From: Kozakia baliensis
GTDB taxonomy: Bacteria; Pseudomonadota; Alphaproteobacteria; Acetobacterales; Acetobacteraceae
Assembly (NCBI RefSeq): GCF_001787335.1
Contig: NZ_CP014674.1
Location: 1,902,501 to 1,966,500 of the forward strand
DNA length: 64,000 nucleotides
Direction: 5' to 3'
Position numbers and translations under genes: made by a program
In this document: in pieces, positions 1-64,000 of the stretch
How positions within the stretch are numbered: position 1 is the stretch's first letter
How the letters are laid out: each line of letters opens with the position of its first letter
Notes under the pieces: generated by a model
Told to the model about the DNA's origin: nothing
Seen by the model: only the letters and a program-made list of their open reading frames with translations
Database searches by the model: none

Positions 1-912
1 CTCCGGTTGTTCGACCGGTATGATCTAATTGCCATGCAAGGAACGATCGCCACGATCATACGCCTGATCGGCACGGCTTCTCTATTTTTCGTAGGCGCTT
101 CGGTTTCACGTCTGGCAGGCATCTGGATGCTTGCCGAAGCCGCCGCCTGGACCATGCTATTCGGTTGCGCAATTTTAGAAATGCGCAAGCGTGGGCTTTT
201 GCAAGGTTTCGCCCATCGCTTCTGTGCCACCCTTCCCGACATTCTTACCAATCGTTTCGGCCGGGACCATCAGGGAATTTGGCGTTTCGCCTGGGCGACC
301 AACTTCAATTCGACGCTGTCCCTCACCTTCGGACATGTCGGCACGTTAATTGTCGGAAGCCTGCTCGGCCCGGCGAGCGCAGGCTATTATCGCATCGCCA
401 GCCAAGTTGCAGCGGGCATCGCCAAACCCGTTACCCTTGTGCAATCCACGCTCTATCCAGAAATGGCGCGGATGTGGCGTGAGCAATCCACGAAGCGCCT
501 TTATCGCATGTGCATACAGATCGCTTTAGTCGGCGGGGCGCTTGGCAGCTTGTTGCTGGTCGTCGCCTTTTTCGCCGGACGACCTTTATTGGATTTCATG
601 ACGGGAGATGCCCATTCCCGCGCCCTGCCCGTCATGCTTTGGCTTCTTGCCGCGGAGATCGTGACCGTCTGGGGACTCCCTCTTGAGCCGTTACTTTTTA
701 CGACCCGCAAATCCGGTGCGGCGATCCTGGCACGCACGATGGAGACCATTTTCTTCCTGCCGTTTCTTGTTTTGATGATTCGTTGGTACGGATTGGGCGG
801 CGTCGGCCCCGCCACACTCTGTGCAACGTTGATCTTGATCGGCATTCAACTCGTCATCGTGATCGCCTCGCGTCACGAAACAGCGGCCGACCAGGACGCC
901 GCCACATGTTGA
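1..912 (+). CDS. Polysaccharide/lipid flippase (Wzx/MATE-like), 5' partial
   Basis: The reading frame is open from the first base of the window, so the N-terminal half of the protein is missing. What remains is about 300 residues with several hydrophobic membrane segments, including a glycine- and alanine-rich stretch around LVGGALGSLLLVVAFFAG, and ends with two more membrane spans. The text resembles the C-terminal half of oligosaccharide flippases (polysaccharide biosynthesis protein family), which move undecaprenyl-linked glycans across the inner membrane. The next gene starts inside its stop (ATGTTGA), so both are probably cotranslated. A TTG at base 7 would be a possible start, but a complete flippase should be about 430-500 residues, so truncation by the window is more likely. 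Confidence 0.75.
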   Translation, partial: LRLFDRYDLIAMQGTIATIIRLIGTASLFFVGASVSRLAGIWMLAEAAAWTMLFGCAILEMRKRGLLQGFAHRFCATLPDILTNRFGRDHQGIWRFAWATNFNSTLSLTFGHVGTLIVGSLLGPASAGYYRIASQVAAGIAKPVTLVQSTLYPEMARMWREQSTKRLYRMCIQIALVGGALGSLLLVVAFFAGRPLLDFMTGDAHSRALPVMLWLLAAEIVTVWGLPLEPLLFTTRKSGAAILARTMETIFFLPFLVLMIRWYGLGGVGPATLCATLILIGIQLVIVIASRHETAADQDAATC

Positions 913-2039
913 AAATTGCTTTTCCTTACATCGCTCAACCGCATCAAACGCTGCATTCGCTTCCCATCGCCATGGAAATCGCCTCGCGCCATCCCGAAGC
1001 CGAGGTTCACGTCGCTTGCACAACGAATGCTCACCTCGATTACGCACGCACGCTCGGCTCGCTCTATCCGCAGGCTCGCGCGCGTTACGATCTGCTTAAA
1101 ATGCCCGATTTTCTTCGGCGCAAGATTGAACAGAACGGCCCAGGCGTCGCCGGAAAGCTGGCCAGCCTTTTCCTGAACCGAGATTATTTCTCACGCTTTC
1201 AGGCGATCGTCGTGCCGGAGCGCACATCGCTCTATCTGCGCCGCATGGGCATTCGCAAGCCGCGCATGATTTGGACCCGGCATGGCGCGGGCGACCGGGC
1301 TATCGGCTTTGCGAAAGACGTAAAGGAATTCGATTTCGTTCTACTTTCCGGCCGCAAAGTCGAGGAACGCCTTCTTTCCCAAGGCGCGATCACGCCAGGA
1401 CGGTATTATCGCGGGGCCTACGCCAAGTTCGACATCGTCAGGCGCATGGCGCGCAATCGACCGGCCTTGTTCGAAAATGACAAGCCGATCGTTCTCTACA
1501 ATCCCCATTTTTCAGGAAAATTATCGTCCTGGCCAACGCTCGGCGAAGAAATTCTACAGTATTTCGCCCATCAGGATCGGTATAATCTAATCTTCGCGCC
1601 GCATTACCGGCTTTTCGACAAGCGCCGCCAGGAAGGCGAAGCACTTGCGAACCGTTTTGCGGGTCATTCGAATATTCTTATCGATCCCGGCAGCCCGCGA
1701 AGCATTGATATGACTTACACCATGGCTGCCGATCTCTATATTGGAGACGTCAGCAGCCAGGTTGCGGAGTTTCTCATCCGTCCGCGCCCTTGCCTTTTCC
1801 TCAACGCACATCATGTCGAATGGCAAGAAGATCGTAATTATCGTTTCTGGAAGCTGGGCGATGTTATTGAAAATACCAGCAATCTTGGCGAAACGATTGA
1901 AAATGCATTCACGCACCATAACGCTTTTCTTGAGGCGCAACGTGAATATGTATTAGAAACCTTCGAGTTCCCAAACGATGGTCCGACCGCCCCCGGGGCG
2001 GCCGATGCGATCATCGATTACCTGAAACGAGCGGCATAA
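906..2039 (+). CDS. CDP-glycerol glycerophosphotransferase-like GT-B enzyme
   Basis: About 377 residues starting at the ATG that overlaps the preceding stop. An in-frame start further upstream at 783 would lie deep inside the flippase gene and is less likely. The protein has three signatures of the CDP-glycerol:polyglycerophosphate transferase family: a TRHGAGD segment in the N-terminal half, FAPHYRLF in the C-terminal half, and GDVSSQVAEFL near the end (the family D-x-S-S motif). Family members transfer polyol phosphates from CDP-polyols to a lipid or sugar acceptor at the cytoplasmic face. No signal peptide or strong membrane segment is seen. The stop overlaps the start of the fatty acyl-AMP ligase by one base (TAATG), which suggests a role in the same lipid pathway. 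The acceptor is unknown. Confidence 0.7.
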   Translation: MLKIAFPYIAQPHQTLHSLPIAMEIASRHPEAEVHVACTTNAHLDYARTLGSLYPQARARYDLLKMPDFLRRKIEQNGPGVAGKLASLFLNRDYFSRFQAIVVPERTSLYLRRMGIRKPRMIWTRHGAGDRAIGFAKDVKEFDFVLLSGRKVEERLLSQGAITPGRYYRGAYAKFDIVRRMARNRPALFENDKPIVLYNPHFSGKLSSWPTLGEEILQYFAHQDRYNLIFAPHYRLFDKRRQEGEALANRFAGHSNILIDPGSPRSIDMTYTMAADLYIGDVSSQVAEFLIRPRPCLFLNAHHVEWQEDRNYRFWKLGDVIENTSNLGETIENAFTHHNAFLEAQREYVLETFEFPNDGPTAPGAADAIIDYLKRAA

Positions 2040-3868
2040 TGACGCTCCCTTCTAATTCGTTGGCTTTAGCCATTCATCCCAAACGTGGAGTGCGGCAGAA
2101 TTTGAGCGAGATGCAGAGCAAGGCAGCCGAGACGGCTCAGCCCCTGATCCCTACCCCGAGCGCGTCCGGTCAGAAGCGGCGCTTTGGTGATTTCCCGACT
2201 TTCAGCGCCGCACTTGATTATGCTGCTCAAGGCGCGGCCGGTTTCAACATCTATAACGGCCGCGGGCAACTTCTCGAAGCGCTCCCCTATAGCTATTTGC
2301 GCACGCAAGCATTGGAAACGGCGCGTCGTTTGCTGGGCACTGGCCTTGAACCAGGAGACCGCGTGGCGATCGTTGCGGAAAGCGACGGCGATTTCGCACG
2401 CATTTTCTTCGGCTGCCAATATGCAGGGCTTGTACCGGCACCGCTGCCTTTGCCGATCGCATTCGGCGGCCGTGAAAGCTATATCGGCACCTTGCGCGGC
2501 ATGATCGCCGCAGCAGGCGCGCGCGCCGTGATCGTGCCCGATCTGATCGGTTCTTGGACGGACGAGATCGTTGCCGGATTGGATTTGACGTTCGGTGGCG
2601 CGCCATCCGCATTGATGGCGATGGCCGTTCCCGATCTGAAACTGCCGACCACGGCAACGGAAGACCTCTCTTACCTGCAATTCTCATCCGGCAGCACGCG
2701 CTTTCCGATGGGCGTAGCCGTGACGCAGCAGGCTGGCATGGCGAACGCGCGCGCCATTGCGCGCAATGGTCTGCAAGTGCGCGAAACCGGTGATCGCTGT
2801 GTCTCCTGGTTGCCGCTCTATCATGACATGGGCCTCGTCGGTTTTTTTCTGACGCCGCTGACATGCCAGTTGACGGTCGATTTGCTCCCGACGCGGGAAT
2901 TCGCACGTCGCCCTCATGTGTGGCTGGACCTGATCAGCCGTAACCGTGGCACCATCGCCTATAGCCCCTCGTTCGGCTATGAGCTTTGCGCGCGTCGCCC
3001 TGTTTCCAACGATCTCGATCTGTCCTGCTGGCGAATTGCCGGAATCGGTGGCGATATGATCCGCCACCATATCTTGGAAAACTTTTCGGAACGTTTCGCT
3101 TCCGTCGGTTTCTCGGCGAACGCCTTCGTTGCGTCTTACGGCATGGCCGAGGCAACCTTGGCCATCAGCTTCGCGCCGTTGGACCAGGGCATCAAGACCG
3201 ATACAATCGATCTGCGCCGATTGGAATCGGAAGGCATGGCTCATCCTTCCAACGATCCTTCTCACGCACTGCGCACCTTCGTGCTTTGCGGCGAAGCGCT
3301 ACCGGAACATCGGATCGAAATCCGCGATCCGGAAGGCAATATCCTTTCGGACCGTCATATCGGCATGGTGTATGTGCGTGGGCCAAGCCTCATGTGCGGT
3401 TATTTCGGGCGCGAGCAAGAAACCAACGACGTCCTGGACGCCAAAGGCTGGCTCAATACCGGCGATCTTGGCTACATGCTGGACAGCCAAGTTGTGATCA
3501 CGGGACGCGCCAAGGACCTGATCATCATCAATGGTCGCAATATTTGGCCGCAGGATCTGGAATGGTCCGCCGAAAAGGAAATCGGCAGCCTACGTTCGCG
3601 CGATGTCGCCGTGTTCTCCGTCGATGCCGAAACGGGCGAGAGCGTGGTCGCGCTCGTTCAGTGCCGCGCAACCAACGAAGCGGAACGTGAGCGCCTGCGT
3701 GAGGAAACCGCTAGCCTGTTCCGCCGCCAACATGGCGTGGAGGTCAACGTCATCCTCGTGCCGCCGCACACCCTGCCCCAAACTTCCTCAGGCAAGCTAA
3801 CGCGCGCACGAGCGAAGGCCATGCTACTGGCTGGCCAATTCGAGCCGATAGCAAGCAACGCGGCGTAA
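2039..3868 (+). CDS. Fatty acyl-AMP ligase (FAAL)
   Basis: 609 residues of the ANL adenylating superfamily. The P-loop-like motif QFSSGSTRFPMGV lies near residue 213, the TGDLGY motif near 474, the hinge GRAKDLIIINGRN near 488, and the C-terminal lysine in SSGKLTRAR near 583. The lack of a CoA-binding signature and the segment RNIWPQDLE after the hinge are typical of FAALs, which activate fatty acids as acyl-AMP and pass them to an acyl carrier protein rather than to CoA. The carrier protein and serine palmitoyltransferase follow directly, so its likely job is to load the dedicated carrier with the acyl chain condensed with serine. The first 25 residues are poorly conserved in appearance, and a later ATG at 2111 is possible. 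Confidence 0.85.
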   Translation: MTLPSNSLALAIHPKRGVRQNLSEMQSKAAETAQPLIPTPSASGQKRRFGDFPTFSAALDYAAQGAAGFNIYNGRGQLLEALPYSYLRTQALETARRLLGTGLEPGDRVAIVAESDGDFARIFFGCQYAGLVPAPLPLPIAFGGRESYIGTLRGMIAAAGARAVIVPDLIGSWTDEIVAGLDLTFGGAPSALMAMAVPDLKLPTTATEDLSYLQFSSGSTRFPMGVAVTQQAGMANARAIARNGLQVRETGDRCVSWLPLYHDMGLVGFFLTPLTCQLTVDLLPTREFARRPHVWLDLISRNRGTIAYSPSFGYELCARRPVSNDLDLSCWRIAGIGGDMIRHHILENFSERFASVGFSANAFVASYGMAEATLAISFAPLDQGIKTDTIDLRRLESEGMAHPSNDPSHALRTFVLCGEALPEHRIEIRDPEGNILSDRHIGMVYVRGPSLMCGYFGREQETNDVLDAKGWLNTGDLGYMLDSQVVITGRAKDLIIINGRNIWPQDLEWSAEKEIGSLRSRDVAVFSVDAETGESVVALVQCRATNEAERERLREETASLFRRQHGVEVNVILVPPHTLPQTSSGKLTRARAKAMLLAGQFEPIASNAA

Positions 3869-3875
3869 GAACCTG

Positions 3876-3906
3876 TTCCGGCGGAGGGAACTCTCTTCCG
3901 CTGGAA
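3876..3906 (+). repeat. Hairpin between FAAL and ACP genes
   Basis: A ten-base-pair inverted repeat (TTCCGGCGGA paired with TCCGCTGGAA, one G-T pair) around a loop of about ten bases sits 8 bases after the FAAL stop. There is no run of T after it, so it is not a clear terminator. It could set relative expression of the ligase and the carrier protein, or stabilise the upstream transcript. Confidence 0.35.
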
Positions 3907-4005
3907 TCCGCGCCACAAGAATTTCTAGCCAATCAATGCGTCATGTCGCATAAGCGGCCACACTTGCGTGATGCCACGCTTTCAAAGCTTTAGCGGAGAC
4001 TTCGT

Positions 4006-4263
4006 ATGACGGACACGGTCGAGTCCATCTCCTCAATGATCGTGCAGAAACTGCTCGCCAATCCGAAAGTGCCGCGCGATATCGATGGCGACAGTAAGAT
4101 TGTCGAAGACCTGGCGTTCGATAGCCTCGCCGTCATGAATTTCGTCATGGAGATCGAGGACACGCTCGATGTCTCCGTTCCGCTCGATAAACTCGCCGAT
4201 ATCCGCACCATCCACGACCTTGCAGTCTGCCTTGCCGGACTGAAGAACGGCAACTTTCCATGA
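4006..4263 (+). CDS. Dedicated acyl carrier protein of the sphingolipid module
   Basis: 85 residues with the phosphopantetheine attachment motif F-D-S-L, serine at residue 40, inside an acidic helical protein typical of acyl carrier proteins. A GGAG ribosome site lies about 9 bases before the ATG. It differs clearly from the housekeeping AcpP encoded at 18473-18712 (no DDLGADSLD motif), so it is a specialised carrier. Its position between the acyl-AMP ligase and serine palmitoyltransferase, with an ATGA overlap to the latter, suggests that it delivers the acyl chain to that enzyme, as described for the sphingolipid carrier protein of other alphaproteobacteria. Confidence 0.85.
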   Translation: MTDTVESISSMIVQKLLANPKVPRDIDGDSKIVEDLAFDSLAVMNFVMEIEDTLDVSVPLDKLADIRTIHDLAVCLAGLKNGNFP

Positions 4264-5453
4264 TCGATATCTTCGCGAAATATGACGGGCTGAAAGCGGC
4301 CATTGCAGGATTGACGCAGAACACGCCGCGCAGCCCGTTCGACGTCGTGATCGAACGCCCGCTGTCGGCGACGGTTGGGCTGATCGAAGGACGCGAGACG
4401 CTTCTATTCGGCACCAATAATTATCTCGGTCTCAGCCAATCCAAGGCAGCGGCCGAGGCGGCGATCGCCACCGTGCGCGAAGAAGGCGTCGGGACGACCG
4501 GCTCACGCATCGCGAACGGCACTTACGCTTTGCACCGTCGCCTGGAACGACGCTTAGCGGAAGTGTTCCGCCGCCGTCATTGCATGATCTTCTCGACCGG
4601 CTATCAGGCGAATTTAGGCGCGATCTCGGCTCTGGCCGGGAAAGACGACATTTTGCTGCTGGATGCGGACAGTCATGCCAGCATTTACGATGGCAGCCGC
4701 CTTTCCCATGCGCAGGTAATTCGTTTCCGCCATAACGATCCGTCCGATCTGGACCGCCGTTTGGGCCGGCTCAAGGACCATCCGGGCGCCAAGCTGATCG
4801 TCGTCGAGGGCATCTATTCCATGACCGGCAACGTCGCGCCGATGCGCGAATTTGCCGAAGTGAAGAAGAAGCACGGCGCTTATCTGCTGGCGGACGAGGC
4901 GCATTCTTTCGGCGTCATGGGCGAACACGGGCGCGGCGTGGCCGAACAGGACGGATGCGAGGAGGATATCGATTTCGTCGTTGGCACCTTCTCCAAAAGT
5001 CTCGGCACGGTCGGCGGTTATTGCGTCTCCAATCTGGATGGGATGGAACTTATCCGCCTGTGCTCGCGGCCTTACATGTTCACGGCATCCCTGCCCCCGG
5101 AAATCATCGCCTCTACCTTGGCGGCGCTGGATGAAATGCAGGCACGCCCGGAACTGCGCCACCGGTTGCAGGAAAATGCCAAGCGCCTCAATCATGGCCT
5201 GCATGGCTTGGGCCTCAATGCCAGCCCGCATGTCAGCCCGGTCGTGGCGGTGACGCTCGACGCCGTCGATCAGGCTGTTGCGTTCTGGAATCGCCTGCTT
5301 GAACTGGGCGTTTATGTCAATCTTTCCCTGCCACCCGCAACGCCGGATGAGCGTCCTCTGTTGCGTTGCTCGGTAATGGCCGCGCATTCGCCGCAGGAAA
5401 TCGACCGCGCCGTAGAGGTATTCGGGCAAGTCGCCAAGGAATTGGCGGCGTAA
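4260..5453 (+). CDS. spt: Serine palmitoyltransferase (alpha-oxoamine synthase)
   Basis: 397 residues, a PLP-dependent alpha-oxoamine synthase. The PLP lysine is residue 246 in GTFSKSLGTVGGYC, which has the serine palmitoyltransferase form rather than the KBL or BioF form; the motif LADEAHSFGVMGEHGRG carries the PLP-contacting aspartate and histidine. The enzyme condenses L-serine with an acyl thioester to give 3-ketosphinganine, the first step of sphingolipid synthesis, in the cytoplasm. The start overlaps the carrier protein stop (ATGA). Length matches the soluble bacterial homodimer. BioF is the main alternative, but the lysine motif and the FAAL-ACP context argue for sphingolipids. Confidence 0.88.
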   Translation: MIDIFAKYDGLKAAIAGLTQNTPRSPFDVVIERPLSATVGLIEGRETLLFGTNNYLGLSQSKAAAEAAIATVREEGVGTTGSRIANGTYALHRRLERRLAEVFRRRHCMIFSTGYQANLGAISALAGKDDILLLDADSHASIYDGSRLSHAQVIRFRHNDPSDLDRRLGRLKDHPGAKLIVVEGIYSMTGNVAPMREFAEVKKKHGAYLLADEAHSFGVMGEHGRGVAEQDGCEEDIDFVVGTFSKSLGTVGGYCVSNLDGMELIRLCSRPYMFTASLPPEIIASTLAALDEMQARPELRHRLQENAKRLNHGLHGLGLNASPHVSPVVAVTLDAVDQAVAFWNRLLELGVYVNLSLPPATPDERPLLRCSVMAAHSPQEIDRAVEVFGQVAKELAA

Positions 5454-6395
5454 TTAAACGGCTGGCGGGCGCAATACGGAACGTGCCCGCCATAGCAGCC
5501 AAGGCAAGCATAACAGCGGGTGTTTCGCCTCGAACGGCGAAAGATTGAGCTTCAAGCCGTTATGCCGCTCAATTTTCCAAGCCAAATAAGACGCGCCGCC
5601 TTCGAAAGTGAAAGCGCCTTTGAGAAGGCGCGCAACGTTGAGCCAGCGGCCACGACGCGCGATTTTCTCCCAGCGCTTTCTAGCGCGTGCGGATTGACAC
5701 GATGTGAGAATCGGTCGCAGCGCCTCGCCTTCGCGCGTGAATTTCAGCCCGGCAGCCTCCCAGGCCAAGGGAAGCAACGCAGCGAAGCGTTCCTCTTGTC
5801 CGGCCATAAGCGCTTTGCCACGCCCCGGTTTTTCAACGCGCAATTCAGCAGCGTAGGTGGCAGAGAAAAGTGCGCGCCACCAAGCAATCGGTATGGCGGA
5901 GCCCGTTCCTAAAAACGCGGCCCAACCTGCCGCAGTGAGGACGCTTTGACGCACCGCACCGAGCAAACGGTCGGCGGCAGCAGAATCTCTGACCCAGGCC
6001 AACCGGACGGGCTGGCAGAACCGCGCCCAAATCGTGGTGTCCAGCGCGCGCGGCGAAGTCAACGCCTCGAATTGCGCGATCCCGATGAAAGCCACCTTGG
6101 CGCGCAACGTCACGCCATCGATGGCCTGTTCAACATAACGCACATTAGGCGGCAGGAACCGATTCGCCATCCGCTCCAGAGGTGAAGCCGGCCAATCCGA
6201 AAGCGTTTCCAAGACGATATAAAAATCGAGAATACCGCTCGGGTCGAACTCCCGTAGTCCGGAGCCATAGAACAACACGCCCAACGGCCGATGCGCCCCA
6301 ACCATTCCTTCAACGAAACGCGTCACGCGCGGATCGGTTGGCGTGGTCAGTTCCGCAATCAGAGCGCGGCAGAGCGGTTCTTGCGGATCAATCAT
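5454..6395 (-). CDS. Tam41-like CTP-dependent nucleotidyltransferase
   Basis: 313 residues from an ATG that overlaps the stop of the upstream lipid kinase; a GTG at 6419 is an alternative with a longer overlap. The segment LFYGSGLREF (residues 41-50), followed by ILDFYIVLE, has the pattern Y-G-S-G ... D-F of the mitochondrial CDP-diacylglycerol synthase Tam41/Mmp37, a member of the nucleotidyltransferase fold. Further on, the order NVRYVE, LRAKVAFIG and FCQPVRLA resembles the iKYGVvs and KPV regions of that family. It could convert a phosphorylated lipid and CTP to a CDP-lipid. Being cotranscribed with a lipid kinase fits this. The family assignment rests on motif memory, and the substrate is inferred. 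Confidence 0.6.
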   Translation of the reverse strand: MIDPQEPLCRALIAELTTPTDPRVTRFVEGMVGAHRPLGVLFYGSGLREFDPSGILDFYIVLETLSDWPASPLERMANRFLPPNVRYVEQAIDGVTLRAKVAFIGIAQFEALTSPRALDTTIWARFCQPVRLAWVRDSAAADRLLGAVRQSVLTAAGWAAFLGTGSAIPIAWWRALFSATYAAELRVEKPGRGKALMAGQEERFAALLPLAWEAAGLKFTREGEALRPILTSCQSARARKRWEKIARRGRWLNVARLLKGAFTFEGGASYLAWKIERHNGLKLNLSPFEAKHPLLCLPWLLWRARSVLRPPAV

Positions 6396-7419
6396 GCAAA
6401 AAGGTGAATCTCGGGCCACGAGAGAGCTTGATAACGCCCCCTTCGCCTGGGGAAAGCACCTCGCCGTCCAGCACGAAATCGCTCGGTGAATGCAACCACA
6501 TATCCTGCACGCAACCGCTGGCGTAATCAGGGCTTTGCCGCAGCCAATTCTCGGCGCGCCCTCGCAACAGAGACCATGTCGCCCGTACCAGATGAGTAGG
6601 ATGGTCTTTTACGTTAAGAAAATGCAGCCCGTCCTGCGCGTCGCTCTGCTTGCGCCAAAACGGCCAGATGCCACGATTGAGATGATGCAACGCCGTGGCG
6701 ATGAAAAGGAAGCTGCGCCCGTCCGCAATCACACCTTCAGCGGTTTCGAGCCGCGCCGGATCGCCGTTCAGCCAGGTTTCGCGCTGGCGACGCCGCGCCA
6801 AGCTGCCGAACGTGGCCAACAATGTGACGCCAACCGCCAGATCGTGGGGCGCATAACGCAGAACATGCGGCGAATGTGCAATGGCGATCGCCCGCGCATA
6901 ACCCGTGCTGCCGTGGAACATGCCTAGCCGGGACGGTTGGGACTCGTCCGGCCAGGAGACTTGAAGCGGGGCGCGTATGATGAAGCCCAGGCGCTCCGTC
7001 TCCTCCATCAACTGCTTCAATGCCGCCAGGCCCCGTCGCTGGAACCCGACATCCTTGGCAATAAGATTGGTGTTACCCGAAGGAAAAATCGCGATACGCG
7101 GCAAGGCGTCAGCTGGATAAGCATGGCATATCCGCGTCAACACATCGCTGACGGTGCCGTCTCCACCATTAATGGCGATGAGGGGCGTTTTCCGAGCCGC
7201 CAGACGGCGTATCATCGCCTCCATTTCCTCATGCGACTGAGGCTGGAGAAAACCGTCGCCAAGCCATGCGGAGGCCTGTCGTACGAACGCCTTACCGTCA
7301 CGCCGATTGCGTCGGCTACGGGGATTGTGAATCAGGGCGAGGCGCACAGGAGCATCATTTATGTTATCGAGATCTCGTTCTTTATGACGGGACGAAAGGC
7401 CCGCCTTGCGCGGCGCCAT
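6388..7419 (-). CDS. Diacylglycerol/ceramide-kinase family lipid kinase
   Basis: 343 residues from ATG 7419 (a GTG at 7431 is also open). The catalytic motif INGGDGTV lies at residues 83-90 and FPSGNTN near residue 113, both diagnostic for the diacylglycerol kinase catalytic domain, which uses ATP to phosphorylate a lipid alcohol. The N-terminal ALIHNPRSRR segment fits the family start. It lies next to serine palmitoyltransferase and divides the locus into two divergent halves, so ceramide or a sphingoid base is a likely substrate; a ceramide kinase of this family is known from Caulobacter. Diacylglycerol or another lipid cannot be excluded. The downstream Tam41-like gene overlaps it by 8 bases. 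Confidence 0.8.
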   Translation of the reverse strand: MAPRKAGLSSRHKERDLDNINDAPVRLALIHNPRSRRNRRDGKAFVRQASAWLGDGFLQPQSHEEMEAMIRRLAARKTPLIAINGGDGTVSDVLTRICHAYPADALPRIAIFPSGNTNLIAKDVGFQRRGLAALKQLMEETERLGFIIRAPLQVSWPDESQPSRLGMFHGSTGYARAIAIAHSPHVLRYAPHDLAVGVTLLATFGSLARRRQRETWLNGDPARLETAEGVIADGRSFLFIATALHHLNRGIWPFWRKQSDAQDGLHFLNVKDHPTHLVRATWSLLRGRAENWLRQSPDYASGCVQDMWLHSPSDFVLDGEVLSPGEGGVIKLSRGPRFTFLHD

Positions 7420-7496
7420 AGCATGACTCACACTGCGCGACTAGAAACGGCCGTTTATTTCCTATCGGGCGCGCCGCAACGGCACTATCGAGGCTT

Positions 7497-8396
7497 ATGT
7501 CCATCCCTGCTCCGAACTCCGTCACGATTGCCCATCTTTCAGACGTCCACTTGCCGCCGCCAGCCGCAATTCCTCTGCGGGAACTGCGCAATAAGCGCCT
7601 GCTGAGCTTGATGTCGTGGAAAAAACACCGGCAACATCGCCATCTCGGCCGCCTGTCCGATGCGGTCATTGCCGATATCGCCGCCCATGGCCCCGATATG
7701 ATTGCCAATTCCGGAGATCTCACCAATTTCGGCCTTCCGGAAGAATTCGTGGCCGGAGCAGCGTGGCTTTCTTCCCTCCCCGCCCCAACCTGTATCGTGC
7801 CGGGCAATCATGATTGCATGGTGGCGCAGCCTTGGGCGGAAGGTTTGGCGCATTGGTCGCTTTGGATGACGGATCGGGGAAAGGATTTCCCTTATTGCCG
7901 CCAAATCGGCGATGTCGTGATAATCGGCATCAATAGCGGCATCCCCAGCCCACCTTTCATGGCTTATGGCCGCGTCGGGCGCGCGCAAACGCGCCGCCTG
8001 CGCGATCTCCTTCACCGCACGCGAGGATTGTGCCGCGTGGTGATGATCCATCACCCGCCCCGCCCCGGCCTCGTGGTGCGCCGCAAATCGCTGCTCGATC
8101 AACGATATGTCGCCGCCGCCCTGCGCGAAGCGGGAGCGGAGATCGTGCTGCACGGTCATTCTCACGACTCGACGATCACAACCATTCCGCAATCCGATAT
8201 CCCGCTTTTGGGCATCGCCTCCGCATCTCTGCGTTCCCTCAAACCCTGGCGCCAGGCTGCGTGGAACGAATTGACGATCCATCGGGAAGAAAACGCTTGG
8301 CGCATTGCCCTCGCCCAGCATCGTATTCTTGACGAAGGAGGCAGCGAGGTTGCTCAACGCCGCGTCTGGCAACGCCCTTGCGAGCAAGCAGCATGA
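7497..8396 (+). CDS. Calcineurin-like metallophosphoesterase
   Basis: 299 residues with the full metal-binding set of the calcineurin-like family: LSDVHL (D16, H18), SGDLTN (near 73), GNHD (103-106), HHPP (about 184) and GHSH (about 219). A GAGG ribosome site precedes the ATG. It lacks a signal peptide, so it acts in the cytoplasm or at the inner membrane. Family members include CpdA and the UDP-diacylglucosamine hydrolases LpxH, LpxI-replacing LpxG and relatives. As the first gene of a chain with lipid-transport and lipid-modifying genes it may cleave a phosphoanhydride or phosphomonoester on a lipid intermediate. That role is inferred from context. It is divergent from the lipid kinase gene. 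Confidence 0.8.
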   Translation: MSIPAPNSVTIAHLSDVHLPPPAAIPLRELRNKRLLSLMSWKKHRQHRHLGRLSDAVIADIAAHGPDMIANSGDLTNFGLPEEFVAGAAWLSSLPAPTCIVPGNHDCMVAQPWAEGLAHWSLWMTDRGKDFPYCRQIGDVVIIGINSGIPSPPFMAYGRVGRAQTRRLRDLLHRTRGLCRVVMIHHPPRPGLVVRRKSLLDQRYVAAALREAGAEIVLHGHSHDSTITTIPQSDIPLLGIASASLRSLKPWRQAAWNELTIHREENAWRIALAQHRILDEGGSEVAQRRVWQRPCEQAA

Positions 8397-9586
8397 AAAG
8401 GCTACGCTTCGGTACTCTGGACCGTTATCTTTTCATGCAAGTGCTGCCGCCTTTCCTCGTCTCCTTAAGCGCGGTTCTGGCGGCCCTGCTTCTAGAACGT
8501 CTGCTGGTGCTATTCGACGATCTCGCGGCCGAAGGCAGTTCTCTGGCGACATTTCTCGGGTTGCTGACGGATTTGCTCCCGCATTATCTCGGCCTAGCAC
8601 TCCCGGCTGCGCTTTGCGTGAGCGTATTCCTGATCACGCGGCGCATGAGCGACAATAACGAGATCGACGCTTTGATGGCGAGCGGCGTTTCGCTCCTGCG
8701 TATCGCCCGCCCCTTCATGGCGATGGGGCTGCTGCTCGGTGCAGGCAGCGTGCTGCTCTACGGCTATATTCAGCCTTTCGCCCGTTACGATTTCCGTGAA
8801 GGATTTTATTTCGCCGCGCATAGTGGTTGGGCGCCCCACCTTCAGGCCGGCATGTTCGCCGCCACCTCGAACGACGCCATGCTGACGGCCGACGGAGTCA
8901 GCCATAACGGCACGGTGCTGCATCACGTTTTCATTCGGGAGAGGGAGCATAACGGCACGGTGCGTCTCGTCACCGCGCAACGTGGTTTGCTCACCATTGC
9001 CCCCTCCCAAAAGAAAACGCGGCTCGATCTGTGGGACGGCATTATCCTTACCGATCCGAAAAAACCGGGCGGGCGCATTACACAAACTCATTTCACCCAT
9101 AGTATGCGCGTGATCGATCAAAGCCATCAGGACAATGATTTTCGTGTACGCGGCGCGGATGCAAGAGAATTGACCCTGTTCGAACTCTACGAATTTCTAG
9201 ATCATCCCGAACGCGCGCACGCTGGCGGTGTGCCCAACCAAAACATCACCCGCCCGAATCTGCATGCGGAGCTGGACTTCCGGCTAGCACGCGCCTTGGC
9301 CATTCCCTTCATCCCCGCTCTTGCCGTCGCGCTCGCAATCGGCGCGAAACGGCAGCGCCCGATCATCGGGCTTATCGCGCTGGCGCTGATTTTGGTCGGT
9401 TTCGACCATACGCTGCAATTCGGTCAGGGAATCGTAGCGACCGGTAAGATGCGCGGCTGGTTCGCCATCGGATTGCCGCTCCTCATTTTCTGCGTGGTAT
9501 GCTTGGCTTCCATCCTCCGGCGCTCCCGCGGTTCCTGGCGTCGGCGCAAGCTGATCCGCCCGGCCCATTGGAAGCGCGCAGCATGA
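8393..9586 (+). CDS. lptF: LptF-family permease (YjgP/YjgQ)
   Basis: 397 residues starting at the ATG that overlaps the metallophosphatase stop (ATGA). The order is membrane segments 1-3, a beta-rich periplasmic part of about 130 residues, then membrane segments 4-6, the layout of LptF/LptG. The N-terminal LDRYLFMQVLPPF and the segment DNNEIDALMASGVSLLRI match the coupling-helix region that docks the ATPase LptB. LptF and LptG form the inner-membrane part of the lipopolysaccharide extractor. The neighbours here are lipid-synthesis genes, not the usual lptD-surA-pdxA group, so this may be a paralog for another lipid. Whether it is the only lptF of the genome cannot be seen. Confidence 0.82.
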   Translation: MKRLRFGTLDRYLFMQVLPPFLVSLSAVLAALLLERLLVLFDDLAAEGSSLATFLGLLTDLLPHYLGLALPAALCVSVFLITRRMSDNNEIDALMASGVSLLRIARPFMAMGLLLGAGSVLLYGYIQPFARYDFREGFYFAAHSGWAPHLQAGMFAATSNDAMLTADGVSHNGTVLHHVFIREREHNGTVRLVTAQRGLLTIAPSQKKTRLDLWDGIILTDPKKPGGRITQTHFTHSMRVIDQSHQDNDFRVRGADARELTLFELYEFLDHPERAHAGGVPNQNITRPNLHAELDFRLARALAIPFIPALAVALAIGAKRQRPIIGLIALALILVGFDHTLQFGQGIVATGKMRGWFAIGLPLLIFCVVCLASILRRSRGSWRRRKLIRPAHWKRAA

Positions 9587-10677
9587 AACACGACAAGCGA
9601 ATGCCGCGCTCCGTGTTGCTCGCGCATATGTCGCGCAGCTTGTTGATGCGTGTGGCGTTGTGCGGCTTCATTCTGGTCGCGCTGATGGAAATCCTTGGCT
9701 TGCTGGAGCAGACGACGCCAATCCTCGCGCGCCATCTGGGCCTACGCGGCGTCTTGACCTACGCGATACTGCACCTTCCGACCTTAATGATCCAAGCGCT
9801 TCCTCTCAGCGTGATGATCGGCGCGATTTTTCTCCTCGCGCAAATGACATTGAACAGCGAAATCGCCAGTTTACGGGCAGCGGGACTTTCAACGGTCTCA
9901 CTCTTCGGATTGTTGCTCCCCGCCATTCTTGGGCTGAGTTTCGGCGGGATCGCCATGAACGAACTCGTCGCCCCGCGCACGGAACTGGCGCTGGCCCGCT
10001 GGTGGAACGTCACCGACCCGACGCCGGAGAAAACCGCCCATAGCTTCTGGTTCCACAACGGCGGCGATATCGTACATGTGAATGCGTTCGGCGGTGGCGG
10101 GACGACACTTTACGATATGGGGGTCTACCGACGGGACGCGGCAGGCACTTTGATCGGCTCCATCGAAGCGGAACGAGCCGAGTATCGCCCCGATGGCTGG
10201 CACGCAACGCAGCTCCGAACGCTGACATTGCAGGAAAACCGCGTCGTCAGCGCCACGCAAGCTGAAGCCGTCATTCTGCCGCCCAAGGTCAAGCCGGACC
10301 GGATTTTGCGACTTGCGCAGTCTTATCCAGTGCTCTCGACCTTCGAAATCGAAGCGATTTTGCACCAGGGCGCGCCATCGAGTTTGCCGAAAGCCACTTA
10401 CCGAATGGCGATGTTCTCCCCATATGTGTTACCGATCAGCCTCTGCGCGATGCTTCTCCTTGCGCTGCCAGTAGTCTATATCCCACCGCGCACAGGCACG
10501 CGCAGCCCGATCCCAATCTATGCATTGGCCGCCGGGTTTGCGTTTGTCGTTGTGCATGGCTTGATTCAGGCGCTGGGTAATGCGGGAACTTTGCCTGCGC
10601 TATTAGCCACCATCGCCGCGCCGCTCCTGGCGATTTTGCTGGGATTGGCGTGGCTGTTGAAAATGGAAGAGCGATGA
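9583..10677 (+). CDS. lptG: LptG-family permease (YjgP/YjgQ)
   Basis: 364 residues from the ATG overlapping the LptF-like stop. Six membrane segments flank a periplasmic beta domain. The segment QMTLNSEIASLRAAGLST is the coupling region, with the conserved E-x-x-x-L-R-A-x-G. The partner gene directly upstream gives the expected heterodimer. LptB (ATPase) and LptC (periplasmic partner) are not encoded in this operon, so they must be supplied elsewhere. The downstream hydroxylase gene overlaps by four bases. As for LptF, the lipid carried may be lipopolysaccharide or, given the neighbours, a sphingolipid. Confidence 0.82.
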   Translation: MKHDKRMPRSVLLAHMSRSLLMRVALCGFILVALMEILGLLEQTTPILARHLGLRGVLTYAILHLPTLMIQALPLSVMIGAIFLLAQMTLNSEIASLRAAGLSTVSLFGLLLPAILGLSFGGIAMNELVAPRTELALARWWNVTDPTPEKTAHSFWFHNGGDIVHVNAFGGGGTTLYDMGVYRRDAAGTLIGSIEAERAEYRPDGWHATQLRTLTLQENRVVSATQAEAVILPPKVKPDRILRLAQSYPVLSTFEIEAILHQGAPSSLPKATYRMAMFSPYVLPISLCAMLLLALPVVYIPPRTGTRSPIPIYALAAGFAFVVVHGLIQALGNAGTLPALLATIAAPLLAILLGLAWLLKMEER

Positions 10678-11504
10678 ACGACGACTCTAATTCCGGCGCC
10701 GCGGACAGTTTCTGGCACGCTTTCTGGCAGGCATGGAAAAATCAAGGGTCTTTACGGACTGGCCGCAGCTTCGATCTTGGCAAGATGAGCCTTCCACAGC
10801 TTTGGATGGCCTATCTGACTTACCCGACGATCCTGCTATATTTCGCGCTGATCGTCGTGGCGTCGGGTTTGGGTGTGTATTTTCGTCCCACCTTCTCACA
10901 GTTCATCGTTCCAACTCTTGCCGTCGTCGCGATCTATCCCTTGGCGTGGTACGCCATCCATCGTTTCATCCTCCACGGGCGCTGGCTTTATCGGAATCCC
11001 CTGACCGCTAGCTTATGGAAGCGGGTCCATTTCGATCATCATCAGGACCCACACCTCCTGGATGTTCTGTTCGGCTCTCCGGCCAACACGATTCCCACCA
11101 TCGCCATCATTGTCATGCCGATCGGCTATCTGATCGGGGGATGGAGCAGTTCCTTCATCGCCCTTGCGGTCGGGCTGGTCATGACCTGCATTTACGAATT
11201 TTTCCACTGCATCCAGCATCTTGCCTATAAGCCGCGCTGGCAGTGGGTCGCTAAGATCAAGCAATTGCATGTTCTGCATCATTTTCATGATGAGGACGGC
11301 AACTACGGCATCACGAATTACGTTCCCGATCGGCTATTCGGCAGCTTCTATAAGAACGCCCGCGCCCGCGCCCGCAGCGCCCATGTGTTCGATCTGGGTT
11401 ACGATATCGAGGAAGCGAAGCGCTATCCGTGGGTCATGCGCCTGACCGGCGCACCGCCGCGTGAGCGGCCCGATGGCGCGAACGGGTCCAAACGCTCGGC
11501 ATGA
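10674..11504 (+). CDS. Fatty acid hydroxylase / sterol desaturase family membrane enzyme
   Basis: 276 residues with four or so membrane segments and the histidine clusters of the non-haem diiron hydroxylase superfamily: HRFILH (near residue 95), HFDHHQDPH (near 120), HCIQH (near 179) and LHVLHHFHDEDGN (near 200). These histidines bind two iron ions for O2-dependent hydroxylation of a lipid chain, as in fungal Scs7 and plant FAH. The start ATG overlaps the LptG-like stop. In a sphingolipid context the natural guess is 2-hydroxylation of the N-acyl chain or hydroxylation of the sphingoid base; acetic acid bacteria are known for 2-hydroxy fatty acids in ceramide. The exact position is not readable from sequence. 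Confidence 0.85.
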   Translation: MNDDSNSGAADSFWHAFWQAWKNQGSLRTGRSFDLGKMSLPQLWMAYLTYPTILLYFALIVVASGLGVYFRPTFSQFIVPTLAVVAIYPLAWYAIHRFILHGRWLYRNPLTASLWKRVHFDHHQDPHLLDVLFGSPANTIPTIAIIVMPIGYLIGGWSSSFIALAVGLVMTCIYEFFHCIQHLAYKPRWQWVAKIKQLHVLHHFHDEDGNYGITNYVPDRLFGSFYKNARARARSAHVFDLGYDIEEAKRYPWVMRLTGAPPRERPDGANGSKRSA

Positions 11505-12253
11505 CTCTTCCCACTCTGGTGCTGGCAGGTTCGCGCGATGGCGCGCAGGACCCGCTGGCCCGTCTCGGTGGGGTTGCGCATAAAGCGCTCCTGCCCGTCG
11601 TCGGCACGCCGATGATATTGCGTGTGCTCAATACGTTACGCGCCACACCCGGCCTGGGGCCGATGGCCGTCAGCATCGAAAATCCCGACGCCATCCGTCC
11701 CCTAATCGGCGACGCCATGATCTTGCCCACGGCCAAAGGGCCGAGCGGTAGCGTGGCCATCGCGCTCGAACGCCTGGGCGCGCCACTTTTGGTCACGACG
11801 GCAGACCATCCCCTGCTCCGGACAGAATGGATCGCTCAATTTCTCATGGGGGCGGAAGGCAAATGCGATCTCGCCGTCGCCGTCGCCAACCGTACCGTTA
11901 TCGAGCGCGATGTGCCAGGCACGAAGCGCACCTATATTCGCTTGCGCGACCTCCAATTCTCCGGCTGTAACTTGTTTTGGCTCGGCACCATCAAGGCACG
12001 CCGCGTGGTGGAGCTATGGCAAAAGCTGGAACGGGACCGGAAAAAACCTTGGCGTATGGCCGCTACCTTAGGTTGGGGCATCTTATTGCGCGCCGTAACG
12101 GGCAGACTAACGCGCGATGCTCTTTATCGGCGCATCGAAAAACTGACCGGCGCAAAAGTGCTTCTGATCGAACTGAGTGACGGCCGCGCGGCTGTTGACG
12201 TCGATAAACCAAGCGATCTGGCCTTGGTGGAAAAAATCCTCACACATTCATGA
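11501..12253 (+). CDS. MobA-like nucleotidyltransferase (NTP_transf_3)
   Basis: 250 residues. The start LVLAGSRDGAQDPLARLGGVAHKALLPVVG has the order A-G-S-R ... H-K-A-L of the MobA-like NTP transferase fold, where the lysine holds the triphosphate, and the acidic metal site follows in TTADHPLL (near 105). The C-terminal half contains a basic, partly amphipathic stretch. Enzymes of this type make a CDP- or GDP-activated small molecule. Because of the ATGA overlaps with the hydroxylase before it and the glycosyltransferase after it, I infer that it activates a head-group precursor for the lipid. The nucleotide and substrate are unknown. A molybdenum cofactor role is unlikely from context. Confidence 0.7.
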   Translation: MTLPTLVLAGSRDGAQDPLARLGGVAHKALLPVVGTPMILRVLNTLRATPGLGPMAVSIENPDAIRPLIGDAMILPTAKGPSGSVAIALERLGAPLLVTTADHPLLRTEWIAQFLMGAEGKCDLAVAVANRTVIERDVPGTKRTYIRLRDLQFSGCNLFWLGTIKARRVVELWQKLERDRKKPWRMAATLGWGILLRAVTGRLTRDALYRRIEKLTGAKVLLIELSDGRAAVDVDKPSDLALVEKILTHS

Positions 12254-13320
12254 AAATCGCTTACGTCATCAATTCGCTCGAAGGCGGTGGCGCGGCTTTG
12301 CCAGTTCCCGCCGTGACCAAAGTCATGCGCGACGCCGGGCATGACGTCACAATTCTGGCGCTGACCCGACGTGATGGACGCGCGTTAGGGTCAATGCGCG
12401 AAGCGGGCCTGACAGTTCATGTGCGCGAGGGCAACAAACGCGATCATCTCTCAGCATTGCGTTGGCTGGACCAAGAAATCGCGCAACTGCGCCCCACACA
12501 TATCTGGACTTCCTTGACGCGCGCCACGCTTCTTGGCCAATTAGTCGGCCTGAAGCGGGCCATTCCTGTCGTTAGTTGGCAGCATTCCGCGCGCCTCAAA
12601 CCCGCCAACGCACGCCTGCTTCGCCTCATGCGCAATCGATCCAAACTATGGATCGCCGACTCAGCTTGCGTGGAAGAAGAAACGCGGCGCAAACTCGGCC
12701 TCAAACCAGACCAACTAACAAACTGGCCGATTTTTCGAGCCGATCCCACCATCCCTGTCGCTGCCCCCTGGCAACCGGGCGAACCTGTGCAAATCGGTAC
12801 TTTGGGGCGCCTCCATCCGGTCAAAGGCTACGATACGCTTTGCGAGGCCGTTAGCCTGCTTAAAGCGATACCGAACCTTCCGCCTTTCATCGTGCATATC
12901 GCCGGTGAAGGCGAAGAACGCGCTCGGTTGGAAGAAAAAATTGCGCGGGAAAGCCTGCCGATCGTGCTGGATGGCTATACCGTCGAGCCTGTTCCGTTTC
13001 TGGAAAAACTTCATCTCTATACGCAGCCCTCTTTATGGGAGGGCCTGTGCTTAGCTGCGCACGAAGCCATGCTGTGCGGACTGCCGATCGTCGCCACAAA
13101 GGCCGGGGAAATTCCCTATACTGTTACGCCGGAGTTCGGCCGTATCGTACCGCCGCAAGATCCTGAACGGTTGGCGCAGGCATTGGCCGACATGCTGCGG
13201 CATCCAGAGAAGTTGACTGAGATGGGACAATGCGCGCGGCAACGCGTTCTGTCCCGTTTCAGCGCGGAAATGTTCGACCGCCGTGGATTGGAGATATTAC
13301 TTCGCGTCGAAGCTCTCTAA
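12250..13320 (+). CDS. Glycosyltransferase family 4 (GT-B)
   Basis: 356 residues with the start KIAYVINSLEGGGA, typical of GT4 enzymes, and the C-terminal domain containing GTLGRLHPVKGYD and the E-x7-E type motif EGLCLAAHEAMLCG (near residue 263) that binds the sugar nucleotide. It transfers a sugar from a nucleotide donor to a lipid or glycan acceptor on the cytoplasmic face. It is the last gene of the six-gene overlapping chain, and its 3' end overlaps by 24 bases the end of the convergent small membrane gene. Within this locus it could add a sugar to the sphingolipid head group; the acceptor is an inference. Confidence 0.85.
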   Translation: MKIAYVINSLEGGGAALPVPAVTKVMRDAGHDVTILALTRRDGRALGSMREAGLTVHVREGNKRDHLSALRWLDQEIAQLRPTHIWTSLTRATLLGQLVGLKRAIPVVSWQHSARLKPANARLLRLMRNRSKLWIADSACVEEETRRKLGLKPDQLTNWPIFRADPTIPVAAPWQPGEPVQIGTLGRLHPVKGYDTLCEAVSLLKAIPNLPPFIVHIAGEGEERARLEEKIARESLPIVLDGYTVEPVPFLEKLHLYTQPSLWEGLCLAAHEAMLCGLPIVATKAGEIPYTVTPEFGRIVPPQDPERLAQALADMLRHPEKLTEMGQCARQRVLSRFSAEMFDRRGLEILLRVEAL

Positions 13321-13623
13321 ATCGCGCATTTGCGATAGATGCGACGATAGATTGAAATCCATCACGATAAAGATCAGCGAAGCGCCGAGAATGAGCGCAT
13401 AAAAAGTTCGCCCAACGGGCTGTTCTTCGTATTTGATGGCAAAGCCAAGCGCGATAACGGACAACACCTCCATCACAAACGTAATCCGCTCATCGAGATG
13501 GCCGCCGAACAGGCTGATCAAAAAGCACAACGCGCCAACACCTGCACAGGTCAACGCCTTTTCGCGGCGCATCCAATCGATGATGCGCTCAAGCTGGTCA
13601 TCCGATTCAGACGTGTCTTTCAC
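13297..13623 (-). CDS. Small membrane protein of unknown function
   Basis: 108 residues. I chose the GTG start because it is preceded by a strong GGAGG ribosome site at a spacing of about 7 bases. A charged N-terminal helix of about 25 residues is followed by three hydrophobic segments (CAGVGALCFLISLFGG, FVMEVLSVIALGFAI, FYALILGASLIFIVMDF) and a short hydrophilic tail. I do not recognise a family. It is convergent with the glycosyltransferase gene and divergent from mmcB. Confidence 0.6.
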   Translation of the reverse strand: MKDTSESDDQLERIIDWMRREKALTCAGVGALCFLISLFGGHLDERITFVMEVLSVIALGFAIKYEEQPVGRTFYALILGASLIFIVMDFNLSSHLSQMRDLESFDAK

Positions 13624-13736
13624 ACGCTGTCCTCCAAAATCTTTTCTAACAAAACATGTCTTTACTAACAGGAAAGTATGAAAAGTTAAAAACGAAGAGA
13701 GGCGACAAACCAGCCTTTTTGCGGCAAAATATGGTT

Positions 13737-14231
13737 ATGTCTCTTTCCCTGCCGGAAAATCAGCTTGCCATTCGGCGTGCGGCACTGGGTCTTTGCCAAA
13801 GCATGGCATGGGCGCCGATCAACGAATTCAGCCTGCCCGCCGCCGGCCGCCGCGCCGATATCATGGCGCTTCGGCCCGATCATGGGTTCGTCTGTATCGA
13901 AGTCAAATCCGGCCCACGCGATTTTCTAACCGACCGTAAATGGCCCGAATATCGCGCTTGGTGCGATAGGCTATTCTTCGCCGTGGACGACGCTTTTCCC
14001 CTCGACCTTCTGCCAGAAGATGTCGGCGTCATCGTCGCCGGCCTGCGTGACGTGCCGCTCGGCATCCTGCCGGAATGCGTCATCCTGCGTGACAGCCCGG
14101 AGCAGAAACTTGCCCCGGCGCGACGTAGAACGTTATCGCATCTGTTCGGACATACCGCCGCCACCCGATTGATGGCGCTGGAAGACCCGGCCATCACCGC
14201 TTCGTTGCGCGCTGCGCAACGTGTGGAATAA
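13737..14231 (+). CDS. mmcB: MmcB family DNA repair protein
   Basis: 164 residues from the ATG at 13737 (an ATG at 13731 is nearly equivalent). The core GRRADIMALRPDHGFVCIEVKSG, DFLTDRKWPEYRAWCDRLFFAV and FPLDLLPEDVGVIVA is the signature of MmcB, an alphaproteobacterial protein of the PD-(D/E)XK nuclease-like fold linked to mitomycin C damage repair in Caulobacter. The E-x-K of the fold is visible in IEVKS. A monofunctional gene, followed after ten bases by the inositol monophosphatase family gene. The N-terminal extension to 13656 shows no conserved sequence. Confidence 0.85.
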   Translation: MSLSLPENQLAIRRAALGLCQSMAWAPINEFSLPAAGRRADIMALRPDHGFVCIEVKSGPRDFLTDRKWPEYRAWCDRLFFAVDDAFPLDLLPEDVGVIVAGLRDVPLGILPECVILRDSPEQKLAPARRRTLSHLFGHTAATRLMALEDPAITASLRAAQRVE

Positions 14232-14241
14232 GGAACATTGC

Positions 14242-15036
14242 ATGACTGATCCCCGTCTTATTGCTCAGCGTCTCGAAGTCGCGCGTTCCGTGGTGCATGA
14301 CGCCGCGGCGCTTGCCATGGCGATGCGTCCGCCGCCGGGCGGTCCGACGGGTACGATCAAGGGAATGCAGGATTACCTGACCGAGGCCGACGGCGCGGTG
14401 GAGAAACTCATTTCCAACCGTATGCAGGCGCTTTACCCCGAAGACGGCTTCATGGGCGAGGAAGGCGGCAAGCACCGTCAAGGCGCGTTGACCTGGGTGG
14501 TCGATCCGATCGACGGCACCTCGAATTACGCTCGCGGGCGTGACCGCTGGTGCGTTTCCCTCGGACTGATGGACGGCGATGTTCCCGTTGCGGGCGTTTT
14601 GCATGCGCCCGCATTGGGAGAAGTCTATACCGCGCAACGCGGGCATGGCGCTTTCCTCAACGGCAAGCCGATCAAGGCTTCCCCAGTGTCCGATACCCGC
14701 ACCGCCATGGTGGAAATGGGTTGGAGCGCACGCGTGACGACGGAAACTTACACCGAACGCTTCTCGGCCTTTATGGCACTGGGCGTCATGCCGCGCTCGG
14801 GCGGTTCCGGCGCATTGGCGCTGGCGGATGTCGCAACCGGTCGTCTGGACGCTTATCTTGAGATGGTGATCAATCTTTGGGATGTCGCCGCCGCGCTGGT
14901 TTTGCTGCATGAAGCAGGCGCGAAAGTCTCCCCCTTCCTGCAAAATGGCGGGCTGACCGGAGGCGCTACGATTTTCGCCGCAGCTCCAGGCGTGGCCGCA
15001 CCTTTGGCGGAAGCGGCGCAGGTATCTTTTTCCTGA
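14242..15036 (+). CDS. Inositol monophosphatase family protein
   Basis: 264 residues from an ATG with AAGGAA about 8 bases upstream. The two metal-binding motifs of the family are present: GEEGG (near residue 73) and WVVDPIDGTSNYARG (near 90); the C-terminal motif LWDVAAALVLLHEAG holds the third aspartate. Enzymes of this Mg-dependent fold hydrolyse inositol phosphate, fructose bisphosphate, PAP or histidinol phosphate. The DPIDGT and WDVAA forms fit SuhB/IMPase or histidinol phosphatase. Substrate cannot be fixed from sequence, and the neighbours do not decide it. Confidence 0.85.
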   Translation: MTDPRLIAQRLEVARSVVHDAAALAMAMRPPPGGPTGTIKGMQDYLTEADGAVEKLISNRMQALYPEDGFMGEEGGKHRQGALTWVVDPIDGTSNYARGRDRWCVSLGLMDGDVPVAGVLHAPALGEVYTAQRGHGAFLNGKPIKASPVSDTRTAMVEMGWSARVTTETYTERFSAFMALGVMPRSGGSGALALADVATGRLDAYLEMVINLWDVAAALVLLHEAGAKVSPFLQNGGLTGGATIFAAAPGVAAPLAEAAQVSFS

Positions 15037-15142
15037 TCCGCCTCTTTCGCCGCCGGGGCGAACCGGTCCATCATCCCGCCATATTCCAACGGCAGGAATG
15101 GCTTTCGCCCTGCATCACTGTTCTGACCGAGGCTCTTCTTTC

Positions 15143-16033
15143 ATGCCCCATTTCCTGCACCGCCACCGAGCGAGATTGACCTTGGCGTCGGCAATCCTGC
15201 TTGCGGCGACCAACTCGCCCATTCCGGCCTTCGCCGCTCAAACGCAGCAATCGCTTGTCGATCGCGCGACCCTCGCCGTGCAGGACCTTTTCCAAGACAC
15301 GAAACCGACATCCCGTGCGCAACGCTATCTTGCCCGTGCGCGCGCCGTCATGGTGTGCCCATCCGTTTTCCATATGTCGATCGCGTTCGGTGGTTCCGGC
15401 GGCGGATGCGTCTTGCTTTCGCGCGATGCACGCGGGTCATGGTCCGATCCGGCTTTCTATACGCTCAGCTCTGCCTCGCTCGGCTTACAGCTTGGCGTAG
15501 AAAGCTCTGAACTGATGTTGTTCATCATGTCCGATCGTGGCTTGCAAGCGCTTCTCGATAGCCAGTTCAAATTCAGTGCGGGCGCTTCCGCCTCATTCGC
15601 GAATATGGGCAGCGGCATTGAGGACGGCACGGCGGGCGCTTCCAATACCGACATCATGGCGCTTCAAAAATCTCAGGGTCTTTTCGCGGGCGCCTCTCTT
15701 GGCGGCTCGAAGCTCACAGTCAATAGCGGCGCCAATCGCAGCTACTATAACCAGACTGTGGGGCCGGAAGACATCGTCATTACCATGCGCGTGAACAACC
15801 CCGGTGCGGACCCGTTGCGCAGCATGCTGATGCGTGTCGCCAAAGTGCAGACAACCGCTAACGCCGTCGCGACGCCCGTCCGTCAGGCCGCCGCCAATGC
15901 AGCTGCTGCCTCAACGAACACACCTATTTCTGGTAGCCCCTACCCTGCCAATTACGATAGCCGTCGTTCCTACAGCAGCCAATCGGCAGGCACAGTCTCC
16001 AGCCAAGCGCTACCGCCCCCACCAAGAAAATAA
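15143..16033 (+). CDS. Secreted SYLF-domain (Ysc84-like) lipid-binding protein
   Basis: 296 residues. A signal peptide (basic MPHFLHRHRAR, hydrophobic core, cleavage near AFAAQ) is followed by the SYLF/DUF500 domain, recognisable by the order of glycine-rich strands with SELMLFIMSDRGLQALL, FKFSAGASASF and GLFAGASLGGSKL. Family members bind membranes; bacterial versions are periplasmic or outer-membrane-associated with unclear function. The C-terminal 70 residues are rich in alanine, serine and proline and look unstructured. The gene is convergent with mltG, only six bases apart. Confidence 0.8.
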   Translation: MPHFLHRHRARLTLASAILLAATNSPIPAFAAQTQQSLVDRATLAVQDLFQDTKPTSRAQRYLARARAVMVCPSVFHMSIAFGGSGGGCVLLSRDARGSWSDPAFYTLSSASLGLQLGVESSELMLFIMSDRGLQALLDSQFKFSAGASASFANMGSGIEDGTAGASNTDIMALQKSQGLFAGASLGGSKLTVNSGANRSYYNQTVGPEDIVITMRVNNPGADPLRSMLMRVAKVQTTANAVATPVRQAAANAAAASTNTPISGSPYPANYDSRRSYSSQSAGTVSSQALPPPPRK

Positions 16034-16039
16034 AGACGT

Positions 16040-17017
16040 TTAGTGAATCATGCCGCTTCGTGCGGCACGGTAAGCGCTGACGTTCTTGTTATGCTCGCTC
16101 AAGCTCGCCGCGAAAGAATGACCGCCGGTGCCGGTGGCCACGAAATAAAGCGCATCGCCCGGTGCCGGGTGCGCCACCGCTTCCAAAGACGCCCGCCCTG
16201 GCGAGCAAATAGGCTGCGGCGGCAATCCGGCAATGACATAGGTATTGTTCGGCCCGGTTTCAGCCAGATCGGCATGAGTAAGCGGGCGGCTCAGTTCGCC
16301 CCAACCTTGGCTAAGATCGTAAATCGTCGTTGGATCGGATTGTAACCGCATCCCTAACTTCAGCCGGTTAAGAAAAACACGCGCTATTTCAGGGCGTTCC
16401 GCCGGAATACCCGTCTCGCGTTCCACGATAGACGCCAGGACCAATAAGGCATGTGGATCGGGCAACGGCACCGTCGGGTCTCGATTTTCCCAAACCGAGG
16501 CCAGCGTACGGTCCATCATTTTTTCCAACCGTGCAGCGATTGTGGCACGTGGCGTGTTCAGCAGGAACGAAACCGTTTGCGGGAGCAGATTCCCCTCCTG
16601 CAACGGCGGCAATAATCCGCTGAGCGTCGGGGTCTCTTCCAAAAGGGCCGCAATCCGGCGCGCGGTCCAGCCTTCCGGAATGGTCAGGCGGTGCTCCACA
16701 GGCGGCGCATGGCGCAAAATCGTCAGAACATCATGGATGGAAACGTGCGCGGGGAAAGCAAATTCCGATGCGCGCAGCGGGCCTTCCTGGCGTGTCAGCT
16801 TGACGGCAGCCTGGAAGACCCAGAGATCGAGCGTATCGGTATGGAGAATACCAGCGTCGCCCAACGCATGAGCTACGATAAGCGTGCCACCGCGTGGTAC
16901 GAGTTGATTGCGCCCTGCCGTCAACGGGCCAGGACGCTCATAGAGCCACCAGCCGCCCCCAACGGAAACAGCAAGTGCTAGAACCAGCACGGCAAACAGC
17001 AGCCAGAGTTTCCTCAC
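16040..17017 (-). CDS. mltG: Endolytic murein transglycosylase MltG (YceG)
   Basis: 325 residues beginning at a GTG with an AGGGG-type ribosome site. A single N-terminal membrane anchor (LWLLFAVLVLALAVSVGGGWWLY) precedes the periplasmic YceG domain. The catalytic region LASIVERETGIPAERPEIARVFLNRL contains the conserved glutamate, and LQSDPTTIYDL matches the family. MltG cleaves nascent peptidoglycan strands at the inner membrane and sets glycan length. It follows fabF by 16 bases at the end of the fatty acid synthesis cluster, a common order in proteobacteria. Confidence 0.93.
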   Translation of the reverse strand: MRKLWLLFAVLVLALAVSVGGGWWLYERPGPLTAGRNQLVPRGGTLIVAHALGDAGILHTDTLDLWVFQAAVKLTRQEGPLRASEFAFPAHVSIHDVLTILRHAPPVEHRLTIPEGWTARRIAALLEETPTLSGLLPPLQEGNLLPQTVSFLLNTPRATIAARLEKMMDRTLASVWENRDPTVPLPDPHALLVLASIVERETGIPAERPEIARVFLNRLKLGMRLQSDPTTIYDLSQGWGELSRPLTHADLAETGPNNTYVIAGLPPQPICSPGRASLEAVAHPAPGDALYFVATGTGGHSFAASLSEHNKNVSAYRAARSGMIH

Positions 17018-17033
17018 GGCAGCCGCCCCTGAA

Positions 17034-25845: not shown

Positions 25846-27927
25846 TTACCAAATTTTAACGCGCTCCTCAGGAGACAGATAGAGCTTATCGCCCGGCTTC
25901 ACACCGAAGGCCGCATACCATGCATCGATGTTATGCATCGGCAGATTAACACGCGCTTCCGGCGCGGAATGCGGATCGGTGACAGCACGATTGCGAATGG
26001 TGTCTTCACGCAGTTTCTGCCGCCAAACCTGCGCCCAGCCCAGGAATACGCGCTGATCGCCGGTCAGCCCATGCACAACCGGCGCGGGCTTGCCGTGTAG
26101 CGATGCATGATAGGCATCGAGCGCCAAGGTCAGTCCACCGAGATCGGCGATATTCTCGCCCATCGTCATTTTGCCATTGAGATGCACGCCCGGCAGCACT
26201 TCGAAAGCATCATATTGCTTACCGAATTTATCCGCCAACGCCTGGAAGCGCTTAACGTCTTCAGGCGTCCACCATTGATGCAAACGTCCATGCTCGTCGA
26301 ACTGGCGTCCTTGATCGTCGAAGGAATGCGTCATTTCATGACCGATGACGCCACCGATACCGCCGTAATTGACGGCGGTATCGCCCGTCGGATCGAAGAA
26401 GGGCGGTTGCAAAATGGCAGCGGGGAACACGACCTCAACCTGAGTGGGATCGTTATAGGCGTTCACCGTCTGCGGCGTCATAAACCATTCGTTGCGATCG
26501 ACCTTCTGACCGAGATGGCTAAGGTCGTAATGCCATTTAAAGGCGATGGCGCGCTGCGCATTTCCGTAGATATCGCCAGGCTTCACTACGAGAGATGAAT
26601 AATCACGCCATTTGTTCGGATAGCCGACTTGGATTTCGAAATTACCCAGCTTCTGCAATGCCGCCGCGCGCGTCTGAGGAGACATCCAGGCATTATGCTG
26701 CAAGCGAACGGCGAATGCCGCCTTCACTTCATGGGTTAGGGACGTGATGCGCTCCTTCGCCGCCGGCGGGAAGTATTTCGCGACGTAAATCTTACCAATA
26801 GCCCACCCCATGCCGGAACTCGTCGCCGCGACGCCGCGCTTCCAGCGTTCGGCAAGCTGCGGTTGCCCTTCCAACGTGTGTTGGTTGAAATCGAATGACG
26901 CCTGAACAAAGTTCTTGCTCAGATTTGATGCCGCGTTATCCACCAGATGATAAGCGAGCCAGGCGCGCAAGGTCGTGAAATCCGTACCCGCAATAATTTT
27001 CGCCATGCCCGTCAACGCGGAAGGCTCGTTCACCACCACGCGATAATTTTCGATATGATCCGCAGGGACTCCAGCGTTGGTCAACAGCACCGACCAATCG
27101 ATTCCCGGCGCGCGCTTGGCCAGTTCTCCAACCGTCATCGGATTATAGGTTTTGACCGGGTCACGCTGCTCCGTCTTGCTCCACTGGACCTTGGCAAGAT
27201 TCGTCTCCAGCGCGACGATCTTTCCGGCCACGCTCGTTGCGTCCTGCCAGCCGATCAGGCCAAGGGCTTTCGCAATGTAGGCTTGATAGGCCGCTTTCTT
27301 CGCCGCAAATTCCGGCTTCAGATAATAATCGCGATCCGGCAAGCCGAGGCTGCCTTGATCGATCATTAGCGCATATTGCGTCGGGTCATTCGCATCGGCG
27401 TCGATAGAAATCCCGAACGGAATGAACTGGAAGGAACCTTGCGCTTTGCCAAACAAAGTTGCCAGCGCCTGTACGTCATTGATTTTCTTGACCGCATCCA
27501 GATCGGGCTGAAGCGGAGTTGCGCCCAGTTTCTCCGCCGTCGCTTCATCTAGGAAACTGGCGTAATAAGCGCCGAGTTTCTCTTCCGTCGTTTTGGGATC
27601 GGCCGCAGGGTTTTTGCCCGCGTCACGCAAAATTCCCTGCACGCGTTCGCGCGCCGTATCAGCGAGAATGACGAACGGACCGAAGGAAGACCGATCCGGC
27701 GGAATAACGATATGTTGAAGATAAGTGCCGTTGGCGTAGTCGAAGAAATCGTTGCCCGGATTGATCTTCTTATCCATTCCGGATGTATCGAAGCCCCATT
27801 TGGGGTCGTAGGGTTTGACCGTTTCGCTTGCGGAACCCTGCGCCTGAGCGCCTTGGCTCATGGTAGTTAAAGCCAACGCGCTGACTGCGCTCAGCACATG
27901 GAAACCAAAGCGTTTTCGTTGCATCAT
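25846..27927 (-). CDS. M13 family zinc metallopeptidase (neprilysin/PepO-like)
   Basis: About 693 residues. The first of two ATG codons starts a signal peptide (QRKRFGFHVLSAVSALALTTMSQGAQA), so the enzyme is exported to the periplasm. The zinc site HEMTH lies in GGVIGHEMTHSFDDQGRQFD, the third ligand glutamate in GENIADLGGL, and the substrate-binding NAYNDPTQVEVVFPAAILQPP matches the M13 N-A-F/Y-Y motif. The C-terminal end YLSPEERVKIW (normally C-x-x-W) lacks the cysteine. M13 enzymes cut short peptides. An upstream in-frame start at 27990 is not supported by a signal-peptide pattern. Confidence 0.92.
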   Translation of the reverse strand: MMQRKRFGFHVLSAVSALALTTMSQGAQAQGSASETVKPYDPKWGFDTSGMDKKINPGNDFFDYANGTYLQHIVIPPDRSSFGPFVILADTARERVQGILRDAGKNPAADPKTTEEKLGAYYASFLDEATAEKLGATPLQPDLDAVKKINDVQALATLFGKAQGSFQFIPFGISIDADANDPTQYALMIDQGSLGLPDRDYYLKPEFAAKKAAYQAYIAKALGLIGWQDATSVAGKIVALETNLAKVQWSKTEQRDPVKTYNPMTVGELAKRAPGIDWSVLLTNAGVPADHIENYRVVVNEPSALTGMAKIIAGTDFTTLRAWLAYHLVDNAASNLSKNFVQASFDFNQHTLEGQPQLAERWKRGVAATSSGMGWAIGKIYVAKYFPPAAKERITSLTHEVKAAFAVRLQHNAWMSPQTRAAALQKLGNFEIQVGYPNKWRDYSSLVVKPGDIYGNAQRAIAFKWHYDLSHLGQKVDRNEWFMTPQTVNAYNDPTQVEVVFPAAILQPPFFDPTGDTAVNYGGIGGVIGHEMTHSFDDQGRQFDEHGRLHQWWTPEDVKRFQALADKFGKQYDAFEVLPGVHLNGKMTMGENIADLGGLTLALDAYHASLHGKPAPVVHGLTGDQRVFLGWAQVWRQKLREDTIRNRAVTDPHSAPEARVNLPMHNIDAWYAAFGVKPGDKLYLSPEERVKIW

Positions 27928-28032
27928 TACGTTATCCGACAATTCTGAACCTGCGCCTTCATCAAAACAAAGGCAGTTGTTCACAAACATACAGATTCGG
28001 AATGAATTGCACAGGGTTTAGCCCACGTTAAT

Positions 28033-28662
28033 TTAACGGCGAGACCGTATTTTCTTTCCAGATTTAGCTGCGGGCGGGACGGCCTGTGCCAGAACATCGA
28101 AATCGAATACCGTCACCTTCTCCAAATAGGGAGCGGCAAATTCCTTGAATGCTTCATGCGCCGGATCGAAAAAGGCCGGATCGGTGACGACGGGTTTGCC
28201 AACATAAAAATTGCGGTCGCCTTCGGAACGGAAAGTGACGATGAAAGCCTGCTCCAAGCCATCATCTACCCCTTCCCCACTATTTTGCATCCCAGTTTCG
28301 ATCGAGACGACCGGATGCGAGCCATCGGAACGGCGTGTGTCCTGCGTGAGATGAAGGAAGCGTCCCGTAATTTCGGAGCGTTCGGCCAGGGTCGTCTTGG
28401 CCTTGTAGCGGAACATCACGATATGGCGCAGCAAACCGGGATGCCAGGTCGGCGATGTAAATTGCGCCGCACCGATTTGGGCCAGAAGTTGACGCGCCGC
28501 CATAGTGCCGACCGCTGGCGGGGGTGGCAGATTGACCGGGCCGTAAGAGGCGATCGGCAGCGAATAAGGATCGGCCTTCGCCTGAGAGAAAACGACCATG
28601 GCCGCCAAAGCAAGACCGCCTAACGACAGAGCGAAACGGGGAGACTTCCAAATCGACGACAT
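28033..28662 (-). CDS. Secreted Dabb (stress-responsive A/B barrel) protein
   Basis: 209 residues from an ATG with AGGAG about 9 bases before it. The N-terminus (FALSLGGLALAAMVVFSQAKA) is a signal peptide. From about residue 80 the segment LRHIVMFRYKAKTTLAERSEI, then FIVTFRSEGDRNFYV and FKEFAAPYLEKVTVFDF, is the Dabb domain, a dimeric ferredoxin-like barrel. Most Dabb proteins are cytoplasmic and poorly understood; an exported one is less common. The C-terminus is basic (KSGKKIRSRR). Confidence 0.75.
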   Translation of the reverse strand: MSSIWKSPRFALSLGGLALAAMVVFSQAKADPYSLPIASYGPVNLPPPPAVGTMAARQLLAQIGAAQFTSPTWHPGLLRHIVMFRYKAKTTLAERSEITGRFLHLTQDTRRSDGSHPVVSIETGMQNSGEGVDDGLEQAFIVTFRSEGDRNFYVGKPVVTDPAFFDPAHEAFKEFAAPYLEKVTVFDFDVLAQAVPPAAKSGKKIRSRR

Positions 28663-28760
28663 AAGACGCAGCTCCTGATGGCGAACACGAGAGAATATGA
28701 AGTCTAGCGCAAGGTGAATTTGCGCACGTTAAAATCGATGCACCCGAAACGTCACCAAAA

Positions 28761-29612
28761 TTAAGCCGCCGCGATTTGCCGTTTGAAGCGCCGCGCTTTC
28801 GCCTGGATGATATGGTACATCCCCTTCGCCACCCAGTTCTGCACACGGGAATGAGGGGTGAAGCCGATGGTCTTGAAAATCATGCTGGTGACGCGGTTGA
28901 TATGCTTGGGCTGATAGCACCCCATGGCCCGCGCCATATAGGCCGCGATGCAGCGCTTATGGTCGTAGGGCATATCGAGGGGTTCGTTCGTCGTATGGTA
29001 AGCGGATGCGAGTTCGTCGTCCTCGCTTTCCGTCACGCGCCCGAGCGCAATGCGGGTGCGCTGCCATACGCTTAGTTTCTCGCGCTTCAGATAACGGTGC
29101 ATATGATCGTAAAATAATTTGAAATGCCGATATTCGTCGGCGGCGATTTGCTTGCAGATTGCCTTGAGAACCGGCTCATCCGTCGCGTCCGCCAAGGCGG
29201 TGTAGAAAGATGAGGTTCCGGTTTCGACCATGCAACGCGCGATGAGTTCGCCCGTGCGGGAGCCGCGGACGGAGGCATCCACGTCCTGCTCGATATGATA
29301 GGTGGAGCGATAACGGTCGAACGCTTTCATGTAATCCCAGGAGGGATCGGCCAGCATGGCCCATTTCCCCAGCGCATCGCCGTGCTGGACTTCCTCGACG
29401 GCCCAATTATCCGCCGCCTGACGAAAATCCGGATCGCCCACGAAAACGTTGCCGAGATAGACGGCGTAATCCAGGCCGTTGCGTTCAACGACCGACGCCG
29501 CTTTAATCACGGGCACGATTTCCGGGTCCACTTTGGATGCGTCGAAAGCATCCCAGTCCATCTGCTCGATACGCCAATGTTTCATGTCGTCCTGATGCCA
29601 CGATCCGTTCAT
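28761..29612 (-). CDS. Ferritin-like diiron protein
   Basis: 283 residues from ATG 29612, chosen because GGGGAG lies about 9 bases upstream. Two E-x-x-H type motifs, EEVQHGD (near residue 70) and ADEYRHF (near 157), with further glutamates in the helices between them, outline a four-helix bundle that binds two irons. The C-terminal third is basic and has a helix ending in KARRFKRQIAAA. Families with this layout include rubrerythrin-like and oxygenase-type diiron proteins. I cannot name the substrate. It is divergent from bioB. Confidence 0.75.
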   Translation of the reverse strand: MNGSWHQDDMKHWRIEQMDWDAFDASKVDPEIVPVIKAASVVERNGLDYAVYLGNVFVGDPDFRQAADNWAVEEVQHGDALGKWAMLADPSWDYMKAFDRYRSTYHIEQDVDASVRGSRTGELIARCMVETGTSSFYTALADATDEPVLKAICKQIAADEYRHFKLFYDHMHRYLKREKLSVWQRTRIALGRVTESEDDELASAYHTTNEPLDMPYDHKRCIAAYMARAMGCYQPKHINRVTSMIFKTIGFTPHSRVQNWVAKGMYHIIQAKARRFKRQIAAA

Positions 29613-29717
29613 TTTGGGTAGCTCCCCCGCACATCCAGGTGACAAACTCCTCCCGTCTGTGGCATCGCTGCCGATCATTCCTTATGGACCCGTTCTTTTC
29701 TTACCGGAGCCTCGCGC

Positions 29718-30746
29718 ATGTCTCTCGCCACATTGTCCCGCGCCCCCGCGCCTTCTTCCTCCGCTTCGTCCGCGCGGGCGACAGGCGATTGGCGCCCGGA
29801 GATCCGCCATGACTGGACGCGCGATGAAGTGCAGGAAATTATGGACCTGCCCTTTCCCGAACTGATTTTCCGCGCACAGCTTGCGCATCGGGCTTATTTC
29901 GATCCGACACGCGTACAGATTTCCACACTGCTTTCCATCAAGACCGGCGGTTGCCCTGAAGATTGCGCCTACTGTCCGCAAAGCGCACTGCACGAACAAA
30001 GCGTCAAAGCCGATAAGCTGATGGAAGTGGAGAAAGTGCTGCGTGAGGCGCGCGCAGCTAAGGCGGCCGGAGCGGGGCGTTTCTGCATGGGCGCGGCATG
30101 GCGTTCGCCCAAGGAGCGCGACCTCGACACGGTTTGCGCGATGATCGAGGGCGTCAAGGAATTGGGGCTGGAGACTTGCGTCACGCTCGGCATGCTAGAT
30201 GCGCAGCAGAGCCAGCGTCTGCGAGATGCGGGGCTGGATTATTACAACCATAACCTCGATACCTCGCCTGAATATTACGACAAGATCATCACCACGCGCA
30301 CCTATCAGGATCGGCTGGATACGCTGGCCAACGTGCGCGATGCGGGCATAAATGTCTGTTGCGGTGGAATCGTCGGCATGGGCGAGGATGAATCGGATCG
30401 TGCCGGGCTGATCGCGACCCTCGCCTCCTTGCCCCAACACCCAGAAAGCGTGCCGATCAATCTGCTGGTTCGCGTTGCCGGCACGCCCCTGGCAGATGCG
30501 GAAGCGGTCGATCCGATTACCTTTGCCCGTGTCGTGGCCGCCGCGCGCATCACCATGCCCGCCAGCCATGTGCGTCTCGCCGCCGGTCGTGAATTGATGA
30601 GCGACGAAGCGCATGCGCTCGTGTTTCTCGCCGGAGCGAACTCCATTTTCTGCGGCGATAAGCTGCTGACCACACCCAACCCCGCCGAGCATCGCGACCG
30701 CAAGCTACTCGCCAGCCTAGGCATGAAGCCCATGACCGACGCGTAA
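29718..30746 (+). CDS. bioB: Biotin synthase
   Basis: 342 residues from an ATG with CGGAG upstream. The radical-SAM cluster motif [11 protein letters not shown] (cysteines at positions of C-x3-C-x2-C) is present near residue 80, and [16 protein letters not shown] and [12 protein letters not shown] match BioB conserved blocks binding SAM and the [2Fe-2S] cluster. The enzyme inserts sulphur into dethiobiotin to form biotin. No other bio gene lies in the window, so bioB stands alone here. Confidence 0.96.
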
Positions 30747-30775
30747 ACCGCCTTTGCGAAAGCAGGGCGTTTACG
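30742..30775. terminator. Convergent hairpin between bioB and reductase gene
   Basis: CGTAAACCGCC (30742-30752) can pair with GGCGTTTACG (30766-30775) with one bulged base. It covers both stop codons. It is a candidate bidirectional terminator, although there is no long T-run. Confidence 0.45.
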
Positions 30776-31835
30776 GAATGAAGCGCTCTGCTCTCAAACG
30801 TTCGAACAAATCGAAAAAGGAATGCGGCGTATCCTGATAATCAGCAAAACCCGCGATACGGCTTTTGCTCATATCCGTTACGCATTCCACTAGGCGACTT
30901 AAATCGGCGTCGGTATGCCAAGCCGAAGCCAATACATCGAGGCGTTCCTCCTGCAAGCCATATTTCCGACTAATCTCGCGCCAAAGTTTGGCATCGCCTG
31001 ACATTTGCAGTTCAAGAGAAGACGGACGCCTCGGATAAACCGCAGCCTCAATGCCGAACCACGACGCCAGTTGCGGCCATAGCCACTTCCAACGAAACAC
31101 GTCACCATTGACGATATTAAACGCCTCATTGCGCCCTGCCGCGCTGGTCGAGGCCCAGACGATCTGGCGCGCCAATTGCCTTGCATCCGTCACGTCGGTC
31201 AGGCCGTTCCATTGCACCTCCGAGCCGGGAAAAACAAAGGGGCGTCCCGTTTCCCGGCAGATCGTGGCATAAACGGCCAAGGTCGAACCGATATTCATAA
31301 CGTTCCCAATGGCATAGCCCACGATGGTATGCGGACGGTGTATGCTCCAGGAAAAACCGTCTCGTTCGGCGGCTTCGAACAGCGCATCTTCCTGGGCGTA
31401 GTAAAAATTCTCCACATCCAAGCGCGGCATGCTCTCGCGAAACGGCGTTTGCGGCGCTGCACTAGTACCATAAGCCTCGAATGGGCCAAGGTAATGCTTC
31501 AATCCAGTCACGAGAGCGGCATGATCCAATACGCCTGGATTGGGCAGAACTTCGAAAACATTGCGCAACATGGCGCTATTGACGATACAATTTTCATGTT
31601 CCGTCGCTCGCCGTGACCATGTGCAAAAGAAAACATGACTTGGTTCTAGATGAGCGAGCGCAGCTTTGAGGCCTTCCACGTCTAGAACGTCTGCCGCGAT
31701 TGGAAGAACACCGCGCGGAAGAGTAACGGTGCGACGCGCGAGACCATAGATCGCCCAACCGTCCGCCAGCAGACGATTGGCTAGATTTTGACCGACAATG
31801 CCGGTGGCTCCAACAATAAGCGCTTTACGAGACAT
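30771..31835 (-). CDS. PRISE-type short-chain reductase
   Basis: 354 residues from the ATG with AAAGGTAA upstream. The N-terminal VGATGIVGQNLANRLL binds NAD(P)H, followed by the R-R of IYGLARR and the later NFYYAQEDALFEAAERDGF and WSIHRPHTIVGYA, which match the progesterone-5-beta-reductase/iridoid-synthase-like (PRISE) extended SDR family. These reduce activated C=C bonds of enones; bacterial substrates are mostly unknown. It is divergent from an HxlR regulator, with an inverted repeat between the genes that suggests substrate- or redox-responsive control. Confidence 0.8.
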   Translation of the reverse strand: MSRKALIVGATGIVGQNLANRLLADGWAIYGLARRTVTLPRGVLPIAADVLDVEGLKAALAHLEPSHVFFCTWSRRATEHENCIVNSAMLRNVFEVLPNPGVLDHAALVTGLKHYLGPFEAYGTSAAPQTPFRESMPRLDVENFYYAQEDALFEAAERDGFSWSIHRPHTIVGYAIGNVMNIGSTLAVYATICRETGRPFVFPGSEVQWNGLTDVTDARQLARQIVWASTSAAGRNEAFNIVNGDVFRWKWLWPQLASWFGIEAAVYPRRPSSLELQMSGDAKLWREISRKYGLQEERLDVLASAWHTDADLSRLVECVTDMSKSRIAGFADYQDTPHSFFDLFERLRAERFIP

Positions 31836-31878
31836 GATGTTACCTTTCAGAAAACTCCATTGAGAGTGTGAGGTTTGA

Positions 31879-31911
31879 GGCACGAAGCGCAATCCGGCAC
31901 CATTTCGTGCC
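31879..31911. promoter_or_regulatory. Likely HxlR operator, inverted repeat
   Basis: Perfect 8-base arms GGCACGAA (31879-31886) and TTCGTGCC (31904-31911) lie 17 bases apart in the 101-base gap between the divergent reductase and HxlR genes. The arm centres are 25 bases apart. This layout fits a dimeric winged-helix repressor that controls both genes. Confidence 0.6.
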
Positions 31912-31936
31912 CTAGCCACTAAAAGGTTTCCGCATC

Positions 31937-32335
31937 GTGACGCAGCTTCCCGAAGAATATCGCCAGGCTCCTTTCGACGAAACCTGTGCACCGCGCCGCC
32001 TTTTACGCCTTTTCAGCGGCAAATGGACGACCATGATTTTGCATACGCTGCATCTGATGGGCGGCGGTTCGCGCCCGGGCCAATTGTTGCGCAACATTCC
32101 GGGGCTATCGAAAAAGATGATGACCCAAACGTTACGCGAACTCGAACAACTGGAATTGGTGGAGCGCGAGGTCCGGCAGGTGATGCCGCCGAAAGTGGAA
32201 TATCGTCTGACGAAGCTTGGCGAGGTTTTTATCGAGCCGATTGAAATGCTTTACACTTGGGGCACTCTGCACGAAGCCGAACTCAGCCAAGTTGCGGCGG
32301 CTTCGAAAGCGCTTTCTCGATCTGCGCTTTCTTAG
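31937..32335 (+). CDS. HxlR family transcriptional regulator
   Basis: 132 residues from a GTG, with AAAAGG about 10 bases before it. The winged-helix domain shows RRLLRLFSGKWTTMILHTL, RPGQLLRNIPGLSKKMMTQTLRELEQLELVER and VEYRLTKLG, the HxlR pattern. The short N-terminal cysteine (EETCAP-like position, residue 17) could be redox-active as in other HxlR proteins. It is divergent from the PRISE reductase and likely regulates it. Confidence 0.85.
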   Translation: MTQLPEEYRQAPFDETCAPRRLLRLFSGKWTTMILHTLHLMGGGSRPGQLLRNIPGLSKKMMTQTLRELEQLELVEREVRQVMPPKVEYRLTKLGEVFIEPIEMLYTWGTLHEAELSQVAAASKALSRSALS

Positions 32336-32411
32336 CCTTAGTGCGGGCTTTTTTGGCTCTTAAGTTCGAGAAAGACGTATTTCGCCGCCGCGACACGCAA
32401 GAGGAAAGAAC

Positions 32412-32915
32412 ATGGCTGAACCGACGACGCCGCAAGGGCCGGACATCAGTGAGGTGACCACGGAAAGGGAGTTGCTCGCTTTCTATCGCTCGGAAATCCG
32501 CTTCGAAAGCGAAGTGGTGAATGGACGTCTGCAGGCGCTGTTGACCTCACAAGCCTTCTTGGTGATCGCCTATGCAACGGCCATGACGGGATCGACCAAG
32601 CGATGGGGCGATAGCATGGTTTTGCTGATCCCGCCCCTGCTCGCCCTCTTGGGATTCATGCTGACTTTTCTCGCTTGGCCGGGTATCCGCGCGGCTTACG
32701 ACGCGATCGCGCGATGGGAGAACAAGCAGCATGAGTTGCATAAACGTTGCGGTTATCTGAGCGATTTCACTCTTGCGCCGAACGACAACGACACGCGCGA
32801 CATGATGAAACGCGCGCAGGAAGGCGCGCTTTTCGCCCACCGCGCGCCTCTGGTCTTTCTCATCGCCTGGGCGATCTTCGGCTTTATTCCGTTTTATCTC
32901 TATTGGTGGAAATAG
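32412..32915 (+). CDS. Small membrane protein, unknown
   Basis: 167 residues with AGAGGAAAG upstream of the ATG. A hydrophilic N-terminus of about 45 residues is followed by two adjacent membrane spans (residues ~46-62 and 72-92), a long cytoplasmic helical part rich in charged residues, and a final span FLIAWAIFGFIPFYLYWW. I do not recognise the family. Its end is three bases from the convergent TonB receptor gene. Confidence 0.65.
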   Translation: MAEPTTPQGPDISEVTTERELLAFYRSEIRFESEVVNGRLQALLTSQAFLVIAYATAMTGSTKRWGDSMVLLIPPLLALLGFMLTFLAWPGIRAAYDAIARWENKQHELHKRCGYLSDFTLAPNDNDTRDMMKRAQEGALFAHRAPLVFLIAWAIFGFIPFYLYWWK

Positions 32916-32918
32916 GGA

Positions 32919-35138
32919 TTATAGATCCGCCGTCACCGAGAATTTGAAAGTGCGCGGCAATCCTTCAAGCAAATAGCCGCCGAAAGACGATGCCCAATAG
33001 CGCGTATTGGCAAGGTTCTCGACGCCGAAGCGCGCAGTCAACGCCTTATGCTCCACAGTGAAGGTGTAGCGTGCACCAAGGTCGAAACGCGTCCAGTTCG
33101 GCAGGCGTTGTGTGTTGGCGGCGTTGGCCCACTGATGCCCAGTATGGACCACGCGCCCGGTAAGGGTTCCGCCAGTCAGGAAAGGGAGATCGTATTCTAG
33201 ATTGCCGTTGATGGTATAACCCGGCACGCCGATGGCGCGGTTGCCGTCATAAAGGCCACCGCTCGTGCGGCGCTGATTTGCATCAATGATCGCCGTGCCG
33301 CCATTGAAGCGCAGCCCTTTGATGATTTCACCGTTGACGTTGAGTTCGATGCCGCGATTTCTCTGCTGCCCGTTTTCAGTAAAAATATAGGAACCGGTAT
33401 TGCCAAGCGGCACGGAATAAGCACTTGGCTGCGCGATCTGATACAACGCCAGAGACGTGCTGAAGCGGCCGATATCGTATTTCGCGCCGACTTCATATTG
33501 GACCGTACGATAAGGCGCGAAAATCTGTCCGACATTGACGACATTACCCGTCGCGGATGGCCCTTCGGAAAGCCCTTCGATGCGGTTGAAATAAAGCGAT
33601 GTCTGGCGCGTCGGGTGCACGACCAGCCCGACCACCGGCGTAATGGCGGCTTGGTCGTAATGGCTTGTGCGGGACTGGTTCGTATAGCTGTAGCCGTTGA
33701 TCAGCATGTTCTGATAACGGAAGCCGCCTGTCAGGGCAACGCGACCGTTGAAGAACGTCATTGTATCCGAGAAGAAAAGGCTAAATAGGCGCGTCCGGTT
33801 GATCGGTTTGGGGTTAGCGGTATCCCCGCCTATCAGGGATTGAGTTGGAGAATTGGCGTAGTAAGGGGTGCGGTAGATATTGGTCGCGATGTTGGATGGC
33901 CACGCCATCGAATAGGCCGTGTCGTCTTCCGTCCATAAGCCGGAACCGCCAGCGTTGATTTCATGCTTGACCGGCCCGGTTGCGAAATGCGCACGCACGC
34001 CTGCGCGTGTGCTTTCATTCGTCTGTTGATACGGAACATACATGCTGCCCGCCGTTGAATCGCCAGTCAGCGCATTATTGACGGTAAGCGTCGAATAATT
34101 GCCTTTCTCATCCCCGCTCAAACCACCGAAGGCGGCATAGGCAGTAAGATATTTCGAGAAATCATGCTCGATATTAAGCATCCCGAACATGTAATTGAGG
34201 TTGTTATACGTCCAAGGCTGGCCGAAATTGCGCGACGGTGCGACTGCGCGAGGCACACGCGTTAAATTGCTGGCCAGAAAAATGGCCGGCCGCCCCCAAG
34301 TAACGCCTTGGTTCTGATAATCCATGTCGAGCGAGATGCGCGTCTTGTCATCCCGCCAGTCAAACCCACCGCCGACGGCAGTGGAATGGCGGCGCTCATG
34401 GTCGATTGAATCGTTGCCGCCCATCCCTGCAACATTGATGCACGCGCCGAAAGCTTTGTCGCGCCCGAAGCGACGGCTGAAATCCACGCTCCCACCGCCC
34501 ATGGCATTACTGGTGTAATCGCCCGTGACGCGCGTGATCGGCTCCTCGGTCGCATGCTTGAACATCAGGTTGATGTTGCCGCCAATGCTCGTGCCGCCGG
34601 GTGCCGCGCCGTTAAGGAAGGCGCTCGCACCGTTCATGATCTGCACCTGATCGTAAAGCTGCGGCGAAACGAGTTGGCGCGGCACGATGCCGTAAAGCCC
34701 GTTGATCGAAACATCGTCGCCATAAACCGGGAAACCGCGAATGACGAATTCTTCGGAGAAATTGCCGTAGCCGTAGGTCGTGCGCACGGACGGATCGTTT
34801 TCCAGCACTTGGCCGAGCGTCTGCGATTGCTGGTTGAGGATTAGCGCCGAGGTATAGCTGCGGATGTTGAAGGGAACGTCCAGCCCCTTCTTCGTGCCGA
34901 GCGCGCCGAGCTGACCGCCGGAGATGACTTCCATCTGGTTACGGCGCTTGGCTTTAACGACGATCTGCTCGTCGCTCTCCTTCTCTTTTTTCACATCGGC
35001 CGCTTTTGCCGCGTCGTCTTGCTTCGTCATGCTCTCCTGGGCTGATGCCATGGTGGGGAGGCTGACCGAAAACAGCAGCAGCATCGAATAAGCCAAGCTG
35101 CGGCGGGAGGCACACGGAACAAAGAAGAGCGGTTTCAA
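32919..35138 (-). CDS. TonB-dependent siderophore receptor
   Basis: About 739 residues. I favour the TTG at 35138 (GAGG seven bases upstream) over TTG 35144. A signal peptide (LAYSMLLLFSVSLPTMASA) is followed by a short region with a TonB-box-like stretch (DEQIVVKAKRR), a plug domain (~75-190: DVPFNIRSYTSALI, GGNINLMFKHA) and a 22-strand barrel ending in FKFSVTADL with the terminal aromatic/hydrophobic pattern. It imports a ferric siderophore across the outer membrane with TonB energy. No separate N-terminal signalling domain is seen. Divergent from the DUF3649-PepSY-DUF3325 genes, which fits a shared iron role. Confidence 0.93.
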   Translation of the reverse strand: MKPLFFVPCASRRSLAYSMLLLFSVSLPTMASAQESMTKQDDAAKAADVKKEKESDEQIVVKAKRRNQMEVISGGQLGALGTKKGLDVPFNIRSYTSALILNQQSQTLGQVLENDPSVRTTYGYGNFSEEFVIRGFPVYGDDVSINGLYGIVPRQLVSPQLYDQVQIMNGASAFLNGAAPGGTSIGGNINLMFKHATEEPITRVTGDYTSNAMGGGSVDFSRRFGRDKAFGACINVAGMGGNDSIDHERRHSTAVGGGFDWRDDKTRISLDMDYQNQGVTWGRPAIFLASNLTRVPRAVAPSRNFGQPWTYNNLNYMFGMLNIEHDFSKYLTAYAAFGGLSGDEKGNYSTLTVNNALTGDSTAGSMYVPYQQTNESTRAGVRAHFATGPVKHEINAGGSGLWTEDDTAYSMAWPSNIATNIYRTPYYANSPTQSLIGGDTANPKPINRTRLFSLFFSDTMTFFNGRVALTGGFRYQNMLINGYSYTNQSRTSHYDQAAITPVVGLVVHPTRQTSLYFNRIEGLSEGPSATGNVVNVGQIFAPYRTVQYEVGAKYDIGRFSTSLALYQIAQPSAYSVPLGNTGSYIFTENGQQRNRGIELNVNGEIIKGLRFNGGTAIIDANQRRTSGGLYDGNRAIGVPGYTINGNLEYDLPFLTGGTLTGRVVHTGHQWANAANTQRLPNWTRFDLGARYTFTVEHKALTARFGVENLANTRYWASSFGGYLLEGLPRTFKFSVTADL

Positions 35139-35268
35139 ACCCAAGCCTCATTGACAAACGACATGATGTGCGGCCACATACACGCGAATGAGAGACGCTC
35201 GCAACTACACTTCTTAAATAAAATGCGCACGCCTTTATTCGTGACCGTATTCGTTGCAACGGAGACAC

Positions 35269-35571
35269 ATGCGAACCAATCGCATCCATCCCTATGGTCG
35301 GAAAACTTCCAGCTATGTCGGGCATTGGGTCGTCACGGCCATCGTCGCGACGATTTTCGCTTATGCCGTGGGGCTTCTCATTCTCGGCTTCGTCATGCGC
35401 CTTTCCGCCCCTCCGTTGCAGAGCGCTCTCGTGCTCGGTCAGATTTTAGCCGTCGCTTCCCTGCCCTTATTGATATTGCTGATTTTCGCCATTCCCTCGC
35501 ATCGCCGCGTTCTGGCGGGCTTTGGCGCCTGCGGGTTCGTGCTTCTGCTTTTTGAATTGACGCAGTTCTAA
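35269..35571 (+). CDS. DUF3649 family membrane protein
   Basis: 100 residues from the ATG with GGAG upstream. It is short with two or three hydrophobic segments, the first preceded by the basic RTNRIHPYGRKTSSYVGHWV. The layout and its position before a PepSY protein fit the small DUF3649-type iron transport accessory proteins. The next gene starts at its stop (TAATG). The 124-base gap to the divergent receptor probably holds the regulatory sites; I see no convincing Fur box. Confidence 0.65.
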   Translation: MRTNRIHPYGRKTSSYVGHWVVTAIVATIFAYAVGLLILGFVMRLSAPPLQSALVLGQILAVASLPLLILLIFAIPSHRRVLAGFGACGFVLLLFELTQF

Positions 35572-37004
35572 TGCGCGACAATCTGCGCACGCGCATGGGC
35601 TGGCTTCATAGCTGGGTCGGCTTTCTGGGCGGTCTTATTCTCGTCATCGTCTTTTTCGGCGGCACGCTTGCATTGTTCGATACGGAGATCACCCGCTGGA
35701 TGCAGCCGGAAATCGACGTGCCGATCGGCGCGCCGATAAATTCCGTGGTTTTCGACCAGGCGAGCCAACAGATCACCCGGCTCCAGGCTCAGGGCACGAT
35801 CAGTTTCCTCAATCTGCCCTCCGCGCGCGATCCCGTCGCCCGCGTTCTGCATTATGACGGGCATTCCTTCGTCGGGCCAATTTTAGACCCGCGGGACGGT
35901 CATGTCATTCCGGCGCGCACGACGACTGGTGGGCAGCTTTTCTTCGATTTGCATCATTCGCTCTATAAAGGACCGTTTTGGGGCAATCTGGTCGTTGAGA
36001 TCGCTGGTGTAGGCATGTTGGTCGCCATCGGCTCGGGCATCGTCATCCAGTTTCGGAATCTTCTGCCGGACCTGCTGCTGTTTCGTCCATTCGCCAATCG
36101 TGCGCGCGCCTGGATGGATGCGCATATTCTCTTCGGCATACTGTTTCTGCCGTTCGTGGCTATGATGGCCTATACCGGCACCGTTATTCATGCGAACCGG
36201 CTATTCCCAACGCCCGCCAAGACCGCGAAAGCCCCCAAACAACCTGTTTCTTTCGACGCCTTGCCTCCGCTTGCGCCGCTCTTCGCCCAGGCGGAAGCGA
36301 AATTCGGCACTGGGAATGTCGGGTTTATTTTGTTCGAGCCAGGGAAAATCTCTTTGATCCGCTCGGACGCCGCCGGGCTTACGCTGACGCGCGCTCATCT
36401 CGATTTCTCCCAACGCGATGGCACGCCACTTGCGCTGAATAGCAATGCCGGAACAGTGCCAACCTCCGGCGGCGTGCTACGTGGGCTGCATTTCATCCGC
36501 TGGGCACCGCTGAGCCTGCGCTGGATTTATTTCATCTCCGGTGCGGTCGGCACGCTCATGATGGCGAGCGGGCTTGTTTTGTTTTTGATGAAATATCGCC
36601 GCCAGTATGATGGCACTTTCTTTTTCGGCCTTGCCGAGAGCCTCACGCTTGCCGTGAATCTCGGCCTGCCCTGCGCAAGCTTGGCGTATTTATGGGCCAA
36701 TCGCCTCATTCCCGCTTTCGCGCCTGGTCGCACAGCGATGGAAGTAGAGATTTTCTTCGCGATTTGGGTTTCTTGTCTAGTTTACGCCACACTGCGTTGT
36801 TTTGGGCGGGCAGCGTTCAGAGGATGGCGCGAAATACTGCTTTTGCTTGCCGTTTTGGGTTGCGGCGTTCTGCCGCTCGATTTGCTGACGCGCCCTGCCC
36901 TTCGCATCACGCAAGAGCCAGGGGTTTTCTTCGGCGTCGATTTTCTGGCCTGCGTCGCTGGGATTGCCGCTTTGTTCGCAAGAAGACGGATCGCCGTTTC
37001 ATGA
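35571..37004 (+). CDS. PepSY-domain membrane protein (siderophore iron reductase-like)
   Basis: 477 residues with an N-terminal span (GWLHSWVGFLGGLILVIVFFGG), a periplasmic PepSY-type domain, a second span pair around residue 150-200, another PepSY-like part, and three or more spans at the C-terminus. Histidines in the spans (DLHHSLYKGPF, LHFIRWAPLSLRWIYFISG) are typical for PepSY-TM proteins that bind haem and reduce ferric siderophores, such as FpvG of Pseudomonas. The start shares a base with the DUF3649 stop; the DUF3325 gene overlaps by ATGA. Confidence 0.82.
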   Translation: MRDNLRTRMGWLHSWVGFLGGLILVIVFFGGTLALFDTEITRWMQPEIDVPIGAPINSVVFDQASQQITRLQAQGTISFLNLPSARDPVARVLHYDGHSFVGPILDPRDGHVIPARTTTGGQLFFDLHHSLYKGPFWGNLVVEIAGVGMLVAIGSGIVIQFRNLLPDLLLFRPFANRARAWMDAHILFGILFLPFVAMMAYTGTVIHANRLFPTPAKTAKAPKQPVSFDALPPLAPLFAQAEAKFGTGNVGFILFEPGKISLIRSDAAGLTLTRAHLDFSQRDGTPLALNSNAGTVPTSGGVLRGLHFIRWAPLSLRWIYFISGAVGTLMMASGLVLFLMKYRRQYDGTFFFGLAESLTLAVNLGLPCASLAYLWANRLIPAFAPGRTAMEVEIFFAIWVSCLVYATLRCFGRAAFRGWREILLLLAVLGCGVLPLDLLTRPALRITQEPGVFFGVDFLACVAGIAALFARRRIAVS

Positions 37005-37396
37005 TTTTTCTGGTCAGCATCCTGCTTTGGGGGGGCGCATTGTTTCGCCATGCGATCGCGCAGCCCAAAATTCAACGCCTGATGGGTGGACGCCAATTAG
37101 GTGCGCAAGTGCCAAAGGGCGCAACGATAACAATCGTTCTGCCGCTGCTGGCTCTAGCGTTATGCCTTCGCCTCGGGGTCGGTTACGGTTTGTTGGTCTG
37201 GTTCGGCACGGCATCGATCGGCGGGCTGATCGCCACCGGATGCCTGACGAGCATTATGGCGGGCCAGCGTGGGCGCAACCTGTCCGCTCAGGCCGATTTC
37301 AGGAATGCTCGGCCTGATCCTGGGTGCGGCTTTGCGCCGCACGTTGCGTCAGGGCTTGCGCGCCAGCCACATCCCCGGCACGGCTCGCCGCAATAG
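37001..37396 (+). CDS. DUF3325-like small membrane protein
   Basis: 131 residues starting at an ATGA overlap with the PepSY gene; a longer in-frame reading from 36692 lies within that gene and is not a real start. Two or three hydrophobic segments (FLVSILLWGGALFRHAI, IVLPLLALALCLRLGVGYGLLVWF) resemble the small DUF3325 partner proteins of PepSY iron reductases. The last 33 codons overlap the 3' end of the convergent lipoprotein gene by 98 bases and look unlike membrane protein. Confidence 0.6.
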   Translation: MIFLVSILLWGGALFRHAIAQPKIQRLMGGRQLGAQVPKGATITIVLPLLALALCLRLGVGYGLLVWFGTASIGGLIATGCLTSIMAGQRGRNLSAQADFRNARPDPGCGFAPHVASGLARQPHPRHGSPQ

Positions 37397-38081
37397 CCGC
37401 TATATCCAAAGCCTGGGCCATGTCCCGGTAATCCAGAAGATTACGGCGCAGATCAGCGGCTTGAAGAGCTTCTTGCCGAGCGGTTTGCGCCTGCCCTTGG
37501 CGCAGAGCCAGACGTGCGGAAAGCTCCGCCCTATCGGCGCGCCAGAGCGTGGAAGAAGCGCCCTTCTCCATGGGAATATGCGACAAAGCGGCGGCCAACA
37601 CATCGGCCCGGCCTAACGCATCGCCGGAAATACCTGCCAGATAAGCCGCCCGTTCAGCGAGGTTGACATCTTGCAGGCTGACAGTGCGCGCAGTGTTCAG
37701 CGCCTCGTCATAACGCCCCAGCCGGTAGAGCGCCGCCGATTGAACCACTGAAAGCGCTTCCGTCTCACGGTGCCCACGCAAAGCGAGGTCGCTCCGTGTT
37801 TGGTTGATCGTGTCCAGCGCTTTTTGCCCCTCGTTGCGTGCAAGCAAAGTGACAGCGAGATTGTAGCCCGCGTCCGCCAGATCCGGCGCGTCATCCCGCA
37901 AAAGCGCGCGTTTATAGGCGGCTTCGTATTGCGTTTGCGCCTGATCGGCATGGGCAAGATCGAAAGCGCTACGCCCGGCGTCCATGGCGTTGCCGTAAAC
38001 CGTATCGGATTTGACGTCCGGCCCGGTAGCGCTCCCGCAACCCGCCAATAACAGCACAGCCAAGCTTAAAGAGCGCTTCAT
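37299..38081 (-). CDS. TPR-like lipoprotein of the MCE operon
   Basis: 260 residues. The N-terminus (KRSLSLAVLLLAGCGS) is a lipoprotein signal with the lipobox L-A-G-C, cysteine at residue 15. The mature part is alanine-rich and repeats the helix-turn-helix pattern of tetratricopeptide repeats (DLADAGYNLAVTLLARNEGQKAL, SAALYRLGRYDEALNTA). It starts inside the MlaD stop (ATGA) and is the last gene of the operon, so it probably anchors or contacts the MCE protein in the outer membrane or periplasm. The PqiC/DUF330 lipoprotein that commonly accompanies MCE proteins is not recognisable here. Confidence 0.7.
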   Translation of the reverse strand: MKRSLSLAVLLLAGCGSATGPDVKSDTVYGNAMDAGRSAFDLAHADQAQTQYEAAYKRALLRDDAPDLADAGYNLAVTLLARNEGQKALDTINQTRSDLALRGHRETEALSVVQSAALYRLGRYDEALNTARTVSLQDVNLAERAAYLAGISGDALGRADVLAAALSHIPMEKGASSTLWRADRAELSARLALRQGQAQTARQEALQAADLRRNLLDYRDMAQALDIAAIAASRAGDVAGAQALTQRAAQSRTQDQAEHS

Positions 38082-39043
38082 GGCGAAATGTCCTCAGTCG
38101 GCAAGCGCTTCGAATGGGCTTTCTGGCTATGACCTCCTAAAATCCACAAACCTCGCAACTGGTCCGTAAGGCGTTTGAGGCTGTCCACGGAGGCTTGCGC
38201 CTGGGTCAGAAGCGCAGGCAGTTGCGCGGTGGCGGCGTCCACATGGATCAACGTGCCCCGCATCTGTGGCGTCATCTTCCGCACATCCGCCGAGGTGGCG
38301 CGCAGGTTCGCCATCGTGCCGTCCGTTTTGTTCAGCACGCCCGAGATTTGCGCCTCGATAGGTTTCAACCGTTCGATATCGGCTTGCAACGAGGCCGCCA
38401 GCGCATCGGCACGTTTCAGCAGGGTATCGTCATGCAAAAGACCACCAACCGTGCCTTTGCCCTGCCTCATATCGGACGTCACCGCAGCGAGATCGGCGGT
38501 CATCTTATCGGCGTTTTGCAGCGCGGGCATGATCGATTTGCGGATATCATCGATGGTTTTGGTGATCATGTCCGCCGGATTGGGTTCGACCGTAGCCTTG
38601 AGTTCGGCGAACTCCCAATCCAGGCGTGGGCCGCGCCCACGGCTCAGTTCGATATAGCTTGCACCCGCGACGACAAAGCGATGCCGAATGATGGCCGCGC
38701 TATCCTGACGGATATAGGATTTGAACTGCGGATCGATATCCGCGACGGCATACATGCCGCCATGCAGGTTGATCTTTACCGAGCGGATCGACCCGACGCG
38801 GATACCCATCAATTCGATATCGTTGCCGACGGCTAGGCCGGCAATGCCGCTTTCCGGCAAGTCAAAATGCAGTTTTCCCGCAGGCGTAAGCCAATCACGC
38901 AAAATACCCGCCTCGACGACGGCGATGACGAAAATGGCGAGCGCGCTCAAGACCAGAAGGCCCACCCATTCGTCCGCGTAGCGGATACGCAGCAACGGGC
39001 GGGGATGGTCCTGATCCTGCTGACGATGGCGGATACGAAACAT
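38078..39043 (-). CDS. MCE-domain (MlaD-like) substrate-binding protein
   Basis: 321 residues. An N-terminal membrane anchor (WVGLLVLSALAIFVIAVVEAG) precedes the MCE domain (~residues 50-135: LPESGIAGLAVGNDIELMGIRVGSIRSV, with IRQDSAAIIRHRF), followed by a long helical C-terminal part of about 180 residues. MCE proteins form periplasmic hexamer rings or tubes that carry phospholipids between membranes. The gene shares a base with the ATPase stop and overlaps the lipoprotein start. Confidence 0.88.
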   Translation of the reverse strand: MFRIRHRQQDQDHPRPLLRIRYADEWVGLLVLSALAIFVIAVVEAGILRDWLTPAGKLHFDLPESGIAGLAVGNDIELMGIRVGSIRSVKINLHGGMYAVADIDPQFKSYIRQDSAAIIRHRFVVAGASYIELSRGRGPRLDWEFAELKATVEPNPADMITKTIDDIRKSIMPALQNADKMTADLAAVTSDMRQGKGTVGGLLHDDTLLKRADALAASLQADIERLKPIEAQISGVLNKTDGTMANLRATSADVRKMTPQMRGTLIHVDAATAQLPALLTQAQASVDSLKRLTDQLRGLWILGGHSQKAHSKRLPTEDISP

Positions 39044-39762
39044 CAGGAAGCTCGTCTCATAGGAAAGAGTCCTTCATCAAGCAGGCGAAAACGCTGTACA
39101 TCGGCATCGCGATAATTGCGCCAGATAGAGTCGTTGCGTGCGAACCACACCACAGCGCAACCACGCTGGCGCGCTCCGGTAAGTTCGGCAAGGAAAGCCG
39201 TCATCAGATCGACGGCATCCGGTGTTACCGGGTTTTCCAGCAACAATAAGTGCGGCTCGCCCAGGAAAGCACGCACGCACGCGGCCCGTTGCAAATCCAA
39301 AACCGAAAGCCGCCCCGGAGATAAGGTTGGCAAACCCGGTAAGCCGAAGAAACGCGACAATCTTCCTGCGGATGCAATCAAATCGTTCGTCGGTGTGCGT
39401 GTATGGTGAAGCTGCTGCATCAAAATATTCAGGTCGGTCCCGAACAAATTGACCCACGCGCCCTGTTGCATGATGCGCCCAATCCGCCCCCGCAACGCCC
39501 AGGCACGCTTGTCGGGAAGTTCCGTCCAATCCATTCCTTGGCAACGAACGCTCCCGTTTCCCAAAGGGATCAGCCCGCTGCAAAGATCGGCGAATAGAGT
39601 GCTGCGATTGACGTCCCGACACGTGATCAACGCGCACTCACCAGGCATCAGGCGCAGATTATACCGCGCCGAGGTGAGGCCACTCTCGTCGAAAATCGGC
39701 TGAGCGTCCCGTAATTCCAAAGCCGGAACGAGGCTGGAGGTCGGAGTGGCGCCTTCGCTCAT
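39043..39762 (-). CDS. MlaF-position ABC ATPase with degenerate catalytic motifs
   Basis: 239 residues, intact, in the MlaF position of the operon. The Walker A site is replaced by TCRDVNRST (residues 47-55): there is no glycine pattern and no invariant lysine. The signature LSGGQ reads LSPGR (147-151). Walker B LLLLDEP reads LLLLENP, missing the DE pair. The H-loop histidine is absent (VVWFARND). The overall order of ABC elements is kept, including a Q-loop (IMQQGAW). I infer an ATPase that cannot hydrolyse ATP in the usual way. Overlaps with both neighbours (ATGA and a shared base) argue against a recent frameshift. Confidence 0.8.
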   Translation of the reverse strand: MSEGATPTSSLVPALELRDAQPIFDESGLTSARYNLRLMPGECALITCRDVNRSTLFADLCSGLIPLGNGSVRCQGMDWTELPDKRAWALRGRIGRIMQQGAWVNLFGTDLNILMQQLHHTRTPTNDLIASAGRLSRFFGLPGLPTLSPGRLSVLDLQRAACVRAFLGEPHLLLLENPVTPDAVDLMTAFLAELTGARQRGCAVVWFARNDSIWRNYRDADVQRFRLLDEGLFPMRRAS

Positions 39763-40565
39763 GCGATGGTCACGCCCAATGTCACGTTCACGATCATAAT
39801 GACCATAATACCGCGCGCGAAGCCACGTGGCAGCAGCGAGCCGATATCGTCTTCATTCGTGGCGTCCAGGCCCGTCAGCAATGTCGTCAAACTCAGGAAA
39901 AAACCGCTCAACACCAGCTTGAGGGGAATACCGAGATAATCGATCGGCCTCATAGCGCCGACGATATCGTACAGAAACGTCCAGATCGGCATGGAAATGA
40001 TATGTTCGCCTCGGCAAACCGCATATCCCACGGAAAGAGATGCCAGGCTGAACATGATGCCGAGCGTGAAGGAACTGACCGTCACCGCCAGCGTGCGGGG
40101 CACGGCCAGGACCAGAAACGGGTCGATACCCTGCGCTTCGAGGCTTCTTAATTCACCACCCATGGCGAGGATTCCGGCCTGAGTCAGCCCGAGCATTCCG
40201 CTACGACCCAACAGGATAACCCCAACGAGAACCGGGGCGATTTCACGCACTAGCACCGTCGCCAAAAGTGAGTCCGTACTTTCGGCCATTCCGGCGATGC
40301 CAAGCCAATACACCGCCTGCGCGACGATACCGACCCCGGTCAACGCGGCAGTGAACAACGTGCTGAACAAACCGCCACCCGCCGCTTGCCGCAACGTCAC
40401 CCGAAACTCATGCCGCACGGTTCGCCGCCAGGAGTTCGGCCGCAACGCTTCCCGCACGACGCCCCAACTCGCCCCGATCAACATTAACGAAAAACGCAAC
40501 TGCCGCCGCGTGACGATCCCGATCCAACGCAGTGCCGAACGCCACCAGGGAAGCTGGTTCTTCAC
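39759..40565 (-). CDS. MlaE-family permease
   Basis: 268 residues with five membrane segments. The conserved VREIAPVLVGVILLGRSG, with GGELRSLEAQGIDPFLVLAVPRTLA following, is the MlaE/TrnD permease signature, including the cytoplasmic coupling loop with E-x-x-x-L-x-x-x-G-I-D-P. It forms the inner-membrane core of an MCE lipid transporter. It starts inside the stop of the sensor gene (ATGA) and overlaps the ATPase start the same way. Confidence 0.9.
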   Translation of the reverse strand: MKNQLPWWRSALRWIGIVTRRQLRFSLMLIGASWGVVREALRPNSWRRTVRHEFRVTLRQAAGGGLFSTLFTAALTGVGIVAQAVYWLGIAGMAESTDSLLATVLVREIAPVLVGVILLGRSGMLGLTQAGILAMGGELRSLEAQGIDPFLVLAVPRTLAVTVSSFTLGIMFSLASLSVGYAVCRGEHIISMPIWTFLYDIVGAMRPIDYLGIPLKLVLSGFFLSLTTLLTGLDATNEDDIGSLLPRGFARGIMVIMIVNVTLGVTIA

Positions 40566-42868
40566 CGCTTGGCCGCCAAAACGAAAGTGCGCGTCACGCC
40601 AAGGCGCGGCAGATAGAACATGCCACGCGGGCGGAACAGATAATATTCCCGCAACAAGCTATAGGCGGCCTCAGAGACCTGAATGGTTCCGGCATCCGGC
40701 GCGCTCTCCGCCAAAAGCTCAGAGGTCTGCGCGGCCTCACCCCAAAGATTGAACGTCCCCGGATCATGCCCAAGCACCGCACCCAACGCCGTGCCGACAT
40801 CCAACCCGATACGGAAGCTTGGCGTCAGATCGGCATTGGAAAGCGTAATCAACCCAACTTCGCGCAGCGCCAGAATAGCGTCCGCCAGGCGTTGCGCAGC
40901 GCCCGGGTCCGGCTCTTTGGAGCAGCCGCCCACCAGGACGATGCGGTTTCCCAAAATCTGCACCGAAAATAATTGATGAGTCCGCGCGATGTCCTGAAGC
41001 TTCTCGGTCAGATCCTGCACAACCGGCAAAACATCGACCGGATTATCGGTGGTATTATCCTGAAACAGGATGGTCGCGATCGGCACCATCGGATAGCGGC
41101 CCGGCGTGAAGCCTCCATCGTTCTGATCTCCGGCGGCGGCCAAGAAGCCTTCTTCGAAATGCACCTGAACATCGCCGCTCGGCGCTTGCAAAGCATGCGC
41201 TCCCGCCAGCGCCTGATTTGCATCGCCGGAAGCGGCGAAACGAATGGCCGCAATTTCAGCCACCATCGCGATGATGTGCGCCACGTTCGGCGCGCGATGC
41301 GCATCTTCCAATACCACAGCACCGATGACATCGCCGCGCATTTGAATCGGGCGCAAATAGACGGAACGCGAACCGAAGCTACGCATGACGATACGTTGAA
41401 AAATCCGGAGCCGGTCGTCCTGGGCAGCATCGGCGATATCGACCGTCTCTCCACTTTGAATCAAAGAGAAGAACGGCGCCAATTCTTGATGGGACAGTTC
41501 CAGCCCGGTGCTATGGGCGTCACTATCCTGATCGTAGGCATCCTCGCATAGCAGCCGGTTCCGGTCTCCCACGAAGCGCCAAAGGCTGACGCGCCTCGCC
41601 TGCGCCAGCTTCGCCAAACGCTGTGTCAGGATCGGCGCGTCATGCGTCGCATCGAACAGGTTCTCTTGCCCCGCGATCTCGTTGAGCGCCTGATTTTCGG
41701 CAATCGTTTCCGCCCGGTGCTGTTCCAGCAAGCGCCGCAAGCGCTCGCTACGCTGGCTTTGCCGCACGAGGAATCCCGCCAGCGCCGCCGCCAGCAGAAC
41801 GATCAGCAACGAAAAAAGTAGGCCTTGCCTCCCCGTGGCCATCGTAAACGCTGCGAAATCGTTCTCCGGCGCGTTCAGCATCAAAATCCAGCCAGGATGC
41901 ATGCGATGCAAACTGGCCATAATGGTCACGTAATTAATGTCATGCGCTTTGATGAGCCGCGCACCGGAACCGTAGATGTGAAAGAGCGCCAGGGCGCGCA
42001 CGAAAACAGGTTGGGTATCGGGGTTCAACAGCATTTTGCTGTAATCCCATCCCGCGCTTTGAGCGACTTTCAACAGGTCGCTTCCCGCCACCAGATGCCC
42101 CTCCTTATCGACGACGACAGCACGACCGCTGCGGCCAATCTTCATCGAGCCGAGGAAATTTGTCAGTTCATTCAGCGAAATATTGATGGCGAACACCGAT
42201 TGGTGCCCATCCGTCGAATGAAACACCGTGGTGGCGGTGACGACGAGTTGCTTGGTGGAACGCGTGGGGTAAGGATCGGCCCAGTTCAGATCGGGATGAT
42301 CGAACGCCGTCTTGAACCAGGGCCGCTGACGTGGATCGTAATGATCCGCCGGAACATCGGACGTGCGGACGAGATAATTGTTCTTGTCATAATACCAATG
42401 GCGGAACACGTCTTGATCGTGCTCCAGATGCACCCATTCCATACCGCCTGGAATATCGGCGGGCGCGCGGTCGATGAACCAGAACGACCCACGATCGTCG
42501 GCCAGATAGAAACTCTCGATCTGTTGAACGTTCCGCAGCATCGACCCGCCATAGGCGAGAAAGGTCTTGGGCGGAGCATTCGTTACCGGATCACCCAGCA
42601 AATCTCGCGCGACGACGGCTGTCGCCGGAGCGGGCATCAGATAGTTCGAGACCTCCAAGGTGATGCGTTGCTGCTGTTCTTTAAGAAGATCTTGAGAGAG
42701 CGCGATAACGCCTTGGCGTGTCGAATGATAAGAATGCAGCGAAATACCGATGATAACGACGATAACCAGCAGAACGCTTAGAATCGGGCCGCCGACTTCA
42801 AGCAACTGGCGGCGACGTTGCCCGGCATTGACGTTCGCGGGATCGACGATTTCATCGACAGGCAACAA
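40562..42868 (-). CDS. Cache-GAF sensor with degenerate class III cyclase domain
   Basis: 768 residues from a TTG with GGGAG upstream. Order: membrane span (~25-45), a periplasmic dCache-type sensor (~50-340; e.g. WFIDRAPADIPGG, DPRQRPWFKTAF, DPYPTRSTKQLVVTATTVF), a second span (~355-375), a coiled linker, a GAF domain (~400-560), and a C-terminal cyclase-like domain. In the latter the first metal aspartate is kept (ILFQDN), but the second metal site reads LGNRIVLVGG with N for D, and NLWGEAAQTSELLAES lacks the N and R that bind ATP. It is likely inactive as a cyclase and may regulate the coupled MCE transporter. Confidence 0.75.
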   Translation of the reverse strand: MLPVDEIVDPANVNAGQRRRQLLEVGGPILSVLLVIVVIIGISLHSYHSTRQGVIALSQDLLKEQQQRITLEVSNYLMPAPATAVVARDLLGDPVTNAPPKTFLAYGGSMLRNVQQIESFYLADDRGSFWFIDRAPADIPGGMEWVHLEHDQDVFRHWYYDKNNYLVRTSDVPADHYDPRQRPWFKTAFDHPDLNWADPYPTRSTKQLVVTATTVFHSTDGHQSVFAINISLNELTNFLGSMKIGRSGRAVVVDKEGHLVAGSDLLKVAQSAGWDYSKMLLNPDTQPVFVRALALFHIYGSGARLIKAHDINYVTIMASLHRMHPGWILMLNAPENDFAAFTMATGRQGLLFSLLIVLLAAALAGFLVRQSQRSERLRRLLEQHRAETIAENQALNEIAGQENLFDATHDAPILTQRLAKLAQARRVSLWRFVGDRNRLLCEDAYDQDSDAHSTGLELSHQELAPFFSLIQSGETVDIADAAQDDRLRIFQRIVMRSFGSRSVYLRPIQMRGDVIGAVVLEDAHRAPNVAHIIAMVAEIAAIRFAASGDANQALAGAHALQAPSGDVQVHFEEGFLAAAGDQNDGGFTPGRYPMVPIATILFQDNTTDNPVDVLPVVQDLTEKLQDIARTHQLFSVQILGNRIVLVGGCSKEPDPGAAQRLADAILALREVGLITLSNADLTPSFRIGLDVGTALGAVLGHDPGTFNLWGEAAQTSELLAESAPDAGTIQVSEAAYSLLREYYLFRPRGMFYLPRLGVTRTFVLAAKR

Positions 42869-43033
42869 AATTCTCCCGCAGCGTTAAATAGATTAAGAAT
42901 CTTTATTTTCATCCGCTTCCTTTCCATCTGCAATGAAAGAAAGCGGCATTTCCGATTGAACCACCCCTGCCATGATACCCCCCTTGGGGCAACTGGCAGA
43001 TATTGATAATGAAGACTCAATGACCATGCTTTC

Positions 43034-44332
43034 ATGATCCCTCCATCCAGCCGCCAGGATTTCGACGCCCTCGCCCATGCGGCGCTCCATCAAGGTCCGC
43101 GCTCTCCGCGCGCCTTGCTCGTCTTCCTCGGGCCCGCGCTGGTCGCTTCCATCGCCTATGTCGATCCCGGTAATTTCGCGACCAATATCCAAGCGGGTGC
43201 TTCCTACGGCAATACGCTGGTGTGGGTCGTGATCATGGCCAACCTGATGGCCATGCTTTATCAAACCCTTTCGGCGCGGCTCGGCATCGTCACAGGCCGC
43301 AATCTCGCGGAACTCTGCCGCCTGCATTTCCCGCCCAAGCTGGTCTGGTGCATGTGGGTCGCGAGCGAACTCGCCAGCATGGCGACCGATCTGGCGGAGT
43401 TTCTCGGCGCGGCTCTCGGGCTGACGCTGCTGTTCGGCATCCCGATGTTTCTCTCCATGATCGTGGCCGGAGTTATAACCTATGCCATTCTGGAACTCGA
43501 GCGCAGCGGGTTCCGGCATCTGGAGCAGTTGATCGCGCTTTTGGTGGCCGTCATCAGCATTTGTTACTTGCTGGAATTACTCATCGCGCCGCCCGATTGG
43601 GCGGATGTCGGGCGGCATCTGATCGTGCCCCGAATTCCCAACGCCCATGCGCTGATGCTGTGCATCGGCATCATCGGCGCAACCATCATGCCGCATGCGA
43701 TCTATCTACATTCCGGCTTGACGCAGCGCCGCATCGTTCCGCGCGATGCCTTCGAGCGCCGCCGCCTGCTGAACTTCTCGACCATCGAAACTATCGCGGC
43801 GCTCAGCCTGGCGGGAATGGTCAACATGGCCATGCTGGTGATGGCCGCCACCGTGTTTCATCACGGCTATAGCGGGATCAGCGAAATCGAAGAGGCTTGG
43901 CGCACTTTGATCCCGCTTTTAGGCAAAGCGGCTGCGTCTTTATTCCTGATCGCGTTGATCGCCTCGGGTATTTCCAGCTCCGTCGTCGGCACTATGGCCG
44001 GGCAGATCGTGATGCAGGGCTTCATCAAGCGCCATATTCCCATCTGGGTGCGTCGCGTCGTGACGATGGCACCGGCTTTCGTGATTATCGGGCTGGGCTA
44101 CGGCGCAGGGCCGAGCCTAGTGATGAGCCAGGTCGCGCTTTCGCTAACGCTGCCTGTGCCGATGCTGGCGCTGATCTGGCTTAGCTGCGATCCGAAAATC
44201 ATGGGCGCTTTTCGCCTTCGTGGAACTTGGCTTGTGGTGGCTTGCATCGGTGCCGCGATTGTGTTGCTCCTCAATTTCTTGCTTGTCGCCCAAAGCGTGG
44301 GCATCTCCATTCCTGGCCTGCCATCCGAATAA
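43034..44332 (+). CDS. mntH: Nramp-type divalent metal transporter
   Basis: 432 residues with about eleven membrane segments. The signature DPGN (in AYVDPGNFATNIQAGASYG) on helix 1 and MPHAIYLHSGL on helix 6 (the unwound metal-binding M-P-H) are present, together with the GGAFxxG-like loops. These bind Mn(II) or Fe(II) taken up with protons. It lies 165 bases downstream of the divergent sensor gene. The ribosome site is weak; an upstream start is possible, but no conserved extension is visible. Confidence 0.93.
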   Translation: MIPPSSRQDFDALAHAALHQGPRSPRALLVFLGPALVASIAYVDPGNFATNIQAGASYGNTLVWVVIMANLMAMLYQTLSARLGIVTGRNLAELCRLHFPPKLVWCMWVASELASMATDLAEFLGAALGLTLLFGIPMFLSMIVAGVITYAILELERSGFRHLEQLIALLVAVISICYLLELLIAPPDWADVGRHLIVPRIPNAHALMLCIGIIGATIMPHAIYLHSGLTQRRIVPRDAFERRRLLNFSTIETIAALSLAGMVNMAMLVMAATVFHHGYSGISEIEEAWRTLIPLLGKAAASLFLIALIASGISSSVVGTMAGQIVMQGFIKRHIPIWVRRVVTMAPAFVIIGLGYGAGPSLVMSQVALSLTLPVPMLALIWLSCDPKIMGAFRLRGTWLVVACIGAAIVLLLNFLLVAQSVGISIPGLPSE

Positions 44333-44341
44333 GAGAGAAAT

Positions 44342-45148
44342 ATGACCATGCCGACAGCCTGGCTTCCCGATCGCGCCGTGATCGCCGTTTCCGGCGCGGA
44401 TCGTGTCAGCTTCCTACAGGGGCTGGTTTCCAACGATGTCGCCCAAGCCGAGCCTGGGCACGCTGTCTGGGCAGGCTTTCTGACGCCTCAAGGGCGCTAC
44501 TTGTCAGACTTCTTTATCGTTGCCGAACCGGAGCGCATTTTGCTGGATGTCGCGCGCGGACAGGCGGAAATGCTGGCCTCGCGCCTTTCACGCTTTCGCC
44601 TGCGGGCAGATGTGCAGCTTAGCGTGACGGATTTGGGCGTAGAAGCCGGGTGGGGCGATGCCGCCATGCCTGAAGGAGCGTTCGCCGATCCACGCCTTGC
44701 CGAGGCAGGCTGGCGCTTATGCGCACCGCCTCCCGCAACACCCGATGAGGACGATGCACGCGCTTACGATTCGCATCGGCTGAAGCTGGGCCTCCCGGAT
44801 GCCGTAGATTACGAGCCGGAAAAGACGCTGCTTTTGGAAGCGAATTTCGATTGGCTCAATGGCGTTTCTTGGAAAAAAGGCTGCTACATGGGCCAGGAAT
44901 TGACGGCCCGCACACATTATCGCGGCCTAGTGAAAAAGCGCCTCGTGCCGGTCCATGCCGATACAGTCTTGCCGGGTTTCAATTCGCCGATAACGGTGGA
45001 TGGCAAGGAAGTGGGTACGTTGCGCTCGGCACAAGGGCAAATCGGGCTGGCCTTTCTGCGCCGCGAAGCATGGGATAAGCCTTTGCTGTGCGACGACGTA
45101 GCGCTCCAGGCCCGCCTGCCCGACTGGTTCAAAGAGGAAACGCCATGA
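44342..45148 (+). CDS. ygfZ: Folate-binding YgfZ/GcvT-like protein
   Basis: 268 residues with GAGAGAA upstream of the ATG. The diagnostic motif KKGCYMGQELTART (K-G-C-Y-x-G-Q-E) is present near residue 180, with the N-terminal GADRVSFLQGLVSNDV fold of the GcvT-like folate domain. YgfZ helps assemble or repair iron-sulphur clusters in a folate-dependent way. It overlaps hisI by four bases (ATGA). Nine bases separate it from mntH. Confidence 0.93.
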   Translation: MTMPTAWLPDRAVIAVSGADRVSFLQGLVSNDVAQAEPGHAVWAGFLTPQGRYLSDFFIVAEPERILLDVARGQAEMLASRLSRFRLRADVQLSVTDLGVEAGWGDAAMPEGAFADPRLAEAGWRLCAPPPATPDEDDARAYDSHRLKLGLPDAVDYEPEKTLLLEANFDWLNGVSWKKGCYMGQELTARTHYRGLVKKRLVPVHADTVLPGFNSPITVDGKEVGTLRSAQGQIGLAFLRREAWDKPLLCDDVALQARLPDWFKEETP

Positions 45149-45570
45149 CGTCCTATCAAGCGCCCGATGCTTCGACGATCGATAAGATTTTGGACCACGC
45201 ACATTTCGACGCGCAGGGTCTGGTCGCCGCGATCGCGCAATCCGCCGAAGCGGACGGCGCAGTTTTGATGATGGCGTGGATGAACCGGGAAGCACTGCGC
45301 GAGACGTTAGCCACCGGCAAGGTCTGCTATTATTCGCGCAGCCGCCAGCAGCTTTGGCGCAAAGGCGAGACATCCGGCCAACGGCAGGAACTGGTCTCGG
45401 CGCGGCTGGATTGCGACGGAGACGCCGTTTTATTGCTGGTGCGGCAAACGGGTGTCGCCTGCCACACCGGGCGGCGAAGCTGCTTCTATCACGAAGTCGT
45501 CCCGGAAGGACTACGCGACACCGAAGCGCCGCGCATCTCGCCCGAGGCGCTCTACGCGAAACACGTCTAA
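45145..45570 (+). CDS. hisI: Phosphoribosyl-AMP cyclohydrolase
   Basis: 141 residues from the ATG that overlaps the ygfZ stop. The zinc and magnesium motifs RLDCDGDAVLLLV and VACHTGRRSCFY (cysteines that bind zinc) and WMNREALRETLATGKVCYYSRSR are typical HisI. It opens the adenine ring of phosphoribosyl-AMP in the third step of histidine synthesis. It lacks the C-terminal HisE domain of the enterobacterial bifunctional protein. No other his gene is nearby. Confidence 0.95.
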   Translation: MTSYQAPDASTIDKILDHAHFDAQGLVAAIAQSAEADGAVLMMAWMNREALRETLATGKVCYYSRSRQQLWRKGETSGQRQELVSARLDCDGDAVLLLVRQTGVACHTGRRSCFYHEVVPEGLRDTEAPRISPEALYAKHV

Positions 45571-45578
45571 GGGCGTTT

Positions 45579-46790
45579 CTAAGCGGGTTGTTGCTCCGCC
45601 TGGCGTTGCTGCGATTCATTGAGCAGACGCATGGCGGCGGTTGCGGCGGCGGCGGCAGGCGTGCCGTCATGCGCCGGATCGGGCGCGGGCATAAGTTGCG
45701 ACAGAATTTCCTTGAAAGCACTTCGCTGTGCGTTCGCAGTCTCCGGATCGAGCAGCAGTGTAGAAACCTCATCCGCCAGAACGCGCGGACGGCATTTCTC
45801 CTGCAATAATTCCGGCACGATCTGTTTGCCCGCTAGCAAATTGACCATCGCGACATAGGGCACGCGGATTAGACGACGGGCGATGGCGGCCGTGATGGGG
45901 TTAACGCGATAGGCGACCGCCATCGGCACACCCGCCAAAGCGAGTTCAAGTGTGGACGTGCCGGATTTGGTCAAAGCCGCCCCAGCCGCAGCGAAGGCAT
46001 CGTGCTTATCGTGGAAATCGGTAATGATGTGCGCCTGGATCGGCCATTTCGCGACCTTTTCGCGCACGGAAGCGGCGACAATGGGCGAGATCGGGATGAC
46101 AGGGCAGATATTAGGGATACGCTCGCGCAGAAGCGTTAGCATTTTGCCGTAGATCGGCAGGAGGCGGGGTATTTCCGAACGGCGGCTGCCGGGCATCAGC
46201 ACCACGATCGGCGCGTCGGGCGCGATGTTGTGTCGCTGGCGGAAGCGCTTGGCATTACCACGATCCGCCCCCGATTGCAGCACCGGGTGGCCGACGAAAC
46301 GCGCACTGACCCCACGTTCGGCAAACCACTCGGCCTCGAACGGCAGCAGGCACAGCAATTCGTCCCAGAGATCGGGAAAGGAGTGCACGCGTTTCTCACG
46401 CCAAGCCCAAACTTGGGGGCCGACATAATGAATGCGCGGCACGTCGAGATGGCGAATGCGCTTGAGCACGCGCAGAGCGAAGCCGGGGCTATCGATCGTA
46501 ATAATCAAATCCGGCTGCCGCAGGGTAATGTCGTTGATCGTCTCGTTGAGACGTTGCGACAGGCGGCGGAGTTTGGGAAGAATTTCCACCAACCCCATCA
46601 CCGCCAGTTCCTGCATTGGGAACAGGCTGCTCAGCCCCAGCGCTTCCATGCGCGGGCCGCCGATGCCGACGAACACCAAATGGGGATCGATGGCATGCAT
46701 GGCCTGCATCAAACGCGCACCGAGCACGTCGCCGCTCGCTTCCCCGGCCAAGAGCCAGACGACGCGCGGCGGGGGAAGATTAAGCGGCAT
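45579..46790 (-). CDS. lpxB: Lipid A disaccharide synthase
   Basis: 403 residues, a GT-B glycosyltransferase (family 19). The N-terminal WLLAGEASGDVLGARLM and the segment GFALRVLKRIRHLDVPRIHYVGPQVWAW with VGHPVLQSGADRG are conserved LpxB blocks. It joins UDP-diacylglucosamine and lipid X to form the beta-1,6 disaccharide of lipid A at the inner membrane. Here it is convergent with hisI and separated from the usual lpxD-fabZ-lpxA genes. The pheT gene ends seven bases upstream of its start. Confidence 0.95.
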   Translation of the reverse strand: MPLNLPPPRVVWLLAGEASGDVLGARLMQAMHAIDPHLVFVGIGGPRMEALGLSSLFPMQELAVMGLVEILPKLRRLSQRLNETINDITLRQPDLIITIDSPGFALRVLKRIRHLDVPRIHYVGPQVWAWREKRVHSFPDLWDELLCLLPFEAEWFAERGVSARFVGHPVLQSGADRGNAKRFRQRHNIAPDAPIVVLMPGSRRSEIPRLLPIYGKMLTLLRERIPNICPVIPISPIVAASVREKVAKWPIQAHIITDFHDKHDAFAAAGAALTKSGTSTLELALAGVPMAVAYRVNPITAAIARRLIRVPYVAMVNLLAGKQIVPELLQEKCRPRVLADEVSTLLLDPETANAQRSAFKEILSQLMPAPDPAHDGTPAAAAATAAMRLLNESQQRQAEQQPA

Positions 46791-46796
46791 GGTGTT

Positions 46797-49259
46797 TCAG
46801 CGCCTCAAAGTTGCGCCCGTGGCTTTGGCGACCGCGGCGACGATTTTTTCCGATACTGCGTCGATTTCAGCATCCGTCAAGCTGGCTTGCACAGGTTGAA
46901 GCACAACCTCGATACCGAGCGAGCGCACGCCTTCTTCCAGCGGTGCGCCGGTATAGACGTCGAACAAGCGCACATCCGTAATGAGGTTACGTTCGGCACC
47001 ACGCGCGGCGCGCAGAACGCTTTGCGCTTCGACTTCCGGGCCGACTAAGAAGGCGAAATCGCGGTGCACCGGTTGGAACGGCGAGAGCTTCGGCGCTTGA
47101 CGGCGGCGGTTTTTCGGCAGCGGCACGTCGTCCAGATAGAGTTCGAACGCGACCAACGTGCCGTCGATACCCATATCCCGCGCGACGCTCGGATGCAGTT
47201 CGCCGAACGCGCCGAGCACGTTTTTGGGCCCCTGCCGCACCAAGCCGGAACGGCCCGGATGGTAATGAGAAGGCGCATCCGCCGTAACCATCAACGCTTC
47301 CGCCGGAACGCGCAGAGCGTCGAGCGCCGCCGTGAGATCGGCCTTGGCATCCCACACGCTCATGCCATGCGCGGCAACGCCGGGCCAACGTGGCGTGGAG
47401 CCGCCGCGCAGGCCTGCGAGGATGAAGGACTGCCCTTGCGGCCCGAAAGCCGGACCGATTTCGAACAAGGCCGCATCTTCATAACCGCGCGCGGCATTGC
47501 GCTGCCAGGCGCGAACCAGATTGACCAATGGCGTGGGGCGAAGCTGGTTGAGATCGGAGGCGATCGGGTTAAGCAAACGCAGGCTTTCCATAGCCTGGCC
47601 AAACAGTGTGGCGTCCTGATGTGAGACGAAGGAAAAGCCGACCGTTTCCGTCAAGCCGCGACCAGCGCAGAGACGGCGCAACACACCATGCCGAGCCTGA
47701 CGCATATCGAGCGCAGGCGCAGGCACGACGTTCGCCATGGGAAGCGGCTGCGGAGGAATGGCGTCCAACCCATATAAGCGCAGAACTTCTTCCAGCAGAT
47801 CGCATTCGGCTTCTATCGCGTGCACTTCCGCCGCCGCGTTGGTGGCGCGGTCCGGGTCTAGATGAGGCGCTTGATCCAGCACTACGCCGGTGGCGACATC
47901 GTTACGCCAGGAAGGCACGGCGAATCGGGCGCGGTCTTCATCTCGTTCGAGCACGGCAAAGCCGAGATGCTCCAGCGAGCGCACGGCATCGTCCGGATCG
48001 ATCTTCACACCACCCAGCGTCTCGATCCGCTCGAAACGCAGCCAAGCGTCGCGCTGCCAGTTCGGAACTTCGCCCGCGCTGACGATTTCGCTCGCCTCGC
48101 CACCACAAAGATCCAGGATCATGCCGGTCGCGGCTTCCAGACCCGACAAAGCCAGAGCCGGATCGACTCCGCGTTCGAAGCGTTGGCGCGCATCGGTATG
48201 GATGCCGAGGCGGCGTCCGGCCAGGGCAATGCGCACGGCGTCGAACAGAGCGGATTCGACGAACACGTCCGTTGTGTGTTCCGTCACGCTGCTGCCCTCT
48301 CCGCCGACGATACCGGCTAAGGACTGAACGCCCGCATTATCGACAATCACGAGATCATCCGTACCGAGAACGTGATCGTTACCGTCTAACCCATGGAAGG
48401 TTTCGCGCGCCGCACGGGTGAGCGTTAGAGTATCACCGCTGAGTTTCGCAGCATCGAACACATGAAGCGGACGGCCCAAATCGAAAGTCAGGTAATTAGT
48501 GACGTCCACCAGAGCCGAGATCGGTTTGACGCCGACTGCTTCCAGGCGGCGGCGGAGCCAATCGGGGCTGGGGCGGTTCCGCACGCCACGAATCAACCGC
48601 CCGACGACGTAGGGACAGGCTTGGGAGTAATCGATCTTCCACTGGATAGGAGACGGAAAATCGCCCTCTACCGTATCGACCAGCCAGGGTTTGAGATGGC
48701 CGATGCCTCCAGCGGCGAGATCACGCGCGATGCCGCGAATGCTGAGCGCATCACCTCGGTTGGGCGTGATGGCGATCTCCACCACGGGATCGTCCAGCTT
48801 AGCGAAATCGGCGTAGGGCTGGCCGAGCACCACGTTTTCCGGCAACTCGGCGATGCCGTCCGACTCCTCGCCCAAGCCGAGTTCGCGCAGGGAGCAAAGC
48901 ATCCCGCCGCTTTCCTGGCCGCGGATTTTTCCGGCTTTGATGGTGATGTCGCTGCCAGGAATGTAAGTGCCGGGCGGAGCGAAAATGACATGCAGGCCCG
49001 CACGGGCGTTAGGCGCACCGCAGACGACCTGAACGCGTTCGTAATCACCGCCTGCCGCGACCGTGCAAACCTGGAGGCGATCGGCGTCCGGATGCCGGTG
49101 GGCTTCGAGGATCTTACCGACTCGAAAGCCTTTGAGCTTATCGGCCGGGTTATGGATGCTTTCGACTTCCAAGCCGATCATGTTCAGCTTGGCGGTGATG
49201 TCATCCAAGGAAGCTGTGAAATCGAGATGCTCGCGCAGCCAGGAGAGAGTGAATTTCAT
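46797..49259 (-). CDS. pheT: Phenylalanyl-tRNA synthetase beta subunit
   Basis: 820 residues, typical for the bacterial beta subunit. The N-terminal KFTLSWLREHLDF, the tRNA-binding domain (~40-150, with KIRGQESGGMLCSLRELGLGEESDGI), the B5 and catalytic-like central domains, and the C-terminal ferredoxin-fold anticodon-binding domain (FQPVHRDFAFLVG) are all present in order. It pairs with PheS as an alpha2-beta2 enzyme that charges tRNA-Phe. Located four bases after pheS. Confidence 0.96.
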   Translation of the reverse strand: MKFTLSWLREHLDFTASLDDITAKLNMIGLEVESIHNPADKLKGFRVGKILEAHRHPDADRLQVCTVAAGGDYERVQVVCGAPNARAGLHVIFAPPGTYIPGSDITIKAGKIRGQESGGMLCSLRELGLGEESDGIAELPENVVLGQPYADFAKLDDPVVEIAITPNRGDALSIRGIARDLAAGGIGHLKPWLVDTVEGDFPSPIQWKIDYSQACPYVVGRLIRGVRNRPSPDWLRRRLEAVGVKPISALVDVTNYLTFDLGRPLHVFDAAKLSGDTLTLTRAARETFHGLDGNDHVLGTDDLVIVDNAGVQSLAGIVGGEGSSVTEHTTDVFVESALFDAVRIALAGRRLGIHTDARQRFERGVDPALALSGLEAATGMILDLCGGEASEIVSAGEVPNWQRDAWLRFERIETLGGVKIDPDDAVRSLEHLGFAVLERDEDRARFAVPSWRNDVATGVVLDQAPHLDPDRATNAAAEVHAIEAECDLLEEVLRLYGLDAIPPQPLPMANVVPAPALDMRQARHGVLRRLCAGRGLTETVGFSFVSHQDATLFGQAMESLRLLNPIASDLNQLRPTPLVNLVRAWQRNAARGYEDAALFEIGPAFGPQGQSFILAGLRGGSTPRWPGVAAHGMSVWDAKADLTAALDALRVPAEALMVTADAPSHYHPGRSGLVRQGPKNVLGAFGELHPSVARDMGIDGTLVAFELYLDDVPLPKNRRRQAPKLSPFQPVHRDFAFLVGPEVEAQSVLRAARGAERNLITDVRLFDVYTGAPLEEGVRSLGIEVVLQPVQASLTDAEIDAVSEKIVAAVAKATGATLRR

Positions 49260-49263
49260 GATT

Positions 49264-50334
49264 TCAGACCCCTTCCGCCAGGCTAACCGAGGATAATGAT
49301 GAGAATCCGTAATGGCGCAGCCACCGCAGATCGCTTTCGTAGAAGGAGCGCAAATCCGGGATGCCGTTCTTGAGCATCGTCAGACGCTCCACGCCCATGC
49401 CGAACGCGAAACCCTGCCATACGGCAGGATCAAGCCCGCAATTGGCCAAAACGCGCGGATGGACCATGCCAGACCCCAAGACTTCGAGCCAATCGCCCCC
49501 TTCCCCGATCTCGCCGGTTTGGCGGGACCAGCCGATATCAACTTCCATGGAGGGCTCGGTGAAGGGGAAATAGGAAGCGCGGAAACGTACCGGGAGATGC
49601 GGCTTGTCGAAAAAAACGCGCAAGAATTCGATGAGGCAGCCTTTGAGGTGGCCGAGAGTGATGTTTTTATCGATCACCAGCCCTTCGCATTGGTGGAACA
49701 TCGGCGAATGGGTGGCGTCATGATCCGCGCGATAGGTGCGGCCCGGCGCGATAATGCGAATCGGCGGCTCTTGGGTGAGCATGGTGCGAATCTGCACGCC
49801 GGAGGTCTGAGTGCGCAGTACGCGCTCTACTTGGCCATCCTGACCGGGGGGAAGATAGAACGTATCGTGCTCGGTACGGGCGGGGTGATGATCGGGCGTG
49901 TTAAGCGCCGAGAAATTATGCCACTGACTTTCGATGTCCGGCCCTTCGGCGAAGGAAAAGCCCATCGCGCCGAAGATAGCCGTCATTTCCTCGACCGTGC
50001 GGCCGATCGGATGCAGCAGGCCCAACTCTGAAATCGGCGCAGGCATGGTGACGTCCACGCGCTCTTTTTCCAGGCGCGCCCGCAGAACGGCATCGACAAT
50101 TTCCTGCCCGCGCGCATCAATCAATCCACCGAGTTCGTCACGCAGGCGATTGAGGGCTTGTCCGCGTTCTCGGCGTTCTTCCGGGCTCATGCGGCCCAGT
50201 TCCTTGAGCAGTTTGGTCAGACGACCGGACTTGCCCAGAGTGCCGACGCGCACGGCGTCCCATGCGGCGTGATCTTGCGCTTGCGCCAAGGCTGCCAGAG
50301 TTTCGCTTTTCAGCGCTTCGAGATCGTCGCCCAT
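49264..50334 (-). CDS. pheS: Phenylalanyl-tRNA synthetase alpha subunit
   Basis: 356 residues from ATG 50334; a longer reading to 50490 would overlap the rplT gene and is unlikely. The coiled-coil tRNA-binding N-terminus is followed by the class II catalytic core with FNALNTPDHHPARTEHDTFYL (motif 2 region), and GRTYRADHDATHSPMFHQCEG and MGVERLTMLKNGIPDLR (motif 3). A hairpin with a T-run lies just upstream, in the position of a pheST attenuator. Adjacent to pheT with a four-base gap. Confidence 0.96.
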   Translation of the reverse strand: MGDDLEALKSETLAALAQAQDHAAWDAVRVGTLGKSGRLTKLLKELGRMSPEERRERGQALNRLRDELGGLIDARGQEIVDAVLRARLEKERVDVTMPAPISELGLLHPIGRTVEEMTAIFGAMGFSFAEGPDIESQWHNFSALNTPDHHPARTEHDTFYLPPGQDGQVERVLRTQTSGVQIRTMLTQEPPIRIIAPGRTYRADHDATHSPMFHQCEGLVIDKNITLGHLKGCLIEFLRVFFDKPHLPVRFRASYFPFTEPSMEVDIGWSRQTGEIGEGGDWLEVLGSGMVHPRVLANCGLDPAVWQGFAFGMGVERLTMLKNGIPDLRSFYESDLRWLRHYGFSSLSSVSLAEGV

Positions 50335-50355
50335 CGCCTGCCTGCTATCTGTCGT

Positions 50356-50397
50356 AAAAAAAGAAAACGGGCCGCCCTGATACAGGACGACCCGTTT
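50356..50397 (-). terminator. Terminator/attenuator upstream of pheST
   Basis: On the minus strand a 14-base-pair stem (50365-50378 with 50384-50397; arms read AAACGGG...CCT with one G-T wobble pair) is followed by a T-run encoded by the A-run at 50356-50362. It lies between rplT and pheS, so it can end the ribosomal protein transcript or act as a phenylalanine attenuator. I did not find a clear Phe-rich leader peptide in the short space before it. Confidence 0.8.
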
Positions 50398-50422
50398 CCT
50401 ATCAAACCCGATCGGGCTGAAA

Positions 50423-50794
50423 TCAAGCCTTCGCCGGCTGTTCCAGCGCCTGCTGCGCCAGTTTGACGATTTCGCCGAAAGCAGCGGCATCGTCGAATGC
50501 GATGGCGGCGAGGACCTTACGGTCGATTTCGATACCCGCTTTCGCCAAACCGTTGATGAACTTGCTGTAGGTCAGGCCATGTTCACGCACGGCGGCGTTG
50601 ATACGCTGAATCCACAGAGCACGGAAATCGCGCTTCTTGTTGCGACGGTCGCGATACGCATAACGCAGAGCCTTTTCGAGGCGCTCGATCGCGATGCGAT
50701 AGTTTGTGGAGGACCGGCCGCGATAGCCTTTGGACTGGTCCAGAACTTTCTTATGACGGGCGTGCGTCGTTACGCCCCGCTTAACACGTGCCAT
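50423..50794 (-). CDS. rplT: 50S ribosomal protein L20
   Basis: 123 residues, very basic. The start [26 protein letters not shown] and the block [20 protein letters not shown] are the L20 signature. It binds 23S rRNA early in 50S assembly. It lies 11 bases after rpmI, the usual order; infC, often first, is not in the window. Confidence 0.98.
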
Positions 50795-50805
50795 TACCTA
50801 AATCC

Positions 50806-51009
50806 TTACGCCAGCCCGTAGGGGGCCCACTGCTTCACTGTCTTCGCATCCATGTCCGTCATGGTCTGCGGACCGCGATTGGTGCGCTTCATTTTTTGCG
50901 GACGGTTGATCAGGCCGTGGCGCTTGTTGCCGGGGCCGCAAGTCACCTTACCGGTCGCGGTGATCTTGAACCGCTTTTTGACCGAAGATTTCGTCTTCAT
51001 CTTGGGCAT
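50806..51009 (-). CDS. rpmI: 50S ribosomal protein L35
   Basis: 67 residues, basic, with [20 protein letters not shown] at the start, diagnostic of L35. Upstream is a 278-base gap to the divergent gcd gene; it probably holds the promoter and leader of rpmI-rplT, but I see no safe promoter or structured leader. Confidence 0.97.
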
Positions 51010-51287
51010 TTCGTTCTCCTTCTTTTCATTGTCCGACCCGCCGAAGCGGCTCCGACTTTGCGGCCGGGCATGCCCTTAATTCAGCCCGGGCGCGCACATG
51101 AAGGGGCGCTCATAGACGATGCGAAAGGGAGACTCAACCTTTTTCCAGCGGAAATGCAACGAATGGGCGGCAATACATGACGCATCGTGATGGTATCAAA
51201 ATGTGTCAACCTTGACGCTTCCAAAACTTTTATGGCCTTTCTCGCTTCTGAATTCCAGAATTCTGTCTTGGTCATTTAGGAAAATTA

Positions 51288-53714
51288 ATGAGCACGATCA
51301 TTCGGTCACGACCCTGGGTCGTTTTGACCGCCTTGATATTCGCCCTATGCGGCGTTTATCTCGCGGTTGGCGGGGCTTGGCTTCTCACCTATGGCGACAC
51401 GCCTTACTATCTTATCTGCGGCCTTGCGCTGCTGGGCGTCTCTTTTCTTGTCTGGCGCGGAAATCAGGCGGCATTATGGCTTTATACCGCCGTTATCCTT
51501 GGCTCTCTGATTTGGGCCATCGGTGAAGTCGGTATCGATTTCTGGTCCTTGGTGCCGCGTGGCGACATTATCGTCGTTCTCGGCATTTGGTTGCTGCTTC
51601 CTTTCGTCACCCGCCAAATTCCAGCTGGTCGCGCCGCAACGCTTCCCCTCGCCGCCAGCGTGGCTTTGGCGATCGTGGTGGTGATGGTCGCTTTCGTGCA
51701 AGACCCGAGCGACAAGGTAGGCAACCTGCCGACCGATAAGGTGGCCGATGCCGGGGCGGATGCCGCGCAAGTGCCGGATGGCGATTGGCACGCTTACGGA
51801 CGCACGCAGTTCGGCGACCGTTTCTCCCCGCTGAAACAGATCAATTCGGACAACGTGCATAAGCTTCAAACGGCTTGGACGCAGCGCACCGGCGATCTGA
51901 AGGGGCCGAACGATCCGGGCGAAGCTACCAACGAAGCGACGCCGGTAGCTGTGAACGGCACGCTCTATTTCTGCTCGCTGCACCAGAAGCTGTTCGCCGT
52001 CGATGGCGCGACGGGCAAGACGAAATGGGTGTTCGATCCGCACCTTTATATCAACCCAGGTTTCCAGCATCTGACGTGCCGTGGCGTGACCTACCATGAA
52101 TCCGATGCTTCGGCCGTGACCAGCGACGGCACGCCGGCTCCGGACGAGTGCCATCACCGCCTGTTCCTGCCGGTCAATGACGGACGTATGTTCGCGGTGG
52201 ATGCAGATAGCGGCAAGGTGTGCCCGAGCTTCGGCAATAATGGCGAGATTGATCTGCGCACGCCGCACATGCCTTATACGAAGGTGGGCGATTACGAGCC
52301 GACTTCGCCGCCGGTCGTGACCGATAAGATGATGATCATCTCCGGCGCCGTGACGGATAACGGTTCGGTCAAAGAGCCGTCCGGCGTGACGCGCGCTTTC
52401 GATCTGTTCACCGGCAAGTTGGTTTGGGTGTTCGACCCCTCCAATCCCGATCCGAACCAGATGCCGGGACCGGACCACAAATACGTTCCGAATTCACCCA
52501 ATTCCTGGATTACCTCTTCCTACGACGCCAATCTGGGGCTGATCTACATTCCGACTGGCGTGCAGACGCCTGACGAATGGGGCGGCAACCGCACGGCGGA
52601 TGCGGAACGCTATGCTTCCGGTGTCCTGGCGTTGCATGCCGATACCGGTAAGCTGGCCTGGTTCTATCAAACGGTTCATCATGATCTGTGGGACATGGAT
52701 CTGCCTTCGCAGATGAGCCTAGTGGACATCAAACAGCAGGACGGCACGGTCGTTCCGGCAATCTACGCACCAGCCAAGACAGGCAATATCTTCGTGCTGG
52801 ATCGTCGTGACGGGCATTTGATCGTTCCGGCTCCGGAGCAGGCGACGCCGCAGGGCGCGGCTCCTGGCGACCATGTCAGCCCGACTCAGCCTTTCTCGGC
52901 GTTGTCCTTGCGTCCGAAGGAATTGCTGACGGGTAAAGATACATGGGGCGGCACGGTTTTCGATCAGTTGATCTGCCGCATCGCTTTCCATCAGCTCGAT
53001 TATCGCGGCACGTTCACGCCGCCTTCGGAAAAAGGCACGCTCGTCTATCCTGGCAATCTGGGCATGTTCGAGTGGGGGGGCTTGGCCGTCGATCCGCAGC
53101 GCCAGATCGCCATCGCCAACCCGATCGCCCTGCCCTTCGTTTCCCAGCTTGTGCCGCGCGGTCCGCATAATCCGCTCTGGCCGGCGCAGAACGAAGTGCT
53201 TTCGCCGGGTGGTGAGGCAGGCATTCAGCACAATTACGGCGCGCCTTATGCCGTGGTGTTGAATCCGTTCCTAAACCCGCTCACCACGCGTCTCGGCTTC
53301 CCGATTCCGTGTAAGCGTCCGCCGTGGGGCTACATGGCCGGGATCGATCTGCGCACCAACAAGGTGATCTGGCAGCACCGCAACGGCACGCTGCGGGATA
53401 GCCTCTACAACAGCGCGCTGCCGATTCCGCTACCGCCGCTGAAGGCTGGCGTGCCGAGCCTGGGCGGACCGCTGACAACAGCGGGGAACGTGGCGTTCCT
53501 CACATCGACGCTGGATTTCTACATCCGCGCCTATGACGTCACGAACGGCAAGACGCTGTGGCAGGATCGCCTCCCTGCAGGCGGGCAGTCCACCCCGATG
53601 ACCTATACGGCGAACGGCAAGCAATATGTCGTCACCTATGCAGGTGGTCATGGCTCATTCGGCACGAAGATGGGCGACTATCTGGTGGCCTATGCGCTGC
53701 CGGATCAGCATTGA
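51288..53714 (+). CDS. gcd: Membrane-bound PQQ-dependent glucose dehydrogenase
   Basis: 808 residues from an ATG with AGGAAAA upstream. About five membrane segments occupy the first 140 residues, followed by the periplasmic eight-bladed PQQ propeller (W-motifs such as GDWHAYGRTQFGDRFSPL, WAYQTVHHDLWDMDLPSQ region, TPMTYTANGKQYVV). The enzyme oxidises D-glucose to gluconolactone at the outer face of the inner membrane and reduces ubiquinone, giving acetic acid bacteria their rapid gluconate formation. Ends in DYLVAYALPDQH. A strong terminator follows. It has its own promoter, in the 278-base gap before it. Confidence 0.96.
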   Translation: MSTIIRSRPWVVLTALIFALCGVYLAVGGAWLLTYGDTPYYLICGLALLGVSFLVWRGNQAALWLYTAVILGSLIWAIGEVGIDFWSLVPRGDIIVVLGIWLLLPFVTRQIPAGRAATLPLAASVALAIVVVMVAFVQDPSDKVGNLPTDKVADAGADAAQVPDGDWHAYGRTQFGDRFSPLKQINSDNVHKLQTAWTQRTGDLKGPNDPGEATNEATPVAVNGTLYFCSLHQKLFAVDGATGKTKWVFDPHLYINPGFQHLTCRGVTYHESDASAVTSDGTPAPDECHHRLFLPVNDGRMFAVDADSGKVCPSFGNNGEIDLRTPHMPYTKVGDYEPTSPPVVTDKMMIISGAVTDNGSVKEPSGVTRAFDLFTGKLVWVFDPSNPDPNQMPGPDHKYVPNSPNSWITSSYDANLGLIYIPTGVQTPDEWGGNRTADAERYASGVLALHADTGKLAWFYQTVHHDLWDMDLPSQMSLVDIKQQDGTVVPAIYAPAKTGNIFVLDRRDGHLIVPAPEQATPQGAAPGDHVSPTQPFSALSLRPKELLTGKDTWGGTVFDQLICRIAFHQLDYRGTFTPPSEKGTLVYPGNLGMFEWGGLAVDPQRQIAIANPIALPFVSQLVPRGPHNPLWPAQNEVLSPGGEAGIQHNYGAPYAVVLNPFLNPLTTRLGFPIPCKRPPWGYMAGIDLRTNKVIWQHRNGTLRDSLYNSALPIPLPPLKAGVPSLGGPLTTAGNVAFLTSTLDFYIRAYDVTNGKTLWQDRLPAGGQSTPMTYTANGKQYVVTYAGGHGSFGTKMGDYLVAYALPDQH

Positions 53715-53745
53715 TCGATGATGGTCTCCATCGTTTAAATCAAGG

Positions 53746-53774
53746 AAAAGGCCCGCTTCGTGCGGGCCTTTTTT
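53746..53774 (+). terminator. Rho-independent terminator of gcd
   Basis: An 11-base-pair stem AAAAGGCCCGC with GCGGGCCTTTT around a TTCGT loop, ending in six T. It lies 31 bases after the gcd stop. Confidence 0.9.
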
Positions 53775-53851
53775 CATGATGGTTCTTCTTGTCAGAAAAT
53801 AGTTTTTGTCAGAGTGTGGCCGGTATAATTCTACAAAGAAGAGGTTGCTCC

Positions 53852-54079
53852 ATGTTCCGCAAAATATCCGCCGCCGCCCTGGCTTTAGGCCTGCTCGCCA
53901 GCCCGATGGCTCATGCCAAATCCTGTCGTGACACCAAGGGGAAGTTCACGAAATGCGAGACGCCAAAGCCCGCGAAATGCCGCGATGCAAAAGGACGTTT
54001 CGTGAAATGCGATGCGGTGAAGCAAGGATCGCAGAAAGACGCCGCTCAGCCGAGCCCGAGCGGCGCCAACCCGACCTGA
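53852..54079 (+). CDS. Small secreted protein with two CRDxKGxFxKC repeats
   Basis: 75 residues from an ATG with GAAGAGG upstream. Residues 1-22 are a signal peptide ending in AHA. The mature part has two copies of the pattern C-R-D-x-K-G-x-F-x-K-C (residues 25-35 and 43-53), rich in lysine, then a low-complexity tail. The paired cysteines may form disulphides or bind a metal. I do not know a family. It follows the gcd terminator and overlaps nothing; it is convergent with sufE. Confidence 0.65.
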   Translation: MFRKISAAALALGLLASPMAHAKSCRDTKGKFTKCETPKPAKCRDAKGRFVKCDAVKQGSQKDAAQPSPSGANPT

Positions 54080-54517
54080 TCAGGCCGAGGCGCGTGCGAT
54101 AATGGCACGCGCCATGGCTTCCACGCCGTTCCCACGGTTGGTGGAAAGCGCCTTGACGAGTCCAAGCTCGTGAAGAAAGACCGGGTCCGTCGCGCGGATT
54201 TCTTCCCGCTTACGGCCTGAATAGACGCGCAGCAACAGCGCGACCAAGCCTGAAACGATAGCGGCATCCGACGCACCGGCGAAGTAGAGCCGCCCGTCTT
54301 CTTCTTTCGCTTCCAGCCAGACCTGGCTTTGGCAACCGGGCACGCGATGGGCATCGTTCTGCCAATCGAGCGGGAATTCAGGCAATTTGCGCCCAAGTTC
54401 GATGATATATTGATAGCGATCCATCCAATCGTCGAACATCGCCAATTCGGCGGCGATTTCATCGATGGCGTCTCGCGCGGTGGCGTCTTCTGGACGCAGG
54501 AAAGGCGCGCCGATCAC
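54080..54517 (-). CDS. sufE: SufE family cysteine-desulfuration protein
   Basis: 145 residues. The active-site cysteine is in [11 protein letters not shown] (near residue 62) and the C-terminal NRGNGVEAM matches the family. SufE takes sulphane sulphur from a cysteine desulfurase (SufS) for iron-sulphur cluster assembly. The start overlaps the hslU stop by four bases. No other suf gene is in the window. Confidence 0.9.
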
Positions 54518-55824
54518 AGGATGAATCGGCTCAGATCGCCCTTGCGGGCCAAAGGTGCCACCTTCTCGTGTACATCCTGCGCGGTGATATGGACGACCTG
54601 CCCATTTTTGTCGGAAGCCGTGAAAGAGACTTCTTCCAGCAACCGTTCAAGAACCGTCGCGAGACGACGAGCACCGATATTTTCGACGCGCTCGTTAATG
54701 TCGGCCGCCAATTCGGCCAACGCATCCACGGCATCGTCGCCAAAATCGAGCGTGACACCTTCCGTGCTCATCAGCGCGACATATTGCTTGAGCAGAGAGT
54801 GTTCCGGTTCTAGCAAAATACGCCGCAGGTCATCTCGCGATAGCCCAGCCAGTTCGACACGGATCGGCAAGCGGCCTTGCAGTTCCGGCAATAGGTCGGA
54901 TGGTTTGGCGAGGTGAAACGCGCCAGAGGCAATAAACAGGATATGGTCGGTCTTGACTTGGCCATGCTTGGTGGAGACCGTAGTACCTTCGATCAAAGGC
55001 AACAGGTCGCGCTGCACGCCTTCGCGTGAGACATCGCCGCCACGCGCGCCGCTTTCCGATGAGCGGGCGCAGACCTTGTCGATCTCATCCAGGAAGACGA
55101 TGCCATGTTCCTGCGTGTGCTGGATGGCTTCCCGCGTCAGGGCATCGTTATCCAGCAGCTTATCGGCTTCTTCACGCACCAGCATTTCGCGCGCGGCACT
55201 CACCGTCACGCGGCGGCGCTGCGGCATACGGTTCATGATCCCCTTCATCATATCGTTGAAGTTGATCACGTTGCCGGGCGCCATATTAGGCATTTCGCCG
55301 TTATTCTGGCCTTCGCTAGCCAGTTGAAGTTCGACTTCCTTGTCCTCCAACTCGCCATTGCGCAGCATCTGGCGGAATTTGGACTTGGTATCGGCCGTCG
55401 CTTTCTCACCGACCAACGCATCGATAAGACGCGCTTCCGCGGCATGTTCGGCTTTGGCTTGCACATCCCGGCGTTTGATGTCGCGCAGCATATTCAGCGA
55501 GACTTCGAGCAGATCGCGAACGATCGATTCCACATCCCGGCCGACATAGCCGACCTCGGTGAATTTCGTCGCTTCGACTTTCAAGAACGGCGATTGCGCG
55601 AGTTTGGCGAGACGACGGGCGATTTCGGTCTTACCGCAGCCGGTCGGGCCGATCATGAGGATGTTTTTGGGAACGACTTCTTCACGCAGATTGTCGGGAA
55701 GTTGCGCCCGACGCCAGCGGTTACGCATGGCGATCGCCACCGCGCGCTTGGCGTCGTTCTGCCCAATGATGAAACGGTCGAGTTCGGAGACGATTTCGCG
55801 GGGGGAGTAGTTCGGAATATCCAT
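54514..55824 (-). CDS. hslU: HslU ATPase subunit of the HslUV protease
   Basis: 436 residues from the ATG that shares a base with the hslV stop. The Walker [16 protein letters not shown] (near residue 60), Walker [13 protein letters not shown] (near 255), and the sensor region match the AAA+ unfoldase HslU; the I domain is between the two Walker motifs. The C-terminal end DLSRFIL is the HslV-binding tail. HslU unfolds proteins for the HslV peptidase in the cytoplasm. A longer in-frame start would lie inside hslV. Confidence 0.96.
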
Positions 55825-56405
55825 CACTTGGCCTCGTCGCCCAGCGTTTCCACACGGACGGAATGATTGGTGTAGACGCAAATATCGCCTGCGATTTTCA
55901 TGGAGCGACGGGCAACGTCCTCGGCGCTTAGCCCCTCGATCTCGATCAGCGCCCGCGCGGCGGAGAGAGCGTAATTGCCGCCGGAGCCGATGGCGATGAT
56001 GCCATCTTCAGGTTCCAGAACATCGCCATTTCCAGTGAGCGTGAAGGAGCGGTGCACATCCGCCACCGCCATCATGGCTTCGAGGCGGCGCAGATAGCGA
56101 TCCGTGCGCCAATCCTTGGCGAGTTCGACGCAGGCACGTTCGAGCTGATCGGGATAACGTTCCAGCTTGGCTTCGAGGCGTTCGAGCAATGTGAACGCAT
56201 CCGCCGTGGCACCCGCGAAACCGGCAAGAATTTCACCTTTCGGGCCAATACGGCGCACTTTGCGGGCATTTCCTTTAATGACGGTCTGACCGAGCGTGAC
56301 CTGCCCGTCTCCCGCCATGGCAACCTGCCCGTCGCGGCGTACACAGAGAATGGTCGTGCCGTGCCAGCCGACCGGATCGTGAGGGGAAGAAGTATGATTC
56401 AACAT
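55824..56405 (-). CDS. hslV: HslV peptidase subunit
   Basis: 193 residues from ATG 56405. The propeptide is short; the mature enzyme begins at threonine in [11 protein letters not shown] (residue ~17), the N-terminal nucleophile of this proteasome-like peptidase. Segments [29 protein letters not shown] and [14 protein letters not shown] are family blocks. It forms the double hexamer degraded into by HslU. The common order hslV-hslU is kept, with a one-base overlap. Confidence 0.96.
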
Positions 56406-56460
56406 AGTGTTCTCACATAAGCGCGCTGCGGCGCGAGACAAGAGCGGCTTCCCTTCGCGT

Positions 56461-58389
56461 TCATGACTTACGGCGCAGGGCGTTGGCCACCGCCCGGCGC
56501 AGCATTTGCGGCGTGAAGGGCTTGCCTAGAACGAACGCGCCCTCGGGCAGATTATCGGGATCGGCGTAGCCGCTGATGTAGAGGATCGGCAGGTCCGGGG
56601 CGATTTTACCTAGAATTTCCCCACATTCCCGGCCGCTCATACCGGGCATCAGCAAATCGAGGGCGACAAGATCGAATTTCTCACCGGCTTCGATCAAGGC
56701 GATCACATCCGTGCCATCCGAAACGCCGACGACTTCGTGTTTGTCCTGCCGCAGGAATTGCTCGGTAACGAGACGCACACCGTCTTCGTCATCCGCGACC
56801 AAAATGCGCTGCGGGGACAGGGTTTCCGCCGAATCCGCCTCGCTTTCGGCTTGTTCGCACTCCGCCTCCTGGCATACCGGCAGCCACAACGCCATGCGTG
56901 TGCCTTCTCCCGGCATGCTTTGCACCTGAATGTCTCCATTGCAGCGGCGCAGAAAACCATAGATCGTCGAAAGGCCCAGCCCGGTGCCGCTGCCGATGCC
57001 TTTCGTCGTGAAAAACGGCTCGAAAATACGCGCCACAACCTCGGGTGGCATGCCGCAACCATGATCGGCCACGGTCACCACCACATGGCCGGAACCACCC
57101 TGCGTCGCTTCGGCATAATGCGCTGCAATCGCAATCGAACCGCCCTGGGGCATGGCGTCCCGCGCATTGATGCACAAATTGAGCAGCGCCATTTCCAATT
57201 GCCCCGGATCGCTCATCACAGGCGGCAATTTCAGATCGCTCGACACCCCGGCAAGATCGAGGGTGCAGCGCCCGGTTTCTCCTTCCGTATCGGTGCGACG
57301 GTTGAGGCTTTGGGCCAGCAGATCGCGCATACCGTTAATTAAGGCGATGACGGAAACCGGTTGCAGCGTTGTCGGTTTAGGGCGGCCGAACTCCAAGAGC
57401 CGCCGCGTCAGCACCGTGCCGCGCCGCGCCGATTCCGCCGCATTTTCCAGCAATTTCGTCGCCATCGGATCGGATGGCGGGGAAAGGTCGGAAAGCAATT
57501 CCAAAGAACCGAGAATTGCCGTCAGCAAATTATTGAAATCATGGGCGATACCGCCGGAGAGTGTGCCGAGCGCGCGCATCTTGTCATCCTGGCGGAGCCG
57601 CAGCTCCATTGCCAAACGTTCGGTCACATCGCGTTCGATGCCAACCTGCCATCGTTTATTGATCGGCTCCAATTCGCCGCCGGGGCGACGAGGCCAGGGC
57701 AGAGCGGCACGGATGAATTCGTGCCAGTGGGTCACGTCGTCATCGACGGTTTCCACCAGATGTTCATCCTGCCCCAACTCCTGCGTGCGCGCCCGCATGG
57801 CTTCGATCGCGGCGCGTTCGGTTTCGGGATAAAGGCTGGTTTCGAGTACGCCCTCTTCTTCCGACACTTGCCGGTCTGGCGTGAGATTATGACGGATAAC
57901 GCGACCTTGCGCGTCGGAAAACACCAAGCCGAGCGGGAGGGTTTCCATTAGGCCGTGAAGCAAAACGCGCTCGGTCAGCAAGGCCCGTTCGAGGCGATAA
58001 TGCTCCGCCACCTCACGCACCATGGCGCGCAATGCATCGGACTCCCAGGGTTTATGAGCATAGAACTGAATACGCCCCTGGTTCAGCGCCGCCACAACAG
58101 CCGCGAGATCGGCATATCCCGTGAGCAGAATACCGCGCGCGTCGGAAATCTCTCGCGCCTGCGCCAGGAAAGCGTCGCCATTCAAATTCGGCATGCGCTG
58201 ATCGGAGACGATCACGGCCACGTCGGGCGAGTCTCGCAAGATGTTCAGTGCGTCCAGCGGATCGGTGGAGGAAAGGATATCGAATTCGTCTTCGAGAAGA
58301 TCGGTCAGCGCCACCAGAATTTCCGGCTCGTCATCCACCAGCAGGATACGACTGCGCGCTTGGGGAGCATTTCCATAGACGTTTCTCAT
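56461..58389 (-). CDS. Hybrid histidine kinase (REC-PAS-HK-REC)
   Basis: 642 residues. Order: receiver domain (~15-130: [25 protein letters not shown]), PAS-like domain (~145-250), HisKA with [14 protein letters not shown] (histidine near 286), ATPase domain ([35 protein letters not shown]), and a C-terminal receiver ([39 protein letters not shown]). No membrane span, so it is cytoplasmic. It is coupled by ATGA to the second kinase upstream. No separate DNA-binding regulator is nearby. Confidence 0.88.
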
Positions 58390-60281
58390 GACGTGCGCCC
58401 AATCGTGACAGGGCCGGTTGGCGTCAAACGAACAGGAATGGACAAGATAAAGCGCGCTCCCACGCCACGACCGCCTTTCAAATTTGCATCTTCTATATCG
58501 ATGCTTCCGCTATGAGCTTCAATAATGCCATAGGCAATCGCCAAGCCAAGCCCGGTTCCCATCCCAACCGGTTTGGTCGTGAAGAAAGGCTCGAATACGC
58601 GCGCACGAATATCGGCGGGAATTCCGGGCCCGTCATCGGCAACGCTAATTACATAACGTGCGCCGCATTCCAGTTGCAAAAGCGCGGTTTCGATGACGAT
58701 CCGCCCCTGTAATTGCCCTGGCTCTTCTCCATTCTTTTCCGCGCGTTCATGAATGGCGTCCGCCGCATTGCTGACGATGTTCATCACCACCTGATGCAAA
58801 AGCGCGGGCTGACAGACGAACATCCGCGGCGCGGCAAGGTGGCGCTCCACCACGATCTCACGGCCAAATTTATGAGCCAGCAGCGCCAAGGCGGTATCGA
58901 GCGCCTCCACGACATCGACATCCTGGAACGCGCTTTCGTCGAGCCTGGAAAAACGCCGCAAGCTGAGGACGAGGTTTTGAATACGTTGCAGGCCCAAACG
59001 CATGGACCCGATGCGGCTTGTGCATTTGGACAATAAATCGCTACGGCGGTTCGCGTCCAAATCCGGAGCTTCCGCCAGTTTGTGCAAGGTCCTGGCGACG
59101 GTTTCTTCATGCGCCAGCGTAAAAGCCAGCGGGTTATTGATCTCGTGCGCAATCCCCGCAACTAATTCGCCAAGGGAAGCCATTTTAGCGGTTTGCACCA
59201 ATTTAGCCTGGGTTTCGAGCAGCCGCGCATTGGCATCCGCGAGTTCGGCATTGGCTTGGGCCAGGGCTTCGGCCATCGTGGCTTTGGCGGCGATGGCGCG
59301 TGCCTCGCTTTGCGCGGTTTGCAATGCGACCTCGCGCACTTGGCGCTTGATTTCCTGTTGGCGCATTTCGTCTTGCGCCAATTTGCGCCGCACCATGACG
59401 CGAATACGCAACGCCAGCACATCTGGCGTGATGTCGCCCGGCACCAGATCGTCCAGTCCGGCATCGAATAAATCGGCGGCGGAATGACGGCGGAAACGCT
59501 CGGCGCCAATGATGCCTAAAATCCGAAACGGCACGCCGCCCGCTTCCAGAACGTCCTGCCTGCGCGCATCCAGGCGGCGGCAAAAATCGACACCATCGGT
59601 ATTGCGAGAAGTCAGATCCAGCACCAGACAATCCGGTCCCTCATCCCCACCGAGCCACCCGCCCTGGATCAGTTCACCGGAACCGGAGACGGTGGTGACG
59701 GTATGGCCATCGCGCCAGAGCAGTTCGCCGAGGGACGCCCCTTGGGCATCACGCTCCCAACCCGTGTTCTCACGCCATTCATCGTCTTCATCCTCATTCT
59801 CGGTCGGGCTGGTGACGATGACGATACGGGCACGACGAAAGCGGCCGGCTTCCTCGGCCTGAATAAGGTCCGAGCCTTCGCGCAATAAGGCACGGATGCG
59901 CAGAACCAGCAGATCGGGATGGGCGGATTTGGAAATATAGGCATCCGCCCCGCTTTCCAGCCCTTCGCGTTCCAGCCCTGGAGCGACGTCTTCCGTCAGC
60001 ATCAGAACCGGGATAGAGCGCGTATGGGCGTTCATGCGGAACTGGCGGGCCATCTGGCCGCCATTCATGCCGGGCAGGTGATAATCCGAGACGACAAGAT
60101 CGGGTAGCGATTCGTCCAGGCTCGCCAAAGCGGCCTCACCGCTGCTGACGCGTTTGACGATAAACCCGTTATGGCCGAGCATGCGGCGCAATTGCAGCGC
60201 CTGACTATCGGAATCTTCGACGAGGAGAATATGAGGACCGGCGTTTTCCAAATGCGTGCGATTTGTCTTCGGGACAGTCAC
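58386..60281 (-). CDS. Receiver-histidine kinase with second receiver-like domain
   Basis: 631 residues from a GTG with GGAGAAGA upstream. A typical receiver domain (~15-130: [34 protein letters not shown]) is followed by a second, diverged receiver-like domain (~150-290, with [16 protein letters not shown]), a long coiled coil rich in alanine and glutamine, and HisKA ([15 protein letters not shown], histidine near 380) plus ATPase domain ending in [18 protein letters not shown]. It is cytoplasmic. The next gene overlaps its stop. Such tandem kinases pass phosphate between each other or to a distant partner. Confidence 0.86.
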
Positions 60282-60444
60282 TGCGTCATCTTCTCCGCGT
60301 CGTCGATCTTTATACGGCCTCAGAGCAATGATTGCATTTACATAGGCTGAGGGCTACCTCATCCTCTACCAACGTTATCGGTTTACGCCGATGGTCCTGT
60401 TTTTCTGATTTCGACGCTCTAGAAGCGATTTGGAAGCGCGCCGC

Positions 60445-60867
60445 ATGGAATTCCCGTCCCGCCAGGCCCCATCCCGCCCGGAGATGAGCCGTCTACTTTC
60501 CTCAAACGGGGAGGACGGCCCATCGCGCGGCGGCTTTGCGGTGGCACGCATGGCGCTGTGGTCGGTCTGTTACTTCGCGTTCTATTTCGGCCAGCAGATT
60601 GCTGAACTTCTCGCGCCGCTCTTGCTGGTGATCGGATTGGGTTGGGCCGTCTTGCCGCATCTGATCCAAGCCATCACCACCAGCGCCAGCTCAGCCGATC
60701 CGCAGGCGCGAGACGTCATGAATCACGTTGTCGGCAGCATTCCACAACAACTGACGATTTCGGGCCATGTGCTGACGCCGACTTCCCTGATTTTCGACGG
60801 CTTCCTTCTCATGGCGCTGGCGGCGATCGGCGCTACCCTATCAGCGCTAGCCGCGCGCAATATGTGA
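60445..60867 (+). CDS. Small membrane protein, unknown
   Basis: 140 residues from ATG 60445; a TTG at 60430 gives a slightly longer form. After a hydrophilic N-terminus of about 30 residues there are two membrane segments (FYFGQQIAELLAPLLLVIGLGWAVLPHLI and SLIFDGFLLMALAAIGATLSALA) separated by a polar loop. I do not recognise the family. It is divergent from the kinase pair, and its end overlaps the convergent zinc-ribbon gene by 35 bases. Confidence 0.55.
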   Translation: MEFPSRQAPSRPEMSRLLSSNGEDGPSRGGFAVARMALWSVCYFAFYFGQQIAELLAPLLLVIGLGWAVLPHLIQAITTSASSADPQARDVMNHVVGSIPQQLTISGHVLTPTSLIFDGFLLMALAAIGATLSALAARNM

Positions 60868-61267
60868 AAAATCGGGCGCTCGGCGGCCAGAAATGGGTGA
60901 TTTCGGTCTGCCAGCGCCATAGCGATAAAGCACAGACAACCACGAGCGCCAGCGAGGCGGCCCAACCCCCAAGCCACAGGGCGGGCGTGCCGATCATCGC
61001 CTCGCCAGACGTGACGGCAGCGCCAGGCGCAGCGGCTAATCTCATTCCTTCTCGCGAAAACGGTTCGGAAGCCTTTGTCAGTTCCTCGGGCGATATCTCC
61101 GCTACCTGCTCAGCCCCGATCTCATTCTCATCGCTGGTTTTTTTCTCGCCCTCGCCGCCAATCGTCCAGCTTTGACCACATTGCGCACAGCATAATACCC
61201 GTGACTGCACGAGTAATTCTTGCGGCACTTCATAGAGTGCGGCACAGGCGGGACAGGAGATGCGCAT
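60833..61267 (-). CDS. Zinc-ribbon (MJ0042-type) membrane protein
   Basis: 144 residues. The N-terminus RISCPACAALYEVPQELL with LCCAQCGQSW holds two C-x-x-C pairs of an MJ0042-type zinc ribbon; a variable acidic linker follows, then one membrane segment (GWAASLALVVVCALSLW). Such proteins are common next to ftsE in alphaproteobacteria; their role is not established. Divergent from ftsE with a 160-base gap. Confidence 0.8.
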   Translation of the reverse strand: MRISCPACAALYEVPQELLVQSRVLCCAQCGQSWTIGGEGEKKTSDENEIGAEQVAEISPEELTKASEPFSREGMRLAAAPGAAVTSGEAMIGTPALWLGGWAASLALVVVCALSLWRWQTEITHFWPPSARFFTYCARLALIG

Positions 61268-61427
61268 TCAATCGGACCGGATGACTTGCATAAAAAATTT
61301 GGCGAGCGAATCATAAGCCGCCCCTATTCGTTTACCCATGTATTCGCTTATGCATGCAACCGTTAATTAATAGTTATCTACGAGATAATAACACGATGAC
61401 GGCCTCCTTTCGATCGATCTTGCCCGC

Positions 61428-62114
61428 ATGATCCGGCTGCGCGATGTCTGTTTTTCCCATCACGGCCATGGCGACCGTGCGAGACTGACATTGCGCCATC
61501 TCTCCCTTTCCGTGCCGCAGGGTGGTTTCCGGTGGCTCGTGGGTCCGTCGGGGGCGGGAAAATCGAGCCTGTTGCGGCTGCTGCATCTGAGCGCGCGTCC
61601 CGACCACGGCACTCTCGAAGTACTCGGCTTGGAGACGCAACGGGCCAAGCGGCGGCAATTGGCGCAACTTCGGCAAAGGATCGGCATGATCCATCAAGAT
61701 TTCCGGTTGCTGCCCGATTTGAGCGCCTTCGATAATGTCGCCCTTCCCTTGCGTTTGGCGGGCCAAGCCGAGAGCAGCATCCAGCAAGAAACAAGAGATA
61801 TTCTGGAATGGCTGGGGCTTGGCGCGCAAGCCCAGGCACGGCCCGACCAGCTTTCAGGCGGGGAGCGGCAGCGCATCGCCATTGCACGCGCCTTAGTCAC
61901 GCGCCCCGCCCTGCTCTTGGCCGACGAACCGACCAACGCGCTCGAAGAATCGCAGGCTTGGCGGCTATTGGAGTTGTTCCGCGATTTGAGCCGCAATGGC
62001 ACGACCGTCATCGTCGCGACCCATAACGAAACCTTACTTCGGGAAGCGCCCGCCCCAGCCATCATCTTGCGCCAAGGCGCGCTGGTGAACGAGACGGACG
62101 GGATGACGGCATGA
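61428..62114 (+). CDS. ftsE: Cell division ATP-binding protein FtsE
   Basis: 228 residues. Intact ABC motifs: Walker A VGPSGAGKSSLLRLL (near residue 40), signature LSGGERQRIAIARAL, and Walker B LLLADEPTNAL. The N-terminal RDVCFSHHG and IGMIHQDFRLLPDLSAFDNVALPL fit FtsE. With FtsX it regulates peptidoglycan hydrolases at the division septum. FtsX overlaps by four bases (ATGA). The ATPase motifs here contrast with the degenerate MCE ATPase in this window. Confidence 0.94.
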   Translation: MIRLRDVCFSHHGHGDRARLTLRHLSLSVPQGGFRWLVGPSGAGKSSLLRLLHLSARPDHGTLEVLGLETQRAKRRQLAQLRQRIGMIHQDFRLLPDLSAFDNVALPLRLAGQAESSIQQETRDILEWLGLGAQAQARPDQLSGGERQRIAIARALVTRPALLLADEPTNALEESQAWRLLELFRDLSRNGTTVIVATHNETLLREAPAPAIILRQGALVNETDGMTA

Positions 62115-63016
62115 GAAAGCCAATCCCCGATGGGCTTCGCTTAGCCGGAAGAGATAAAAGCCTGGGCGCCGTCGTCGCGGCCATGAGCGCACTGGCGGCA
62201 CTCGCCTTGGGCGGATGGGTGGCGGCGCGAAGCCTTTCCGCGCAATGGGAAGCCGGCGCGGCGCGACAGGTCACGATCGAAATCCCCGACGATAAGCACG
62301 ATGCCCACGCGCAAGTCTTGGCACTCCTGCCCGTTCTGCGCGCCTCTCCCGCCGTGGAGAAGGCGGAAGAAGTGCCACCGGAAAAACTGCATCAAATCCT
62401 TGCACCTTGGCTCGGCAAATCCGAAGGCGCGGCCATCGATCTGCCCGCCGTGATTTCCTTGACGCGCCGCGATGCGCAACCGGAAACCGATCTGGCGGCG
62501 ATCGTGCGCCAATCGGCACCCGATGCCGTGATCGAGGAGAACATGCGCTGGGGCGGACGATTGCGCCTACTGGGGCAAAGCCTACAGGCCTGCGCCTGGT
62601 TGGCTGTTTCGTTGGCCGCCGCCGCCGCCGTCGCAGTAACAGCACTTTCCGTGCGCATGACTTTGGCCGCGCGACGCATCCCCGTTGAAATCCTTCACGG
62701 GCTGGGCGCGACGGACGGGCATATCGCTCGGCGCATCGCCCGACATAGCAGCCGGTTAGGGCTGGCGGGCGGTGTGGCAGGCGCTTTTCTCGCCTGGGGT
62801 ATGCTCACGGTCCTGGCGCGGCTCGCCATGCCGTTTACCGACCATGTCTCCGCCGAGTCGATCTGGCCCGAAGATTTATCCGGCTGGTGGGAGACCGCCA
62901 GCCATCTTCCGCAAAATCTCGTCCTGGCGTTGGCCAGCGTGCCGTTCCTGGCATGGTTGATCGGTTGGAGCGTGGCACAGATTAGCGTGCGCCGTTGGCT
63001 CAGGCGGCTTCCTTGA
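62111..63016 (+). CDS. ftsX: Cell division protein FtsX
   Basis: 301 residues: a first membrane segment (~15-40: AVVAAMSALAALALGGWVAA), an extracytoplasmic domain of about 120 residues, then three membrane segments in the C-terminal half (SLQACAWLAVSLAAAAAVAVTAL; LGLAGGVAGAFLAWGMLTVLARL; LVLALASVPFLAWLIGWSV). This is the four-span FtsX layout, and the LHGLGATDGHIARRIARHS segment is the usual cytoplasmic loop. It overlaps the next gene by TTGA. Confidence 0.92.
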   Translation: MRKPIPDGLRLAGRDKSLGAVVAAMSALAALALGGWVAARSLSAQWEAGAARQVTIEIPDDKHDAHAQVLALLPVLRASPAVEKAEEVPPEKLHQILAPWLGKSEGAAIDLPAVISLTRRDAQPETDLAAIVRQSAPDAVIEENMRWGGRLRLLGQSLQACAWLAVSLAAAAAVAVTALSVRMTLAARRIPVEILHGLGATDGHIARRIARHSSRLGLAGGVAGAFLAWGMLTVLARLAMPFTDHVSAESIWPEDLSGWWETASHLPQNLVLALASVPFLAWLIGWSVAQISVRRWLRRLP

Positions 63017-63603
63017 AAACGCTGCGTCTGAGCATGCTTTTTCTGGCCATGCCGGGCTTGATCTGGCTAGCAGGGCTGCTGTGGTTCGGCCGTGATGCGC
63101 TTAGCGTCACACCGCATGCCGTAAAATGCGATGGGATCGTCGCGCTCACCGGCGGCAAGGATCGGATCGAGACATCGCTGGACCTGCTTCATCGGTCCTA
63201 CGGGCAGCTTTTGCTGATTTCCGGCGTAGGCTCTCATGCAACATTGGCGCAACTGGCCGGCAAATCTCAAGCCTTCCTGACGCCGGAACTCAGCGCCCGC
63301 ATTACACTAGGGCGACGCGCCGTCTCCACAGTGGGGAACGGGACGGAAACGGCCGAATGGGCGCACTCCAACCATCTTCACACGCTCTTGGTCGTCACCG
63401 CAGGATATCATATCCGCCGGGCAATGATGGAAATTCAGCGCGCCGCGCCGGATGTGGTTTTGCACCCCTATCCGGTTCGTCCGCCTGCCCTGCGCCGCCC
63501 TTTGGATAAGGCGACCGTCACGCTCCTGGTGCGCGAATATAACAAATGGCTCGGCGCTCAACTCGGCCTTTCCCGCGGCACCAATCTGACGCCTGCTGCA
63601 TGA
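63013..63603 (+). CDS. DUF218/YdcF family membrane-anchored protein
   Basis: About 196 residues from a TTG that overlaps the ftsX stop, preceded by CAGGCGG; an ATG at 63034 is possible. One N-terminal span (MLFLAMPGLIWLAGLLWFG) is followed by the DUF218 domain: CDGIVALTGGKDRIET, LLISGVGS, GNGTETAEWA and TAGYHIRRAMMEI. The order ftsE-ftsX-DUF218-plsC is common in alphaproteobacteria and suggests an envelope role. A second family member lies at 22384-22896. Confidence 0.82.
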   Translation: MKTLRLSMLFLAMPGLIWLAGLLWFGRDALSVTPHAVKCDGIVALTGGKDRIETSLDLLHRSYGQLLLISGVGSHATLAQLAGKSQAFLTPELSARITLGRRAVSTVGNGTETAEWAHSNHLHTLLVVTAGYHIRRAMMEIQRAAPDVVLHPYPVRPPALRRPLDKATVTLLVREYNKWLGAQLGLSRGTNLTPAA

Positions 63604-63671
63604 GCTTCCCTTGTGCCGGGCGGATTTTTCTGGTCAGCAGAAGGCCCCGGCCCGCTTGAGAGAAAAGAGGC

Positions 63672-64000
63672 ATGATTCAACTCCGCGCCGTTTTGTTCGC
63701 TGTTTATTTCTTTTTCCTGACGCTGCTCATGGGTATCGGCGCTTTTCCGATCCGCTGGCTCAAAAAGCGCGGTCTGGCGCTTCACTACGCGCAGCTTTGG
63801 GCAAAGCTGACCCTGGCGGGACTAACGCGCATCTGCCGTATCGAGATCGATATTTCCGGCTTGGAGAACATTCCCGCCGGGCCGTGCCTGATCGCCTCTC
63901 AGCATCAATCTTATTTCGACGGTTTCGTCTGGATGAATCTGTCGCAACGTCCTGCCTACATCATCAAGCAAGAACTAACGCGCATTCCCTTGGTCGGCCC
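63672..64000 (+). CDS. plsC: 1-acyl-glycerol-3-phosphate acyltransferase, 3' partial
   Basis: Open to the window end; about 109 residues visible, from the ATG preceded by AGAGG. A hydrophobic N-terminus (VLFAVYFFFLTLLMGIGAFPI) leads to the acyltransferase block I, SQHQSYFDG, which carries the catalytic H-x4-D. The following KQELTRIPLVGP is block II/III start. It makes phosphatidic acid from lysophosphatidic acid and acyl-ACP or acyl-CoA. It follows the DUF218 gene by 68 bases, as in related genomes. Confidence 0.88.
   Translation, partial: MIQLRAVLFAVYFFFLTLLMGIGAFPIRWLKKRGLALHYAQLWAKLTLAGLTRICRIEIDISGLENIPAGPCLIASQHQSYFDGFVWMNLSQRPAYIIKQELTRIPLVG

Follow-up and report, generated by a model that had tools for sequence, protein, structure and literature searches.

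The phosphosphingolipid cluster of Caulobacter crescentus, CC_1168-CC_1152, contains aasR, cerR, acpR, spt, cpgC, cpgB, cpgA, lptF2/G2, cerS, CC_1153 and cpgD (PMC11324152). Experiments link the counterpart genes of Caulobacter with ceramide phosphoglycerate (PMC11324152, PMC10331486, PMC12275187). The ceramide part is already published for an acetic acid bacterium, Gluconobacter oxydans: the legend of Fig 9 in PMC9386255 gives spt, acpR and aasR as GOX2056-GOX2058, with aca (GOX2417) and an unlinked reductase homologue (GOX1849).

The window is the whole stretch of Kozakia baliensis DNA that was analysed, 64,000 nucleotides in length. At positions 1-13320, Pfam and NCBIfam profiles together with open reading frames gave the following genes, in this order:

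1..912, + strand, flippase, C-terminal part, MOP/Polysacc_synt_3 (PF13440, 27.9 bits, profile positions 175-261 of 293)
783..2039, + strand, CDP-glycerol glycerophosphotransferase-like enzyme (PF04464, 30.9 bits, cut-off 22.1; first ATG at about 906)
2039..3868, + strand, fatty acyl-AMP ligase, AasR-type (acyl-AcpR synthetase) (NF006624, 898.6 bits, cut-off 600)
4006..4263, + strand, acyl carrier protein, AcpR-type (PF00550, 39.3 bits; DSL motif)
4260..5453, + strand, serine palmitoyltransferase (NF047599, 625.2 bits, cut-off 500; SKSLG lysine motif)
5454..6419, - strand, Tam41-fold nucleotidyltransferase (AF2 model, pLDDT 90.2; YGS...LDFY motif; structure matches)
6388..7431, - strand, DAGK_cat lipid kinase (PF00781, 48.2 bits; GGDGT motif)
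7497..8396, + strand, calcineurin-like phosphoesterase between the kinase and LptF (PF00149, 53.3 bits)
8378..9586, + strand, LptF-type permease, second copy, LptF2-like (PF03739, 179 bits)
9499..10677, + strand, LptG-type permease, second copy, LptG2-like (PF03739, 199.5 bits)
10650..11504, + strand, fatty acid hydroxylase superfamily enzyme (PF04116, 71.7 bits; histidine boxes)
11501..12253, + strand, MobA-like nucleotidyltransferase (PF12804, 53.3 bits; AF2 model, pLDDT 95.2; 2dpw, Z 25.8)
12250..13320, + strand, GT4 glycosyltransferase (PF00534, 91.4 bits)

The open reading frames, their order and their tight overlaps are as the initial annotation described them. The families that it named are supported by profiles, or by structure in the case of the Tam41-like enzyme; the metallophosphoesterase gene had been overlooked. 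The 5000 bases immediately upstream of the window are all N, with a partial 23S rRNA gene farther out, so the 5' part of the flippase gene is lost and upstream genes are unseen. An upstream open reading frame of 1752 aa is an artefact of this N stretch beside the 23S rRNA gene.

By positional mapping, AasR, AcpR, Spt, CpgC-like, CpgB-like, phosphoesterase, LptF2/G2 and CC_1153-like genes are common to this locus and the Caulobacter cluster, in the same relative order. The flippase gene is a candidate counterpart of CC_1166, and the phosphoesterase a possible counterpart of CC_1158. The fatty acid hydroxylase, the PF04464 transferase and the GT4 enzyme are extra here, whereas CerR and CpgA orthologues and a CpgD candidate were not found in the genome, and CerS is unlinked. 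The locus is a variant of the published Caulobacter cluster and no new kind of system. We infer from the sequence the activities, substrates and product of the locus, and likewise its head-group chemistry and export. With a probability of roughly 70%, it makes and exports a phosphorylated sphingolipid, with a short-chain dehydrogenase (SDR) standing in for CerR and CDP-ceramide as an intermediate. The initial annotation proposed a single pathway from serine to an exported ceramide. One sphingolipid pathway is supported, with a head group that is probably phosphorylated, and so is an additional pair of LptF/LptG permeases; a complete pathway starting at serine is not supported, since the reductase and the ceramide synthase lie outside the locus.

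The neighbourhood is conserved. Tam41-like and kinase genes are found near spt in 28 of 40 loci of the family (40 of the 64 Spt loci were fetched), and the Tam41-like gene is present in 42 of 385 alphaproteobacterial genomes. Among 128 pooled Tam41-like loci, a kinase accompanies it in 107, spt in 103, LptF in 103 and the phosphoesterase in 58. Recurrence of the block throughout both family and class indicates more than a chance neighbourhood; the initial annotation had staked its proposal on conservation in relatives, and it is upheld here. The Caulobacter locus was not among the best 80 matches of the contig profile scan. Against the proposal, of the 103 Tam41-like loci spanning 15 kb or more, 17, mostly from Sphingobium, show no kinase match near the Tam41-like gene.

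The aasR-acpR-spt set for 3-ketosphinganine is present at the locus. The AasR-type ligase would charge the AcpR-type carrier protein with a fatty acid, and serine palmitoyltransferase would join the acyl group from the carrier protein with serine to give 3-ketosphinganine. The hydroxylase at 10650..11504 is predicted to act on the sphingoid base or the acyl chain.

As the initial annotation observed, a ceramide synthase and CerR are absent from the window. A search of the whole genome for both recovered a CerS homologue (317.6 bits, C1:1572044-1573195 in the open frame C1:1572029-1573294), unlinked and 330 kb from the locus, which would perform N-acylation. No CerR orthologue was found in the genome by the profile used; the best match to it has 71 bits and is placed outside the CerR group in the tree. 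Divergent from the ceramide synthase gene is an SDR gene (C1:1573292-1574104; PF00106, 123.7 bits). Of 25 genomes lacking CerR, 24 have the SDR with a score of 208 bits or more, and in 23 of those 24 it divergently adjoins CerS; in 17 genomes with CerR its score does not exceed 149 bits. The CerS proteins of the 24 genomes form one clade (support 100/100) in a tree with 36 CerR-side rows hand-chosen from the loci available. Family-wide, the SDR is seen in 42 of 64 Spt genomes versus 5 of 136 others.

Exceptions exist. G021 lacks CerR, its SDR scores only 137.9 bits, and its CerS is outside the SDR-associated clade. In G122, the SDR sits on another contig. The five SDR genomes without Spt were negative at E<=1e-80, and one of them, G055, has a weaker Spt match of 261 bits.

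The signature of classical short-chain dehydrogenases is TGxxxGxG plus the catalytic residues N-S-Y-K. Here TGxxxGxG is present, and N123, S151, Y164 and K168 are invariant in 24/24. It is proposed that this SDR stands in for CerR and probably reduces 3-ketosphinganine. The basis of the assignment consists of gene pairing with CerS and mutual exclusion with CerR. SDRs are numerous and versatile, which counts against the proposal.

The reduction could instead be performed by an NDUFA9-like paralogue (C1:766449), the source of the 71-bit match and the highest-scoring protein of this genome against the CerR profile. Such a role may have a parallel in Gluconobacter, where an unlinked dehydrogenase/epimerase, GOX1849, is named as the reductase homologue in the Fig 9 legend of PMC9386255. 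However, the paralogue clusters with copies from genomes that have a strong CerR too (e.g., G467, G459 and G274), and 30 CerR rows, picked from the loci available, form a group separate from it (support 99/98). This alternative is considered unlikely. The other weak match to the CerR profile in the genome is HpnA (474 bits). Gluconobacter and the present case differ in the gene put forward: GOX1849 there (PMC9386255), and here the SDR beside CerS, with the CerR-like paralogues outside CerR.

If the SDR assignment is true, the ketosphinganine reductase that acetic-acid-type bacteria seem to lack has a concrete candidate, and the order of steps is predicted to differ from that of Caulobacter. 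In eukaryotes, 3-ketosphinganine reduction precedes acylation. Caulobacter CerR is reportedly periplasmic and acts after acylation. It can be speculated, at slightly less than even odds, that one family contains two ceramide routes. One uses CerR. The other, in acetic-acid-type genera, would use the SDR and a diverged CerS, with cytoplasmic reduction of 3-ketosphinganine before acylation, followed by CDP-ceramide and a head group other than diphosphoglycerate.

The DAGK_cat and Tam41-fold genes adjoin spt at the locus, and their likeness to Caulobacter is drawn from gene order. By position, the lipid kinase is the proposed counterpart of CpgB (CC_1160), a ceramide kinase that would turn ceramide into ceramide-1-phosphate. 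The Tam41-fold gene is the proposed counterpart of CpgC (CC_1161), from gene order and a published remark on a CDP-DAG synthase domain. Its model matches the bacterial Tam41 structure 7ecd (Z 17.6) and the mitochondrial CDP-DAG synthase structures 6ig4 (16.1) and 6ig2 (15.7) over 218-226 aligned residues, while the best non-Tam41 match has Z 8.9 over 111 residues. The fold over both domains and the YGS...DF motif are common to them; the identity in the structure alignment is 12-13%, and the proposed substrate, ceramide-1-phosphate, differs. The Tam41 Pfam profile, PF09139, was unmatched at E<=10 by 20 members of alignment A1 (A1 and A2 contain 20 of 28 sequences each) and was unmatched in this genome. 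This counts against the proposal. Tam41 was not recovered by phmmer against PDB either. In PDB, the A1 profile matches another nucleotidyltransferase best (E 0.015); with the more diverse alignment profile, A6, Tam41 comes first, weakly (E 0.016). The enzyme is called Tam41-fold and not a Tam41 member since the fold is matched and PF09139 is not; the "Tam41-like CTP enzyme" of the initial annotation is thus supported by structure and not by Pfam.

With CTP, this proposed cytidylyltransferase would convert ceramide-1-phosphate to CDP-ceramide. The model supports this conversion, which has been put forward in the literature before. For bacterial phosphosphingolipid synthesis, an NDP-activated ceramide has been suggested as the product of CpgC-type enzymes, and the Tam41 fold backs this published view from the structural side. 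The resemblance of the model to Tam41, and that of the kinase, whose profile matches YegS and DgkB in PDB, would also suit a pair acting on diacylglycerol and phosphatidic acid to yield CDP-DAG, with the sphingolipid genes as mere neighbours. This is very improbable: the pair is near spt in distant genomes, CPG is lost in Caulobacter mutants of the kinase and of CC_1161 (PMC11324152), and Caulobacter CpgB phosphorylates ceramide (PMC10331486).

The head group would be put on CDP-ceramide by a further transferase. The AasR, AcpR, Spt, kinase, CpgC-like, LptFG and CC_1153-like genes are all present, as would be expected if the Caulobacter product, ceramide diphosphoglycerate (CPG2), were made here unchanged. 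However, Caulobacter CPG2 requires CC_1159 and CC_1152 (PMC11324152). No CpgA-like CDP-alcohol transferase was found in the genome with alignment A5 at E<=0.001; one of the two PF01066 genes matches the A5 profile weakly (18.6 bits), as distant superfamily members can. By pattern, the Thr-x-Asn-x-x-Thr/Ser arrangement of CpgD was not seen in the nine NTP_transf_3 genes covered, of ten in the genome. Since these searches gave neither a CpgA homologue nor a candidate for CpgD, it is quite unlikely that the pathway ends here in the same product as in Caulobacter.

The MobA-like nucleotidyltransferase shares with CpgD, a CTP:phosphoglycerate cytidylyltransferase, the enzyme class and the kind of pathway, but it lacks the Thr88-x-Asn90-x-x-Thr93 spacing (PMC13228409). 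It adjoins CerS, like CC_1153, in most loci of relatives showing both, and its identity with CpgD is rejected on this placement and the missing CTP pattern. Its best counterpart by gene order would be CC_1153, described as CofC-like (PMC11324152). In the fold search, 2dpw, a hypothetical transferase, is first and the closest PDB entry, followed by GlmU, IspD and TarI at about 18-20; CofC is not among the 50 best matches listed. Its probable role, like that of the phosphoesterase, is to provide the head group or complete it.

The PF04464 and GT4 genes look accessory, with 18 and 16 occurrences in the 128 Tam41-like loci. PF04464 as a general replacement of CpgA is rejected by co-occurrence: in the set of 103 loci spanning 15 kb or more, PF04464 occurs without a CpgA-like gene in 13 and together with one in 3, while 23 have the CpgA-like gene only and 64 have neither. 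A glycosylated ceramide, which the initial annotation had admitted beside a charged one, might be the main product, given that the GT4 reading frame shares bases with the end of the nucleotidyltransferase gene and that glycosphingolipids are formed in Caulobacter when phosphate is limiting (PMC11324152). This is rather improbable, as GT4 is far rarer at these loci than the kinase (16 versus 107 of 128) and such a product would not account for the Tam41-like gene or the kinase; a phosphorylated head group is the probable part of that claim.

For the CDP-ceramide-using transferase, no candidate was identified, which counts against the proposal. Clustering of the neighbouring families gave 26 clusters, and no obvious CDP-ceramide transferase was seen in the 10 representatives scanned, which include DUF2141, HIT-like, flippase and desaturase proteins. 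Because CpgA has no homologue here by nature, and CpgD is apparently absent too, this is a simpler system for finding the first head-group transferase.

The product of the proposed phosphosphingolipid pathway would be moved outward by the flippase and the second LptF/LptG pair. The genome has two such pairs, the other at C1:626729-628949. The window LptF has 179.7 bits against the NCBIfam LptF profile, below the cut-off of 230, and the window LptG has 201.9 bits against the LptG profile, below the cut-off of 240, both scored without the housekeeping pair as a control.

The initial annotation found neither a ceramide synthase (CerS) nor a 3-ketosphinganine reductase (CerR) in the window and proposed a genome-wide search for both. 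The CerS profile finds one homologue (317.6 bits) in Kozakia baliensis, 330 kb from the window, and at least one in all 42 genomes tested. The CerR profile divides the 42 genomes: 17 have a match of at least 238 bits, and the other 25 have matches of 111 bits or less, or none at E ≤ 1e-15. A tree that combines 30 chosen CerR sequences with 18 weak matches places the 30 in a single group (support 99/98) and leaves both weak matches of K. baliensis, one of which is HpnA, outside it.

The CerS gene of K. baliensis is adjoined by a classical short-chain dehydrogenase (SDR) gene on the opposite strand (C1:1573292-1574104, C1 being a contig of this genome), with the open frames abutting. All 24 genomes with an SDR of at least 208 bits are CerR-less. 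SDR and CerS are a divergent pair in 23 of them; the exception is G122, where the SDR is on another contig. Across all 24, the catalytic residues N, S, Y and K do not vary. In G021, the remaining CerR-less genome, an SDR of 137.9 bits is located 3 to 5 kb from its serine palmitoyltransferase gene (spt) and CerS. No SDR match above 149 bits is seen in the 17 CerR genomes. Based on the CerS phylogeny, the CerS proteins of the 24 SDR-bearing genomes constitute one clade (support 100/100); G021 CerS and the second CerS proteins of G356 and G101 are outside it. In G356, a CerR genome, the second CerS gene is convergent with an SDR of 142.8 bits (G356:C6:11634-13556, locus L329). This convergent pair hints at more than one possible origin of the SDR-CerS pairing.

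In a sample of 200 genomes of the family, Spt is present in 64 (E ≤ 1e-80). The SDR (E ≤ 1e-40) is seen in 42 of these 64 and in 5 of the other 136 (Fisher p = 1.9e-21, which overstates the evidence because the genomes are related). Among the 22 Spt genomes without the SDR, 14 have CerR, G021 lacks it, and seven were searched only in part; three of the seven (G097, G181 and G186) have no CerR in the fetched spt locus. According to extracts of PMC11087976, Spt and bCerS are cytoplasmic and CerR is periplasmic. The SDR probably performs the reduction in place of CerR.

The open reading frames and overlaps of the sphingolipid locus described in the initial annotation are confirmed by ORF inspection in this 3.5-Mb genome (G000), whose contig C1 contains the window at 1902501-1966500. 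Family scans agree with its assignments of fatty acyl-AMP ligase, ACP, Spt, DAGK_cat kinase, LptF, LptG, fatty acid hydroxylase, MobA-like nucleotidyltransferase, GT4 and a PF04464 enzyme. They add a metallophosphoesterase, absent from that list, and the 3' end of a flippase gene as the first ORF of the window. The genes discussed below are:

4260-5453, spt
5454-6419, minus strand, Tam41-like gene
6388-7431, minus strand, kinase
7497-8396, metallophosphoesterase
11501-12253, plus strand, MobA/CofC-like nucleotidyltransferase

Conservation in related genomes had been proposed as a check, and the neighbourhood is indeed conserved. The spt surroundings were fetched for 40 of the 64 Spt genomes, and both the Tam41-like gene and the kinase are near spt in 28; in most of these, phosphoesterase, LptF, LptG and nucleotidyltransferase come next. 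The remaining 12 include loci on short contigs and loci with the ceramide part alone. In G065 the remainder of the block is about 21 kb away from spt. The Tam41-like gene is present in 42 of 385 genomes of the class. A wider scan found at least 584 relatives, and the best 80, kept as loci, include Dongia, Sphingomonas, Sphingobium, Kordiimonas, Burkholderiales and Nitrospirales records. Pooling these sources gives 140 loci, 128 with the Tam41-like gene. These 128 contain the kinase (107), spt (103), LptF (103), CerS (71), CerR (59), nucleotidyltransferase (59), phosphoesterase (58), CpgA-like gene (31), PF04464 (18) and GT4 (16), counts from a non-independent pool, since loci were picked via spt or the Tam41-like gene, are unequal in length and include at least two duplicated records (L118/L213 and L114/L195). 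Phosphoesterase and nucleotidyltransferase co-occur: among the 103 loci with a length of 15 kb or more, 43 carry the two together, 45 lack them both and 15 carry just one.

Two Nitrospirales MAG records from outside Proteobacteria (L171 and L188) carry Tam41-like gene, kinase, CpgA-like gene, phosphoesterase, LptFG, CerS, nucleotidyltransferase and hydroxylase together, with no spt match within the 20.9 kb examined. In L054 and L069 (genus g29), kinase, Tam41-like gene, hydroxylase and nucleotidyltransferase are kept, and phosphoesterase and LptF/LptG are missing at that place. A protein family (L191:8238-8876 and relatives) matches DUF2141 in its scanned representative. In the clustering set it is close to the cluster in 46 loci; it carries no label in the acetic-acid-type loci L034-L054.

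Sequence searches of the Tam41-like protein against Pfam give no match to the Tam41 family (PF09139). Its AF2 model, built from 20 family members, has a mean pLDDT of 90.2, and all five top PDB chains in Foldseek are Tam41. VIA-align gives Z 17.6 for 7ecd (226 aligned, rmsd 2.9), 16.1 for 6ig4 and 15.7 for 6ig2; the next row is an aminoglycoside nucleotidyltransferase (Z 8.9 over 111 residues). A more diverse family alignment also has Tam41 as its best PDB match at the sequence level, though a weak one (E 0.016). The YGS...DF motif, one lysine and an RF..PV segment are in register, the motif falling in a separate negative-score stretch. The Tam41-like enzyme would produce CDP-ceramide. This idea is not new, as PMC11324152, in the extracts consulted, notes a CDP-DAG synthase domain in CC_1161 and raises the possibility that this protein makes NDP-activated ceramide; the contribution here is the structural support. 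Among the literature matches listed, no title or abstract opening is on CDP-ceramide, on Tam41 in Caulobacter or, for acetic acid bacteria, on the pairing of an SDR with CerS.

Complete relatives have the gene order faal-cerR-acp-spt, tamL-kin-cdpT, mpe-lptF-lptG-cerS-ntp (faal, fatty acyl-AMP ligase; tamL, Tam41-like gene; cdpT, CDP-alcohol transferase; mpe, metallophosphoesterase; ntp, nucleotidyltransferase). Based on this order and extracted annotations in PMC11324152, a positional mapping made without Caulobacter sequences, window genes correspond to CC_1165, CC_1163, CC_1162, CC_1161, CC_1160, CC_1156, CC_1155, CC_1153 and probably CC_1158. According to extracts of the respective papers, AasR of Caulobacter loads AcpR, which Spt uses (PMC9386255), CpgB phosphorylates ceramide (PMC10331486), and ceramide phosphoglycerate or diphosphoglycerate requires the CpgC, CpgA and CpgD genes (PMC12275187, PMC11324152). 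In relatives, the CDP-alcohol transferase occupies the CpgA position. The CpgA-like profile finds none in K. baliensis at E ≤ 0.001; one of its just two PF01066 genes is a distant 18.6-bit match. No CpgD candidate is seen in this genome, as judged without a CpgD reference sequence. The CofC-like enzyme could activate the head group, as CofC is reported to activate 3-phosphoglycerate in 3PG-F420 synthesis (PMC8764529, in extract). Export would be performed by LptF2/G2. The window LptF and LptG, the only pair scored, are below the NCBIfam LptF/LptG cut-offs, and a second pair is present elsewhere in the genome.

Upstream of the window, L002:10652-16500 contains a partial 23S rRNA gene and then exactly 5000 N reaching the window start, so the flippase start and any other genes there are hidden. 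In several relatives a contig edge likewise falls some 3.8-3.9 kb upstream of spt, as if an rRNA operon were there too. The window Spt passes NCBIfam SerpalmtaseBetaP (625 bits, cut-off 500) and is below SerpalmtaseAlphaP (447 bits, cut-off 670). MmcB-like, inositol monophosphatase and Ysc84 genes (13656-16033) lie 3' of the cluster and also adjoin it in several close relatives. Another MobA-like gene is seen with an equal score of 98.3 bits at L002:1470-2087 (G000:C1:1887500), where it adjoins FdhD, and at G000:C2:135389 on a second contig; the two copies possibly represent a duplicated segment.
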